Source of the DNA: a virus
Strand: one strand, 5' to 3'
IMG/VR virus record: IMGVR_UViG_3300030117_005941
Span: 16,956 to 73,554 of that record
DNA: 56,599 nt
Under the pieces are notes generated by a model. That model was not told where the DNA came from and made no database searches. It worked only from the letters and a program-made list of their open reading frames with translations. The translations under genes were made by a program, and so were the position numbers. Shown one piece after another: positions 1-56,599 of the stretch; position 1 is the first letter of the stretch; each line of letters opens with the position of its first letter.

Positions 1-1791
1 GATACAAGAACAACACAAACTAAAATTGATAAATTAAAACAGCAGCTTGAAGACTTAAAGGGTAAAAAAAGAAGAATGCAAAATAGACCTGAAGCAACTG
101 AACTTAGCAGAGATCTTGCTGATAGTTTAATAAGGTTTAGTGCAATGGCTGAAAATTATGAAATCATGTCAGGTGTAGAAGATACTCTTAGTTCATTAAT
201 AAAAGTATTAGAAAGAAGAACATATGATCCAGCAACAGGTGATGATCTTAAAACTTTTAAAGATGGTGTAATGGAAAAAGCTGGACTAAAGGGTAGCTCA
301 GGATTAGAAACTCCTTTGATTGTTAGAAGAGCAAAGAAATGGATGAAGATGGTATTTTATGATGATGATCAGAAAACAGAAAATGTATTTGAAAAGATAT
401 CTAGAGGTTTGATTAGTTATACATCCTTAACATATGTTGGTCTTAACCCTTGGGGTAATTTAAATAACTATGCTATTGGTAGAATAAATAATTTAGTAGA
501 GACAGCTGGTGCAAGATGGTATGATAGAAAAGCTGCTGTAAGAGCAACAAAAGAATTCAATCAAAGAATGATACCAGACTTTATGAAAAGAATGGGTGGT
601 AGAACTTTTCTTAATGATGCAATGGGGGTAAGTCCAGGGCAGTATGAAAAGTATAAACCTGGTAGTAAGTATGAAGCTCTTGTAGAATTATTTAGAATGA
701 TGGATGATAAAGCAGATATACGAGAACAAAACAAAACTGCTGGTAAAGAAAGCACGTTAAGAAAAGCTATGAGTTGGGGGTATATGTTACAGGATGCTGC
801 TGAGTATAATGTACAAACTAAAGTTGGTATGTCTATACTTATGTCTACTAAAATATTTAAAAGTGGTGATCCAGATGGAAGTAAAAGTGCAATATCTCTT
901 TTTGATGCTTATGAATACAACCAAGAAACAGGTAAACTATCTCTACAAGAAGGGTATGATACAGTTATAGACTTTCAAACAGGCAAGCAACAAAAGATGT
1001 CTGATAAAGCAAGATATGATATTAGACAATACATACGTGAGGTTAACATACATATACATGGTAACTATGCTTATGAAGATAGAATGGTATTACAGTCTAG
1101 TGCATTAGGACAATTAGCTGCACAGTTTCATAAATGGATTGCTCCAGCTGTTAAGGCTAGATATAGAGCAGAATATTTTGATGAGAATCTAGGTTGGATA
1201 GAGGGTAGATATAGAACCTTTTGGAATTTTATGACTTATACTGCTAAGAATATGACAGATATTAGAACAGCGGCTAAAGATTGGAAAGATTTACAAGGAG
1301 AGAAGGCAGAAATGAAAGTTAAAAATCTTCACAGAGTTGCAGGTGAATTAATGTTATTTATGATGACAGTAATGTTAAGACAAATGTTTGCTGCTATGTG
1401 GGATGATACAGACGAAGATAAGAAGGGTACAATGAAAAGATTTCAAAATGCTTTTATGTATCAGATGGATAGGCAAAGAAGAGAGCTTCTCCAGTTTGTA
1501 AACCCTAGAGATGCTTTTATGTTAATGAAGTCTCCAATTAGTTCTGTAAGAATGATGAAAGAAATGTCTGAAGCATTAATGACTGGTGTACAAACACCTT
1601 TTATTATTGGATCATATAGCTTACGTGGTGAAGGAGATGTTGAATTAGATAAAAGAATATACTATCAAAGAGGTGCTAAGAAAGGAGATCTTAAACTTTA
1701 CAAAGAATTCTATGATGCATTCCCAGGTCTTTATGCACTTAACAGATGGATGTCATATGATAATGTAAAAAACTTCTGGGTGGGGGATTAA
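1..1791 (+). CDS. Large phage-type protein, C-terminal part (5' end outside window)
   Basis: The frame is open from the first base, so the ATG at 76 is probably internal and the true start lies to the left. At least 596 residues are visible. The sequence is mostly helical, charged and rich in Met, Arg and Lys, with one hydrophobic stretch near 1345-1400 (ELMLFMMTVMLRQMFAAMW) that could be a membrane or buried helix. I recognise no catalytic motif. It resembles the tail ends of giant multidomain phage proteins that are carried in or ejected from virions, but that is an impression from composition and size only. It is convergent with the minus-strand block that follows. Function unknown. Confidence 0.75.
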   Translation, partial: DTRTTQTKIDKLKQQLEDLKGKKRRMQNRPEATELSRDLADSLIRFSAMAENYEIMSGVEDTLSSLIKVLERRTYDPATGDDLKTFKDGVMEKAGLKGSSGLETPLIVRRAKKWMKMVFYDDDQKTENVFEKISRGLISYTSLTYVGLNPWGNLNNYAIGRINNLVETAGARWYDRKAAVRATKEFNQRMIPDFMKRMGGRTFLNDAMGVSPGQYEKYKPGSKYEALVELFRMMDDKADIREQNKTAGKESTLRKAMSWGYMLQDAAEYNVQTKVGMSILMSTKIFKSGDPDGSKSAISLFDAYEYNQETGKLSLQEGYDTVIDFQTGKQQKMSDKARYDIRQYIREVNIHIHGNYAYEDRMVLQSSALGQLAAQFHKWIAPAVKARYRAEYFDENLGWIEGRYRTFWNFMTYTAKNMTDIRTAAKDWKDLQGEKAEMKVKNLHRVAGELMLFMMTVMLRQMFAAMWDDTDEDKKGTMKRFQNAFMYQMDRQRRELLQFVNPRDAFMLMKSPISSVRMMKEMSEALMTGVQTPFIIGSYSLRGEGDVELDKRIYYQRGAKKGDLKLYKEFYDAFPGLYALNRWMSYDNVKNFWVGD

Positions 1792-1883
1792 TTCACAATT
1801 CCTTAACTTTCCTTTAACATTAGAGTTGTATATTATTAGTATGAGAATAAATGTTACTAATTATATATATGTGCTAATAATAG

Positions 1884-2036
1884 TTACTGCTTTTGCTTTT
1901 GGTCTTTTGATTTAAAAGGACAATGTCTACAATTACTATTACAACAATATCCTCTTTTTAGATGATATGCTACGGTCATAACCATATTACCGTCTTTATC
2001 TTTGTAAAAGTATGGATTAAATTCACTTGACTTCAC
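1884..2036 (-). CDS. DUF5522-type small cysteine protein
   Basis: A 50-residue protein that starts at GTG inside the last codons of the ribonucleotide reductase gene (14-base overlap), so translation is probably coupled. The visible signature is NPYFYKDKDGN, then YHLKRGYCCNSNCRHCPF. This matches my knowledge of the DUF5522 family, short proteins common in Bacteroidota with the pattern YHLKRGYCC...CRHCP. The CC-x3-C-x2-C cluster suggests metal binding; no function is established. An in-frame ATG lies further in, but starting there would remove the conserved aromatic N-terminal segment, which favours the GTG. It is a useful host marker. Confidence 0.7.
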   Translation of the reverse strand: MKSSEFNPYFYKDKDGNMVMTVAYHLKRGYCCNSNCRHCPFKSKDQKQKQ

Positions 2037-3888
2037 AAGCACCACCAGCACATGCTAGCTCTCCCATTAGATTAGTTTCATCATCATCTTCCACAACTTT
2101 AGAAAGATCTATATCCATTAATGATGTAACCATTGTATTAAACTTATGTTCATCTATATCTTCAAATGGAGCTTGAGTGTAGGTACCACCATCATAAGGT
2201 AGCACAGCCAGCCCATTATAATGATCTCTATTATTCCACATCCATTCACCCGCATCATTCCAGTCTTCATCTTTTAAACTAATAGTAGCAGAAACATTAT
2301 GACTGTTAGATCCAGTTCTATGACCAGGCTTTACCCATTCAGTTGCAACTTTCTTTACTCTTTCTAATAATTGAAAAGCAGATTCAGTTCTTAGTATAGA
2401 CCCTCCTGGTGCTTTTTGAGGTATACTTATTACAGCAGTATCATGACCACGGAACACACAGTCTTCTACAAGATCAGGATGATTTTCAGCAAGATATCCA
2501 TATATAGATTCATTTTTACCTACACGTATTCTTCTAACATAATAGTCATTATGCCAAGCATGAATACCAGAACTAGTACCTAATGTTAATGATGTTGTAC
2601 CAGCAGGTTTTACTGTTGTTGTCCTAGCAGCTTTTTTAATTCCAATAATTTTAGCTACACGTGTATTTTCTTTATTAACAATTTTTGCTGCAGCATTCAT
2701 GTCTATGTAATCAGCAAGAACTTTTTTAGATCCTATACCAGTCATGGATACACCAATCAATGCATCTTTTTCTGTAGTCTCTTGCCATACTGGTCTGAGA
2801 TAGTGGAAGTTAGTATATCCTGCTTGAAGTGTTCCTATAAATGCAGCAGCCTTAACTCTTGCTTCTAAGTCTTCTTGGGACTGAATATTGCTTACATTAA
2901 CTTCACACAAGTTACAAAATTGAAAAGGACGTAAAGCAATCTCACAACAAGGGTTTGTACCCCAATCTTTATCATTGTTAAAGTAAATACCTGGTTCACC
3001 AGCTTTACTTAACTCTACTCTCTTCCATAGATCCATAAAGAAAGACTTAGTTATCTTATGTCTCATAAGCACTGCAGAGTTATTAGCTCTACCGCGTTGT
3101 GGATTTAGTTCCCACCAAGCTCCAGATTTACAAGCAATCATCTCACTATCATCAGCACTAAACAGACTGATAAGAGCAGCACGTCTAATACCACCGGCTA
3201 ATACAGCATCTGCTATATGGCAAACTATATCATGCACTTCTAATGTAGATAATGCATCACCATCTTCTTTATTTTCTAATATACCTGTTACTTTTAATAT
3301 GCATTCTTTTAATGGTTGTGGACCAGGGGCTTTACCTCCTGATGTAACTAGTCTAGCACCTTTAGGTCTAATGTCTGAATAGTCAAATACTATACGTGAA
3401 CTTTTACCATTTAAGTAAGACTTCATTAGAATCTTAACTGCATCTGCCCAACCTTCAATAGAGTCACCAATCAAATAACGTCTAGTTCTTTTTTTGTATG
3501 GTTTATTTATTAATGGTAGTTTATCAACATGATGTTGTTGAACTGAATAACCTACACCTGTTCCACCAAGTAACAAAAACATAGTTTCACTAAATGAGTC
3601 TACATGATCTATAGGAAGGTATGCGCAATTATATATTCTATTAGGACTTATCTCTATTGGCTTGCCAGCAAACTGCATGGATCTCATAGAAGGTAAGATC
3701 TTTTTATCATAAACATAAGTATATGCATCTAATATATCACTTTTTAATTTAGGATATTTTTTAATATGCATATGCATGTTTCTTGTTACTAGCTCTTCCC
3801 AAGTTTCTCTACGTTTTAACTCCGGTAAGTATTTTGCGTATTTCATATAGACAGTGATATCACTAAGGATCTTGTTATTCAATTCCAT
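2023..3888 (-). CDS. nrdJ: Adenosylcobalamin-dependent (class II) ribonucleoside-triphosphate reductase
   Basis: Reduces ribonucleotides to deoxyribonucleotides for phage DNA synthesis, using adenosylcobalamin to generate a thiyl radical. At 621 residues it is shorter than the monomeric Lactobacillus enzyme (739), but all key positions are readable. C88 (RIYNCAY) and C325 (FQFCNLCE) form the active-site redox pair. N312, C314 and E316 in TNPCCEI correspond to the catalytic Asn, thiyl Cys and Glu. The C-terminal CAGGAC matches the C-x4-C tail that re-reduces the active site. The usual Gly after the catalytic Cys is a Cys here (C315). The ATG at 3888 follows an A/T-rich leader. It lies downstream of a small membrane-protein gene and overlaps the DUF5522 gene, so the three look like one operon transcribed opposite to the structural genes. 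Class II enzymes need neither oxygen nor a separate radical subunit. Confidence 0.95.
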   Translation of the reverse strand: MELNNKILSDITVYMKYAKYLPELKRRETWEELVTRNMHMHIKKYPKLKSDILDAYTYVYDKKILPSMRSMQFAGKPIEISPNRIYNCAYLPIDHVDSFSETMFLLLGGTGVGYSVQQHHVDKLPLINKPYKKRTRRYLIGDSIEGWADAVKILMKSYLNGKSSRIVFDYSDIRPKGARLVTSGGKAPGPQPLKECILKVTGILENKEDGDALSTLEVHDIVCHIADAVLAGGIRRAALISLFSADDSEMIACKSGAWWELNPQRGRANNSAVLMRHKITKSFFMDLWKRVELSKAGEPGIYFNNDKDWGTNPCCEIALRPFQFCNLCEVNVSNIQSQEDLEARVKAAAFIGTLQAGYTNFHYLRPVWQETTEKDALIGVSMTGIGSKKVLADYIDMNAAAKIVNKENTRVAKIIGIKKAARTTTVKPAGTTSLTLGTSSGIHAWHNDYYVRRIRVGKNESIYGYLAENHPDLVEDCVFRGHDTAVISIPQKAPGGSILRTESAFQLLERVKKVATEWVKPGHRTGSNSHNVSATISLKDEDWNDAGEWMWNNRDHYNGLAVLPYDGGTYTQAPFEDIDEHKFNTMVTSLMDIDLSKVVEDDDETNLMGELACAGGACEVK

Positions 3889-3958
3889 TTTTTAGTTATT
3901 TAATAGTTAATAAATGTAGACACCTGAGATGAACAGGTAATTATAATATAATTAAAAA

Positions 3959-4138
3959 TTATGACTTAGGATACAAGTATGTGAAAGAAATAGTAAAAAA
4001 TAAAAACCCAAAAGATACTATCATTGCAGGTTCCCACTTCTTAACAAACTGTACCTCACATTGTTGCACGTATATTCCTAATAAAGGTGATTCTGAAAGC
4101 ATCTCAATTCCAAAAGTAAATCTTTTCATATTTGTCAT
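3959..4138 (-). CDS. Small single-pass membrane protein
   Basis: A 59-residue frame upstream of nrdJ and in the same direction, with a TAA stop about 70 bases before the nrdJ start. It begins MTNMKRFTFGIE and has one hydrophobic segment near residues 39-56 (MIVSFGFLFFTISFTYLY) preceded by a charged stretch (KKWEP). The start follows AAAA, in the local style. A plus-strand frame of 68 codons (3981-4187) covers the same DNA. I prefer the minus-strand reading because it belongs to the nrdJ operon, has ordered membrane-protein character and leaves 4139-4201 free as a divergent promoter region. Function unknown. Confidence 0.5.
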   Translation of the reverse strand: MTNMKRFTFGIEMLSESPLLGIYVQQCEVQFVKKWEPAMIVSFGFLFFTISFTYLYPKS

Positions 4139-4153
4139 TTTTAATTGGTTATA

Positions 4154-4174
4154 TTTTTTTGTATATTATAATAG
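4154..4174 (+). promoter_or_regulatory. Candidate promoter, T-run + GTATATTATAATA
   Basis: A run of seven T is followed by GTATATTATAATA, which contains the -10-like TATAAT at 4167-4172. The same 13 bases preceded by a T-run recur at 5473-5492. The motif lies in the divergent gap between the minus-strand block and the first plus-strand gene (4202), so it probably drives the rightward operon. This is a sequence match only. Confidence 0.5.
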
Positions 4175-4201
4175 TATACAAATATAAAAAAAATAAATAC
4201 T

Positions 4202-4513
4202 ATGGCAAATTCACCTTCAGGATTAAATGCAGATCCTAAATTTAAAATGATGATTGATGTCTTAAGAGACACAATGATACAAGGTTATGCTAAACAAGGA
4301 GCAACTTTTATCAATGATACAGCTCAACATACAGCAGGATATTATGCAATACAAGGAATAAATTCTGCAAAATTAGATGTTAGTGATTGTGCTTTTGGTT
4401 CTGGCATGACAGACTTTGATGCAGATTTTACTATACCAAATGGAACAATTATATATGGAAACTTTAATACAGTAAGTTTAGAAAGTGGTTCATGTATAGC
4501 TTATAAAAAATAA
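4202..4513 (+). CDS. Small virion-type protein
   Basis: A 103-residue protein, the first gene of the rightward block. It has a helical N-terminal half and a short beta-type C-terminus, IPNGTIIYGNFNTVSLESGS, ending in IAYKK. From memory, this closing pattern (GTxIYGxFxxVxLxSGxxIAYK) is frequent in small structural or fibre-associated proteins of marine phages, which is why I call it virion-type. No signal peptide and no catalytic motif are visible. The next gene starts 2 bases after its stop, so the two are probably translated together. Confidence 0.65.
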   Translation: MANSPSGLNADPKFKMMIDVLRDTMIQGYAKQGATFINDTAQHTAGYYAIQGINSAKLDVSDCAFGSGMTDFDADFTIPNGTIIYGNFNTVSLESGSCIAYKK

Positions 4514-4515
4514 TT

Positions 4516-5457
4516 ATGATTGGTATAGGTACATCAATATCTAAAAGTCATGTAATTAATGACCCTTCATCAGTATCTGACTTAGTTCTTTGGTATGATT
4601 TCACTAATGCAAGCAGCCTACGTCAAGATAGAGATGGTACTGGTACAGTTAGTGCTAATAATGATCCTGTAGAATGGGCACGTAATCTAGCTAATGGTGA
4701 TGCAAATGGAAATGTATTAGGATATTTTGCACGCTCATCAGCAGCAGGAAGTAGTTATGGTGCAACTTTTAAAACTGGTGGATCAGGAGGACAACCTTAT
4801 ATCCAATTTGCAAATGATGCTTCAGACAATACTAAAGGTCTTAGATCTGGATATTTTAATAGTGGTAACTCTAATCTTGATGGGGGTGTAGCAGTTAATA
4901 AATTTTCTGATGTAGTTGTGGATATGAGAGACTTTACTCTAATACAGGTTTTAAAACATGATGATGCTGATATAGATACAAGTAATGATTTTTCATTAGA
5001 AATGTTCGGTTATGCTAATGGAACTTCTAGTGACAATGCTACTTTTTATGGAATGAAAGATAGAAATTCTCCAGATAAATACAAAATACTTTATCTTGGA
5101 GACTCTTTAGCTGATGAAATTGAAACAAATGGTCAATTAGATACAAATCCACATGTATTATTTTCAAGATCTAAAAATGAAACTAATGGTTTTATATTAA
5201 AAATAGATGGTACTACACAAACAGATACTGAAACTCCAGAAGCATTAACTTTTCACTTTGATTCAAGCTCTGATAGTGGAAGTGGATCAGCTGCTATTAG
5301 TATAGGAGCAATGAATACAGGAGATTCCGGAGCTACAACTAATGCATGGCAAGGAGGAATTTATGAAATAATGATTTATAATAGAGCAATAACTGATGAT
5401 GAAATGGCAGATTTAAATATATATTTTGCACAGAAGTACGGAATAACTATAAGTTAA
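4516..5457 (+). CDS. Concanavalin/LamG-like lectin-fold protein
   Basis: A 313-residue protein that reads as a single jelly-roll domain. The N-terminal LVLWYDFTNASSL is the typical opening strand of phage and bacterial LamG-like domains. The C-terminal WQGGIYEIMIYNRAITDDEM, followed by LNIYFAQKYGI, is the typical closing strand and helix. Such domains often bind glycans, which would suit a tail or capsid fibre that touches the host surface. There is no signal peptide, as expected for a virion protein. It is encoded directly after the small structural gene at 4202. The fold is fairly certain; the ligand and virion position are inferred. Confidence 0.75.
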   Translation: MIGIGTSISKSHVINDPSSVSDLVLWYDFTNASSLRQDRDGTGTVSANNDPVEWARNLANGDANGNVLGYFARSSAAGSSYGATFKTGGSGGQPYIQFANDASDNTKGLRSGYFNSGNSNLDGGVAVNKFSDVVVDMRDFTLIQVLKHDDADIDTSNDFSLEMFGYANGTSSDNATFYGMKDRNSPDKYKILYLGDSLADEIETNGQLDTNPHVLFSRSKNETNGFILKIDGTTQTDTETPEALTFHFDSSSDSGSGSAAISIGAMNTGDSGATTNAWQGGIYEIMIYNRAITDDEMADLNIYFAQKYGITIS

Positions 5458-5472
5458 TTTTAAAAATGATAA

Positions 5473-5492
5473 TTTTTTAGTATATTATAATA
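5473..5492 (+). promoter_or_regulatory. Candidate promoter, second copy of T-run + GTATATTATAATA
   Basis: TTTTTTAGTATATTATAATA repeats the motif at 4154-4174, with the TATAAT core at 5486-5491. It ends 17 bases before the ATG at 5510, in an intergenic gap, so it is well placed to start a transcript for the small genes that follow. Confidence 0.5.
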
Positions 5493-5509
5493 TCAAGTAG
5501 TTTATAATT

Positions 5510-5752
5510 ATGAATAGAAAAGAAATGCAAAAGATGGCAATGGAGCTCTATAATCAACAGATTATGGATAAGAATGATTCATTAATAGGAGATGCATTAA
5601 ACGCAGTGGCTACAGAAAACATCATGCTTAAGAATACTATTGAAAGCATGAAACTCAAAACCTCAAAAGAAAACCTAATAAACCAAGGTAGAACTAAACC
5701 TGTAGATCTTAGTAAGAGAAGATCAGGTAAAAGAAAAGGAGGAACAATATAA
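5510..5752 (+). CDS. Small helical protein, unknown
   Basis: An 80-residue protein. It has a helical body with likely coiled-coil propensity (MNRKEMQKMAMELYNQQ and IMLKNTIESMKLKTSKENL) and a strongly basic tail (SKRRSGKRKGG). The tail would suit binding to nucleic acid or to an acidic partner. I do not recognise the family. It is preceded by a good candidate promoter and followed by the beta-rich paralogue array. Its stop overlaps a perfect T4-late-type TATAAATA. Confidence 0.6.
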   Translation: MNRKEMQKMAMELYNQQIMDKNDSLIGDALNAVATENIMLKNTIESMKLKTSKENLINQGRTKPVDLSKRRSGKRKGGTI

Positions 5753-5755
5753 ATA
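5748..5755 (+). promoter_or_regulatory. T4-late-type TATAAATA element
   Basis: TATAAATA is the T4 late promoter -10 element recognised by gp55, and a gp55-like factor is encoded at 16817-17572. The element lies 11 bases before the ATG at 5766, which would give a very short leader. In such AT-rich DNA it could also be chance. Confidence 0.3.
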
Positions 5756-5765
5756 AATATTTAAC

Positions 5766-6173
5766 ATGGCAACAATTACAGCACAATTAAAATTAGATAG
5801 TGCAGCCGGAAGTTTATTAACTTCTGTATTAGCTATTGATGATACAGCAACATTAACTAAGTTGGGAACTTCAGATGGTTTGGAAGATACAACTGGTTTA
5901 GCTAGAAGAACATTTGCAGCAGCAACAGAAACTCAACTATTGGCAGCTGCTAGTTATACAGATACAAAAGCTCATAAGTTATATATAAAGAATACAGATA
6001 CCGGTCATACTACGCAAGTAGAAATAACTCTTGGTACTATAGGGGGATCTAAAAGTTTAGGTTTTTTAGATCCAGATGATTGGGCTTTTATACCTTGGCA
6101 AGGAACTGAAGATATAAATGTAAAATGTACATCTGCAACTACACAGGTTGAATGGATGTTAATTTTTGAATAA
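5766..6173 (+). CDS. Beta-rich virion-type paralogue 1
   Basis: A 135-residue protein and the first of five related small proteins (5766, 6191, 6582, 7721, 8106). They share an N-terminal M-A-T-x-T-A-Q-x-K-L start, a central KLYIKNTD-type strand and a C-terminal WAFIPWQG-type segment followed by a final beta strand. The pattern fits a compact beta-sandwich such as a capsid decoration or small fibre protein. This copy is the longest and most divergent, with an Ala/Thr-rich insert near residues 45-65. There is no signal peptide. The virion role is inferred from the tandem array and composition. Confidence 0.65.
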   Translation: MATITAQLKLDSAAGSLLTSVLAIDDTATLTKLGTSDGLEDTTGLARRTFAAATETQLLAAASYTDTKAHKLYIKNTDTGHTTQVEITLGTIGGSKSLGFLDPDDWAFIPWQGTEDINVKCTSATTQVEWMLIFE

Positions 6174-6190
6174 TAAATAAAAAATAAGAT

Positions 6191-6556
6191 ATGGCAACTT
6201 TAACCGCGCAAACTAAACTAACATGTTCAGGAATAAATTCTGATGATATGGCACTAGATGTTACAATGACTCCAACTGTAGCAGCAGGAGGTATTATTAG
6301 TAAAACTATTGATGTTAGATCAGGAGCAGCAGTAGAAATTTTGTATGAAACACATTATGATGCTGGTGCAATAATTTATTTAAAGAATACAAGCAGCAGT
6401 GAAACTGCATATATAGAAACAAATGGTGGACATGCTTCTATAGTTTTAAGTGCAGGTCAATGGGCAGTATTTCCTTGGAATGCTGTTTCACATGATTTAA
6501 AAGCATATTCTTCTGCTAGTTTAGTATTAGAGATAGGAGTATTTTCCGCAACATAA
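6191..6556 (+). CDS. Beta-rich virion-type paralogue 2
   Basis: A 121-residue member of the tandem family. It begins MATLTAQTKLTCSGINSD and carries the shared IIYLKNTSSSETAYIE strand, then LSAGQWAVFPWNA, and ends LEIGVFSAT. It is closest to the next gene (6582), which has the same GQWAxFPW and FSAT ends, so this pair arose by a recent tandem duplication. An AATAAATAAA stretch sits in the gap before it. Likely a decoration or fibre subunit. Confidence 0.65.
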   Translation: MATLTAQTKLTCSGINSDDMALDVTMTPTVAAGGIISKTIDVRSGAAVEILYETHYDAGAIIYLKNTSSSETAYIETNGGHASIVLSAGQWAVFPWNAVSHDLKAYSSASLVLEIGVFSAT

Positions 6557-6581
6557 CAATTAATAAAATAAGTATATAGAT

Positions 6582-6953
6582 ATGGCATCAACATTAACAG
6601 CACAAGTAAAAATAGATATTTCAGGAATAACTTCTGATCCTATTTCTGTAGATAAAACTTTAACTGCAACTAACATAGTAGCTGGAGGTATAAAAAGTAG
6701 ATCAATTAATGATACTTCAGCAGCAGGAGAAACAGTAATAAGTTCTGGTGATTATAATGCAGGAACCATGGTTTATCTAAGAAATGCACATGCTTCAGAA
6801 ACAATTTTTATAGAGTTATCAGCTAGTACAACAACTATACCTTTAGCAGCAGGTCAATGGGCTTTTTTCCCTTGGCAAGCAGGTGTTAGTTTAAAAGCGC
6901 ATGCAGCAGCTAATACACCTATATTAGAGTGGGGAATATTTTCAGCAACATAG
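6582..6953 (+). CDS. Beta-rich virion-type paralogue 3
   Basis: A 123-residue sister of the 6191 gene. It shares the N-terminal TLTAQVKIDISGITSD, the central MVYLRNAHASETIFIE, the LAAGQWAFFPWQAG segment and the C-terminal WGIFSAT. It ends in TAG, which is uncommon here, 3 bases before the next gene. The role is inferred to be structural, as for its paralogues. Confidence 0.65.
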   Translation: MASTLTAQVKIDISGITSDPISVDKTLTATNIVAGGIKSRSINDTSAAGETVISSGDYNAGTMVYLRNAHASETIFIELSASTTTIPLAAGQWAFFPWQAGVSLKAHAAANTPILEWGIFSAT

Positions 6954-6956
6954 ATT

Positions 6957-7241
6957 ATGGCAAAAGAACTATCAGAAGATTCAAAGTTTGAGATAAGTCT
7001 AAAGACACTTGGTGGAATAGGTTTTCTAATTACTACGCTAGTAAGTATGTGGTTTGTATTACAAGCAGATATTGCTGAAGCTAAAGAGTTACCAGCTCCT
7101 CCTGATCCTGAAGTTACTAGGATGGAGTTTCAGATGAAAGATGAGAACATAAGACTATCAATTAAAAACACAGAAGAGAATGTAAAAAAATTGGAAGATA
7201 GACTTATAAGGATAGAGGATAAAATAGATGACATGAAATGA
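6957..7241 (+). CDS. Single-TM coiled-coil membrane protein
   Basis: A 94-residue protein with a membrane segment near residues 17-36 (LGGIGFLITTLVSMWFVLQA), a Pro-rich turn (LPAPPDPE) and a C-terminal charged helix with heptad-like spacing (ENVKKLEDRLIRIEDKIDD). This layout resembles small lysis-associated or envelope-anchored phage proteins such as spanin or XhlA-like types, but no family is certain. It overlaps the following exported thioredoxin-fold gene by 4 bases (ATGA), so the two products are probably made together and both act at the envelope. Confidence 0.6.
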   Translation: MAKELSEDSKFEISLKTLGGIGFLITTLVSMWFVLQADIAEAKELPAPPDPEVTRMEFQMKDENIRLSIKNTEENVKKLEDRLIRIEDKIDDMK

Positions 7242-7603
7242 AATGGATAGTTTTAATATGCCTAATGTTTTGTTATATATGCACTGGTCAACAGATGTTA
7301 ACAGACAAAACATTTAGTGATAGCCAAGAGGGTGTAGCAGTTGTAGAGTTTTGGGCAGATTGGAATGCAAAAAATGAATGTACTTGGTTAGAGGATATAG
7401 AGGATGCAGATGTATATAGAATAGATCTTAATACAAATGCTGCTAAAGAAAACAAGATAACAGTACTACCAACTGTTATAGTATTTGATGATGGTGAAGA
7501 GGTTGAAAGATTTGAAGGAGATATATCTTTTAGTTTATGTCCAGATAAAACACCTAAAAAAGTACAAAAAGAGATTAACGAATTAATATTAGATAAATTT
7601 TAA
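7238..7603 (+). CDS. Exported thioredoxin-fold protein lacking the CxxC
   Basis: A 121-residue protein with a short hydrophobic signal sequence (residues 1-16, MKWIVLICLMFCYICT) and a compact thioredoxin core. The strand VAVVEFWADW (residues 33-42) and the cis-proline strand ITVLPTVIVFDDGEEVERFEG (P78) are clear. Where a thioredoxin has CGPC, this protein has N43-A-K-N46, with one Cys shortly after (C48). Disulfide exchange by the classical mechanism is therefore unlikely; a binding or chaperone role is more plausible. It sits in the same operon as a membrane protein, a 29-residue Cys-rich peptide and, downstream, a secreted Cys-repeat protein. Confidence 0.75.
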   Translation: MKWIVLICLMFCYICTGQQMLTDKTFSDSQEGVAVVEFWADWNAKNECTWLEDIEDADVYRIDLNTNAAKENKITVLPTVIVFDDGEEVERFEGDISFSLCPDKTPKKVQKEINELILDKF

Positions 7604-7604
7604 A

Positions 7605-7694
7605 ATGAAAAAATTTTTATGTAAATTATTATGTGTAGTTACTTTTAACTATGTGTGTTTAAAATGGTGTGGTACGTCATGCTGTAAAAAATAA
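7605..7694 (+). CDS. 29-residue Cys-rich hydrophobic peptide
   Basis: A very short frame starting 2 bases after the previous stop, MKKFLCKLLCVV then a Cys-rich end (CLKWCGTSCCKK). It has six Cys in 29 residues, a basic N-terminus and a hydrophobic core, like a small membrane-associated or exported peptide. Its placement between an exported thioredoxin-fold gene and more virion genes, with intact start and stop, supports it. At this length chance cannot be excluded. Confidence 0.4.
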   Translation: MKKFLCKLLCVVTFNYVCLKWCGTSCCKK

Positions 7695-7720
7695 TTGTAA
7701 ATAAATAAATAAATAATAAT

Positions 7721-8086
7721 ATGGCAACTTTAACAAGTATATTACAACTTTCAACAAGTGGTGTGGCTAAAGATGGTGTGAATATAACCTATTCTAACAT
7801 AGCTAATGTTAAAAATCCTGCTATTCAAACTAGTACAGCAACTGTTGCAACAGGTGGTGATACAGATATTGTTACTCCTGCTTCTGATGCAGCAGCATAT
7901 GTATATGTATGCAATAAAGATGCAACTAATTTTGTAAAGGTAAAATTAGGAGGTAATGAATTGCTAAGAGTGGGTCCAGGAGAGGCTAACTTATTTTGTG
8001 TACACAGCAATAATGCATGTGCACTAAGAGCTGACACTGCTGAATGCAAAGTTGAATTCGGATACTGGACATTTGACAAGTATTAA
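7721..8086 (+). CDS. Beta-rich virion-type paralogue 4
   Basis: A 121-residue family member and the close sister of the next gene (8106). The two share MxTLTSxxQLSTSG, KIANVKNPA-type and VGPGExxxFCVH segments, and the WTxxKY ending. It keeps the family's central strand (YVYVCNKDATNFVKV). It contains three Cys (VCNKD, FCVH, NACAL), unlike copies 1 and 3. Its leader contains an AAATAAATAAATAAATAATA run (7697-7719). Inferred structural role. Confidence 0.65.
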   Translation: MATLTSILQLSTSGVAKDGVNITYSNIANVKNPAIQTSTATVATGGDTDIVTPASDAAAYVYVCNKDATNFVKVKLGGNELLRVGPGEANLFCVHSNNACALRADTAECKVEFGYWTFDKY

Positions 8087-8105
8087 TAAAAAATAATTAT
8101 AAGAA

Positions 8106-8477
8106 ATGGGAACTTTAACAAGTGTAATTCAATTATCAACTTCTGGTATAGCAACGGATAGAGCAAGATTTAGTACATCTAAAATAGCTAACGTAAAAAA
8201 TCCTGCTACACAAACAGGAGCTTTATCTATATCAACTATTACTACAATAGCTACAGCACCTTCTGGAGCTACAGCTAGTGATGGTTTATATATGTATATA
8301 CATAACACAGATGCAACTAACTTTTTAGTTGTAACATTTGGTTCTACTAGCACCTTAAAGATTGGACCTGGAGAAACTAGTTTCTTCTGTGTTCATGACG
8401 GTATACTCGTAAAAGGTACTGCTAGTGCTGGAACTGTGAAGATAGAGTATGGTACTTGGACTTTAAGCAAATACTAA
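8106..8477 (+). CDS. Beta-rich virion-type paralogue 5
   Basis: A 123-residue sister of the 7721 gene. It reads MGTLTSVIQLSTSGIATD, then SKIANVKNPATQTG, MYIHNTDATNFLVV and LKIGPGETSFFCVHDG, and ends YGTWTLSKY. Only 4 bases separate its stop from the start of the large secreted repeat protein, so that protein is part of the phage transcription unit and not a detached insertion. Confidence 0.65.
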   Translation: MGTLTSVIQLSTSGIATDRARFSTSKIANVKNPATQTGALSISTITTIATAPSGATASDGLYMYIHNTDATNFLVVTFGSTSTLKIGPGETSFFCVHDGILVKGTASAGTVKIEYGTWTLSKY

Positions 8478-8481
8478 AAAC

Positions 8482-11400
8482 ATGAATAAATTTATACAAA
8501 TATTAATTATATTTGTATTAGCCCCTTCTCTCTTGTTTTCACAAGAGTCTTGGATACATATACAATTGCAAACAGATCAGTATCCTAGTGAAACATCATG
8601 GGAGTTGTATGATATTAGTGGTGCTGCAATAGCTGTAAATGAACCGTTCTTATTACCAGAATTTTTACATGATACTGTAATAAGTATACCAGCAGGTGAA
8701 TACATTATATCATTAAATGATACTTATGGTGATGGATTAGCTGGATCTTTTTGGGGTGGCAATAACGGATGGTTTTCAATAAGCAACGCTTGTCAAGATA
8801 GTTTAATGTATGTAGAGGGTGCTTTTTACGAAGATTCACTACTAACAACAGAACCTAGTGGACCAATATCTTTAGTAGATACTTTAACAATAGCACCTTG
8901 TGCTCCCCCTTTACAAGGTTGTACAGATGAATTAGCAGAAAACTTTAATGAAGATGCCTTAATTAATGATGGTAGTTGTACATATGTTTACGGATGTATA
9001 AATGAGTTTGCGTTTAATTATAATCCACTTGCAGCAGATATACCAACAGGTATTATAACACCAGGTTCAACATGCAACTTGGTATCCTTTACTAATACTC
9101 ACTTTGGAGTTGACCCCGAATTTTATTTACAATATCAAGATATTCTACAAATTGGTGCAAGAATATATGTTGGTGATAATGGACAGCAATGGTTTATAGA
9201 TGCTGTGGCTTTTGATGGTGGAGGTTGTAATTCACCTACAACATTAATCTATGTAGTATCAACACAAGCAGAAGCAGATGGAAACCCTAATACAAATACT
9301 CCAGGTGTAAATGTAAATGCTGTAGTAGGAGAAACATGGCAGGTAGATCCTTGTATTTTTATTTATGGATGTACAGATCCAAATGCACTAAACTATAATG
9401 AAGAAGCAGGTATTGATGATGGATCTTGTATTAACATACCAGGTTGTACAGACCCAGAAGCAGCTAGTTATAACCCTGCAGCAACTACAGACGATGGTTC
9501 ATGTAATGGAGGAGATATAACATGTACACCAGGTAAAACTTTAGTTACAGTTGAAATAATGGTAGATCAGTATGGTTGTGAAACTAGTTGGATAATATAT
9601 GATCAGTATGGTGATGGAACACCTTTAGCAGAAGTAAATGATAACACAACGTATTGTGGTGTGCCAGTAGGTACTACAGTAGAATATCAAACTTGTATTG
9701 ATGACAATACTAACATAATGTTTTGGTTACAAGACTCATATGGAGATGGTCTTGGTGGAGCTCAATGGGGTGGTATAGATGGTACTTGGGCGGTATATAC
9801 AGAATGTGGTGATACAATATCAGAAGGTATAGGTGATTTTGGAGAGCTTATAATTGATGTTGGTCAAGTAACACCATGTGCACCAGAGACTGTAGAAGGA
9901 TGTACAAACAATGAGTATTTAGAGTTTAACCCTTATGCTAATGAAGATGACGGATCATGTGAAACAGAAAGAATATTTGGTTGTATAAATCCTGATGCTT
10001 TTAATTTTAACCCTGATGCAAATACACAACTATCAAACCCTAATTGTACAAATACATTAAGATTGACAGATTGGGCTGATAATGGTTGGGCAGGTTCATT
10101 TTTAGTAGTTACACAAGGTGATCAGTGGTGGGGACCTTTTACATTACAAAGTGATCAGACAGTTTTTGAAACTGAAATTAATTTTAATACCAGTGAAATG
10201 GTTAAAGCTTATTTTTATTCTTTTGGTCAATCTCAACAAACAACAGAACAATGCAGCTTTGAAATAATTAATCCTATAGGGGATATTATATTAGAAGGTG
10301 GAACTAACCCTTACACAAATCCAATACTCTCTTATAACCAGTATAACTTTCTATATCAAGGTCAAGCTCTGTGTGGTAATAACTGCATTCCTAAAATTTA
10401 TGGTTGTTTAGATTTAGAAGCGGTTAACTTTGACCCAATAGCAAATACAAGCAGTAATGACTGTTATTACAATCCTGGTTGTACTGATGCAGCTTATATT
10501 GAATATTATAATTATATAGAACAAAATGCAATAGAAGCAGATTTTGATAATGGAACATGTGAAGTATATGCTATATTTGGTTGTATAGATGAAACAGCGT
10601 ATAATTATAATGAACTAGCAACAGTTAATCAAGTGGCTGTTGAAGATGAAACAGATCCTTGTATACCAACCATTTTAGGTTGTACAGACCCATTAGCATT
10701 TAACTATGATCAAGAAGCAAATACTCTAGAACCAGGATCATGTGAGCCTGTTATTAATGGTTGTACAGACTCTGCTGCGTTTAACTATGATGAAGATGCT
10801 AACACAGATAATGACTCTTGTATAGAAATAGTATACGGTTGCACAGATGATGAAGCATTTAACTATTATCCAGATGCAAATGTAGATGATGATTCTTGTG
10901 AACCGGTAATTGAAGGTTGTACACAGTCAAATCAATTTAATTACAACGAGCTAGCTAACACAGATGATGGTTCTTGTTATCCTTTTGTATATGGTTGTTT
11001 AAATCCAAACTCTTATACATATAATGATTATGATAATGATGGTGTTGGTAATCCTATAACAGGAATAAATGGTGTAGATGTTAATACAAATAATAATTTA
11101 TGTGAACCTTTTATTTATGGTTGTTTAGATGAAACAGCATTTAACTACAATTCAGAAGCTAACACAGCAGATGAAAATAATCCATGTGAACCATTTATAT
11201 ATGGTTGTATGGATCCAACTCAATTCAATTATGATGTTAACGTAAATACTGACGATGGTTCTTGTATAGAATTTGCATATGGTTGTACAGACCCAGAAGC
11301 ATTTAACTATGATGAAACAGCAAATACAAATGTTGGTTGTATATCATTTGTTTATGGTTGTACAAATCCAGACGCCTTTAATTATAACCCACAAGCTAAT

Positions 11401-12348
11401 ACAGAAGATAATAGTTGTGAAGCTGTAGTTATTGGATGTACAGATTCTACAGCAAACAATTATGATGAGAATGCTAATACTAATAATGGTTGTATATATC
11501 CAGTATATGGTTGTACTGATGAGGAAGCATTTAATTATAACTCTAATGCTAACACAGATGATGGTTCATGTATACCTTTAATTTATGGGTGTACAGATAA
11601 TACAATGTTTAATTATAATTCAGAAGCAAATACTGAAAATGGTAGTTGTATAGAATTTATATATGGTTGTATGGATTCAACAGCGTTTAATTATGATCCA
11701 ACAGCTAACACAGATAATAGTTCATGTATCCCCATAATTGAAGGTTGCACTGATCCAAGTGCATTTAATTATAATGCAGATGCAAATACAGAAGACTTTT
11801 CATGTATTGAAGTTGTTATAGGTTGTACAGATCCAGATGCAATAAATTATGACCCTTTAGCAAACACAGATTCAGGAGCTTGTATAGATGTATTAACAGG
11901 TTGTACTGATGTAAATGCATATAATTATAGTTTAACAGCTAATACAGATGACGGTTCATGTGTTTATGATGCAGGATGTAGTGGAGGACCAGGAGAACCA
12001 TATTGGTTACCTAATGAATGTTTTGCATGGGTAATATCAGTAGATGATGAATGTTGTAATGGTCAATGGGATTCATATTGTGTAGAATTATATAATTATT
12101 GTGATTTAGGTTGGCCTATTGATTTAATAGAATCTTCTTCTGAATTATTGATTTATCCTAATCCAGTAATTGATATATTAAATATAAATCAAGAAATTGA
12201 TGTAAAATTATATGATATGGTAGGAAATTTAGTAATTTCTAAAGAAAACATAACACAAATAGATATGACTAATTTACCAAGTGGTATTTACAATTTAAAT
12301 ATAAACCACAATAATAAAATAATAAATAATAAAATTATAAAACAATAA
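8482..12348 (+). CDS. Secreted Cys-repeat protein with type IX secretion (T9SS) sorting domain
   Basis: A 1288-residue exported protein. It has a signal peptide at residues 1-20 with a typical flavobacterial cut region (LLFSQES). Two copies of a beta domain follow, with pattern DxYxxETSW...DxYGDGL (about residues 21-130 and 350-475). About 25 repeats of the form GC-T-D-P-x-A-x-N-Y-(N/D)-x-x-A-N-T-D-D-G-S-C come next, continuous from about residue 733. A WxxYCVELYxYC segment leads to a C-terminal type A sorting domain at about 1220-1288 (LLIYPNPVIDILNI ... LYDMVGNLV ... MTNLPSGIYNLNI ... KIIKQ). Established knowledge: such tails send proteins through the Bacteroidota T9SS to the cell surface or medium. 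The acidic Asp/Asn turns suggest calcium binding. It is expressed 4 bases behind a phage structural gene. Host-derived acquisition is inferred. Confidence 0.92.
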   Translation: MNKFIQILIIFVLAPSLLFSQESWIHIQLQTDQYPSETSWELYDISGAAIAVNEPFLLPEFLHDTVISIPAGEYIISLNDTYGDGLAGSFWGGNNGWFSISNACQDSLMYVEGAFYEDSLLTTEPSGPISLVDTLTIAPCAPPLQGCTDELAENFNEDALINDGSCTYVYGCINEFAFNYNPLAADIPTGIITPGSTCNLVSFTNTHFGVDPEFYLQYQDILQIGARIYVGDNGQQWFIDAVAFDGGGCNSPTTLIYVVSTQAEADGNPNTNTPGVNVNAVVGETWQVDPCIFIYGCTDPNALNYNEEAGIDDGSCINIPGCTDPEAASYNPAATTDDGSCNGGDITCTPGKTLVTVEIMVDQYGCETSWIIYDQYGDGTPLAEVNDNTTYCGVPVGTTVEYQTCIDDNTNIMFWLQDSYGDGLGGAQWGGIDGTWAVYTECGDTISEGIGDFGELIIDVGQVTPCAPETVEGCTNNEYLEFNPYANEDDGSCETERIFGCINPDAFNFNPDANTQLSNPNCTNTLRLTDWADNGWAGSFLVVTQGDQWWGPFTLQSDQTVFETEINFNTSEMVKAYFYSFGQSQQTTEQCSFEIINPIGDIILEGGTNPYTNPILSYNQYNFLYQGQALCGNNCIPKIYGCLDLEAVNFDPIANTSSNDCYYNPGCTDAAYIEYYNYIEQNAIEADFDNGTCEVYAIFGCIDETAYNYNELATVNQVAVEDETDPCIPTILGCTDPLAFNYDQEANTLEPGSCEPVINGCTDSAAFNYDEDANTDNDSCIEIVYGCTDDEAFNYYPDANVDDDSCEPVIEGCTQSNQFNYNELANTDDGSCYPFVYGCLNPNSYTYNDYDNDGVGNPITGINGVDVNTNNNLCEPFIYGCLDETAFNYNSEANTADENNPCEPFIYGCMDPTQFNYDVNVNTDDGSCIEFAYGCTDPEAFNYDETANTNVGCISFVYGCTNPDAFNYNPQANTEDNSCEAVVIGCTDSTANNYDENANTNNGCIYPVYGCTDEEAFNYNSNANTDDGSCIPLIYGCTDNTMFNYNSEANTENGSCIEFIYGCMDSTAFNYDPTANTDNSSCIPIIEGCTDPSAFNYNADANTEDFSCIEVVIGCTDPDAINYDPLANTDSGACIDVLTGCTDVNAYNYSLTANTDDGSCVYDAGCSGGPGEPYWLPNECFAWVISVDDECCNGQWDSYCVELYNYCDLGWPIDLIESSSELLIYPNPVIDILNINQEIDVKLYDMVGNLVISKENITQIDMTNLPSGIYNLNINHNNKIINNKIIKQ
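10678..11961 (+). repeat. Near-continuous array of 16 GCTD...DGSC protein repeats
   Basis: About 72-90 bases per unit, encoding 20-37 residue repeats, each bounded by a Cys near its start (GCTD) and a Cys at its end (DGSC). Linkers such as IEFIY, EPVIE and IPLIY separate the units. Codon choice differs between units, so this is a diverged protein-level array and not a recent DNA expansion. Related units occur in the genes at 42965, 49585 and 52322. Confidence 0.9.
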
Positions 12349-12350
12349 CG

Positions 12351-12380
12351 CCTTTTAAAATAAATATATATTTATTAAGG
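12351..12380. promoter_or_regulatory. 18-bp palindrome with TATATTTATTA element
   Basis: AATAAATATATATTTATT (12359-12376) is a perfect palindrome, bracketed by CCTT (12351) and AAGG (12377-12380). It lies between the secreted-protein gene and the next gene. It contains TATATTTATTA (12367-12377), one of five such elements placed 23-28 bases before start codons, so it could be a promoter, a terminator or an operator. Confidence 0.35.
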
Positions 12381-12396
12381 AACAACATTATAAAAA

Positions 12397-13566
12397 ATGG
12401 CAAATAATAAACTTTACGGATATACTCCTACAACTTCAAAAGAAAAAGAAGGTAATAGATTAGACCAATATAATCCATACGAATTTAGAAAAGGTATGGA
12501 TTATGAATTAACTTCTATGGGATGCATGAGACTAGCAGAATCTACTATTGAAGAAAGAGAAAAAGCTACAGAATCTGTTCTTAAAAATTTAGAAAGTCAC
12601 CCTGCTTATTATTCAGGTTTAATACAATTTGAAGCAGGAATGAACCATGCGGGTAAAATTGATGGTAAAAATTTTAAAACTTGGCTTAAAGATCATTTTG
12701 AAGTAAATAAAATGCAAGAAATTCAAAATGGATTTGATAGAAAAAATGTTACTTCAGATGTAAGAGCTAAAAGTTTAAAAACACCAAAATTTGATGATCA
12801 AATGACTGAACCTAAAGGATACAATAAAAAAGATTACACAACTCCTTTTGAAACAAAACCTTCTCCTTTAAAAGAAGAACAACTTAGAAAAACAATTAGA
12901 AATGAAGCTTTAAAAATTCTTAAAGAACAAGATGAAGAAGAATTTGACGCTGATGTTGATAAAGCAGATAAAGCAGCTACTAAAGCTGCTAAAAAATCAA
13001 AATCAAGTAATAGATTTGATTTAGAAAGAGAAGCAATTAAAGACTTATTATATAGAGGTAAAAAAGGAAAAGAAAGCGAATATACAGAAGAAGAACCAGC
13101 TCCTAAAAGTATTCTTGATATAAAAAATCAAATGTTAGATTTATATAAAAATAAATTTAAAGGAAAAGAAGGAGGTGTAGATGACTATAATGCAGAACTA
13201 AAAAAAGTAAATGAAAAATTTAAAAAAATATTAGAAAAGCATGTAAAAACTTTTGGTGAAGAAGGAAAAGGTAACAATGTTACTTTAAATATTGTATATG
13301 GAGAAAAATTACCTGATACTATTAAATTGTTAGGTGCAAGACTAAAAGCTTTAGAAAAAGAAGAAGAAGAAGATATAGTATCAGCAAATGAATTAAGACG
13401 TGAAGTAGCAAAAACAGATATGACACGTGAACAACATATTAAACTTCTTGAAATAATTAAAAAACATGGTGTCTCTTTAAGAGAAGGAGCTATGGGTGTT
13501 AAGCAATATTATAATATAGCAAAAGAAGCATATTTAGAAGGTGTTGCAAACGGTTTAAAAATATAA
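12397..13566 (+). CDS. Unknown charged phage protein with internal LKEQ leader-like helix
   Basis: A 389-residue, soluble, very Lys/Glu-rich protein. Residues 20-100 look globular (NRLDQYNPYEFRKGMDYEL ... HPAYYSGLIQFEAGMNHAGK). A helix then follows (LRKTIRNEALKILKEQDEEE) with L175-K-E177-Q178, the same end motif as the N-terminal leaders of many proteins downstream. The C-terminal half is helical and acidic/basic. I do not recognise the family. The layout (fixed N-terminal domain, leader-like helix with a possible prohead-protease site, charged helices) would fit a scaffold or internal head protein; that is inference. A TATATTTATTA element precedes it. Confidence 0.7.
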   Translation: MANNKLYGYTPTTSKEKEGNRLDQYNPYEFRKGMDYELTSMGCMRLAESTIEEREKATESVLKNLESHPAYYSGLIQFEAGMNHAGKIDGKNFKTWLKDHFEVNKMQEIQNGFDRKNVTSDVRAKSLKTPKFDDQMTEPKGYNKKDYTTPFETKPSPLKEEQLRKTIRNEALKILKEQDEEEFDADVDKADKAATKAAKKSKSSNRFDLEREAIKDLLYRGKKGKESEYTEEEPAPKSILDIKNQMLDLYKNKFKGKEGGVDDYNAELKKVNEKFKKILEKHVKTFGEEGKGNNVTLNIVYGEKLPDTIKLLGARLKALEKEEEEDIVSANELRREVAKTDMTREQHIKLLEIIKKHGVSLREGAMGVKQYYNIAKEAYLEGVANGLKI

Positions 13567-13585
13567 AATATAAAAATAAATAGTT

Positions 13586-13735
13586 ATGAATTGGATAAAT
13601 AGTTGGAGAGAAGGTAATAAAAAAAATATTGTCGACTTTACATTAAGATTTGGAGTATTAACTCTATTTGAACTTAAGTGGAATCCCGGAATTAAGTTTA
13701 GATTATTAATATTAAATTTTGGGATTGAATTATAA
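13586..13735 (+). CDS. Small 49-residue protein, unknown
   Basis: A short intact frame in the gap between two larger genes: MNWINSWREGNKKNIVDFTL, then a segment that repeats its own style (FELKWNPGIKFRLLILNFGI). It has alternating hydrophobic and basic residues like a small beta protein, and the TAAAAATAAATAG leader resembles those of neighbouring genes. I do not recognise it. It fills what would otherwise be a gap of about 200 bases in very dense coding sequence, which supports it being real. Confidence 0.45.
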   Translation: MNWINSWREGNKKNIVDFTLRFGVLTLFELKWNPGIKFRLLILNFGIEL

Positions 13736-13769
13736 GACTATAAGCTAATAATATTAAAATTAAATAAAG

Positions 13770-14219
13770 ATGAATTTAACAGAATTAAAAAAAATGGTTA
13801 AAGAAGAATATAATAAATTCTTAGAACAAGATATGCCTGACATGCCTGACATGCCTCAACCATCAGCAGGTATGGAAGATCCTACAATAGCAGTATCTGA
13901 CAATGACATAGATCTTGATGGAGGAGAAAATCCAGAAGATACTTTACGTGCAATTTTTGACATGCTAAAAGATTTTTTTGAAGGAGATGATAAACCTGCT
14001 CCTAAAGCACCTAAAGCTAATAATAAAAAAGATGATGATAAAGGTGATGACAAAAAAGATGATGATAAAAAAGATGATGATAAAAAAGATGATGATAAAA
14101 AAGATGATGTCAAAGAATCATATAATAGAAAATTTAGAAGAAAAATTTCTCCTAATAAATCTAATGATATGAAAATTTTACAAGAAAGGTTTAAAAAATT
14201 AGCTAATATTATAAAATAA
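13770..14219 (+). CDS. Acidic/basic low-complexity protein with N-terminal leader helix
   Basis: A 149-residue protein. It has the leader-like N-terminus MNLTELKKMVKEEYNKFLEQ, a DMP-DMP-DMP repeat and an acidic stretch. A KKDDD repeat follows (about residues 86-114). It ends in the motif ILQERFKKLANIIK, which recurs as RMQKLAGL and RFKKLAGI at the C-termini of the 49585 and 52322 proteins. These ends mark it as a member of the phage's leader-bearing protein set. The middle is probably disordered. The role is unknown; capsid packaging is a hypothesis from the leader. Confidence 0.65.
   Translation: MNLTELKKMVKEEYNKFLEQDMPDMPDMPQPSAGMEDPTIAVSDNDIDLDGGENPEDTLRAIFDMLKDFFEGDDKPAPKAPKANNKKDDDKGDDKKDDDKKDDDKKDDDKKDDVKESYNRKFRRKISPNKSNDMKILQERFKKLANIIK
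14025..14110 (+). repeat. 15-bp tandem repeat encoding KKDDD
   Basis: AAAAAAGATGATGAT is repeated in tandem with slight variation (one unit has GGTGATGAC), inside the gene at 13770. It is nearly identical between units, unlike the diverged Cys repeats elsewhere, so it is probably recent and prone to slippage. Confidence 0.85.
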
Positions 14220-14223
14220 TATT

Positions 14224-15465
14224 ATGACTCTTGATGAGTTATTATTAGAATGGTCTTATAGGTCAGAAAAGGGGTATCCATCTTTGGATAGCCCTTCTGA
14301 TATCTTTACTCTTAAACAAATTTTAGAAAAATTAAAATTACCTTCTAATAAAATTATTAATAATTTAAAAGAAGGTACTAAAGCATCTAATAGTAGAAAT
14401 GCTATAGCTAAAATAGTAGATTCTCCTGAAGGAAAAGAATCAGGTTTAACTACTATGTCAAATGTTTATAGAGTAGGTAATCAAAAAAAGATTGATAAAG
14501 ATAAATTTATGGAAATTATAATTTCTCTTTTCAATAATCCTCAAATTACAATTCATGAACCTAAATCAGGTCCTAATAAAAGTTCAAAATATAATATGTT
14601 TGAATTTGAAACTGAAGAAGGTCAAGTACAAATAGTTTTAGCAGGTGGAGCTAATGAAGGAGAAGTTTATGAACAAGATCTTTTAACTAAAATACAAGGA
14701 TCTGTTGGTTTTCCTATGGACGAAATAGAATTTCCTGATATTCAAAAATTATTTACAACTATAGGTATTGATCCTGAAGATCTTACCCCTGATGATGCTG
14801 AATTTATGGGAGCTGCAGATACAAAAAGACAATTATCATTTGAAGGACCTACAGATTTAGGATCTAAAGTAGCAGATCTTGTAATACATGCTGAACAAGA
14901 TATTTATTTATCTATAAAAAATAGAAAGGGTTCTGGAATATATAATGGAGGAAATGTTCCTTTTGTTTATTTAAATGATGAAGGTCAAGCTATATTTGAT
15001 GAAAGTAAATATAATGAAAAACCATTATTTAAAGAAATATTTGAAGCTTGTGGTATTGACCCACAAAGAATGGCAGATGGTTTAAATGCTTATATTAATG
15101 GAGAAGGAGAAAAAGGAGAATGGGAACCATCATCTGGTGTAGATGTAAATAAAATAAGAAATTTACTAGCATCTTCATTTGGATATAACTATTGGTATGT
15201 AAGAGAAAAATCAGGTGGTGAAATATTTGTTCATTATATAGATGGTGAACAAGGAGCTTATGATATGGTAGGAGAATTGAATGAAAATGCAGTACAAATA
15301 AAATATCCAGGTACTACATCTAAAAATTTAGATGTAGTTATTGAAACTAATAGTCCTGTTTTTCAACAAGATGAAGGAAAAGTACCTTTAAAATACCAAA
15401 TAGTCATAAGAAACGCATCAGGTAAAATCCTTCCTGCAAGGCTTAACATAAGAACCAATAAATAA
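14224..15465 (+). CDS. Unknown phage protein, possible PD-(D/E)xK-type nuclease fold
   Basis: A 413-residue protein. It begins MTLDELLLEWSYRSEKGYP, a start I associate with proteins of marine T4-like phages. In the middle, NEGEVYEQDLLTKI, then LGSKVADLVIHAEQDIYLSI followed by KNRKG, has the order Glu, Asp, strand, Lys expected of restriction-endonuclease-like folds. I cannot confirm the fold by eye. The C-terminal third (YNYWYVREKSGGEIFVHYID ... VQIKYPGT) is beta-rich and could bind DNA or a protein partner. It starts 4 bases after the preceding gene, and a small hairpin at its stop codon may end the transcript. Confidence 0.65.
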   Translation: MTLDELLLEWSYRSEKGYPSLDSPSDIFTLKQILEKLKLPSNKIINNLKEGTKASNSRNAIAKIVDSPEGKESGLTTMSNVYRVGNQKKIDKDKFMEIIISLFNNPQITIHEPKSGPNKSSKYNMFEFETEEGQVQIVLAGGANEGEVYEQDLLTKIQGSVGFPMDEIEFPDIQKLFTTIGIDPEDLTPDDAEFMGAADTKRQLSFEGPTDLGSKVADLVIHAEQDIYLSIKNRKGSGIYNGGNVPFVYLNDEGQAIFDESKYNEKPLFKEIFEACGIDPQRMADGLNAYINGEGEKGEWEPSSGVDVNKIRNLLASSFGYNYWYVREKSGGEIFVHYIDGEQGAYDMVGELNENAVQIKYPGTTSKNLDVVIETNSPVFQQDEGKVPLKYQIVIRNASGKILPARLNIRTNK

Positions 15466-15475
15466 TTTGGTTTTT
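15452..15475 (+). terminator. Weak intrinsic terminator-like hairpin
   Basis: AACCAA (15453-15458) pairs with TTGGTT (15467-15472) across an 8-base loop that holds the stop codon of the preceding gene, and a T-run continues to 15475. The stem is short and AT-rich, so termination would be partial at best. Confidence 0.35.
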
Positions 15476-15518
15476 CAAAATTCCCTTATTACATATAAAT
15501 TAATAAATAAAAATAATT

Positions 15519-15755
15519 ATGAAATATTCAAGACAAGTACAAGGAGCTCTTAATAGATTAGATCAAACCCTATTAGCTCTTAATAGATTAGTTAAAGAAG
15601 GCAAACAAACAGAAGCTATTCAATTTATGGAACAAGGAGCATTAAAAGATGCTTTTGAAGACTTACAAAATATAATTACAGTAGCAGGAGGACCAGGAAA
15701 TACAGCAGATATGGGAGCTAGAGGTACAAATCAAGCAGGTACATTTAGAGAATAA
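15519..15755 (+). CDS. Small helical protein, unknown
   Basis: A 78-residue protein. The first 55 residues form helices with a repeated ALNRL segment (GALNRLDQTLLALNRLVKE), and the Gly-rich tail looks disordered (AGGPGNTADMGARGTNQAG). No family recognised. It lies alone after the hairpin at 15452 and shortly before the HD hydrolase gene. Small helical proteins with Gly-rich tails are common in the structural regions of marine T4-like phages, but no specific role can be given. Confidence 0.6.
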   Translation: MKYSRQVQGALNRLDQTLLALNRLVKEGKQTEAIQFMEQGALKDAFEDLQNIITVAGGPGNTADMGARGTNQAGTFRE

Positions 15756-15769
15756 TAAAAAAATAGGTT

Positions 15770-16555
15770 ATGTTATCAGCAGAAAAAATCCAATCAAATT
15801 GGGATCGTTATATAAATGAAATAAAAACAAATATATCTAAAGAAAGATCGGATATATTATTACCTTTTTTAGAAAAATTTGAAGAACGAATAATGATGAT
15901 GCCTGCAGCAGCTAAAAATTGGCACCATTCAGCATTTGCAGGTGGTTATGTTGATCATGTATTACGTGTATATGATTGCGCAAATGAATTATATAAAACG
16001 TGGAGTAAAATGGGAGGAGATATATCTACATATACAATTGAAGAAATGCATTTCGTTGCTTTATTCCATGATTTAGGTAAAATGGGCCAACAAGAAGGTG
16101 AATACTATCAACCAAACGATTCACAATGGCATATTGATAAATTAGGTCAAATATATAAATTTAATACTGATATCCCTGCAATGAAAATACCAGAACGATC
16201 TTTATTTTTATTACAACAAATAGGATGTAAAGTATCTCAAAATGAATATATTGGTATTAAAATACATGATGGTTTATATGATGAAAGTAATAAATTTTAT
16301 TTTATGTCTAGTATGAAAGAGACTAAATTAAGATCACATTTACCTTTACTTATGCATCAAGCAGACCATATGGCAGCTCAAATTGAATTTGAAATATGGA
16401 ATAATGCAACAGATGCTGTTCCTAAACAATCTAAACCTAAAAATGGTTCTAAGGGAGATAAAACAATAAGAAATGCTAAAAAAATAAATACTAAAAATAA
16501 TCCGAATCTATCTAACGCTACTTTAGATGTTATAGATTCTTTTTTTAAAGATTAA
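15770..16555 (+). CDS. HD-domain phosphohydrolase
   Basis: A 261-residue protein with a clear HD metal site. H63 in GGYVDHVLRV, H100-D101 in ALFHDLGKMG, H166-D167 in IKIHDGLYDE and H196...D199 in MHQADHMAAQ supply the expected His/Asp ligands. HD enzymes of this kind hydrolyse phosphoester bonds in nucleotides or cyclic nucleotides. The substrate cannot be read from sequence; dNTP or signalling-nucleotide hydrolysis are both possible. The N-terminal 50 residues are helical and the C-terminal 45 are Lys/Asn-rich and probably disordered. It lies just upstream of a small membrane protein and the late sigma factor. Confidence 0.85.
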   Translation: MLSAEKIQSNWDRYINEIKTNISKERSDILLPFLEKFEERIMMMPAAAKNWHHSAFAGGYVDHVLRVYDCANELYKTWSKMGGDISTYTIEEMHFVALFHDLGKMGQQEGEYYQPNDSQWHIDKLGQIYKFNTDIPAMKIPERSLFLLQQIGCKVSQNEYIGIKIHDGLYDESNKFYFMSSMKETKLRSHLPLLMHQADHMAAQIEFEIWNNATDAVPKQSKPKNGSKGDKTIRNAKKINTKNNPNLSNATLDVIDSFFKD

Positions 16556-16558
16556 ATT

Positions 16559-16813
16559 ATGGGATGGACAATAGCAACAATAATACTTAGTATATTTACA
16601 ACTGCAATGGGATTTTCTATTAGAAATTTACTTATTAAAAATGAAAAACTAGAAGATTTTATATCAAAACAAAGTGATGCTATAAATGCTTGCGATCAAA
16701 GATTAAAACAAATCGATAATAAAAATATATTTTATGCGGATGATGAAATAGGTTGGTTTTTTAAAGAATTAAAAAAAATTCAAGACGCATTAAATGAATT
16801 TACCCTTAAATAA
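16559..16813 (+). CDS. Small N-terminally anchored coiled-coil protein
   Basis: An 84-residue protein with an N-terminal membrane segment (residues 2-21, GWTIATIILSIFTTAMGFSI) and a helical C-terminal body (NEKLEDFISKQSDAINACDQ, FFKELKKIQDALNEF). The topology resembles that of the 6957 product and of small phage envelope proteins. No family assigned. It begins 3 bases after the HD hydrolase and ends 3 bases before the sigma factor, so it is made in the same operon. Confidence 0.6.
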   Translation: MGWTIATIILSIFTTAMGFSIRNLLIKNEKLEDFISKQSDAINACDQRLKQIDNKNIFYADDEIGWFFKELKKIQDALNEFTLK

Positions 16814-16816
16814 AAT

Positions 16817-17572
16817 ATGATTACTAAAACTCAAACTAAATTAGAAGTAAACTCTATCCCTCCTCCTAAAAAAAAAAGAGGAAGAAAAAGAACTAAAAAA
16901 AGATACTTTACTGAAGATACAGATGCTGCTATAAAAGAATATTTAGCATCTGAAAACCAAAAAGAAAGAGATTCAATATATAAAAATAGAATACATTATC
17001 CTTTTTATAAATTAGCTGAAAATTTAATTCATACATTCAAATTTTATTATACAGAAGTAGATAATTTAGAAGACTTAAAACATGAAGTAATTTGTTTTTT
17101 ATTAGAAAAATTAGATTACTTTAAGCCAGAAAAAGGAACTAAAGCATTTAGTTATTTTTCAATTGTAGGAAAAAATTATCTTATATTATATAATAATAAC
17201 AATTATAAAAAGAAAAAAATAACAACAGATATTATGGCTGCTGATGAAGATGAAGGAGTTTTACATCAATTAGGTAGAGATAATAGAAAAAAAGAATTAA
17301 AAGATTTTATAGATTATTTTACAGAATATGTTGATAAACATATATTTACCTTATTTAAAAAAGATAAAGATAGAAAAGTATGTGACGCTATTAATACTCT
17401 TTTTAAACGTAGAGAAAATTTAGAAATTTTTAATAAAAAAGCATTATATATTTATATTCGTGAAATGACAAATGTAGATACTCCTGTTATTACTAAAGTA
17501 ACTAAAATACTAAAAAAACATTACAAAAAATTATATTTAGAATATAAATCAACAGGATATGTAAAAATTTAA
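16817..17572 (+). CDS. 55: T4 gp55-like late-transcription sigma factor
   Basis: A 251-residue protein that would direct host RNA polymerase to late promoters. The segment from about residue 55 to 120 matches sigma region 2 in the style of gp55: YKLAENLIHTFKFYYTEVDN, then LEDLKHEVICFLLEKLDYF, then KGTKAFSYFSIVGKNYLI. The N-terminus is Pro/Lys-rich (PPPKKKRGRKRTKKRYF) and the C-terminal half is helical and basic. It is longer than T4 gp55 (185 residues), mainly through these two ends. Its presence predicts short -10-only late promoters near virion genes. Candidates in this window are TATAAATA at 5748 and the TATATTTATwA elements. Confidence 0.85.
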   Translation: MITKTQTKLEVNSIPPPKKKRGRKRTKKRYFTEDTDAAIKEYLASENQKERDSIYKNRIHYPFYKLAENLIHTFKFYYTEVDNLEDLKHEVICFLLEKLDYFKPEKGTKAFSYFSIVGKNYLILYNNNNYKKKKITTDIMAADEDEGVLHQLGRDNRKKELKDFIDYFTEYVDKHIFTLFKKDKDRKVCDAINTLFKRRENLEIFNKKALYIYIREMTNVDTPVITKVTKILKKHYKKLYLEYKSTGYVKI

Positions 17573-17579
17573 TTCTTTC

Positions 17580-17590
17580 CATATTTATAA
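17580..17590 (+). promoter_or_regulatory. Candidate promoter element CATATTTATAA
   Basis: One of five TATATTTATwA-type elements (here with C in the first position), placed 23 bases before the ATG at 17605 when measured from TATTTAT. It lies in the short gap after the sigma factor gene. Confidence 0.4.
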
Positions 17591-17604
17591 TAAAATATGA
17601 AGAT

Positions 17605-17991
17605 ATGGACTCATTAAACCAAATATTATTTGATGATAAATCATTTTCTGATTTATTAAAAGAAATTCACAAAAACCAATCTAAAAAATCAAAACAATTA
17701 GCCAGTTTAATTGCTGAATTACGCCCTCTTATTACTAATTTAGGAGATGCTACAGTAGTAGTACCCTTAATTAAAGAATATATGGAAATTAGTGTAAAAA
17801 ATGATGATCAATTAATAAAAATGGCTGCTATAGTACAACGTTTATCTACAGGTGCTTCAAGCACGGGTGATGGAGGTATGTTAACTGAAGAAGAAATGGA
17901 ACAACTTCAATCAGTAGCTGAAGAAATATCTAAAACAGTAGAAAAACCAAAACAACTAGAAAGTCCTAAAGAAGAAAATAATGAGATTTAA
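17605..17991 (+). CDS. Small helical protein, unknown
   Basis: A 128-residue, mostly helical protein (FSDLLKEIHKNQSKKSKQLA, VPLIKEYMEISVKNDDQLIK, EEEMEQLQSVAEEISKTVEK) with a Gly/Ser/Thr hinge near residue 90 and an acidic/basic C-terminus. No recognised family. It overlaps the next gene by 11 bases, which links it to the baseplate operon; an assembly-chaperone or small baseplate role is possible but unsupported by motif. Confidence 0.6.
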   Translation: MDSLNQILFDDKSFSDLLKEIHKNQSKKSKQLASLIAELRPLITNLGDATVVVPLIKEYMEISVKNDDQLIKMAAIVQRLSTGASSTGDGGMLTEEEMEQLQSVAEEISKTVEKPKQLESPKEENNEI

Positions 17992-19132
17992 AGTAGTTAG
18001 AGTAATAGATATTATATTAGATGAATCCCATTCACATTATTTACGATATGGTAAAGAAGAATCTGTAGGAACTATATTTTGGAGTCCTATAAGTAGAAGA
18101 AATCCTGTAGTAACAAATCTTGATCTTTTTCAAACAGCTAAACCTTTAAATTACAGTATATCTCATTATCCTGTACCTAATGAAATATTACATATATTAG
18201 GAGCTCCTTCTTCTACATACAATGAAAATAATAGTTTTGATTGGTATTATATGCCTCCTATATCAATTTATAAAGACCCTTCAAGTAATGCTTACCCTAC
18301 AGACATAAGAGGTGATATTGGAGAAGGTTCTGGTTTTTACGAAGGTCGTTATTTTAAATCAAATGAAAATGTAAGACCATTAAGACCATATGAAGGAGAC
18401 ATAATGATAGAGGGTCGTTTTGGACAGTCTATAAGATTTGGATCTACTATAAATAATACTTTAACTGCTCATCCTAATGAATGGAGTAATGAAGGAAAAG
18501 TAGGAAACCCTATTACTATTATAAGAAATGGCCAACAAGGAAATGAAGGGTATGAAGTAGGAAATCCCGATAAAGAAACTTTTAAACATATATTAGAAAA
18601 TATAAATGAGGATGATTCAAGTATATATTTATGTTCTACACAACAAATATCAAACTTTATTCCTGCTTCACTTTATAAAGAATCATATGGGGTAGAAGAT
18701 TCAGGAACAAAACCTCAAGAAACTGTAATTATGCCTAATAATGAATTTCCACCTTCTATTGAAGAAAAATTAACATCTTATACTCCTCCTATACCACCAG
18801 AAGAAATACAAAATACAAGTGAAATTAACCCAGAAATAGACCCTGAAACAGCACAATATGATATAGCCCCTACAGAACAACAAATAGTACAACCTACAGA
18901 TACAGACAACTCAATTCCTCCTAATCTTATAGTCCCTGATAATATTGACCCTAATGTATTAGCAGCTCCTATAGATAATTTATCTGTTTCTCCATTTACT
19001 ATATCTGGAGATGAAAATACTCCTACTAATATTGATGATCAAATAACAATACCAGGTTATAACCCTGATTTACCTAATGGAGGAGGTACTTTTTATGATG
19101 ATGGAGAAGATTTTGATGGAGAATTAGATTAA
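17981..19132 (+). CDS. Baseplate/hub-region structural protein with EGRFGxSIRFGST motif
   Basis: A 383-residue protein. The N-terminal 230 residues are beta-rich and contain GDIMIEGRFGQSIRFGST (about 139-156), a segment I associate with a T4-type tail protein of marine phages that sits near the hub and has an OB-like fold. From about residue 250 the chain is Pro/Glu/Asn-rich and probably extended. It is followed by an M15 peptidase and a spike-like protein and stands upstream of gp25 and gp6, an order expected for the baseplate centre. The hub role is inferred from position. Confidence 0.7.
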   Translation: MRFKVVRVIDIILDESHSHYLRYGKEESVGTIFWSPISRRNPVVTNLDLFQTAKPLNYSISHYPVPNEILHILGAPSSTYNENNSFDWYYMPPISIYKDPSSNAYPTDIRGDIGEGSGFYEGRYFKSNENVRPLRPYEGDIMIEGRFGQSIRFGSTINNTLTAHPNEWSNEGKVGNPITIIRNGQQGNEGYEVGNPDKETFKHILENINEDDSSIYLCSTQQISNFIPASLYKESYGVEDSGTKPQETVIMPNNEFPPSIEEKLTSYTPPIPPEEIQNTSEINPEIDPETAQYDIAPTEQQIVQPTDTDNSIPPNLIVPDNIDPNVLAAPIDNLSVSPFTISGDENTPTNIDDQITIPGYNPDLPNGGGTFYDDGEDFDGELD

Positions 19133-19143
19133 AAATATAAAAT

Positions 19144-19734
19144 ATGCCCTTTAACCTATTAAGTAATATAAAAAGCAAAAAAGCAGAACAAGAAGGAATA
19201 AATAATTTCCCTGGAGTTGATGTAGAAACAGATCCTACCTTAACTTATGATTTTATTGTTAATAATTTAATTCGTTTACATGCACAATGTATTACCCCTA
19301 TAATAGAAACCTTTGGTGAAAGTAATATAGGAATTACTTCAGCATATAGATGTAAAGATTTAAATAAAGCAGTAAATGGAGTTGAAAATTCTCAACACAT
19401 TAAAGGGTATGCTATAGACATAGTTAGTATAAATCATCCTACATCTGTAATATTTAATTGGGCAGTTCAAAATTTAACTGATTACTACCAATTAATTTGG
19501 GAATATCCAGAACAAGGACAATTTAATAATCCTAATAACTTTAATCCATCGTGGATTCATATATCTTTAACAGATGGATTTAACCCTAAAACTAAATCTA
19601 TAGCTACTAAAATAGAAAAAGTACATGAAGCATATTTAAGAAACTCAGAACTTCAAATTTCTTCTAAAACTCCTTATAGAAGTGGAGAATATACACATAA
19701 TATTGCGATAGCAGATAATAATTTATTTTTATAA
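19144..19734 (+). CDS. M15-family peptidoglycan peptidase (tail-associated or endolysin)
   Basis: A 196-residue zinc peptidase that would cut peptidoglycan cross-links. Zn ligands are readable as H85 and D92 in SQHIKGYAID and H139 in SWIHISL. E120 in QLIWEYP is the likely catalytic acid, and SAYRC (66-70) is the usual preceding strand. There is no signal peptide. Because it is encoded between two baseplate proteins, not beside the holin at 53544, it is more likely a tail-tip enzyme for entry than the main lysis enzyme. A dual role is possible, since no other lysin is visible in the window. Confidence 0.88.
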   Translation: MPFNLLSNIKSKKAEQEGINNFPGVDVETDPTLTYDFIVNNLIRLHAQCITPIIETFGESNIGITSAYRCKDLNKAVNGVENSQHIKGYAIDIVSINHPTSVIFNWAVQNLTDYYQLIWEYPEQGQFNNPNNFNPSWIHISLTDGFNPKTKSIATKIEKVHEAYLRNSELQISSKTPYRSGEYTHNIAIADNNLFL

Positions 19735-19736
19735 AA

Positions 19737-20207
19737 ATGACGTTTAAACCTTTACCTTTATCTACATACATAGGAAATCAAGTATTAATAAATTCAGATA
19801 GATTAATATTTAATGCTAAAAAAGATTCTATACTTTTATATTCAGATAAAGTTATAGGATTTAGTACTAATGGAAGTTTTCACTTTGACACTAGTCCTGA
19901 AAGTGATAGTAAATTTGTTTTAAATTCACCTAATATATATTTAGGATTAGAATATGATAATACACTCCCTACAGAACCTGCAGTTTTAGGAAATGAACTT
20001 AAAGATATTTTACGTAGAATTATAGATCAAATTATGGGGTTAATGGCAGATATAGAATTTAAAATATCATATACAGTTACTCTTCCAGGATCTCCTACAG
20101 GACCTAATCCTCTTAATTCAGGACAATTACAAGGAAGATATAGAGAACTTAGAACTATAATATCAGATTTAGATGACATTTTAAGTGAAAACACAAAACT
20201 AGTTTAA
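19737..20207 (+). CDS. Spike/hub-associated beta-repeat protein
   Basis: A 156-residue protein. The first 80 residues read as short beta repeats (VLINSDRLIFNAKKDSILLY, KVIGFSTNGSFHFDT, FVLNSPNIYLGLEYD), the pattern of the needle-like domains found in phage baseplate spikes. The remaining part is helical (ELKDILRRIIDQIMGLMADI). It lies 2 bases after the peptidase gene and directly before another hub-region gene. The spike assignment is based on repeat style and position, not on a full family match. Confidence 0.6.
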   Translation: MTFKPLPLSTYIGNQVLINSDRLIFNAKKDSILLYSDKVIGFSTNGSFHFDTSPESDSKFVLNSPNIYLGLEYDNTLPTEPAVLGNELKDILRRIIDQIMGLMADIEFKISYTVTLPGSPTGPNPLNSGQLQGRYRELRTIISDLDDILSENTKLV

Positions 20208-21128
20208 ATGGCAACACAACAAATAAGAAATATAATTAATAGTCAAATTGATTCTAGATTAGCTAGAGCAGAAAAAGATGTACGAAATGAAGGAAAAAAA
20301 AGATTAAAAGATTTAAAGAAAAAAATTCCAACTCCTCAAGAAGTACAAGCTAAAATGACAATTGAAATAGATAATGAAAGTTGTAGTGAAGCTGGGTATG
20401 AAGAATATATGAAAAAATATAATGAACAAATGAGTAAATTTCAAAATTTAGAATTTATTTTAGATAGAGGATTAAACAAATTTGATGGAATTATAAATAA
20501 AGTAAAACCTATTTCAGAAGAAAAAGGTCCCATAAAAGTTATTATGGGTGTAGTAGATTACTTATCTCCAATAATTGATATTTTAAAAATAATAATATCT
20601 TTAGCTCCTATTGCTTTATTAGCAAATTCAGGTCCTACTTCAAGTGGAGCTGTTACTGATCAAATTCAAGATAAAAGAGATAAAGCAAATGGAAAAATAA
20701 AAGAATGGGCTGCTCTCTTTGCAACTATACCTGCAATAATACTTTTATATAAAAATAAAGCTGAAAAAATTCTTTCTAAATTAGAACAAGCAAGAAATAA
20801 ATTAAATTTTTTAAAAGAAAAAGTACTTTTATTAAAAGCTCTTTTAGATCACCAAAAACTTGAGTATGTTCAAAGATGCAATGATCTAAATAACCCTCAA
20901 GTTACTACAGACACTACTGTAGGTATAGATGGAGAAGAAATAAACCCTGATATCCAAAATACAGATTTAGAAAATTATTTACAACTTCTTCAACAAAAAT
21001 ATAATAGCGTATATCAACAATTACAAGAATCAGGGGATACAAAAGCTCTTGAAAGAACTTATAATATTAAAGAAAATTTACAAGAATTTTACAATAGTGG
21101 GTTTAAAATTATAAATCCTCAAGATTAA
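20208..21128 (+). CDS. Helical structural protein with two hydrophobic segments
   Basis: A 306-residue protein. The N-terminus is a basic coiled-coil-like helix (RLARAEKDVRNEGKKRLKDL), followed by a hydrophobic stretch near residues 118-147 (YLSPIIDILKIIISLAPIAL) and a second near 165-182 (WAALFATIPAIILLY). A long Lys/Leu-rich helix then follows. The hydrophobic parts could enter the host membrane during ejection, or be buried in a tube-like assembly. I do not recognise the family. It lies between spike-like and gp25-like genes, which suggests a baseplate hub or tail-tip role. Confidence 0.6.
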   Translation: MATQQIRNIINSQIDSRLARAEKDVRNEGKKRLKDLKKKIPTPQEVQAKMTIEIDNESCSEAGYEEYMKKYNEQMSKFQNLEFILDRGLNKFDGIINKVKPISEEKGPIKVIMGVVDYLSPIIDILKIIISLAPIALLANSGPTSSGAVTDQIQDKRDKANGKIKEWAALFATIPAIILLYKNKAEKILSKLEQARNKLNFLKEKVLLLKALLDHQKLEYVQRCNDLNNPQVTTDTTVGIDGEEINPDIQNTDLENYLQLLQQKYNSVYQQLQESGDTKALERTYNIKENLQEFYNSGFKIINPQD

Positions 21129-21130
21129 AT

Positions 21131-21141
21131 TATATTTATTA
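21131..21141 (+). promoter_or_regulatory. Candidate promoter element TATATTTATTA
   Basis: Exact TATATTTATTA in the gap before the gene at 21160, 27 bases from TATTTAT to the ATG. It matches the elements at 12367, 33336 and 39388. Confidence 0.4.
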
Positions 21142-21159
21142 ACATAAACAAATAATAAC

Positions 21160-21585
21160 ATGAAAGCAAAAACTTTTGAAAATCTAATTAGAAAAGTAGT
21201 TAGAGAAGAAATTGACTATGCTCTACGTAGAGAAATTAGATCACTTAAAGAAGACTTACAAAGTGAAAATAAACCTCAAATTGTAGAACAAAAACCAGTG
21301 TTGCAAAAAGCTAACAATTTAAAACAAGAAATTTTTGCAAAAAAACACATTAAAGCACAACAGTTTACATCAAATAATACTTTAAATGATTTACTAAATG
21401 AAACAGCTCAAGGAGACACAAATTTAGATAGAGGAACTTCTCCTGTTACAATGGAAGGAGATTTTTCTACTGTAGGAGGAGTACCTGTAGAATCAGTCCC
21501 TGAAGAAGTACAAAATGCAGTAACAAGAGATTATAGTGCTTTAATGGAAGCAATTGATAAAAAGAAAAATAATAAAAGACCATAA
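21160..21585 (+). CDS. Leader-bearing small protein upstream of gp25
   Basis: A 141-residue protein. It opens with a charged amphipathic helix, FENLIRKVVREEIDYALRRE, continuing into SLKEDLQSEN. This is the same type of leader seen in the 37716 and 52322 proteins, although it has SLKED in place of LKEQ. The rest is low in hydrophobic residues and probably extended (LDRGTSPVTMEGDFSTVGG), with a basic end. Its last base overlaps the start of the gp25 gene. Role unknown; a baseplate accessory or a packaged internal protein are both possible. Confidence 0.6.
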   Translation: MKAKTFENLIRKVVREEIDYALRREIRSLKEDLQSENKPQIVEQKPVLQKANNLKQEIFAKKHIKAQQFTSNNTLNDLLNETAQGDTNLDRGTSPVTMEGDFSTVGGVPVESVPEEVQNAVTRDYSALMEAIDKKKNNKRP

Positions 21586-21992
21586 TGGCTATATTACAAG
21601 GAATAAAAAGAATTAGTCCTTTAGATCTTAATAAAAATGTTAGGATAGGGGTTGCTTTTCCTTTGGATGATATTAATATGTTTCAAGGAACTGAAACTAT
21701 AAAAGAACAAGTCAAAACAAATCTTATAAATGTCTTACTAACAGTTCCTGGAGAAAGAATAAACTTACCTAAATATGGTGTAGGATTAAAAAAACTTTTA
21801 TTTGAAAACGAAATAAACACAGAATTACTAAAAGAAAAAATAAATTTTCAAATAAGTAAATATGTTGAAAACATACGTGTAACTAGTGTAGATATAGGCG
21901 CAAGTGAAGATGAACATACTATATTTATAACTATAGTATATAGAGTTTTGTTAGATGGATCTTTAGATAGTATAAAATTAAACTTTTCATAA
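21585..21992 (+). CDS. 25: gp25-like baseplate wedge protein
   Basis: A 135-residue protein, close to the 132 of T4 gp25. The family pattern is clear: GVAFPLDDINMFQGTETIKE, then VKTNLINVLLTVPGERINLP, then KYGVGLKKLLFE, and a closing beta strand (HTIFITIVYRVL). It forms part of the wedge that joins the tail sheath to the baseplate. It starts on the last base of the previous stop and is followed 3 bases later by the gp6-like gene, the classic order in contractile tails. Older databases may label it lysozyme-like; that is a historical name and not an activity. Confidence 0.93.
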   Translation: MAILQGIKRISPLDLNKNVRIGVAFPLDDINMFQGTETIKEQVKTNLINVLLTVPGERINLPKYGVGLKKLLFENEINTELLKEKINFQISKYVENIRVTSVDIGASEDEHTIFITIVYRVLLDGSLDSIKLNFS

Positions 21993-21994
21993 TA

Positions 21995-23890
21995 ATGGCT
22001 TATAATAAATTATTAACACAATTTCAACCTAGAGATATTAATTATCTAAATAAGGATTTTGCTACATTTAAACAAAATTTATTAGAATTTACACGAACTT
22101 ATTTTCCTGACAATTTTAATGATTTTAGTGAAGGAAATCCTGGAATGATGTTTTTAGAAATGGCTGCTTATGTAGGAGATGTTCTTTCCTTTTATACTGA
22201 TACTCAATTTCAAGAGTCTTTTCTTTTATTAGCACAAAATCAAAATAATTTATATAATATGGCTTATGCTATGGGTTATAAACCTAGAGTTACATCAGCT
22301 GCAGCTGTTTCTTTAGATATAACTCAATTAGTTCCTGCTAAAGTAGATGAAGAAGGTGCAAGAGTCCCTGATTATGATTATGCTTTAAATATAAAACAAA
22401 GTTCTACTTTTATTTCTACTGAAGGTCCTTCTTTTTATTTAATAGATGATTGTGATTTTACATATTCTTCTTCTTTATCTCCTGTTACAGCAAGTATATA
22501 TCAGTATGACAGTGATGCTAAACCAGAATATTATATATTAAGAAAACAAGCACAAGCTATATCTGCTAACGTAAAAAGTCAAGAATTTTCAATAGGAACA
22601 GCTCAACGATTTAAAACTATTAGCTTATTTGATACAAATATTATATCTGTAGAAAGAGTTACAGATTCAAATGGTAATACTTGGACAGAAGTACCTTATT
22701 TAGCACAAGATACTGTATATCAAGAAGTTAATAATAATGCAGCTAACGACCCTGAATTACATCAATATAATCATGAAACTCCTTATTTACTTAAATTAAA
22801 AGAAGTTCCTAAAAGATTTATAAGTAGAATAAAAACAGACAATACTTTAGAAATTCAATTTGGGGCAGGAACAAGTGCTCAATCTGATGAAGAAATTATA
22901 CCTAATCCAGATAATGTAGGATTAGGAATAAAAGATGGTTTATCAAAGTTAGATAAAACTTATGATCCATCAAACTTTTTATACACAAAAACTTATGGTC
23001 AAGCACCACAAAATGTAACTATAACAGTAGATTATTTAGTAGGAGGAGGTTTAAAAGCAAATGTAAATAGTAATACTATTACTGATGTAGGTGAACTTAC
23101 AATTGTTTCTAAACCTAATTTACAAGTTGGAATGGCTAATTTTATTAGATCATCTATTACTTCTACTAATGTGGAAGCAGCAAGAGGAGGAGGTAGTGGA
23201 GATTCTATAGAAGACATAAGATTAAATGTTATGGCTAACTTTTCTACTCAAGGAAGAACAGTAACAAAAGAAGATTATATTGTTAGAACTCTTTTAATGC
23301 CTTCTCGTTTAGGAAGTATAGCTAAAGCTTACATTACTCAAGATGATCAAATATCCCCTCTAACTACACAACCAAATAGAATTCCAAACCCATTAGCTAT
23401 AAATTTATATGTTTTAGGATATAATCAAAAAGGTTTATTTACAACAATAAATAAAGCTACTAAGACAAATTTACTTACATATTTAGAACAACATAGAACA
23501 TTAACAGATGCAATTAATATTAAAAATGCTTTTATAATAAATTTTGCAATTGAATTTGAAATTACAACATTTAAAAATTATAACAATAATAGTGTATTAT
23601 TAGAATGTATTACTAATTTAAGAGAATATTTTAATAATGATTCAAGACAAATTAATCAACCTATTGTAATAGCAGATGTTAAAAATTTAATAGGATCTAT
23701 ACGTGGTGTACAAACAGTAGAAAATGTAATATTTTCAAATAAATCAGGAGTTTATGGAGGATATTCTATTTATAGATATGATATGGAAGCAGCAACTAAA
23801 AATGGTATAATATATCCATCAATGGATCCAAGTATATTTGAATTAAAATTCCCTAACACAGACATTAAAGGTCGAGTAATAACTTATTAA
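21995..23890 (+). CDS. 6: gp6-like baseplate wedge protein (baseplate J family)
   Basis: A 631-residue protein; T4 gp6 is 660. The N-terminus (FARTYFP-type segment EFTRTYFPDNFNDFSEGNPG, then MMFLEMAAYVGDVLSFYTDT) is highly typical. The middle has GGGSGDSIEDIRLNVMANFS, then VTKEDYIVRTLLMPSRLGSI, the conserved J-family core. The C-terminal part includes the NIKNAFIINFAIEFEI strand and an IGSIRGVQTVENVIF segment. It forms the ring of wedge dimers that drives baseplate rearrangement. Only 2 bases separate it from both neighbours' coding regions, so the stoichiometry is probably set by translational coupling. Confidence 0.93.
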   Translation: MAYNKLLTQFQPRDINYLNKDFATFKQNLLEFTRTYFPDNFNDFSEGNPGMMFLEMAAYVGDVLSFYTDTQFQESFLLLAQNQNNLYNMAYAMGYKPRVTSAAAVSLDITQLVPAKVDEEGARVPDYDYALNIKQSSTFISTEGPSFYLIDDCDFTYSSSLSPVTASIYQYDSDAKPEYYILRKQAQAISANVKSQEFSIGTAQRFKTISLFDTNIISVERVTDSNGNTWTEVPYLAQDTVYQEVNNNAANDPELHQYNHETPYLLKLKEVPKRFISRIKTDNTLEIQFGAGTSAQSDEEIIPNPDNVGLGIKDGLSKLDKTYDPSNFLYTKTYGQAPQNVTITVDYLVGGGLKANVNSNTITDVGELTIVSKPNLQVGMANFIRSSITSTNVEAARGGGSGDSIEDIRLNVMANFSTQGRTVTKEDYIVRTLLMPSRLGSIAKAYITQDDQISPLTTQPNRIPNPLAINLYVLGYNQKGLFTTINKATKTNLLTYLEQHRTLTDAINIKNAFIINFAIEFEITTFKNYNNNSVLLECITNLREYFNNDSRQINQPIVIADVKNLIGSIRGVQTVENVIFSNKSGVYGGYSIYRYDMEAATKNGIIYPSMDPSIFELKFPNTDIKGRVITY

Positions 23891-23891
23891 T

Positions 23892-25058
23892 ATGGCATAT
23901 TATTTTTTATTTCCTGAAAAAGATACAACAATCTATAGTCATCCTGATAGATCAAAAATGAATGCAGGTCATGATGAAATATTAGAAGTAGTTAAAGAAA
24001 GAGGATCAACAGATCAAAAATTTTATCCTTCAAGAATTTTAATTAAATTTAAAAATGAAGAAATTACAGATTTAATATCTGAAACCATAGGTCATTCTAC
24101 TTTTAATAATAGTACTTCAAAAGTTAATCTTGAATTATTTAATGCAAATTCTAAAAATTTAAATGCAACTTTAAATTTAAATGTATTTGCTATATCTCAA
24201 TCATGGGATGAAGGTACAGGTAGATATTCTAATTTACCAACAAGTTCAAATGGATGTAGTTGGATATTTAGAAATAATACAACTGTAGCTACAGAATGGT
24301 TAGGAGTAACAGCATCAAATTTTGCAACAGGTACAACAGGATCAATCACTTCTTTATTAACTCAAGGAGGAGCTAATTGGTATACAGCTAGTGGATTTAC
24401 TTCTACTCAACAATTTTTAGCAGGTGATTCTTTAGATACTGATTTTGATGTTACAGATATAGTAAAAAAACATAGTGCTAGCTTATTTAATAATAGTACT
24501 TTTCCTGTTGGGGCACCTAATAATGGATTTTTAATAAAAAAACCAGAAATAATTGAAGCAGATACAGGAAGTGCTTTTGGTGATTTACAATATTTTTCAA
24601 CAGATACACACACAATATACCCACCTACATTAACATTTAAATGGGATGATTCTATCTATAATGATTCTCTTACAGGAAGTGCTAAATATTCAGGAGATTT
24701 AAATGTTTCATTGTATAGAAATAAAGAAGAATATAATCAAAATGATGTAGCTACTTTTAGAATTCATGTAAGAGATAAATATCCAACAAGACAATTTGCT
24801 TCAAGTTCAAATTTTTTAAATGCAGGCTACTTTACAACAGCTTCTTTTTATAGTATAAGAGATGCTCACACAGAAAGAGAAATTATTCCTTTTGATACTA
24901 ATTTTACAAAATTAAGTGCTGACTCAGAAGGTATGTACTTTAAAGTATATATGAAAGGATTACAACCAGAAAGATATTATCGTATCTTATTTAAACACAC
25001 TAACAATGATGGAACAGCTATTTATGATGATAAATATTATTTTAAAGTTGTTAGATAA
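23892..25058 (+). CDS. Baseplate-region protein with DNRLRE/CBM-like N-terminal pattern
   Basis: A 388-residue beta-rich protein. The opening, FPEKDTTIYSHPDRSKMNAG, then HDEILEV, resembles the start of DNRLRE-type carbohydrate-binding modules (D-x-x-I-Y-S ... N-x-G). LNVFAISQSWDEGTGRYSNL is the next conserved strand of that type of domain, and the C-terminal third (YRILFKHTNNDG) looks like an Ig-type fold. It probably sits on the baseplate periphery or joins a fibre to it. The position directly after gp6 supports a wedge-associated role. The exact T4 counterpart is unclear. Confidence 0.65.
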   Translation: MAYYFLFPEKDTTIYSHPDRSKMNAGHDEILEVVKERGSTDQKFYPSRILIKFKNEEITDLISETIGHSTFNNSTSKVNLELFNANSKNLNATLNLNVFAISQSWDEGTGRYSNLPTSSNGCSWIFRNNTTVATEWLGVTASNFATGTTGSITSLLTQGGANWYTASGFTSTQQFLAGDSLDTDFDVTDIVKKHSASLFNNSTFPVGAPNNGFLIKKPEIIEADTGSAFGDLQYFSTDTHTIYPPTLTFKWDDSIYNDSLTGSAKYSGDLNVSLYRNKEEYNQNDVATFRIHVRDKYPTRQFASSSNFLNAGYFTTASFYSIRDAHTEREIIPFDTNFTKLSADSEGMYFKVYMKGLQPERYYRILFKHTNNDGTAIYDDKYYFKVVR

Positions 25059-25070
25059 TAAAAATAATTT

Positions 25071-26831
25071 ATGGCTAATAAATCTCTACGTAAAAGAATA
25101 ACAAGTAATAAACACTCAAATACTGTTATAAATAAAAAATTTGAAAAACTAGCCAAATCAGGAGATCCTATAGACCCAGAAAGAATTAAAAATATGTATA
25201 ATGATTCTTTCTTTAAAATAAAAAAAACAGGTAAATTATCACATAATGAAATAATAGAACAAAGCTATAATTATGTGTTTTATAGACTTAATCAAACTTT
25301 AGACAATAGAATAGATACACTTTTATATGACCTTGATGAATGGAATAACAAACTAACAGATAGTCAATTACCAAATATTAATGAGCATAGTGTATATGAT
25401 GATGGGTCTTTTTTAATGGCAGGAGAAAGTCCAGATCAAGAACCTTATCAAGACATGTTTACTGTATGGGTAATGCAAGAAGGAAGAAAAAGACCTATTG
25501 CAGATGTTAACGTATATAATACTATTAGAAAAGCTTATGGTCTTGAAATAGGAGAAACTACAGGAATATATTATCTTACTATAGAAGAATTAAATTTAAT
25601 ACCTGATGGTACACCCATACATGTTTATCCTGACTTAAATTTAGAAGGAAATAGTTTAATAGCAGAAGATGTAGATTTAGAACTTACTTCTGCTTATTAT
25701 GAAGCATCTTTTTATTGTGAAGGTAATGAAGTGCAAGATGTGTATAATATTATATTAAATGATAATGGAGCATCTCAAGGTCAATTTTTTGTAAATAACG
25801 AAGGATGTCGTATAAAATTTTTAGTAGATAATGGTACAGTTGATGAAGTATTACCTGAAATTGTAGAAGTACAATTTAATAAAGGAGACCAAATAATACA
25901 AAGATTTGTTAGAGAAACTTTTAGTTTAAATAATTCAGGAATGCCTACTAATATTAGTGAACTTTATACGTTAAATTCTCCTGGAGAATTAACATATGAT
26001 ACTGCTTATGTTGCGGGAGCTATGGATGTAGGTGTAATGCCTATATCTGATTATATAAGAGAATGGGGACCTATGGGAAAATTTACAGGTATAGTTTATG
26101 CTGAAGGTAGAATTAAATACAGAGAACTTAAACCTAATGAAGAGACTGACTCACACATACTTAATGGGTTACCATCTTCTCCCTCAATGGGAAGTTATTA
26201 TCAAGTTGTAAATGTAGATCAACTTAATCAAAATACACCCTTTGGTACTAATAGAATTTTTGCACCTGGGTCTAGTTTATTTGGGGGATTAAATCAAGAT
26301 TCTGATCTTCAATCTAAATTTGATGATTTATCTTTTAAATACTATTCAAAACAAGCTGTAGTAGGTAACATATATTTAGATTTATCATATCTTGGGGGAT
26401 TTGTAAATTTCTTTACTGGAGATGAAATTCGTGTAAATGGAGGAACTTTTCCTATTTATGGACAACCTATAATTAGGTATGATCAAAGGTATAATGTAAT
26501 ATTAGCAATAAGATCAAAAACATGGGATATTGCTAGTATTGATGTAGGTTCACAAGAATGGTTTGTTTTATATGATTTAACAGGAGGTAGAGGAGTTTAT
26601 ACAAGAAGAAGAAGAGACTTAAAAAATGCAGGTATAAATTTAGATATGGGATTTAGTGATTCAGGGCCTGATAGAATTAAATGGGAAAATGCAGATCGAT
26701 CTAAAATAAAATTTATAGGATTAAAAGGGTATGGAACTGTTGGTTATAATAATTCAGGAGTAGGAAATGATAATCCATTTAATCCTAACAATGGAGGTAG
26801 TAATTTTGAAATAAACTCATATAATAATTAA
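25071..26831 (+). CDS. Large baseplate/tail structural protein, paralogous to next gene at N-terminus
   Basis: A 586-residue protein. Residues about 40-155 (NMYNDSFFKIKKTGKLSHNE, IIEQSYNYVFYRLNQTLDNR, YDDGSFLMAGE, RKRPIADVNVYNTIRKAYGL) align with the same region of the 26836 product, so the two genes share a duplicated domain. The rest is beta-rich, with a Gly/Asn-rich C-terminus. No enzyme motif is visible. Its position between gp6 and the 1281-residue tail protein suggests a wedge or fibre-connector component. Confidence 0.65.
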   Translation: MANKSLRKRITSNKHSNTVINKKFEKLAKSGDPIDPERIKNMYNDSFFKIKKTGKLSHNEIIEQSYNYVFYRLNQTLDNRIDTLLYDLDEWNNKLTDSQLPNINEHSVYDDGSFLMAGESPDQEPYQDMFTVWVMQEGRKRPIADVNVYNTIRKAYGLEIGETTGIYYLTIEELNLIPDGTPIHVYPDLNLEGNSLIAEDVDLELTSAYYEASFYCEGNEVQDVYNIILNDNGASQGQFFVNNEGCRIKFLVDNGTVDEVLPEIVEVQFNKGDQIIQRFVRETFSLNNSGMPTNISELYTLNSPGELTYDTAYVAGAMDVGVMPISDYIREWGPMGKFTGIVYAEGRIKYRELKPNEETDSHILNGLPSSPSMGSYYQVVNVDQLNQNTPFGTNRIFAPGSSLFGGLNQDSDLQSKFDDLSFKYYSKQAVVGNIYLDLSYLGGFVNFFTGDEIRVNGGTFPIYGQPIIRYDQRYNVILAIRSKTWDIASIDVGSQEWFVLYDLTGGRGVYTRRRRDLKNAGINLDMGFSDSGPDRIKWENADRSKIKFIGLKGYGTVGYNNSGVGNDNPFNPNNGGSNFEINSYNN

Positions 26832-26835
26832 TAAT

Positions 26836-27468
26836 ATGCCAAATGTAAAATTAACAAAAAGATATTATGGAGCAAAAGAGGCTAAAGAAAGATTAGATAC
26901 AAAAATTTTTCAATTATTACCTAAAAAAATAACTCCAAAAATTTTTTTTGATTTATATAACCAATATTTTTATAATATTCCTAATCTTTTACATAGAGAA
27001 TTTATAACAAGAAGTACAGAATATGTTTATCCTGAAGGCTATACTAATCCTAGACAAATAGAAATAGATGAACTAACAAAACAAATAAATGATATTAAAG
27101 ATCAAATAGACTCAGTAGAAAAAGAACATCCTTACTTTAAAAATGGAAATTTTATTATGGATTTAGTTTATGAAGGTAATCCTCAATCAGCAATATCAGA
27201 AGGTAAAGTTTTTTATATGCATTCAAAGAAAAAAAGACCCGTTTTAAATTATAGTATTTATAGTAATTTAAAAAATAAAATAAGAAAAATTAGAGGTCCT
27301 ATAGAAGATTCTAATTTTATTATTTTTGTAGATAATATTACATTAGGGGGAATATCTACTGGTCCCCCTATAGAAAAAACAGAAGATATTTACATACCTG
27401 TTTTAGAAATTAATAGGTATGGTCGAGCATTAGTAGATGATGATGATGCGATAATTATAAGAGATTAA
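26836..27468 (+). CDS. Tail structural protein, short paralogue of preceding gene
   Basis: A 210-residue protein. It parallels the first 155 residues of the preceding product: FFDLYNQYFYNIPNLLHREF, a helix with EIDELTKQINDIKDQI, YFKNGNFIMD and KKKRPVLNYSIYSNLKNKIR. It then ends with a short beta segment (VPVLEINRYGRALVDDDD-like). A pair made of one long and one short version of a domain is common for proteins that occupy neighbouring sites in a baseplate ring. It is spaced 4 and 2 bases from its neighbours. Confidence 0.65.
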   Translation: MPNVKLTKRYYGAKEAKERLDTKIFQLLPKKITPKIFFDLYNQYFYNIPNLLHREFITRSTEYVYPEGYTNPRQIEIDELTKQINDIKDQIDSVEKEHPYFKNGNFIMDLVYEGNPQSAISEGKVFYMHSKKKRPVLNYSIYSNLKNKIRKIRGPIEDSNFIIFVDNITLGGISTGPPIEKTEDIYIPVLEINRYGRALVDDDDAIIIRD

Positions 27469-27470
27469 AA

Positions 27471-30400
27471 ATGGCAGAAGAATATTTTATATTAGATTCA
27501 GAATCAACTTCTTCAGTTGACCCTACTATTAACCCCCCTGTATCTGTAGATACTCTAAGAATAGGTTCAAATTCTCAAGAACTAAATAAAACTTTTGGTA
27601 GAAAAGGAGATTATATAGATGTACACATTTATGATACAGAAGGTAATCTAGAACTTACAGTTAATGATTGTAAAGATTATTCTATAATAGGAGAAGCTCC
27701 ATCTAATACTATAGATATTGATGGAAAAGTTATTTTAAGTAATGCTGGATATACTTCTGGAAAATTTAGATTAAAAGTAAATATTTTTAAAAATAAAATA
27801 TTTGATACTCTTTCTGATCAATATCCATTTTTAGTAAAAGAAATATCTGACAATAGATTAGAAATAAGATCTGTTACTCCTTCAATCAGTAATGAACTTT
27901 TTGATTCTGCTGTTAGTAGTTTTATTTCCGAAATAGAATCTTCAGCATATTTTAAAGAATTCTCCCTTGATTTTGGTGATGATACAATAATACCTGCTGT
28001 TAATGTATTATTAAATAAAAATCCTATTAAACATGAATTGCTAATAAAAACACTTGAACCTCTTTCCCGTGATTTTCATACGGGCAGAAATTTTAAAGTT
28101 GTAGAAGAAATAGTAGATTCATTTTTTATAAATGTAGACTTAGGAGAAATAACATTTACAGATCCTACTGTTGGTATAAGACCTCCTAATTTTAATATTG
28201 ATGTTAAAAGATATGCATCAATGCCTTCAAGTTTAAAATCATATGATGATATATTAAATTACAAAGTAACTTCTTCTTATGAACATTTATTAAGTAAATT
28301 AGAAGATGATGGTATAGATTTAAATATACAATATGATTATATAAGACCTACAACAGGAAGTAGTGATGAACCTGTATATCATTTTGAAAATTTTACTCAT
28401 TTTAGTAGTGCTACAGAACGTTTAAAAAATTTTCAACATAAAATAAAATTAATTGAAAAATATGATTCTGAAATAAACACTATAAATAATATTGAAGGGT
28501 CTACATCTGGAGCTGCTGTTGTTGTAACAGACAAAAGTCATATATACAGAAAAAAAGAAAAACTAATAAAAGGGTTTGATGGTTATGAACAATTTTTATA
28601 TTTTACTTCAGGAACTTTTGCTTGGCCTAAAACTAACACACATGAACCTTATGAATTATATGCAGTAACTTCTTCTGAAGCTAAAGTTTGGTTAGGTAGT
28701 GAGGATAGTATTAAAGAAGGTTCTTTATATGGAGGTCAATTATTATCTGCTTCTTTATATGATAAAATAAACCATCATAATTTAAATAGATTAATACCAG
28801 AACATATTATAGAAAATGAAGATAATGATTTTTATATTAGTTTTATAAATATGGTAGGTCAACATTTTGACCATATATGGACTTATATAAAGTCAATGAC
28901 AGAAATCCATAATACAGACAATATTAATGGTATTTCAAAAGATTTAGTTTATCTCCAGTTAGGAAGTTTAGGAATAGAATCTTTTGATCAATTTGAAAAT
29001 GCTGATCTAATAGAATATATTTTAGGTCAAAGTACTAGTCCTGCAAATACAGTTGGAGAATTAGTAATAGGAGAATATGTTATAGGAGGAAATTCTTTAA
29101 ATTATTATAATACTCCTATTAATCAAACTTTAGTTACTGCTTCAAATGAAGGGTCTATACCTAAATCAGATATTCCTAAAGAAATTATGAAGCGTTTATA
29201 CCACAATGCTCCTTATTTATTAAAAAATAAAGGAACAAAAAGAGGTTTAAAAGCATTAATGAGTTGTTATGGTTTTCCTACAAGTATATTAAGTATAAAA
29301 GAATATGGAGGGTCTACTCAAGTAGTAGGACCTTTAAAAGATTTAAAAACAGCAGATTTTTATAAAACTTTTACATATAAAAAATCTTCATTAACATTAC
29401 ATGGAGTTTCTTCTGATGATGAGTTTTTTATAAAAACAAGATGGGGTTCTCAGTACACTTTACCATTATCTTCATCTGCAAAAACCATTGAATTTAGAAT
29501 TAAACCACTTAGAAAAGGAGAAATACAAGATGAAAAACAACATTTATTTAGTTTATCAGGTAGTGCTATTAATTCTGTAGCTCCTCATTTAGTTTTAAAT
29601 CCTTATGGAGAAAATGATATATATGAAGAAGGAGACATGTCTCAATTTGGTAAATTAGAACTTATCATTAATAACACAGTAGTAGCATCTACAGACAACT
29701 TTAAAGTATTTAATGGTGATTTTTGGAATATTTTTATAGGAACCCCTGGTACTTCAGGTAGTGCTGACGATATAAAATTTGGTGCTTATCAAGCTAACTT
29801 TTTAAAAAATATTTTACATTATACTGCTAGTTTTTCTATACCTGAAGTTCAGAGAAGTTTAACTTTTGGAGATCCCTATTATAACGGAACTAACACTAGC
29901 GGAGCAACTAATGTTTTTTTTGGAGGTATGCCCCTTAATTCAGATCCTGCCCTTAATAGTGTAGATACACTTGGGTATTCAGGTTCACTTCAAGAAATAA
30001 AATATTATTTTCATAAAAGTGGTTCTTTTGAAATGTTATCTCATAGTACATTAAAAAAACATGCGTTAGAACCTTTTATGTATAGTGGTAATCATATTAC
30101 TTCTTCTTTTAATGAAGTAATATTAAGATTACCTTTAGGTAGTAATGATCAAAGAAATAGTTCTAGTTTTCATCCCGACATAGATACACCTTATTTAGAT
30201 CCAGGAGATGGTTCTGATATTGAAAGTAATTTTTCAAATCAATCGTGGATAGAAACAATAGAAAATCATTATTTACCTACTCCTGATACTATTGGTAGAT
30301 CATGGACAAGTGAAAAAGTAAGATTAGATGAAGGAACAATAGATGAAAACATATTATCTCTAACAGTTAAAAATGAAACGTCTACATTAGATAGACAACC

Positions 30401-31316
30401 TCTTGATTACCCTGATTTAGGTATTTTCTTTTCTCCTACAAATGAAATAAATGAGGATATAATTTATACTTTAGGAGCTTTTAGATTAGATGATTATATA
30501 GGATCCCCTTTACCTTCAGCTCAAACTTCTTCAAAATATGAAGATTTAAAAGAAATTAAAGATTATTATTATAAAAAAGTAAAAGAAAAATATAATTATT
30601 TTGACTATATAAAAGTTGTTCAACAATTAGACCATACACTTTTTAAAGTAATAGAACAATTTGTTCCTTATAAAGCTAATACCAAAACAGGACTATTAAT
30701 AGAACCACATTATTTAGAAAGACCAAAAATTCAAAGAAGTTTACCTGTTAGATCTGATGGTCAAACAATGATAACAGGATCTCATCAAACTATTGAGGTT
30801 CAACTGTCTACTCCTTTTGAAGGTAATAAAATATATAATATGGCTTCTTCAAGTGCTAAAGATTTTGGACAAGAAGGTATAAAATATTTAGGTAAAACAA
30901 AATTACTAACAAGTAATAATGTTAAAGGACAACATGATCCTGGATCATATGTAATAGGTCATAATAATTTTACATCCCATTTAACTTCTAGTAAAGGATA
31001 TAGAAAAGATTATGGAACTAATACTACTATAGGAATTTATGATGAATATTTAGATCCATTTTTAAGAGATAAAAACGCTGAAAACCAACAATCAAACCAA
31101 GCTCCTATTAAACCCTATACAGGTACAAAATCATTTAGTTATAAAGCCCATGCTCCAAGAGTTGTAACTCATAATCAAATTCACCCAAAACCACAACTCC
31201 CAGAACAAGATGTTTTATTAGGAAATGTAATGAAAGGAAGAAAATCTAATAAGTATTATAAATACACAGAATATTTCTTGCAAAGTTCAAGTTTATATGG
31301 AAGTTATACCCTTTAA
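27471..31316 (+). CDS. Giant tail protein with tail-connector core and LamG-like domain
   Basis: A 1281-residue protein. The N-terminal 250 residues are beta-rich. A helical connector region follows, with HIIENEDNDFYISFINMVGQ, then RLYHNAPYLLKNKGTKRGLK and ALMSCYGFPTSILSIKEYGG (about 575-615). I associate that pattern with phage tail proteins that link baseplate to fibre. Residues about 670-845 form a LamG/concanavalin-like sandwich (KTIEFRIKPLR ... YSGSLQEIKYYFHKS). The C-terminal part repeats a helix-rich section (YYYKKVKEKYNYFDYIKVVQ) and an extended end. It is probably the main fibre-anchoring or adhesin-bearing baseplate protein. Confidence 0.7.
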   Translation: MAEEYFILDSESTSSVDPTINPPVSVDTLRIGSNSQELNKTFGRKGDYIDVHIYDTEGNLELTVNDCKDYSIIGEAPSNTIDIDGKVILSNAGYTSGKFRLKVNIFKNKIFDTLSDQYPFLVKEISDNRLEIRSVTPSISNELFDSAVSSFISEIESSAYFKEFSLDFGDDTIIPAVNVLLNKNPIKHELLIKTLEPLSRDFHTGRNFKVVEEIVDSFFINVDLGEITFTDPTVGIRPPNFNIDVKRYASMPSSLKSYDDILNYKVTSSYEHLLSKLEDDGIDLNIQYDYIRPTTGSSDEPVYHFENFTHFSSATERLKNFQHKIKLIEKYDSEINTINNIEGSTSGAAVVVTDKSHIYRKKEKLIKGFDGYEQFLYFTSGTFAWPKTNTHEPYELYAVTSSEAKVWLGSEDSIKEGSLYGGQLLSASLYDKINHHNLNRLIPEHIIENEDNDFYISFINMVGQHFDHIWTYIKSMTEIHNTDNINGISKDLVYLQLGSLGIESFDQFENADLIEYILGQSTSPANTVGELVIGEYVIGGNSLNYYNTPINQTLVTASNEGSIPKSDIPKEIMKRLYHNAPYLLKNKGTKRGLKALMSCYGFPTSILSIKEYGGSTQVVGPLKDLKTADFYKTFTYKKSSLTLHGVSSDDEFFIKTRWGSQYTLPLSSSAKTIEFRIKPLRKGEIQDEKQHLFSLSGSAINSVAPHLVLNPYGENDIYEEGDMSQFGKLELIINNTVVASTDNFKVFNGDFWNIFIGTPGTSGSADDIKFGAYQANFLKNILHYTASFSIPEVQRSLTFGDPYYNGTNTSGATNVFFGGMPLNSDPALNSVDTLGYSGSLQEIKYYFHKSGSFEMLSHSTLKKHALEPFMYSGNHITSSFNEVILRLPLGSNDQRNSSSFHPDIDTPYLDPGDGSDIESNFSNQSWIETIENHYLPTPDTIGRSWTSEKVRLDEGTIDENILSLTVKNETSTLDRQPLDYPDLGIFFSPTNEINEDIIYTLGAFRLDDYIGSPLPSAQTSSKYEDLKEIKDYYYKKVKEKYNYFDYIKVVQQLDHTLFKVIEQFVPYKANTKTGLLIEPHYLERPKIQRSLPVRSDGQTMITGSHQTIEVQLSTPFEGNKIYNMASSSAKDFGQEGIKYLGKTKLLTSNNVKGQHDPGSYVIGHNNFTSHLTSSKGYRKDYGTNTTIGIYDEYLDPFLRDKNAENQQSNQAPIKPYTGTKSFSYKAHAPRVVTHNQIHPKPQLPEQDVLLGNVMKGRKSNKYYKYTEYFLQSSSLYGSYTL

Positions 31317-31326
31317 GTTATAAGAT

Positions 31327-33312
31327 ATGCCCTATTCAAACGATTTTTTTCCAGATAGCTCAATGACTCAATACCTTCCAGGTACTCCTTCAACAAGTGC
31401 TTCTTCACTTGTAACACATAGTTTTAGTGAAAGACTTATGGGAGCTGAATTTGATGATGCTTTAGTAGATCAAGCTCCTTGGAAAAACCCTAGATATGAT
31501 GGGTCAAAAATTACAGGTAAAGAAATTAATAAATTTACTCCAGTAGAAACTGTAGGAATAGGAACTGCTGAAATAACTGTAGATTTTATAATAGGAGGAT
31601 ATCAAAAAGATGGGTGGTTAGGAGATAAAACAGGTCAATTAGGAGATACTCCTGTAATTAATAATGAAACAACAGCTTTATATATAGCTAATACTGTTAT
31701 AGGTGGAACTGAAGATCCACAATTTGCTACTATAAAAGGTCATTCATATGTAGGGATTAATAAAATGTTACTTATAAATCCATCAGATGATTCTGTTACT
31801 ATTATAGATAGGGCTGTAGAACCTTATGAAGAATTTCACAGGTTTGTAACTAATGATTTTCATACAGGAACTAGGTGTAAAGTAAAAATTATAGATGAAT
31901 CTATAGGTACTAATTTAAAAGGAGATTATAGAGTAAAAATGAATAAAGGATATTTACTTAAAACCTTTTCATTTGATCAAGCAGGAGAAAAATCAGGTTC
32001 TTTAGATCCCGCACATTCAAAATCTTTATTAGATAATAACTCAATGTATCTATATACAAAAGGAAATTTTAGAGATAATTTTATTGTTACTGGATCTACA
32101 GCAACAGGTACAGTAACAGCTCAAGAAGATCAACTTAGATTTAGATATGGTGTAGTTGAAATGTTTAATGCAGGTACTTCTAGCGGACATCATGGACACC
32201 TTTTTGATCATAGAAGAATAGGACCCCTATTTGTTTCTGCTTCAATTCATGAAAATAAATTTACCCAAGAATATTATACTGGTAGTTATGGTTTTATAAA
32301 ACACCAAACAGAAGGAGTACATATTGAAACACAAGCTCGAATGTTAGGTGCTTCAGGTTTAGGTTCTGCAAGTAGATTTATGGGAGTAGATACTTTAAGT
32401 TATTTATCTGAACGTAATACAGATCCATTTTTAACAGAACAAGAAAAAACAGAAGTACATGTTACCTTTTTTAAAGGTACTAAAGACTTTGCCCCAAACC
32501 AACATGATGAAAGAAGTATAGGTACTTTTGAAGTTGATGGAAATAAAGCTCAATTAGGCATAGAACAAGGAGATAGTTGTAATAATGGGTTACCTACAAA
32601 TCATGAATTAGTATTTAAAGGTCGTCTTGATAACAGATTTTTACCTAAAATTGATACTTTTATAGATACTCTTCAAAATGCTCATTTACAATTATTAAGT
32701 GCAGATGCAGGTTGTGCACCTACAGGATCTTTACAAGGTACTGTAGATGGAGATGGTGTTACAACTGCAACAGCAGCAACATTAGGAACTCAAACTCTTA
32801 TAGGAAGTATACAAGCAGGAGTTACTGTAGATAAAGTAGAAGATTTTAATTGCTACGTTCAAGGTGGGGCTTTAGGAGTTATAGGATATATAGGAGCTAA
32901 CAGTGCATCTTTATTTAATGCAGGAAACCCAAATGGTACTCCTAATACATTAGCTGAAATACCATTAGATTCTCCATCTCCATTCGCCCCGGGAGCAGGA
33001 GGTGGGGGTTTATTTGATCCACCTGCAGGTACTCTTCTTCACCCTGGATATGGTGAAGGGTCTGATAAATTAATGAAATCTGATAATTTCTATACTGGAT
33101 CTTTTAACTATGAATTATCATTTTTAGATAAAGATCATACATTAATATTAAATTTAGATAAACCTTCTGAACTTTTTGATGGAATAGGAGAAAAAGGCTT
33201 AGTTATAGTACCACAAGATTGCTTACCTAAAATAAAAAATAATATTGAATTTTATTTAGAAAAAGCAGGAATAATAGAAAACACAACTAACACACAACAA
33301 AATTTAGGATAA
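31327..33312 (+). CDS. Large tail structural protein, unknown
   Basis: A 661-residue, beta-rich, soluble protein without a recognised enzymatic motif. A His-rich loop (SSGHHGHLFDHRR, about residues 287-299) could bind metal, as seen in trimeric tail fibres. A low-complexity Gly/Pro stretch (APGAGGGGLFDPPAG) precedes the last domain (FNYELSFLDKDHTLILNLD). It sits between the giant tail protein and a short conserved tail protein, all on one transcript. Fibre or baseplate-periphery component by position. Confidence 0.6.
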   Translation: MPYSNDFFPDSSMTQYLPGTPSTSASSLVTHSFSERLMGAEFDDALVDQAPWKNPRYDGSKITGKEINKFTPVETVGIGTAEITVDFIIGGYQKDGWLGDKTGQLGDTPVINNETTALYIANTVIGGTEDPQFATIKGHSYVGINKMLLINPSDDSVTIIDRAVEPYEEFHRFVTNDFHTGTRCKVKIIDESIGTNLKGDYRVKMNKGYLLKTFSFDQAGEKSGSLDPAHSKSLLDNNSMYLYTKGNFRDNFIVTGSTATGTVTAQEDQLRFRYGVVEMFNAGTSSGHHGHLFDHRRIGPLFVSASIHENKFTQEYYTGSYGFIKHQTEGVHIETQARMLGASGLGSASRFMGVDTLSYLSERNTDPFLTEQEKTEVHVTFFKGTKDFAPNQHDERSIGTFEVDGNKAQLGIEQGDSCNNGLPTNHELVFKGRLDNRFLPKIDTFIDTLQNAHLQLLSADAGCAPTGSLQGTVDGDGVTTATAATLGTQTLIGSIQAGVTVDKVEDFNCYVQGGALGVIGYIGANSASLFNAGNPNGTPNTLAEIPLDSPSPFAPGAGGGGLFDPPAGTLLHPGYGEGSDKLMKSDNFYTGSFNYELSFLDKDHTLILNLDKPSELFDGIGEKGLVIVPQDCLPKIKNNIEFYLEKAGIIENTTNTQQNLG

Positions 33313-33335
33313 ATAATAATCTTTTTTAAAAAATT

Positions 33336-33346
33336 TATATTTATAA
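33336..33346 (+). promoter_or_regulatory. Candidate promoter element TATATTTATAA
   Basis: TTTATATTTATAACAAAA (33334-33351) is identical over 18 bases to the sequence before the 39416 gene (39386-39403). Here TATTTAT stands 24 bases before the ATG at 33362. A T-run (33322-33327) and GATAAATA (33308-33315) lie just upstream, so this gap may hold both the end of one transcript and the start of another. Confidence 0.45.
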
Positions 33347-33361
33347 CAAAACACAAATAAT

Positions 33362-34024
33362 ATGGGATACTTAGATAACAGTTCAATTACAGTAGATGCG
33401 ATTTTAACTAAAAGAGGTCGTGAATTACTAGCAAGAAACGATGGTAGTTTTAAAATTACACAATTTGCCTTAGGAGATGATGAAATTGATTATTCATTAT
33501 TTAATGAAAGTCACCCAAATGGTACTCAATATGCTTCAGAAGCAATTGAAAATATGCCCTTAATTGAAGCAATACCAAATGGAGCTAATTCAATGAATTC
33601 TAAACTTATAACTTTAGCTAGAGGTGCACAAGCAATTCCTTACATACAAACATCATACCCAGCTACAGGTATTAGTCTTAACCAAGGAGGTGATGCTACT
33701 ATATCACCTAGTACTTTTAATCTAACAGGAGGTAACACAGCAGGTGCTGAAGAATATATATTTACTATTTTAGATAGTAGATTAAGAAATTCTTTTTCAG
33801 CTACAGGAGGAACAGCTTCTGCTTCAACTGCAGATATTAATGAATTTTCTACTATAGCAACTTCAGAATCTATTAGAGGAACTGTTCTTAATATAGTAGC
33901 TACAACAGGTAATGAATTATTTAGCTCAACAATTTTAACTAGAACTACTAGTATAATTATAGAAGGAGTTACTTCAGGAGCTATAATATCTATTCCACTT
34001 ACTATTAATAAAACTACATCATAA
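33362..34024 (+). CDS. Conserved tail structural protein (TVDAILTKRGRELLA type)
   Basis: A 220-residue protein. Its N-terminal 80 residues are strongly patterned: SITVDAILTKRGRELLARND, GSFKITQFALGDDEIDYSLF, NESHPNGTQYASEAIENMPL. I associate this start with tail proteins of Bacteroidota and other marine phages. The rest is Ser/Thr-rich beta sequence (TSIIIEGVTSGAIISIPLTI). It is the first gene after a candidate promoter and is followed by two proteins that share a C-terminal domain. A tail-tube-end or fibre-base role is plausible. Confidence 0.65.
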   Translation: MGYLDNSSITVDAILTKRGRELLARNDGSFKITQFALGDDEIDYSLFNESHPNGTQYASEAIENMPLIEAIPNGANSMNSKLITLARGAQAIPYIQTSYPATGISLNQGGDATISPSTFNLTGGNTAGAEEYIFTILDSRLRNSFSATGGTASASTADINEFSTIATSESIRGTVLNIVATTGNELFSSTILTRTTSIIIEGVTSGAIISIPLTINKTTS

Positions 34025-34035
34025 AATAAATAATA

Positions 34036-35112
34036 ATGTATACAAGATTTCAAAACACTGATATTGTTACCAGAGAAGCTCAAGAATTAGTAACTTCAAC
34101 TTGGACAAACAATACAAATAATTTAAAAGTAGCTCATACAGCTTCTATACAAGCAGATTTTACAACAGCTACAAGTTCAGGTCATTTCTATATTGATGTA
34201 TATAATGATTTTACAGGATCTACTTCAGCTGAAGTACAATATGCTGTATCTTATGGTCATAGATTTGGATCAGGATCTCCTGATTTTACTAATGATACAG
34301 GTTCTTTTGGTATAACAGCAACAAGAACTGTTTATAATCAATATAGACAATTACATTTTAATGATGATACTAAATTTTTTGAATTTGGTACTCATACACC
34401 TGACAGTGTTTATGTAATCAATATAAATAGATCTAGATATAAACAAAGATTAACTTTAGGGTCTTTAAATTTAACTATATCAGGAGCAGCAACAGGCCAT
34501 GCAGGTATGTCTACTATTAAACTTACAGATGATAGTGTTACAAATGGTCAAACAGCAGATTCTAATTTAGGACCTGTATATAATATAGTATCAGGTTCAA
34601 ATGGTGTACTTAGTGGTTCTAAAACAAACCAACTAACTATTAATGCTAGTGCTTCTACATATGGTAATTTTTATCCTGAATCTGGGTTAATAATTTTAAA
34701 TGCAGATGCTTTTACAGGATCTATAAATCCAGCATATTATTCAGGTTCAAATCAAGCATTAGACCAACAAAAACCTCATGAAAGATTCCTTAGACATATA
34801 TCTACAGTAGGAAATCAAATTTCTTTAGATAACACAGGATCTTTTATAGTTGATACTACTGAAGAAATAAATTCACAATTTTATTTTGTTAGAGCAGCAA
34901 ACAGTCAATTTAATTATACTAATAATGAATCTTTTGTAGATAATAATAAAAATATTAGATTTACAACAATGAGACTTAATCCAAAAGTATTCATTACAAC
35001 AGTAGGATTATACAACGATGCTTTTGAGTTAGTAGCAATAGCAAAATTAAGTCAACCAGTCGCTAAAGATTTTACAAAAGAAGCACTTATTAGAGTAAAA
35101 TTAGACTATTAA
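34036..35112 (+). CDS. Tail structural protein sharing its C-terminal domain with the next gene
   Basis: A 358-residue, Ser/Thr/Asn-rich beta protein. The last 40 residues, PKVFITTVGLYNDAFELVAI, then AKLSQPVAKDF, match the C-terminus of the next gene (YVSTIGLYNQAYELLVIGKL, then GQPIP). A common C-terminus on two different bodies suggests that both dock to the same partner in the tail. The body has no recognised motif, apart from many GS-rich turns typical of fibre proteins. Confidence 0.65.
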   Translation: MYTRFQNTDIVTREAQELVTSTWTNNTNNLKVAHTASIQADFTTATSSGHFYIDVYNDFTGSTSAEVQYAVSYGHRFGSGSPDFTNDTGSFGITATRTVYNQYRQLHFNDDTKFFEFGTHTPDSVYVININRSRYKQRLTLGSLNLTISGAATGHAGMSTIKLTDDSVTNGQTADSNLGPVYNIVSGSNGVLSGSKTNQLTINASASTYGNFYPESGLIILNADAFTGSINPAYYSGSNQALDQQKPHERFLRHISTVGNQISLDNTGSFIVDTTEEINSQFYFVRAANSQFNYTNNESFVDNNKNIRFTTMRLNPKVFITTVGLYNDAFELVAIAKLSQPVAKDFTKEALIRVKLDY

Positions 35113-35124
35113 AATGTTATTTGA

Positions 35125-36999
35125 ATGGCATATGTCTATAAACAATTTTCAGCAAACGATATAGCAACGGTACCTTTTAATGCTCACAAACAATATGATT
35201 TTACTTCTGCTTCTGCCGTAACTAATAAAGTATCTACTTTTAGTGGACAATATACTTCAGAATCAATATCTCTTTACAGTTCAGCTAGTGCTGCATATGG
35301 AAGTGATACAAAAAATGTTGTAAAATATAATCAAATAGATCATTTATTTTATAACAATTATATAAAAAATGTAGGTAAAAAAAAAGATTTTTTAAATTAT
35401 CTTAAACAACGTAGAGAATTATATGAAAAAATCAATATATTATCCATACCCACAGGTTTGTATGGATTTGAAGTAAGAAAATCTTCATTTTATGTAAGTT
35501 CTAGTAAATACGAAGTTACAGATGATTCTTTTGGTAATTTAATTATTAGTGGTACTATTATAGATAACTATCCTAATATTAAAAGCAATGTATTTAGATT
35601 AGATCCTATTAAAGGATTTAAAAAATATGATTTAAGTATTTATGATGGATATGCTATAGTTATGGAAGGTCCTTTTATAGGAAATCATCCAACAGTTGCT
35701 AGAAGTCATTATAGAAGAGGTTCAGTAAACCCAAAAGCATCTTCTTCTTACACTACAGTACCTAGGTTTCCTTTAGGATATTTTCCAAAAGATGAAGACG
35801 ATAGTTATGTTCTTAATGAATTAAATTATACTAATATAACTTTCAAATCTTCTTCTTTAGGATCTTCTAGTCATAAATTTCCCTCTATAAATTTTAATAG
35901 TGCTATAACATCATCTATTAAAATTAACCATGATGATAAATTTAATTTTAATAGTAATGATGATTTTTCAATTTCATTTTGGATAACACCACAAGCAACA
36001 GGATCTGATGGGGGTATGGATATTAATGAAAAAAGATATATTATTGCTAAAAGTGGAACTAAAACAGTACATGTAAGTGGTTCTTCTCCTTTAGATACAA
36101 ATGCTGGTCCTCAATATCCTTTTGAAATATATATGAGGAGTCAATCATTATATTTTTCAAGATCTGATGGAGAACAAACAATTACTATTAGTGGAGAAAT
36201 AACTTCTAGTGCTGAAGGAGCTAAAAGAACTTCTCATATATTATGCCAAACTTCAGCGTCTATAATGGAACTTTGGTTTGATGGTAATAAAATAGATTCC
36301 CAACTATATAGTTTTAAAGAAAAAACAAAAAATAAAGCTAACCTATATATAGGTTCAAAAGGACATAATACTACCTCAGATAAAATATCTATTGGAGTTG
36401 GAGATTTAGAAATAGGAGGTAATTTTGAAGTAGATAATTATTATCTTTCTGATAAAGGTACTATTAAACATTTTAATGGACAATTAAATAATATTAATAT
36501 ATGGTCTAGAGCATATAACTCAACTCAAATAGCAAATATATCAGAAAGTATTAATGCTTCTCCATATATAGGAAACATTTTTTATCAAAGTGGTTTTGCA
36601 ACTATTACTCATCCTAAGTATCATGATATTTTAAGGACACCTATAGGTATAGGAACTGATGGTATGACTATTGGAGAAGACTTTATAGTAGATGCAGGAA
36701 TTGAAAATGGAATAAAAACACTACAATTCCAAGGTTCACATTTAATTTATGAACATGAATATCATTGTAATGTTCAAGAACATGAATTTAATAGCACTAC
36801 TAATTTTTCAGCAAGAGATAAATTTGAAAATCCTTATAATTTAGCTAACTTTACTACGAGTTCTAATTTTAGACCATATGTATCAACGATTGGGTTATAT
36901 AACCAAGCATATGAATTATTAGTTATTGGTAAACTAGGACAACCAATACCTATATCAGATCAAACTGATACAACTTTTGTGGTCCGTTGGGATACCTAA
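35125..36999 (+). CDS. Tail protein with LamG-like domain and shared docking C-terminus
   Basis: A 624-residue protein. A unique N-terminal part includes LKQRRELYEKINILSIPTGL. A LamG-like jelly roll occupies about residues 265-465 (INHDDKFNFNSNDDFSISFW, ITPQATG ... MELWFDGNKIDSQLYSFKEK ... FNGQLNNINIWSRAYN), a common glycan-binding fold. The C-terminus (VSTIGLYNQAYELLVIGKLG) matches that of the preceding gene. The combination suggests a receptor- or surface-binding tail appendage. Confidence 0.75.
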   Translation: MAYVYKQFSANDIATVPFNAHKQYDFTSASAVTNKVSTFSGQYTSESISLYSSASAAYGSDTKNVVKYNQIDHLFYNNYIKNVGKKKDFLNYLKQRRELYEKINILSIPTGLYGFEVRKSSFYVSSSKYEVTDDSFGNLIISGTIIDNYPNIKSNVFRLDPIKGFKKYDLSIYDGYAIVMEGPFIGNHPTVARSHYRRGSVNPKASSSYTTVPRFPLGYFPKDEDDSYVLNELNYTNITFKSSSLGSSSHKFPSINFNSAITSSIKINHDDKFNFNSNDDFSISFWITPQATGSDGGMDINEKRYIIAKSGTKTVHVSGSSPLDTNAGPQYPFEIYMRSQSLYFSRSDGEQTITISGEITSSAEGAKRTSHILCQTSASIMELWFDGNKIDSQLYSFKEKTKNKANLYIGSKGHNTTSDKISIGVGDLEIGGNFEVDNYYLSDKGTIKHFNGQLNNINIWSRAYNSTQIANISESINASPYIGNIFYQSGFATITHPKYHDILRTPIGIGTDGMTIGEDFIVDAGIENGIKTLQFQGSHLIYEHEYHCNVQEHEFNSTTNFSARDKFENPYNLANFTTSSNFRPYVSTIGLYNQAYELLVIGKLGQPIPISDQTDTTFVVRWDT

Positions 37000-37027
37000 T
37001 ATGTATAATAAAATAAATAAATAAAAA

Positions 37028-37711
37028 ATGGCATCAAATAAAACAAGAACACAATTAAAACAATACTTTGAAACAGGAGACAAACCAACACAAGCACAAT
37101 TTGCCGACTTAATAGAAAGTAATGTAAATTTAACTGACGCTACAACGGTTACAGGAGATTTAGAAATTTCATCATCATTATTACAAGTATCAGCATCATC
37201 TTTTACAACTAGAGGAGCAGGAGCTGCTACAGGTTCAAATTTTCATTGTAAATTAGCTCATTTTAATGGAGAAACTATTACTACAATATTAGTAGACATT
37301 GAAGGTATGAAATCTAAAAATGATGAAGGAGATGTAATTGGTATAGCAGGAACAAATAGTGCAAGTTTAATGAAGTGGGATACTGCTAAACATGGTATTT
37401 TATACAAAGTAGAAATGGCATGTCTTGAAGCACCTACAGGTGGAACAGAAGATATTGATTTAAGAAGTAATGCAGCAGGAGGATTAACATATGATGGGGA
37501 TTGCAATAGTTGTACAGCATTATTAGCAGCAGGAGGTGATTGGGCTGTAGGTAAACGTTTAGGAACAGACGGTGCTAATGGTACTCAAACCCAAATAGCA
37601 GCAAATGGTGATCATATCTATTTAGTAGCAGGAGATGCAGGAACAGACGGTGTTTATACCGCTGGTAAATATATTATTAAATTTTATGGAGTAAAAGCAG
37701 ATTTTAGCTAA
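37028..37711 (+). CDS. Tail/virion structural protein
   Basis: A 227-residue protein. The N-terminal segment TRTQLKQYFETGDKPTQAQF, followed by ADLIES, is a recurring start of tail-associated proteins in many phages. The remaining 190 residues are beta-rich with four Cys (KLAHF region, MACLEAP, DCNSC) and end in a compact strand (YIIKFYGVKADFS). The leader region carries an AATAAATAAATA stretch. It is the last clear structural gene before the leader-bearing and enzyme genes. Confidence 0.65.
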   Translation: MASNKTRTQLKQYFETGDKPTQAQFADLIESNVNLTDATTVTGDLEISSSLLQVSASSFTTRGAGAATGSNFHCKLAHFNGETITTILVDIEGMKSKNDEGDVIGIAGTNSASLMKWDTAKHGILYKVEMACLEAPTGGTEDIDLRSNAAGGLTYDGDCNSCTALLAAGGDWAVGKRLGTDGANGTQTQIAANGDHIYLVAGDAGTDGVYTAGKYIIKFYGVKADFS

Positions 37712-37715
37712 AATT

Positions 37716-37994
37716 ATGAAAAAAAGTACATTAAAAAATCTAATTAAAGAAATACTCCAAGAACAACTACAAGGAGCTGCTGTAGTTCCTAATGCTTTTC
37801 CTGCTTCAGGAGGTAAAGTAGCAATAGTTTGTCCTGATGGTTATAATTTTAAAAATGAAAATTTTCAAACATTAGGTCCTGTAGGGCCATCAACTCAAAT
37901 TGTTCACATTGTTGAAGGGTGTATTCCAGATAAAAAAACATTTACAGATAAATTTGGAAATACTGTAAGCCCTATTGGAGCAGGACCTGGTTAA
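37716..37994 (+). CDS. Small leader-bearing protein (LQEQ type)
   Basis: A 92-residue protein. It opens MKKSTLKNLIKEILQEQ, the clearest short example of the basic amphipathic leader that ends in [LI]-x-E-Q. Cleavage after E16 would release a 76-residue body with two Cys (IVCPDGYNF, VEGCIPDKK). The body is otherwise unrecognised. By analogy with T4 internal head proteins, it may be packaged with the DNA and trimmed by a prohead protease. No protease gene is visible in this window, so that remains a hypothesis. Confidence 0.6.
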   Translation: MKKSTLKNLIKEILQEQLQGAAVVPNAFPASGGKVAIVCPDGYNFKNENFQTLGPVGPSTQIVHIVEGCIPDKKTFTDKFGNTVSPIGAGPG

Positions 37995-38006
37995 AAAATA
38001 AAAAAA

Positions 38007-38435
38007 ATGAAATGGTTATATAAAGGATCAGAAATCAATGAAATTTCTGATCTACCAAACAATGCCTTCGGCTTTGTTTATCAAACAACTCACTTACCTA
38101 CAAATAAAAAATACATTGGTAAAAAGTCTTTAATGTATAATTTAAAGAAAAAATTAGGTAAAAAAGAAAAAGCACTTTGGGAAGGTAAAGGTCGCCCACC
38201 TGTATATAAGAGGGTACTTAAAGAAAGTGATTGGAAAAATTACTATGGTTCACATGGTTTTATTAAAGAAGCAAACGAAGAAGACTTAAAAAGAGAAATT
38301 TTAGAAATTGCTTACCATAAAAAAGAATTAACTTATCTTGAATGTAAATATCAGTTCACACTTGGTGTGCTTGAAAGTAGGTCTTACCTTAATGACAATA
38401 TTCTCGGTAAATTTTTCGATAAAGATTTTGTTTAG
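38007..38435 (+). CDS. GIY-YIG-like endonuclease
   Basis: A 142-residue protein. The GIY-YIG equivalents are GFVY (22-25) and KKYIGKK (34-40). A later Arg (LKREIL, R96) and Glu (YLECKYQF, E112) could complete the catalytic site. SDWKNYYGS is a further conserved patch. Such small nucleases in T4-like phages cut DNA during recombination or as free-standing homing enzymes. Nothing around it looks like an intron, and it lies just before the primase gene, so a role in replication or recombination is also possible. Confidence 0.6.
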   Translation: MKWLYKGSEINEISDLPNNAFGFVYQTTHLPTNKKYIGKKSLMYNLKKKLGKKEKALWEGKGRPPVYKRVLKESDWKNYYGSHGFIKEANEEDLKREILEIAYHKKELTYLECKYQFTLGVLESRSYLNDNILGKFFDKDFV

Positions 38436-38461
38436 TTACTTATTTTTCATACAATAATAGT

Positions 38462-39382
38462 ATGAAGGAAGATCTTTTAAAACAACTATTAGAATCTGTA
38501 TTAGGTAGAAGTAAATCAGCTAGAGGAGGTGATGAAGCTGTATTTACTTGTCCTAGTTGTAATCATCATAAAAAGAAACTTACATTTAATTTACAATCAC
38601 AAAAATTTCAATGTTGGGTTTGTGGTTATAAAGGTCATAGAGCTTATCAATTACTTAAAAAAGCTAAAGCTCCGGGATCTACTTATTCAACCTTAAAAGA
38701 AATAGATTCACAATATAATTTTAAACAACAAATAGTTAAAAAACAAGAATTAACCTTTAATTTACCTGAAGGTGTTCAACCTTTAATTTCTTCATCTGCT
38801 GTATTATCAAGACATGCTTTACATTATTTAGATCAAAGAGGTATATCACAACAAGATATAGTTAAATATGATATACATTATAGTGAACAGGGTGATTTAA
38901 AAAATATGGTAGTAATCCCTTCATATGATGCAAATGGTATACTTAATTATTATGTAGGTAGATCATTTGATAAAAACGCATATATTAAACATAAATTAGC
39001 TCCTACAACAAAGGATATAGTTGGTTTTGAAATGTATATAAACTGGGATTTACCGTTAATTTTATGTGAAGGAGTATTCGATGCAATGACAATTAAACGT
39101 AATGCTATACCTTTATTTGGTAAAAAAATATCATCATCATTAATGAAAAAAATTATTAAAAGTAATGTTAAAAAAATATATCTTGCTTTAGATGATGATG
39201 CTTTAAAGGATGCCCTTAAACATGCTGAAACATTTATAGGTTATGGAAAACGTATTTATTTTATAGAAATGCAAGGTAAAGATCCTAACGAATTAGGATT
39301 TAATAAATTTACAAAATTACTACATAAAGCTACAGAACTTACTACTTCAAGTTTAATGAAAAAAAGAATGGCCTTATTGTAG
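38462..39382 (+). CDS. 61: T4 gp61-like DNA primase
   Basis: A 306-residue protein (T4 gp61 is 342) that makes RNA primers for lagging-strand synthesis together with a gp41-type helicase, which is not in this window. The N-terminal zinc ribbon has C30-x2-C33 (CPSC) and C51-x2-C54 (CWVC). The TOPRIM catalytic site shows E203 in LILCEGVFDAM and an acidic D244-D-D246 triplet in LALDDDALKDA. The chain ends in a short basic tail. It stops with TAG just before the promoter-like element of the next gene. Confidence 0.9.
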   Translation: MKEDLLKQLLESVLGRSKSARGGDEAVFTCPSCNHHKKKLTFNLQSQKFQCWVCGYKGHRAYQLLKKAKAPGSTYSTLKEIDSQYNFKQQIVKKQELTFNLPEGVQPLISSSAVLSRHALHYLDQRGISQQDIVKYDIHYSEQGDLKNMVVIPSYDANGILNYYVGRSFDKNAYIKHKLAPTTKDIVGFEMYINWDLPLILCEGVFDAMTIKRNAIPLFGKKISSSLMKKIIKSNVKKIYLALDDDALKDALKHAETFIGYGKRIYFIEMQGKDPNELGFNKFTKLLHKATELTTSSLMKKRMALL

Positions 39383-39387
39383 TTTTT

Positions 39388-39398
39388 TATATTTATAA
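39388..39398 (+). promoter_or_regulatory. Candidate promoter element TATATTTATAA
   Basis: Within TTTATATTTATAACAAAA (39386-39403), identical to 33334-33351. TATTTAT is 26 bases before the ATG at 39416. It is the second perfect copy of this extended element in the window. Confidence 0.45.
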
Positions 39399-39415
39399 CA
39401 AAAACTAACCATTAA

Positions 39416-42400
39416 ATGGAAAAAATTGCAATTTTACCTGGAGGGTTTAAACCTCCCCATGCTGGTCATTACAATATGGCTAAATGGTTAGCTAATAATA
39501 CTGACGCAGATACAATAGTAGTTAAAATAGGATCAGGAGTAAGAGACGGAATTACAAGAGAAATATCCCTTAAATTATGGAATTTGTATAGAACTTCAGA
39601 TCCTGATGATACTAGTATTTCAATTTTACCTTCAGAATCTCCTTCTCCCGTAAGAGATGTTTACGATTTTATAGAACAAGAAGCTCCTGAAGGATCTACT
39701 GTTTATTTAGGAATGGGAGAAAAAGATATAGATGATCAAAGATTTAAAAATATAGGAAAATTTGCGGATCCTAAAAATATAAAATTTGAAACTGTATTAG
39801 TACCTCCACAAGCAGGAGGAGTTTCAGGTACTGAAATGAGGAGTTTTATAAAAAATAATGATAAAAAAAGCTTTCAAAAATATTTACCTGACCATTTAAC
39901 ATCTGATCAAGAAGAAGAAGCATGGGATATAGTAACTTCTATAAATGAAGATTTATATGACCCAAATGATCATTATAGAGATTTTGCAAAAACAAATGAT
40001 CCTAATCCTAAAAAACCAATATCACCTTCTTACAAATACCATAGAGCAGGAGTGTATGGAAGAATGTATGAGCAACAAGGAGGAAAAACTTTAAGAGTAT
40101 ATGATTTTGATGATACTTTAGCTATTACTAGAGGGGCTAACATAAAAGTAAAACATGAAGATGGTACTATTGATACTTTAGATCCTGCTGAATTTGCTGT
40201 TTATCAAGAACAACCAGGAGATAAATTTGATTTTACTGAATTTGATAGTGTAATTAAAGAAGCTACCCCTATTCAACACATAGTAGACATGTTAAAAAAA
40301 GATGTCAATGATGCTAGTGTAGATAAAGTAACAATTTTAACAGCTCGTTTATTAGCTTATCCTGTTAAAAGATATTTAAGAGAAGAATTAGGATTAGATG
40401 TTTACGTTGTAGCTGTAGGATCTTCAGACCCCTTAGATAAAGCTACTTGGATAGAAGACCATATTCTTAAAGGGTATAATGATATAATGTTTATTGATGA
40501 TTCTGAACCAAATAGAAAAGCAGTAAGTAAATTAAAAGATATCCATTCTGATATAAAATTAGATGTTTTTCATCCTCATGAACTTAATGAAGAAATGTAT
40601 GGGATGATGACTAAGCGAGAAAAAGCTAGACATAAAAGAAAACTAAAAAAAATAAAAAAAGATCTTAAAAGACTTGATAAAAAAAATAGATATTATGAAG
40701 TACCTAAAAGTTGGAGAGGATCACTTACAAGAAAATATAAAAGAAAAAGAAGAAGAAAAAGAAGAAAAAGAAGAAAAATGAATGAAAATGCTACTGCCTC
40801 AATAAAAGGTCAATTTATACCTTTAGAGGTAATGGATACTCCTGAATTACAAGTACAAGGAATGATGGGAAGAGATAAATTAGAAGGGGGTATGGTTTTT
40901 CCTTATGATGGGATAGATAAAAGAACTTTTCATACCCAAAATTGTAAAATTCCTTTAGATATAATTTTTATAGCAGATAATGAAGTTACTAAAATATTTC
41001 ATGATTGCCCTCCTTGTCAAGAAAAACAATGTCCTAAATATTCAGGAAGAGCAGATAATGTTTTAGAATTGCCTGGAGGTTATTGTGAAGAAAATAATAT
41101 AAATGTAGGAGATCAAATAGGACTTAATACTTATAATTTACCTAAACCTTTATCTGAACAAAAAGAATATAGACCTTTTAAAGATAAACTTATACAAAGA
41201 TATGTAAAAGCTTGTAATTGTAAAGTTTTAGATAAATTTGGAAATTGCCCTAGAGACTTTTTTCCTTATTGGCTTAATTGTACTATTGATGGAGATACTC
41301 CTAAAGTAGGAGATACTTTCATTTATCCTATAAATAATCATAAAGTAAAAGTACATAAAGTACAAATGGGTTTTGATGCTCCGGTTGTCGTAACAGATGT
41401 AGAAAGTACTAATTGTGGTGTAGGACCTAGAGAAAGAAAACTTACTAAAAAAGAAAATATAGACCCTAAATCACAAGCTAAACATAAAGGTAAATCTGCT
41501 CCTTATGGTTCTGCTTATGAACCTGTTAATGAAGCCGATCCTAAAAAAGGAACAGGTAAAAAACCTAAAGGATCAGGAAGAAGATTATATACAGACGAAA
41601 ATCCTAAAGATACAGTTAAAGTAAAATTTTCAACAAGACAAGATATAGTAGACACTTTAAATAAAAAATCTTTTAAAAGCAAACCACATAAACGTCAATC
41701 TCAAATTATAAATTTAATTCATCAAAGGGTAAGAGCTGCTTTAAGTAGAACAAAAGATCCACAAAAGAAAAAAAGTTTAAAATCAGCTTTTGAATATATT
41801 AAAAAACGTAAAGAAGCTTCTAAGAAAAAAACACAACGAATGAAAAAAGAAAATGTGTTTACTAAAGGATGGTGGAAAGATACCTTAAATGAAATATTGT
41901 TAAAAGAGGGAGGAGCAGCAGGACATATGGCACATCCTTTTAATTTACCAGATGTTAATTCAGGTAGTGATTTAAAGGATATATTTAATAAATCAGCAGA
42001 ATCTCTTCAAAATAATCCAGGTTCAGTAAAAATAGATGGAGTAAATAGTTCTATTCGTTTAATAGATTTAGATGGTGAAAAACAATTTGTGATGGATAGA
42101 GGTTCTAAAAAAGAACTTGATATAAAAGGTATTACTAAAGATGATTTATTAGATAGGTTTGGAGATGGACATGGAATGGTTAAAATAGGAGGAGAAGTAT
42201 TGGATATGTTTAATAATGCATTACCTTCTATAAAAAATGATTTAGAAAAATTAGGAGTTTATGATGATCCTAATATATTATTTAACATGGAATATGTTAG
42301 TGGAAAAACTAATGTACAAGATTATGGTTCTAATTTTATAGCAATACATGGTTTAAATAAAATAGAAAGTAAAGAAGTAGAGGGTAAAAGAGGACCTTTA

Positions 42401-42961
42401 ATTAAAAGAGTATCTTCTGAAGTGTCTTATGATAAGTCCGCTTTACAATCACTTTTAGATAATTTAGCACCAACAGCTAAAGAACAAGGATTTGAAGTGT
42501 ATGGTTCTGTACCTACAGAAATGAGTAAAAAACCTAATTTTTCATCAGCACTTTCTCAAAATTATACAATAGTGTCTAATGAAGGAGAAAAAACACAAAC
42601 ATTAGATCAATGGTTAAATGAATTAAATAACATTCCTGAAGAAGATTTTATATTTATGAATGTAGACAACTCTAAAAAGAAAGTTGGGGCTGTCTCTAAA
42701 TTAGTATATACTACACTCCTTAAAGGAGATAACATAGATGAGTTGTTTGAATCTGAAGAAGATAAACAAAAAGCTATTGAAGGTTTTACAACTTATCTTG
42801 CAACTGAAAAATTAGGTGATGAAGTACTTAAAGTATTAAATTCACCTATGGGTTCAGTTGATAACCATGAAGGAGTAGTAATAAGAGATGAAAATATAGC
42901 AAATGTACCATTTAAAATTACAGGTAAATTTATTTTAGGTGGGATGGCCTCAGATTTTTAA
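39416..42961 (+). CDS. Four-domain fusion: nucleotidyltransferase, HAD phosphatase, DUF192, RNA-ligase-like
   Basis: An 1181-residue protein. Residues 1-170 are a HxGH nucleotidyltransferase (FKPPHAGHYN, H15/H18; VSGTEMR at 136-142). Residues 222-390 are a HAD phosphatase (D230-F-D232-D-T234, TILTAR near 306, K342, D361-D362). A basic linker at 400-455 is nearly all Arg/Lys near its end. Residues 464-570 match DUF192 (GMMGRDKLEGGMVFPYD ... IPLDIIFIADNE ... LELPGGYCEE). A Cys-containing section and a basic linker follow. Residues 830-1181 look like a nucleic-acid ligase (K872-I-D-G875, FNMEYVSG, HEGVVIR at 1151, FKITGKF). The set resembles end-healing plus end-sealing for RNA or DNA repair. 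Sequences such as LKEGG and LSEQK at domain borders could be protease sites. Confidence 0.85.
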   Translation: MEKIAILPGGFKPPHAGHYNMAKWLANNTDADTIVVKIGSGVRDGITREISLKLWNLYRTSDPDDTSISILPSESPSPVRDVYDFIEQEAPEGSTVYLGMGEKDIDDQRFKNIGKFADPKNIKFETVLVPPQAGGVSGTEMRSFIKNNDKKSFQKYLPDHLTSDQEEEAWDIVTSINEDLYDPNDHYRDFAKTNDPNPKKPISPSYKYHRAGVYGRMYEQQGGKTLRVYDFDDTLAITRGANIKVKHEDGTIDTLDPAEFAVYQEQPGDKFDFTEFDSVIKEATPIQHIVDMLKKDVNDASVDKVTILTARLLAYPVKRYLREELGLDVYVVAVGSSDPLDKATWIEDHILKGYNDIMFIDDSEPNRKAVSKLKDIHSDIKLDVFHPHELNEEMYGMMTKREKARHKRKLKKIKKDLKRLDKKNRYYEVPKSWRGSLTRKYKRKRRRKRRKRRKMNENATASIKGQFIPLEVMDTPELQVQGMMGRDKLEGGMVFPYDGIDKRTFHTQNCKIPLDIIFIADNEVTKIFHDCPPCQEKQCPKYSGRADNVLELPGGYCEENNINVGDQIGLNTYNLPKPLSEQKEYRPFKDKLIQRYVKACNCKVLDKFGNCPRDFFPYWLNCTIDGDTPKVGDTFIYPINNHKVKVHKVQMGFDAPVVVTDVESTNCGVGPRERKLTKKENIDPKSQAKHKGKSAPYGSAYEPVNEADPKKGTGKKPKGSGRRLYTDENPKDTVKVKFSTRQDIVDTLNKKSFKSKPHKRQSQIINLIHQRVRAALSRTKDPQKKKSLKSAFEYIKKRKEASKKKTQRMKKENVFTKGWWKDTLNEILLKEGGAAGHMAHPFNLPDVNSGSDLKDIFNKSAESLQNNPGSVKIDGVNSSIRLIDLDGEKQFVMDRGSKKELDIKGITKDDLLDRFGDGHGMVKIGGEVLDMFNNALPSIKNDLEKLGVYDDPNILFNMEYVSGKTNVQDYGSNFIAIHGLNKIESKEVEGKRGPLIKRVSSEVSYDKSALQSLLDNLAPTAKEQGFEVYGSVPTEMSKKPNFSSALSQNYTIVSNEGEKTQTLDQWLNELNNIPEEDFIFMNVDNSKKKVGAVSKLVYTTLLKGDNIDELFESEEDKQKAIEGFTTYLATEKLGDEVLKVLNSPMGSVDNHEGVVIRDENIANVPFKITGKFILGGMASDF

Positions 42962-42964
42962 AAT

Positions 42965-45900
42965 ATGAAAAAAACAATTTTACGTAGAATTAGACAAAAA
43001 GCACATAAGTTACTAAAAGAACAAAAAATATTTGATCAAGAATATTTTAGTAATATATTAAAACCACCAACAAGTCCTTTTGACTTAGTATCAAAAATAC
43101 CAAAACCTGATAAAGATCAACCATATCCTTTTGGAAATGGAATAGCAGTCCAATGTAAAAATCAACAACCTGCCTTTGAATTATTTTATGTAGTTTGTCA
43201 AGATGGTGGAGATCTTGGACCTCAATGTGAATGTGAACAATATGAAGTAACTGCTGATTGGATTTGTTGTGATGGTGTTGACAGTTTTACAAATCCTGGA
43301 TTTGTCCCTTATCCAGGTCAATCATATGCAGGTGATGATAGTCTTTATTGTATGGCAGCACCTGGTACTCCAAATACTTTTGAAAATTATAAAGAAGCTC
43401 TTTTACAAAATGCTTGGATAATAAATATTAATTTTAGTAATTGGATAGCAGATGGTTTGCTTAATTTTCAAAGTGGACCTGGAGACATACCTGTTGTAGG
43501 AACAGGTTATTTATCTGAAGAATGTCCTGGATGTATGATAACACAACCTGCACCTCTTTCAGGTAATAATTTAGACATAGCAAATCAACAAAATATGCCT
43601 GATAATTTATCAATGGTACATGATGGTTCATGTGTGTTTGAATGGTGTAATACTCCAGAAGCAGACAATTATTTTTGTAATTCTGAATTAGCCTCAGAAG
43701 ATATAGCAGGAATAAATATTAGTTTTAGTGATTGGTGTGTTCCTAATGAAGATGGAATTTTAGTTCTTGATACTGCTATAGGAATTGTACAAGAAGGAGA
43801 ACTAACTGAATGTTATGTTGGTGGTTGTACAGATAATGGAACCTTAACTGCTGAAGTTTGGGCTGCAGAATATGCAGGAACAACTCAAACATTAGGAGAT
43901 GGTACTGGTGTATTACCAGATGAATATCCAGGAATGCCTGGAGCTGATAACTATGATCCTTTAGCTACTGTAGATGATGGTTCATGTATATATGATGGAG
44001 ATGAAGATGGAGTTTTCTCATTTGATGAAGTAGATGGCTGTACAGATCCTTCAGCTTTTAATTATAATGAAAATGCATCTGAAGATGATGGTACATGTGT
44101 ACCTATAATTTATGGTTGTACAGATTCATTAGCTTTTAACTTTGATGAAGAAGCTAATACTTTATGTGAAGATCCTCCAAATCAAATTAATATAGACCTA
44201 AATGGTAATGAAGAAGAATGTATAGAATGTATAGAAAATTTAGGTGGTTGTACAGATAATAGTGCAACTAACTATAACCCTGATGCTACTTTTGATGATG
44301 ATTCATGTTGTTATAATCCAGGTTGTACAGATGTAAATGCTTGTAATTATAGTGAAGCTGCTTGTTTTGATGATGGTTCTTGTGAATATGAATCATGTTT
44401 AGGTTGTACAATAATTGGATTTAATGGTGATGCTTCAGGTATAGGTGCTTATAGTGCTGCTAACAGTACAACATTAAGTGTACCTACTATAGATTATTGT
44501 GTTTATAGTGGTTGTTTAAATAGTGAACAAAATGAAGATGGGTCATATGTTTATGAAAATTATGTTTGTAATGGAGATTATGCTCAATTTTTGTGTACAT
44601 CTATTGATATTGATGGTGATGGAGCTCCAGATTTAGGGGTCCCAATGAGTCAAGAAAGTATAGATCAATATGGTCTTAGTATGGAACCTATAGGTATTTT
44701 TGTTGATAAAGGAACTTGTCAATTAGCTCCTGTATTAGGATGTACAAATCCTGATGCTGAAAATTTTAATCCTGATGCAACTGAAGATGATGGTTCATGT
44801 GAATTTATTCTAGGATGTATGGAAAATACAACAGCTGATTGGAGTTTAGAACCTAATGGATTTATAGTAACTAACTACCAACCAGATGCAACTCAAAATT
44901 TTGGCTGTAATTACGTTGTTTGTTTAGATGGAAATGCTGACAACTATGTATGTGATGCAGAAGATGGTGTACCATATCTATGTTTACAAAATACAGGAGA
45001 CCCTAATCAAGATTTAGATGATGACTTTATAGATAGTATAGGTGCTACTATTGAAGATTGTAATTATAATGATCAAAATATATTTGATGCTTCAGGTACA
45101 AATACTTGTTGTTTTAACATTATTCCAGGATGTATGCAAGGAGGAAATACTATTACTAACCCAGGAAATCTTACAGCTGACAATTATGATCCAAATGCTA
45201 ACGTAGAATGTGTTGATCCTCCAAACCAAGAAGATAATGACACAGGCCTTCCTTGTGAACCTTGTATATTTTCAGGATGCCCAGATCCAACAGCATGTAA
45301 TAGTATAGTAGGTACTAATATGTTTGGTCTGTTAGGTTATGAAGCATGGGTATATAATGATGATGGTTCATGTGAATATCCTGACACTTGTAATGATTGT
45401 GATGGAAATTACTTAACTGATGGATGTACTGATGAAGCAGCATGTAACTATGATCCAACAGCAGAATGTGGACCTAATGATCAACTTTGTGATTATGGTT
45501 GCTATGGTTGTACAGATGAAGCTGCTGCTAATTATGATCAACTAGCTACTATGGATGATGGTAGTTGTGAGTATGATGAAATGTGTTGGGATATAACAAT
45601 AACACAATGTAATGCAGCTTATTTATCATTTGCTTATCAAATTGCTGAACTAGAAGGAACTAGAGCTCCTGGTGGTCCTGATATGTGGACAAATGTAACA
45701 CTTAGATGTGTGTCTATAGGATACCCATCAGCTGCAACTGAAATTGGACCTAATGCTCCTGATGGAGAATTTGGAGGTAACCCACCTTTTGTAGATGGAA
45801 CAAGCCCTAATGGTTTAGGAGAATATGTTGTTTATGAAGGTTTTACAGCACAAATGGAAGGAGGACCTGGAGATGATTTAGGAATACCTTACGTACCAGC

Positions 45901-46657
45901 AGCTGTATGTCCTACTGATGCTTTACCTTTAGGTGCTAGTTTAATGAATTTTAATTGGACACAATTTGATCCTAATGATTATGGTAATATAGGTCAAGGT
46001 GGTTGTTGTGTACCTGCATTAGTACATGTAGATTCTGCAGGACATCCTAATGTTTATACAAATGCAGGTACATTGTCTGCAGGTACTAATTTTGGTGAAC
46101 TTGTTCCTAATACAACTGGTCTTTCACAAGCAACAGCTGTTTGTAATACTGAATCACCTTGTGCAATTGAGGTAGGTCCTAATAGTAACTATTATTGTAA
46201 TGGAAATCCAACAACTACTATAGATTTTGATGAGGATGATTTTGAGCCAGATGATGATATAATATATAACCCACCTATTGATGAAGGATTAGTAAATGAA
46301 CAAGCTGACATTCCAACAGGTCTTGGAGTATATGTTGATTATGGAGAACCTTATAGAGATGTACAATGGGGTCAGGATCCTGACGCAATTTGGAGAGTTA
46401 CTAGCGTATCAGAACCTTATTCATCTACAGGAGAAGTACTTTATTTACCTACATCAACTGATGATGAATGTTATGAATACTCAATGAATGGACCATTTAT
46501 GCAAGATGGTCAACCAGAGACAAGAGTTACAAGTACTAGTGATAAATTTACAAATCCAAATAGATCTGTAAATCGCCCTATTAATAGAGATGTTCAAAGA
46601 ACAATTAATGAAAGTAAAAGATTAAGAAAAGCTATTAAAAAAATATTTAAAAAATAA
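42965..46657 (+). CDS. Leader-bearing Cys-repeat protein (1230 residues)
   Basis: The N-terminus MKKTILRRIRQKAHKLLKEQ is a basic helix ending in L-K-E19-Q20, not a signal peptide. About 11 GCTD...DDGSC-type repeats follow from about residue 283 to 870, several expanded by inserts, with other Cys-rich stretches between them. A C-terminal region of about 300 residues is beta-rich (ITITQCNAAYLSFAYQIAEL ... RDVQWGQDPDAIWRVTS) and ends in a basic helix (RLRKAIKKIFKK). The repeats are the same family as in the T9SS protein at 8482, but there is no export signal or sorting tail here, so this version is meant for the virion or the cytoplasm. Two Cys per repeat suggest disulfide or metal stabilisation. 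Confidence 0.75.
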   Translation: MKKTILRRIRQKAHKLLKEQKIFDQEYFSNILKPPTSPFDLVSKIPKPDKDQPYPFGNGIAVQCKNQQPAFELFYVVCQDGGDLGPQCECEQYEVTADWICCDGVDSFTNPGFVPYPGQSYAGDDSLYCMAAPGTPNTFENYKEALLQNAWIININFSNWIADGLLNFQSGPGDIPVVGTGYLSEECPGCMITQPAPLSGNNLDIANQQNMPDNLSMVHDGSCVFEWCNTPEADNYFCNSELASEDIAGINISFSDWCVPNEDGILVLDTAIGIVQEGELTECYVGGCTDNGTLTAEVWAAEYAGTTQTLGDGTGVLPDEYPGMPGADNYDPLATVDDGSCIYDGDEDGVFSFDEVDGCTDPSAFNYNENASEDDGTCVPIIYGCTDSLAFNFDEEANTLCEDPPNQINIDLNGNEEECIECIENLGGCTDNSATNYNPDATFDDDSCCYNPGCTDVNACNYSEAACFDDGSCEYESCLGCTIIGFNGDASGIGAYSAANSTTLSVPTIDYCVYSGCLNSEQNEDGSYVYENYVCNGDYAQFLCTSIDIDGDGAPDLGVPMSQESIDQYGLSMEPIGIFVDKGTCQLAPVLGCTNPDAENFNPDATEDDGSCEFILGCMENTTADWSLEPNGFIVTNYQPDATQNFGCNYVVCLDGNADNYVCDAEDGVPYLCLQNTGDPNQDLDDDFIDSIGATIEDCNYNDQNIFDASGTNTCCFNIIPGCMQGGNTITNPGNLTADNYDPNANVECVDPPNQEDNDTGLPCEPCIFSGCPDPTACNSIVGTNMFGLLGYEAWVYNDDGSCEYPDTCNDCDGNYLTDGCTDEAACNYDPTAECGPNDQLCDYGCYGCTDEAAANYDQLATMDDGSCEYDEMCWDITITQCNAAYLSFAYQIAELEGTRAPGGPDMWTNVTLRCVSIGYPSAATEIGPNAPDGEFGGNPPFVDGTSPNGLGEYVVYEGFTAQMEGGPGDDLGIPYVPAAVCPTDALPLGASLMNFNWTQFDPNDYGNIGQGGCCVPALVHVDSAGHPNVYTNAGTLSAGTNFGELVPNTTGLSQATAVCNTESPCAIEVGPNSNYYCNGNPTTTIDFDEDDFEPDDDIIYNPPIDEGLVNEQADIPTGLGVYVDYGEPYRDVQWGQDPDAIWRVTSVSEPYSSTGEVLYLPTSTDDECYEYSMNGPFMQDGQPETRVTSTSDKFTNPNRSVNRPINRDVQRTINESKRLRKAIKKIFKK

Positions 46658-46660
46658 GTT

Positions 46661-47236
46661 ATGTTAAAAAAAGAGTTTAAACGTAGAGATGTAGAAAGAA
46701 TGAGAAACCTAATTAAAGGTGATGTTGGTTCTTCATCTGAAACTCAAATTGGTTACAATAAAAAAAGAATTGAATATAAAGAAGGAGACATTTGGACAGA
46801 AGGAAGAAAAACATGGACTATAAAAAATGGAATAAAAAAAACTGTATCAAAATTAAGTTCAATAAGAAAAGAAATATTTACTCCCTTATGTTGTCCTAAA
46901 TGTAGTAAAGTAATAAAACATCCTTTAGACAAGAGTAATTATAAAGTTCATAAAAAATGTCATGATTGTGTTATAGAATTTGAACATAAACTTAGAATAA
47001 AAGGTAAATATGATGATTATATAAAAAAATTAAAAACTAAAAATGCTCTTGACATAATTAATGAAACAGAAGCATATTTATTAGATATGGTTAACACATC
47101 TAATGAAGGGTATGTTTCTGAAGATGGTGTAGTTGAAAAATGGGTAGGAGGTATTAATAAAAAAGAATTTACTAAAAAAATAAAAGATATTACCAAAGCA
47201 CGTAAAGAATACGTAGAAAAAGAATCAAATGGATAA
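46661..47236 (+). CDS. Conserved phage zinc-ribbon protein
   Basis: A 191-residue protein. RMRNLIKGDVGSSSETQIGY, then EGDIWTEGRKTWTIKNGIKK, form the conserved N-terminal part, which I associate with an uncharacterised T4-type phage protein. The zinc site is C78-x2-C81 (CPKC) with C100-x2-C103 (CHDC), followed by VIEFEHKLRIKG. The helical C-terminus is charged. It overlaps the next gene by 8 bases. The function is unknown; nucleic-acid or protein binding through the ribbon is likely. Confidence 0.7.
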   Translation: MLKKEFKRRDVERMRNLIKGDVGSSSETQIGYNKKRIEYKEGDIWTEGRKTWTIKNGIKKTVSKLSSIRKEIFTPLCCPKCSKVIKHPLDKSNYKVHKKCHDCVIEFEHKLRIKGKYDDYIKKLKTKNALDIINETEAYLLDMVNTSNEGYVSEDGVVEKWVGGINKKEFTKKIKDITKARKEYVEKESNG

Positions 47237-48497
47237 GTTAAAAGAATATATTATAGAACTTATACAAGAATATACAGGTACTGGAGCTGGTGGAGGAAAC
47301 GCTACTGATGGTAATGATATAACTTCTCCTAGACCTTTTGCAGATGATATGTCTGAAATAGAAAATTATATCTTTAAAAACGTTTATGGAGGAGAAGGAG
47401 GACATTATAGAAAAGATCAATATAATGGAAACTACCCTAACAGACATAAAACAACTATGTTTGAAAATGAAGATCAAGTAAGAGAATACATAAGAAATGA
47501 AATAAGAAGTTATTATGGGGTACATGATACTTATGGAGCAAGTCCCCGTCAAAAAAGAAATTTAAGTGGATTTATAGGGGTACAAGAACAAATGGATCCT
47601 GGTAAACAAGCAGAATTTACAAGAAGAAAAATAGATCTTCAAAAAGATTTAGCACAAGTTGATATAGAAATGACTAGAGAACAATTAAAAGCTATTAGTG
47701 CACAAACACAACAAGCAACAAGTCAAATATCTCAACAAATTGCCCAAACAGAACAACAATTACAAGATGCAATTCAACAAAAAAGAGATCAAACAAAACA
47801 AATAATAGATGTAGAAAGAGAAATATCTGACTTAGAAGAAGATGAAGAAATTACACCAGATTTAAAAAAGAAAAGAAGAGAAGAATTAGATAAAGAATTA
47901 TCAACAGCAAGAGGCTCTCTTGAAGGAGTTAAAGACCAAATTATACAATTTAAAAAAACAAAAGATCAACTATTCGGTCAACAAGCTCAAAATTCAGCTA
48001 ATGCTTCTCAACAAGTAAAACAAATTAGGGACCAAATAAGACAACAAACTAAAGCCATGAATTCAATAGGAAAAACACAACCAGGACAAACAATGCGAGA
48101 ATATTTTAAAGATACCCAAAGTAACTTAATGGAAAGAATGGATTCTTATAGAAAAGAAGCTAAAAGAAACATTCTTATGGAAGGAGTTATGAAAACATTT
48201 TTTGAAATGTTTGATAATGGTATGACAAATGAAGAAATAATTCAAGATTATGCTTCAAAAGGAACCCAAGTTCCTGAAACTTTTGTAGGTACTGCTAGAA
48301 AACAGTATGAAACTTATAAAAAGATGAAATTAGAACTAGACATGAGTGAAAAAGAATTTAAAAATTCAGCTAAAGAAATAGTAAATAATCCTGAAATGAT
48401 GGAACGAGACTCAGAAGAAAAACAATTAGCTTCAGGGCTTTTTAAAGAAGAAATATTAAAAAAACAAATAATAAAAGAACTTAATAAAATAAAATAA
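47229..48497 (+). CDS. Long coiled-coil protein with leader-like N-terminus
   Basis: A 422-residue protein. It starts MDKLKEYIIELIQEY, a leader-like helix with I-Q-E14. A low-complexity Gly/Asn part and a small domain follow (QVREYIRNEIRSYYGVHDTY). Residues about 130-290 are a Gln/Glu/Lys-rich coiled coil (QISQQIAQTEQQLQDAIQQK, REISDLEEDEEITPDLKKK). The C-terminal part is helical (LMEGVMKTFFEMFDNGMTNE). It could be an internal core or scaffolding component, or a tape-like structural rod. No homologue recognised. Confidence 0.65.
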   Translation: MDKLKEYIIELIQEYTGTGAGGGNATDGNDITSPRPFADDMSEIENYIFKNVYGGEGGHYRKDQYNGNYPNRHKTTMFENEDQVREYIRNEIRSYYGVHDTYGASPRQKRNLSGFIGVQEQMDPGKQAEFTRRKIDLQKDLAQVDIEMTREQLKAISAQTQQATSQISQQIAQTEQQLQDAIQQKRDQTKQIIDVEREISDLEEDEEITPDLKKKRREELDKELSTARGSLEGVKDQIIQFKKTKDQLFGQQAQNSANASQQVKQIRDQIRQQTKAMNSIGKTQPGQTMREYFKDTQSNLMERMDSYRKEAKRNILMEGVMKTFFEMFDNGMTNEEIIQDYASKGTQVPETFVGTARKQYETYKKMKLELDMSEKEFKNSAKEIVNNPEMMERDSEEKQLASGLFKEEILKKQIIKELNKIK

Positions 48498-48498
48498 G

Positions 48499-48765
48499 AT
48501 GGGGAAAACAGCAACAACAGTATCAGCAAGTGTTACTTATACAGCAAGTGCTGGAGATACAATAACAAGAATATATGCACCTGCAGCTGCAACTTTAGCT
48601 AGTGTTGAATTTGGACAAAATCAAAATCCATATAGTGCAGATGCAATAACAAGTCGAGTAGCTACAATAGCAATACCTGCAGGAACATATTTAGAAGGAC
48701 CTATAGTTCAATTTAAAAATAATGATCCTAGTAATATAGTATTAGTATATCTTGATCAAAAATAA
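48499..48765 (+). CDS. Small beta-rich virion-type protein
   Basis: An 88-residue protein: TTVSASVTYTASAGDTITRI, then SRVATIAIPAGTYLEGPIVQ, ending FKNNDPSNIVLVYLDQK. The alternating Thr/Ala/Val composition and size resemble the small decoration-like paralogues at 5766-8477, but I cannot align it with confidence. It starts 1 base after the previous stop, and its last base is shared with the next start (TAATG). Structural role inferred. Confidence 0.55.
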   Translation: MGKTATTVSASVTYTASAGDTITRIYAPAAATLASVEFGQNQNPYSADAITSRVATIAIPAGTYLEGPIVQFKNNDPSNIVLVYLDQK

Positions 48766-49208
48766 TGATGAATATTAAAAAAGTAATAAGACGATTAGTA
48801 GAAGCTGAGGTAACTAAAAGGTACCCTATGCCTCCTGAAATTAAGGATGCATTAGAAAATAAACTTAAAATAAATCCTATACCTCGTTTTGTAAATAACT
48901 TAAAAGCAGTTAATTCTATTCCTGCTTCTTATAGAATATTTTTACATAATAATCAGTTTTTTGATATAATTTATGAAGAATTTTCATTAATGGTTAAAAT
49001 AGGAACTAAAGAATATTACTTAGCAGACTTACAAGAAAGAAATAATGCTATAAAAGACATAAATAGACTATTAACAGGTCCTATTATGAAAAAACAAGGA
49101 GAAGAAGAAGAAGCATCTCCAAAAGGAGGAGGAGCTCCTTCACCCCCATCATTACCAACTATACCGCCCCCACCACCACCACCAACCCCTGATGAACCTG
49201 AAGCATAA
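48765..49208 (+). CDS. Leader-bearing conserved small phage protein with Pro-rich tail
   Basis: A 147-residue protein. The N-terminus MMNIKKVIRRLVEAEVTKRY is a basic amphipathic helix of the leader type, with a possible L-V-E cut. The core IPASYRIFLHNNQFFDIIYE, then FSLMVKIGTKEYYLADLQER, is a pattern I associate with an uncharacterised small protein of marine T4-like phages. The tail is disordered and Pro-rich (IPPPPPPPTPDEPEA). It overlaps both neighbours by one base, so it is translated with the zincin that follows. Confidence 0.65.
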   Translation: MMNIKKVIRRLVEAEVTKRYPMPPEIKDALENKLKINPIPRFVNNLKAVNSIPASYRIFLHNNQFFDIIYEEFSLMVKIGTKEYYLADLQERNNAIKDINRLLTGPIMKKQGEEEEASPKGGGAPSPPSLPTIPPPPPPPTPDEPEA

Positions 49209-49585
49209 TGGAATATAAAAAAATATTTGGAGAATTATACAGTAATGCTAAAGAAAAATTTAGCATTAAACAACCTCCTAAACTTTTTTTAAAACAAGAC
49301 CCTAAAAATGCTAAAAATATATTAGGTCGTACAGCATACTATGATCCTGGAGAACAAACTATTGTTATATTTATAACAGATAGACATCCTAAAGATATAC
49401 TTAGATCTTTTTGTCATGAAATAATACATCATGTACAAAATGAAAGAGGTGATTTAGATGTAAGTGGTAATATGTCTCCAACATACGCTCAAGATGATAA
49501 ACATATGAGAGCAATGGAAAAAGAAGCATACTTAGAAGGAAACTTATTATTAAGAGATTATGAAGATAATAAAAAATATAAATAA
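49208..49585 (+). CDS. Small zincin-type metallopeptidase
   Basis: A 125-residue protein with the zinc motif H70-E-I-I-H74 in SFCHEIIHHVQNE and a downstream EKEAYLEGN segment, whose Glu (E106 or E110) could be the third ligand. The size and compact layout fit minimal zincins such as SprT- or ImmA/IrrE-like proteins, though I cannot place it in one. It has no signal peptide. It sits between two leader-bearing genes and overlaps both by one base. If it is a processing enzyme for the leader-bearing proteins, this would be a metallo-type alternative to the serine prohead protease; that is speculation. Confidence 0.75.
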   Translation: MEYKKIFGELYSNAKEKFSIKQPPKLFLKQDPKNAKNILGRTAYYDPGEQTIVIFITDRHPKDILRSFCHEIIHHVQNERGDLDVSGNMSPTYAQDDKHMRAMEKEAYLEGNLLLRDYEDNKKYK

Positions 49586-52320
49586 TGGGGAAGTTTAATT
49601 ATAAAAAATGGAAATCTAAGTATCTTCTAAAAGAACAAGCAAATACTGTAACTTATTTAGGTTGCTCAATGTGTTCTGCTGATAATCCCTATTATGCAGG
49701 TATGCAGGTGTGTACTCCTACTATTCCTTTTACATTAAATACAGATGATATTGTAAATAACGATGATGGTTTTACTGATCCTTTTGTTTTAAATTTTGAT
49801 GAATATCTACCAGGTTTTGAATCTATAGGATATTATCATGATTATATGTTTCAAAATGTCGATATAGTTGGAACCCCTAGTATAGGATGTATTGGAGGAG
49901 GTGATGGTTATAATCCTTATGGTTGTACAGATCCTAATGCATATAATTATGACCCAAATGCTGAAATTGATGATGGTTCATGTGATTCACAACTACCAGA
50001 CGAACCTTGTCCTCCACTTGAAATTATAGCACAACCAGATTTTATATCTGAAAATCCTACTACATTTAATTGGACAGGAGGATGTCCTAATTTACCTATA
50101 TATGCTACTTTTAGTGGTGCAGGAGCAGGACAAATAAATGTAAATTGGGAAGCAGGAGGACAATATATCCCAAACACAGGAGAATTTACATGGAATTTAC
50201 CCTGTGAGGAATTAACAGTAGGTATGGAATATTTTTACTACATAGCACAAGTAGTTGATGAAAATGTAGCATATGGTTCAGATAACATTTATAACATGAA
50301 TGGGGACGAACAAGGAGGTTATGGTTTTTATCTTTATTCTAATAATACTTTAGGAACAATATATATTGACCCAATTTTATGTCCTGATCAAAGTGGTTGT
50401 ACAGATGAAAATGCTGAAAATTATAACCCTGAAGCTACATATGATGATGGTTCATGTGAATATCGTCCTGTAGTTGGTTGTACTGACGAAACAGCTATAA
50501 ATTATGATGAAGGAGCTGTTGAAGATGATGGAAGTTGTGTATATCCTGAACCCGGATGTACAGATGAAAATGCAATCAATTATAATCCAGAAGCAGGTAT
50601 AGATGATGGATCTTGTGAATATGAAGGTTGTACTGATGAAAATGCAACTAATTATGATGAAACTGCTAATGTAGATGATGGTTCTTGTGTTTACCCTGTA
50701 CCTGGATGTACAGAAGAAGGTGCATGTAATTATGATGAAAATGCTGAAGTAAATGATGGAAGTTGTGAGTATGAATCATGTGCAGGTTGTATGGATAATT
50801 CAACATATTTTAATATAGAAACTCAACAAGAAGAATTAATAGCTGTTAATTATGACCCAGAAGCTACACTTCCAGGTCCTTGTCAAGGATGTGCTGATCA
50901 ACAATCAGATAATGCTAGTTTTATTAGTGTATCACAAAACTTTGCAGTTGGTTCAGGTAATGCTAATCAATTATATATTGATGTTCTTCCTGAAGGATGG
51001 AACACAACAGAACTATGGACAAATTTTGATTATGGTTGTCTTGATTGTTGTGTTTATTCAGGATGTTCAGATCCAGAAGCAGATAACTTTTGGCCAATGG
51101 CAGATCCTAATAATCAACCAACTACTTATGGAGCAACATGGACATTTATAGATGATGGTAGTTGTGAATATACAATACCAGGTTGTACAGACCCACAAGC
51201 AGGAAATTATAACCCAGATGCTACAGTAGATGATGGTACATGTAATTATTTTACTACGGGTGATCCTATAGAAGGTTGTACAGATGAAAGTGCTGACAAT
51301 TACAATGAAGAAGCTACTCAAGATGATGGTTCTTGTGAATATACAGTATTTACATGTGAAACCCTTACTAGTGGCACACCTGCTCAAATTATTTCTGAAG
51401 AATGTACTGAATCAATAAGTTCAGAACCTGCAGACGGAGAAACAACTTTTACTACTTTAGAATCTTGTCAAGATATTACAGGATGTGTAAAACCTGAAGA
51501 TGAATATGGGGGTTGTACAGATATTACTGCAACAAATTATGACTCAAATGCTAGTTATGATGATGGAAGTTGTGAATATCCTGAAGATCCTTGTACTCAA
51601 TTTAACACTTATGATGAAGAAGGTCAAGCACAAGCATGCTATATGACTTTTGAAGCACCTGTTTATGATCCATCAACAGGAACCGGTTTTGGTCAAGAAG
51701 TTATAGATTTCTTTAATGATCTTACTAATAATGGTGAATGTTGCCCTGAACAACCAGAACCAGAACCACGTTATACTTGTTTACCAACAGTAGGATCAGA
51801 CACTCAATATTGTGTAGAAGATCCTAATGGTGCTTTTACATCTGAATCAGAATGTAACGAATCATGTCCTGAAATTAATTGTGTTGTTCATCTTGATACT
51901 ATAATATGGCCAGGAACAGGATTTAATAATGCTGAAGAGTTTTGTGGTAGATGTGAAGTAGGAGGATATGAAGCAGCAGAAATGCAAATAAGTACTTCAA
52001 CAGGACAAATGGCTAATTGTGGTTGTTGTGAAGAAGTTGATAATACTAATTATGCAACAGATATGATTACAGGATGTGATGGATTTAATTCTATAGGTTT
52101 TCCTCAAAGTTTTAGAGATCTTATTTGTGAACAATGTGAAGATCCTAATTATGTGAATATACACTGTGAATGTTGTGAAGAAGGAGTTAATTATAATATA
52201 GATGCAGTTACAGATAATCCAGACCCAGGTACTCCATCTTTTCCAATTAGACCTACACCTGATCCGGAAATAAATAGAATGCAAAAACTAGCAGGACTAA
52301 AAAATAAAAAAAGAAAATAA
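49585..52320 (+). CDS. Leader-bearing Cys-repeat protein (911 residues)
   Basis: It opens MGKFNYKKWKSKYLLKEQ (L-K-E17-Q18). A Cys domain follows (TYLGCSMCSADNPYYAG ... GFESIGYYHDY) that is paralogous to the start of the 53933 product. About 11 GCTDENAxNYxPEAxxDDGSC-type repeats come next. A YTCLP...C-EDPNGAFTSESECNESC module precedes a CCEE-type module at about 815-875 (TDMITGCDGFNSIGFPQSFR ... CEQCEDPNYVNIHCECCEEG) that is nearly duplicated in the 52322 product. The end is RMQKLAGLKNKKRK. There is no signal peptide or T9SS tail. It probably forms a rigid disulfide- or metal-stabilised rod delivered with the virion; this is inferred. Confidence 0.75.
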   Translation: MGKFNYKKWKSKYLLKEQANTVTYLGCSMCSADNPYYAGMQVCTPTIPFTLNTDDIVNNDDGFTDPFVLNFDEYLPGFESIGYYHDYMFQNVDIVGTPSIGCIGGGDGYNPYGCTDPNAYNYDPNAEIDDGSCDSQLPDEPCPPLEIIAQPDFISENPTTFNWTGGCPNLPIYATFSGAGAGQINVNWEAGGQYIPNTGEFTWNLPCEELTVGMEYFYYIAQVVDENVAYGSDNIYNMNGDEQGGYGFYLYSNNTLGTIYIDPILCPDQSGCTDENAENYNPEATYDDGSCEYRPVVGCTDETAINYDEGAVEDDGSCVYPEPGCTDENAINYNPEAGIDDGSCEYEGCTDENATNYDETANVDDGSCVYPVPGCTEEGACNYDENAEVNDGSCEYESCAGCMDNSTYFNIETQQEELIAVNYDPEATLPGPCQGCADQQSDNASFISVSQNFAVGSGNANQLYIDVLPEGWNTTELWTNFDYGCLDCCVYSGCSDPEADNFWPMADPNNQPTTYGATWTFIDDGSCEYTIPGCTDPQAGNYNPDATVDDGTCNYFTTGDPIEGCTDESADNYNEEATQDDGSCEYTVFTCETLTSGTPAQIISEECTESISSEPADGETTFTTLESCQDITGCVKPEDEYGGCTDITATNYDSNASYDDGSCEYPEDPCTQFNTYDEEGQAQACYMTFEAPVYDPSTGTGFGQEVIDFFNDLTNNGECCPEQPEPEPRYTCLPTVGSDTQYCVEDPNGAFTSESECNESCPEINCVVHLDTIIWPGTGFNNAEEFCGRCEVGGYEAAEMQISTSTGQMANCGCCEEVDNTNYATDMITGCDGFNSIGFPQSFRDLICEQCEDPNYVNIHCECCEEGVNYNIDAVTDNPDPGTPSFPIRPTPDPEINRMQKLAGLKNKKRK

Positions 52321-52321
52321 A

Positions 52322-53518
52322 ATGAAATTAAAATTAAAAAATATCATTAAAGAACAAAATCTTGGACCTGGACAAGGATGTTCTGATCCTGCTGCATTAA
52401 ATTATGACCCAAATGCTAATGGTGATTCTCAATATGGTGCTTTTATTTGTCAGTATGATTATGGATGTGCTAATTTTAGTCAATGGGCACTTCAACTTCA
52501 TGGATTAGCTGTATTAAATGAACAACTTAATAATATACCTTTTCCTAATCAAGCAGCTGTTAATCAAGGATTAGCTAATGATCCTGTTGCTCCTAATGAA
52601 ATGGAAGATTACATATGTAATGTTATATGTAATACTAGTGTTAACATAAATCCAGGACAATATTGCCCTGCTTGTTGGGCAGGACAAGGAGGTTTTGATT
52701 TTAATAATCCTATGAACAGTTATAACATTGGGTTATCTATGTGTACATGTTGTCAAGATGTACCTATAGAAGGTTGTACAGATCCTACTTCAGAAAATTA
52801 TAATCCAGAAGCTTCTATTGATGATGGGAGTTGTATATATCCTACAACAAATTATTCATGTATGCAAGCAAGTATAGGAGGAGGTGTTATTAATGGTAAT
52901 TGTGTTTTAGATGAAAATGGTCCTTATAGTTCATTAGAAGAATGTGAAATGGATGGATGTTCAGCATGTATGAATATTGATTTAAATGATTATTTTGCAG
53001 ATTGTGGTACTCCAGCTGGAACAAGTGATATATGTGCAGGATTTAATAGTGCTCAAGAATTTTGTGGTAGATGCGCAGTTGCACCTTCAAATACTAACGA
53101 ATGGGCATTACAAAATCTACCATCACATATAACTTGTGATTGTTGTGAAGGACAGATTGATAATACGGGTTATGCAACAGATATGATAACAGGTTGTGAC
53201 GGATTTAATCACCCAAATTTCCCTCAAGATTTTAGAGATTTAATTTGTAATCAGTGTTTAGATCCTACTTATGTAAATGTGCATTGTGATTGTTGTGAAG
53301 AGGGAGTTAATTTTGAACCTGAAGGAATGCCATTAGCTCCTGACACAGCTAGTCCAGAAGGAATGCCTAGTCCAGAAGGAATACCTACTATAGGTACTCC
53401 TGATAAACCTAAATATCCTAAATATCAAAAGAAACTTTTAAAACAAAAACCATTTTTAAAAGAATCTATAATTAATAGGTTTAAAAAATTAGCAGGAATA
53501 AAACCTGAAAAAAAATAA
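52322..53518 (+). CDS. Leader-bearing Cys-module protein (398 residues)
   Basis: It opens MKLKLKNIIKEQ (I-K-E11-Q12), the shortest leader of the set. The body starts with a GCSDPAALNYDPNA repeat, then a Cys-rich domain (YICNVICNTSVNI ... CPACWAGQGG ... MCTCCQD) and a second GCTD repeat. A NGPYSSLEECEMDGC module follows, then a FCGRCAVAP ... CDCCEG segment, and a TDMITGCDGFNHPNFPQDFR ... CDCCEEG module matching the 49585 protein. A SPEGMP-SPEGMP-SPEGIP repeat leads to the end motif NRFKKLAGIKPEKK. The module order shows exchange between neighbouring genes. Confidence 0.75.
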   Translation: MKLKLKNIIKEQNLGPGQGCSDPAALNYDPNANGDSQYGAFICQYDYGCANFSQWALQLHGLAVLNEQLNNIPFPNQAAVNQGLANDPVAPNEMEDYICNVICNTSVNINPGQYCPACWAGQGGFDFNNPMNSYNIGLSMCTCCQDVPIEGCTDPTSENYNPEASIDDGSCIYPTTNYSCMQASIGGGVINGNCVLDENGPYSSLEECEMDGCSACMNIDLNDYFADCGTPAGTSDICAGFNSAQEFCGRCAVAPSNTNEWALQNLPSHITCDCCEGQIDNTGYATDMITGCDGFNHPNFPQDFRDLICNQCLDPTYVNVHCDCCEEGVNFEPEGMPLAPDTASPEGMPSPEGIPTIGTPDKPKYPKYQKKLLKQKPFLKESIINRFKKLAGIKPEKK

Positions 53519-53543
53519 TATGTATAATTAAAAATAAAACGTT

Positions 53544-53936
53544 ATGAAAGTGTTAAATAAGTTATTTTCCGGAGGAGCTAGTAAATTAGTTGAATCGGTA
53601 GGAGGTGTATTAGATAATGTAATAACCACAAAAGATGAAAAATTAGAAGCAAAAAGAAAATTAAAAGAACTAATATTAAGTCATGAAGCTGAAATGGAAC
53701 GTAATATAACTGACCGTTGGCAAGCTGATATGAATTCAGATAGTTGGTTAAGTAAAAATGTAAGACCAATGATTCTTATATTTCTTGTTGTCTCTACAGT
53801 TCTTATGATATTTATAGACGCAGGAACTATACAATTTACTGTTGAAGAAAAATGGACAGACCTGCTTCAGCTTGTATTAATTACAGTGATTGGTGCCTAT
53901 TTTGGTGGTAGATCATTAGAAAAAAGAAAAAAATGA
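53544..53936 (+). CDS. Holin of the 3TM (GTA holin) type
   Basis: A 130-residue membrane protein that would form the lysis lesion. The family pattern is RWQADMNSDSWLSKNVRPMI, then a membrane segment at about 74-92 and WTDLLQLVLITVIGAYFGGR (about 104-122), ending in SLEKRKK. A shorter hydrophobic helix near the N-terminus (LVESVGGVLDNVI) makes up the third segment. It is encoded within the Cys-rich cluster and overlaps the next gene by 4 bases (ATGA), far from the M15 peptidase at 19144. Timing of lysis would follow the late transcript of this cluster. Confidence 0.85.
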   Translation: MKVLNKLFSGGASKLVESVGGVLDNVITTKDEKLEAKRKLKELILSHEAEMERNITDRWQADMNSDSWLSKNVRPMILIFLVVSTVLMIFIDAGTIQFTVEEKWTDLLQLVLITVIGAYFGGRSLEKRKK

Positions 53937-54712
53937 CAATAGAAAAATTTGATTACAAAAAATGGGTAGTAGAAAATAAATACGGCTCTTTAAAAGAACA
54001 AATAACACAAGCTGAAACATATATTGGGTGTGGGTTATGTGATGATTCATCACAAACCCCTGGAGAGTATGCTTGTGCTCCTGGAATAGAATTTCAAATT
54101 ACTCCTGATATGACAAATACTAACGTAAATCCTAATAGTAATTGGGATGTAGGTACACTTACATCAGATGAAATTGTAGGAGGATTTGAAAGTATTGGTT
54201 ATGAAGGAACTCGACTATACCGAGAATCAATGATAGATGGAGTAAATTATTATGACTATGGTGGAATAGAATATTGGTGCCCATCAGGTAGTGCAATGAC
54301 ACCAACAGATGGTCCTACAGTAACAGCAAGTACTTCTTCAGATGCCTTTACAGGAGCTGCAGGGGGAGATGCAACTAATTTTACTCAAGGAGACTTTGAT
54401 TTTAATACAGACTGTGGTCCATTTAATGAATTACCACAAGACTTTAAAGATCTTATTTGTCAATCTTGTGAAGATCCTACTTACATTAGTATGCAATGTG
54501 AATGTTGTAATCAAGAATCAGATACACCAAATCAAGCAGTTCCTGTTAAAACACCAAATAAAGGACCTGAAAAAGATCCAGATAAAGGACCTGATAAATT
54601 AAAACAAAAATCTAAACCAGTAGTACCTCCACCTCCTAAAAAACAAGATAAACGAGATTTAGGAAGATTAAAAGAAATAATAGCAGATACTATAAAACAA
54701 TTAAAAAAATGA
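53933..54712 (+). CDS. Leader-bearing Cys-module protein (259 residues)
   Basis: It opens MTIEKFDYKKWVVENKYGSL, then KEQ (L20-K-E22-Q23), almost the same leader as the next gene. The first domain (TYIGCGLCDD ... YACAPGIEFQI ... GGFESIGYEG) is paralogous to the start of the 49585 product. The module CGPFNELPQDFKDLICQSCE, then DPTYISMQCECCNQ, is the third copy of the CCEE-type module. The tail is Pro/Lys-rich (KGPEKDPDKGPDKLKQKSK) and ends LGRLKEIIADTIKQLKK. It starts inside the holin stop codon and ends in an ATGA overlap with the next gene. Confidence 0.75.
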   Translation: MTIEKFDYKKWVVENKYGSLKEQITQAETYIGCGLCDDSSQTPGEYACAPGIEFQITPDMTNTNVNPNSNWDVGTLTSDEIVGGFESIGYEGTRLYRESMIDGVNYYDYGGIEYWCPSGSAMTPTDGPTVTASTSSDAFTGAAGGDATNFTQGDFDFNTDCGPFNELPQDFKDLICQSCEDPTYISMQCECCNQESDTPNQAVPVKTPNKGPEKDPDKGPDKLKQKSKPVVPPPPKKQDKRDLGRLKEIIADTIKQLKK

Positions 54713-55857
54713 CAATAGGAAAATTTGACTACAAAAAATGGGTAGTAGAAAATAAATTTGGTAAAACATCTTCTTTTTCTCACTATGGTTCATTAAATGA
54801 ACAACAAACAGGAAGTTTAACATGTCCTGAAGGAACAGAAATAAATACAACAAGTAATTATGGAGCAATGTATTGTGCTTCTGGTAGTGAAGGTCCTGGT
54901 TTTAATTCAGATGGAACTTGGGCTATTACAGGATATCCATCAACTATAACTTCAGGTTTTGAAGAATATTGTTGTACAGGAAGTTTAGATACAGGAGCAA
55001 CGGGTTCAAATTATTCTTGTAATGTTTGTACTGGATGTGTAGAAGATTCAAATGGTCCTTTTGGTTCATTAGAAGAATGTCAAGCATCAGGATGTTTTGA
55101 AGGAAGCTTAGAAGAATATGCAATATCTTTAGGAATATCACCTGGAGTAACTGGTGTTGATGGTACAACTATGTCAGCAGAAGACCAATATTGCATTAAA
55201 TGTCAATCAAATTCTTGGCCTGACGATATAGCACAAAAATGTGCTTGTTGTAATACTGATTATGAATATGAAGATAATGTAGTAACTTATAATCCTGGTC
55301 AAGCAGGAATACCTCCTAAAGATCCAGATAAAGGTCCAGGTAAATTTCCTCAAAAAAGACAACAAAGATCTAGAAGAGGTTTAAGAGAATTTATTACAAA
55401 TGAAGTTAAAAAAGAACTTAAAAAATTAGAAGAACGTAATATATGTCAAACATTTGCAAACTTCTTAGCTACAGGTTTACAAATGCCTTTATCACAAGCT
55501 CAATTTTGTCAAAGATGTAGTGATACAGGAAATAATACTGCAGGAAGTGAGTATTGTGGTTGCTGTACCTCTAATGTAAAACCATCTAGACCAATGAGAG
55601 AAGTTGAGGAAGAGGATCTAACTGGTGGGGGAAAATGTCCTGAAGGTTACATGTACATTTTAAATAACCCTAGTGATCCATTTGATGGTAGTTTTAGTTG
55701 TAGTCAATTATTAGATACTGTAACTTTACAGGGTATGGGTACTCAACAAGGAAAAGGACCTAAAACAAGAGCAAGAAGTATTAGTCCACCTATAAAAAAA
55801 CCTAAGAAAAATTTCCCTGGGTCACCAGGAGGTTATAATCCTTTTGGACCTCAATAA
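54709..55857 (+). CDS. Leader-bearing double Cys-module protein (382 residues)
   Basis: It opens MTIGKFDYKKWVVENKFG, followed by a 9-residue insert and GSLNEQ (L29-N-E31-Q32), an extended copy of the previous gene's leader. The body has a Cys domain (CPEGTEINTTSNYGAMYCAS), a NGPFGSLEECQASGC module and a CIKCQ...CACCN module. A PDKGPGKFPQK linker and a helix (RRGLREFITNEVKKELKKLE) align with the C-terminal end of the previous protein. The chain then continues into a second Cys block (NICQTFANF ... FCQRCSDTG ... CGCC) and a basic tail. It therefore looks like two units joined. It is the last gene before the strong terminator. Confidence 0.75.
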   Translation: MTIGKFDYKKWVVENKFGKTSSFSHYGSLNEQQTGSLTCPEGTEINTTSNYGAMYCASGSEGPGFNSDGTWAITGYPSTITSGFEEYCCTGSLDTGATGSNYSCNVCTGCVEDSNGPFGSLEECQASGCFEGSLEEYAISLGISPGVTGVDGTTMSAEDQYCIKCQSNSWPDDIAQKCACCNTDYEYEDNVVTYNPGQAGIPPKDPDKGPGKFPQKRQQRSRRGLREFITNEVKKELKKLEERNICQTFANFLATGLQMPLSQAQFCQRCSDTGNNTAGSEYCGCCTSNVKPSRPMREVEEEDLTGGGKCPEGYMYILNNPSDPFDGSFSCSQLLDTVTLQGMGTQQGKGPKTRARSISPPIKKPKKNFPGSPGGYNPFGPQ

Positions 55858-55897
55858 CATAAAGTTCGATTCATAGCCGAACGATAAATTAAATTTT

Positions 55898-55937
55898 AGA
55901 GAGCTGTGGCCTCATTTGGTCTACAGCTCTCTTTTTA
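55898..55937 (+). terminator. Strong intrinsic terminator
   Basis: AGAGAGCTGT (55898-55907) pairs perfectly with ACAGCTCTCT (55923-55932). Four further inner pairs (GGCC with GGTC, one G-T, one bulged T) surround a TCATTT loop, and a T-run ends at 55936. It closes the long rightward transcript. A smaller hairpin, GTTCG (55864-55868) with CGAAC (55878-55882), precedes it. Confidence 0.88.
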
Positions 55938-55951
55938 TTATATATAGCAAT

Positions 55952-56599
55952 ATGGAAAACACATTAATAATAGGAGCCGGAGTTGCAGGAGTAAATGCAG
56001 CTACAAAATTAGTTGATAACAATTATAAAGGTAATATTACTGTAATTGATATGGGTAATGATCCTTTTAATCGTAAACCTGAAGAAGTAATGACGGGTTT
56101 TATGGGTGCTGGTGGATGGTCAGATGGTAAATTAACTTATCATACATCTATAGGAGGTCATATGTCTAAATACTGTGGTGATGAAAAAGCTATGGAATTA
56201 ATGGATCAGGTTATTGATAATTTTAGAAGATTTCACCCAAAACCTGAAGTAATTCAATGTTCTCATCCCGTAGAAGAACCGGAATTTATTAAGCCTTATT
56301 TTGGTTTGCGATTATTCCCTGTATGGCATATAGGAACTGATTATCTACATGAAATTGGCAAGAATTGGTATACATATTTGACCGATAATAATGTTAGATT
56401 TAGATGGAAAGAAAAAGTAACTAATATTGATTTTGATAAACAAGAAGTTTATACAGATATATCACAATTTAACTATGATAGACTTATTTTTGGTGTAGGC
56501 AAATCAGGAATTGACTTTGGAAAACAATTAGCTGAAAAATATGATTTACCAACAGAACCAAAACCAGTACAAATAGGAGTTAGATTTGAAGCACCACAA
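55952..56599 (+). CDS. FAD-dependent oxidoreductase, N-terminal part (runs off right edge)
   Basis: 216 residues are visible. The dinucleotide-binding motif is at the very start (TLIIGAGVAGVNAATKLVDN, with the acidic strand end ITVIDMGND). A second patch, GFMGAGGWSDGKLTYHTSIG, resembles the GxGGAGTxSDGKL segment of COG2509-type FAD-dependent dehydrogenases. LIFGVGKSGIDF is a later nucleotide-binding strand. The substrate is unknown. It begins shortly after the strong terminator, so it has its own promoter or starts a new unit; ATTATATA at 55938-55945 lies close before the ATG. The C-terminal half is outside the window. Confidence 0.85.
   Translation, partial: MENTLIIGAGVAGVNAATKLVDNNYKGNITVIDMGNDPFNRKPEEVMTGFMGAGGWSDGKLTYHTSIGGHMSKYCGDEKAMELMDQVIDNFRRFHPKPEVIQCSHPVEEPEFIKPYFGLRLFPVWHIGTDYLHEIGKNWYTYLTDNNVRFRWKEKVTNIDFDKQEVYTDISQFNYDRLIFGVGKSGIDFGKQLAEKYDLPTEPKPVQIGVRFEAPQ

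Follow-up and report, generated by a model that had tools for sequence, protein, structure and literature searches.

Gene content of the locus

The stretch of DNA analysed here, which we call the window (56,599 nucleotides), comprises bases 16956-73554 of a 73,554-base IMG/VR record. The features discussed below are collected in Table 1. The gene of interest is an intact open reading frame whose product, termed the cargo in this work, contains 69 cysteines and opens with a signal sequence that is clear by eye; its putative cleavage site lies between MNKFIQILIIFVLAPSLLFS and QES. The region between the signal sequence and the C-terminal sorting domain (CTD) is dominated by Cys repeats of the form GCTDxxAFNYNxxANTDDGSC. 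The N-terminal domains show an ETSW...YGDG pattern, and an element CFAWV...DECC...WDSYC, kept in 71 of 78 complete relatives, is found shortly before the CTD. Outside the CTD no domain was recognised with Pfam or PHROGs, and no enzyme or binding domain was seen.

The cargo gene starts 4 bases past the stop codon of the preceding gene. The original prediction had given this spacing correctly and had called the neighbour a phage-type structural gene, a label that is unproven, as the neighbour belongs to a group of paralogues that match only a PHROG of unknown function. These paralogues begin with MATLTAQTKL..., and similar proteins lie inside or beside the related gene clusters in many loci. The predicted unbroken run of plus-strand genes extends from position 3981 to the end of the window, with all likely genes on that strand and with baseplate, endolysin and holin genes among those encoded in the window. 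The only long minus-strand gene (2023-3888) encodes a B12-dependent ribonucleotide reductase whose nearest relative is that of Microcystis phage Mel-JY01 (67% identity).

Two further products of the window contain GCTD repeats, and their N-termini contain the motif LLKEQ, which we take to resemble a cleavage site of the prohead-protease type. A 3061-residue protein with GCTD repeats occurs in L039/L040, apparently a different type of phage. The gene at 39416-42961 encodes a protein of 1181 residues with weak N-terminal matches of cytidylyltransferase-like and polynucleotide-kinase-like character.

Table 1. Features of the window discussed in the text (TMCC and TRX are the cassette families described below).
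Feature	Position	Strand	Evidence or remark
Five paralogous proteins of ~120 aa	5766-6173, 6191-6556, 6582-6953, 7721-8086, 8106-8477	+	Interleaved with cassette; PHROG match of unknown function only
TMCC, one transmembrane segment and coiled coil, 94 aa	6957-7241	+	Sequence, recurrence in loci
TRX, signal peptide and thioredoxin fold without CxxC (NxxN), 121 aa	7238-7603	+	PF00085 25.1 bits, cut-off 23.5
T9SS-sorted Cys-repeat protein (cargo), 1288 aa	8482-12348	+	ORF translation, TIGR04183/PF18962 matches
N-terminal signal sequence, residues 1-20	8482-8541	+	By eye; same kind opens complete relatives
Region with ~16 GCTD-type Cys repeats, other domains interspersed	8917-12021	+	Pattern G-C-T-D ... 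F-N-Y ... D-D-G-S-C
Join or recombination point	11020-11063	.	L003/L006/L007 type on left, L005 contig on right
Type A T9SS C-terminal sorting domain, residues 1224-1288	12151-12345	+	TIGR04183 43.6 bits, PF18962 45.0 bits, motif alignment
GCTD-repeat phage protein lacking signal sequence and CTD	42965-46657	+	
Another GCTD-repeat phage protein, likewise lacking signal sequence and CTD	49585-52320	+	
Holin-like protein; relatives close to cassette in many loci	53544-53936	+	PF11351 27.3 bits, cut-off 24.8

A type A sorting domain

The C-terminus of the cargo aligns with the whole TIGR04183 profile of the type IX secretion system (T9SS), from position 1 to 72 of 72 (E 2e-11), and the scores for this profile and for PF18962 are both above the respective cut-offs of 23 and 27 bits. 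The type A motifs PNP, Y-x-x-x-G, G-x-Y and K-I-I-K are conserved in an alignment of ten phage CTDs. Over the full CTD length there is also a weak alignment with T9SS CTD chains of solved structures (8glk_D, E 0.044; 8glj_D, E 0.37). The complete type A domain that had been proposed from the letters of the sequence is thus borne out by both profiles. Type B is rejected, as TIGR04131 gave no match even at E<=1. By profile and motifs the cargo is a type A T9SS substrate, and its export is predicted on this basis.

The window is a hybrid of two phage types

Left of position 11063 the window follows the phage type of L003, L006 and L007, and nearly all 100-base bins of the first 2.5 kb of the cargo gene match L007 at 91-100% identity. 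The remainder, from 11020 onwards, matches the 55-kb contig that contains L005 at ~99.9% identity. The two matches share a 44-base overlap that is identical to both parental types and lies within the repeat array. The 114-kb L007 record and the window have in common only the cassette described below, a few genes to its left and the holin, and the GC content drops from ~0.31-0.34 to 0.26-0.27 at ~12 kb of the window. The barrel gene of the cassette is absent from the window contig, as would be expected of a hybrid; it is present in both parental types, following the cargo gene in L003 and L007 and preceding it in L005.

Either recombination between two phages or the assembly may have produced the join; these two origins are indistinguishable, since none of the other IMG/VR contigs shows the junction pattern. 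A host-phage chimera is rejected, as there is phage sequence on both sides. The original prediction had named an artificial host-phage join at 8.5 or 12.3 kb as one result that would refute its claim; this came true in part, in that a join does exist, within the gene, and it is one of phage with phage. The signals of the cargo had been read correctly; the in-gene join and the cassette of barrel, TMCC and TRX had been overlooked. The finding is independent of the join because the parental cargo genes (L003/L007 type and L005) are both intact and each has a signal sequence and a CTD. That the CTD exists only through contig joining or binning is therefore very improbable in spite of the unique junction and the GC fall, and it is refuted for the cargo family, only the hybrid form being doubtful.

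Distribution of the cargo family

With the 1288-residue protein as query, 38 loci were found in IMG/VR, and the relatives contain 33-79 cysteines per protein. A T9SS CTD above the cut-off was found in 31 of 36 related records, exactly one in each; in bacterial contigs 80-300 kb long, more than one would be common. Most of the larger records have a terminase and a portal gene: out of 27 records, 17 have the terminase phrog_6681 and 16 the portal phrog_6547. The terminase phrog_2 missed most records, which phrog_6681 recovered, and further terminases were found in G009 and G040. The phage gene product with signal sequence and type A CTD recurs in dozens of contigs, and the claim stands because it rests on this recurrence and not on the window contig.

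The GenBank relatives of the terminases come from Flavobacterium, Cellulophaga, Tenacibaculum and Maribacter phages. The myovirus part of the L005 type includes a relative of a baseplate wedge protein of Flavobacterium phage immuto, and two terminase-bearing jumbo contigs, L160 (297 kb) and L161 (232 kb), also carry the cassette. Judged by these marker genes, the cassette is present in several kinds of tailed phage. Among annotated phage records there was no barrel relative and just one weak, partial cargo match; three weak matches to TRX look like chance, and no cassette is annotated in Flavobacterium phage elemoE, which has a related terminase.

In the two jumbo contigs (L161:3581-11463 and L160:2575-13796) a TonB-dependent receptor gene and a lipoprotein-like gene adjoin the cassette; the receptor of L161 scores 84 bits for the Plug and 81 bits for the barrel domain. 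L160 also encodes a protein whose thioredoxin site, CGPC, is apparently of the active type. Another variation is seen in the cargos of L013, L098, L108, L142, L144 and L153, which fall below the CTD profile and have a common tail, ...(I/V/T)TD(L/V/I)LGR(P/S)...(Y/F/L)(I/L)Y(S/D/N)DG(S/T)..., possibly a further type of T9SS sorting tail.

A conserved cassette

The association of the cargo with its neighbours was tested independently by scanning IMG/VR with the barrel and keeping the best 80 of at least 529 relatives. Of 106 distinct barrel loci, 62 have at least 4.5 kb of flank on both sides. Among these 62, a cargo with CTD was found in 57 and a Cys-repeat protein with divergent CTD in 4 more, TRX in 59 and TMCC in 57. 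Cargo and barrel share a strand in every case (91 of 91); the cargo is at an offset of -1 gene in 49 of the 106 loci, and the gap is 20 bp or less in 47. The usual gene orders are cargo-barrel-TMCC-TRX and barrel-TMCC-TRX-cargo. Holin or DUF5675 genes are near the cassette in 32 of the 62 well-flanked loci, downstream in many. As far as gene neighbourhood can tell, these counts show that the cargo belongs to a conserved phage cassette with a predicted outer-membrane barrel, TMCC and TRX.

The barrel protein (~350 aa) has a signal peptide. An AlphaFold2 model from 8 sequences was too poor (pLDDT 51), so the model from 69 sequences was used, which gives an outer-membrane barrel with a signal helix (pLDDT 79, pTM 0.73). 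Our own count of the DSSP elements gives 12 strands, the seventh and eighth being separated by a long insertion. With a signal peptide and a transmembrane beta-barrel, the modelled protein is an outer-membrane beta-barrel. The closest solved folds are small porins (NanC, E 6e-6), and the viral protein A0A516LKJ4 adopts the same fold (E 5e-27). No match to NCBIfam, including TIGR03519, was found; the identities PorP/SprF and PorV were both rejected (hhalign probability 0.9% in each case), and the Foldseek similarity to a T9SS complex chain is weak (TM 0.31).

TMCC proteins are ~94 aa long, with a single transmembrane segment and a coiled coil. TRX proteins (~115 aa) have a signal peptide and a thioredoxin fold, with asparagine in place of the two active-site cysteines: NxxN stands in place of CxxC in 91 of 98 complete relatives, and the cis-proline loop VPT is retained. 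Despite the PF00085 match, TRX thus lacks the CxxC of a redox-active thioredoxin.

Origin and divergence of the components

The at least 529 viral relatives of the barrel in IMG/VR compare with 5 matches among 84,980 species genomes. These 5 are weakly placed MAG contigs, and one of them (G037 C28) has a phage terminase on the same contig. By profile, the barrel was found in 1 of 395 Bacteroidota genomes. By these counts it is a phage protein essentially absent from bacterial genomes. The Cys repeats of the cargo, on the other hand, have protein matches in 112 of the 148 Flavobacteriales genomes; a CTD was visible in 3 of the 9 bacterial repeat loci examined, within the stretch covered. The ectodomain therefore looks host-like and the rest of the cassette viral. 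The median normalised scores are 0.31 for the ectodomain and 0.33 for the CTD, as against 0.62 for the barrel and 0.68 for TMCC, so that the former two look to evolve much faster than the latter two.

Proposed role of the cassette

We suggest, giving the idea about an even chance, that the cargo is an exported member of a conserved phage cassette which remodels the envelope of the infected cell. Surface display would be the natural reading of the cargo. Our model follows the general T9SS pathway (PMC10202324). The host Sec system would export the cargo to the periplasm, where disulfides could form in it and where the redox-dead TRX may serve as a holdase. The host SprA/PorV translocon would recognise the CTD and move the cargo to the surface, where it would be anchored or released, and the barrel would sit beside it in the outer membrane. 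The fast-evolving, host-like repeat ectodomain could then change what outside agents see, the most plausible effect being that further phages are blocked from adsorbing to the infected cell (superinfection exclusion) or that progeny are kept from sticking. We infer superinfection exclusion from the anatomy of the cassette. A more elaborate and distinctly tentative version is a mobile surface-display system, with the barrel as dedicated anchor or shuttle and TRX as a chaperone for the disulfide-rich repeats, which gives the infected cell a variable, host-mimicking coat.

The barrel could also be the cargo's own shuttle or anchor, with the host SprA translocon exporting the CTD, in a dedicated pair like SprB-SprF and PG1035-PorP. 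There, too, a T9SS cargo is genetically linked to an outer-membrane barrel, and in F. johnsoniae cognate cargo and barrel genes are often adjacent and their products present in stoichiometric amounts (PMC12618676, PMC9143113). This precedent, with the co-encoding on one strand and the frequent direct adjacency seen here, makes the barrel an attractive partner; it stays a candidate since it is homologous neither to PorP/SprF nor to PorV (hhalign <1%) and resembles the T9SS chain weakly. Moreover, in the known pairs a type B cargo goes with a PorP/SprF barrel, whereas the cassette has a type A CTD, which host PorV should serve, and a barrel unrelated by profile. We regard such a pair as rather unlikely.

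The holin (PF11351) or DUF5675 neighbours suit a role in lysis as well as they suit envelope remodelling. TMCC, whose transmembrane and periplasmic coiled-coil layout resembles an inner-membrane spanin, could with a periplasmic protein and the barrel disrupt the outer membrane in a spanin-like manner, the surface protein aiding bursting or progeny spread. Yet TMCC has only ~94 residues, a conserved outer-membrane lipoprotein partner is lacking, and it would be odd for fast lysis to require that the T9SS export a disulfide-rich protein of more than 1000 residues; we regard this explanation as unlikely. Somewhat more doubtful is that the cargo is a surface protein taken over from the host which serves the infected cell in metabolism or adhesion, for example in nutrient capture or particle attachment, and is not directed against phages. 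The commonness of GCTD repeats in Flavobacteriales and the adjoining TonB-dependent receptor genes would suit it; the phage-specific barrel and the lack of a recognised enzyme or binding domain in the cargo speak against it.

Returning to envelope remodelling, many uncultured marine Bacteroidota phages appear to carry a cassette that would place a barrel in the outer membrane and a cargo at the surface via the host T9SS.

Relation to known systems and significance

The porin Lc of phage PA-2 and Llp of T5 are phage-encoded surface-exclusion proteins; we know of none of this kind that uses the T9SS. By description, the cassette may be likened to them as a phage-encoded envelope protein that alters the infected cell surface. 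A literature search linking phage-encoded porins to exclusion gave no relevant paper.

Phage T9SS cargo has been known since 2019/2020. De Jonge et al. (2019; PMC6949934) reported T9SS sorting domains near the head genes of crAss-like cluster 2 phages thought to infect Bacteroidota; these are tied to BACON repeats, with no link to a barrel, a thioredoxin-like protein or GCTD repeats. Bellas et al. (2020; PMC7468147) described Cryophage genes with type A sorting domains and suggested hijacking of the host T9SS and superinfection exclusion or competition. The original prediction, which knew of no described role for such a cargo, had missed both papers, and hijack and exclusion roles had already been suggested in the latter. 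Cryophage has three variable cargos (an endoglucanase, a GH39 and a PA14 protein), called a unique occurrence, with no conserved cassette described, whereas the cargos studied here form a single Cys-repeat family that is seen with fixed partners in dozens of phages. Neither the cassette nor the barrel family nor the thioredoxin-like protein with NxxN was found described in the papers searched, subscription papers and preprints lying outside the scope.

Superinfection exclusion and virocell surface change are nearly unexplored in marine Bacteroidota phages, and a widespread cassette that apparently borrows the T9SS would give a directly testable mechanism. The cassette would offer a phage-specific outer-membrane protein family without a curated family match, as well as probes for T9SS cargo selection and anchoring. 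Since the hosts of these phages degrade much marine polysaccharide via T9SS-exported enzymes, it may also touch carbon cycling.
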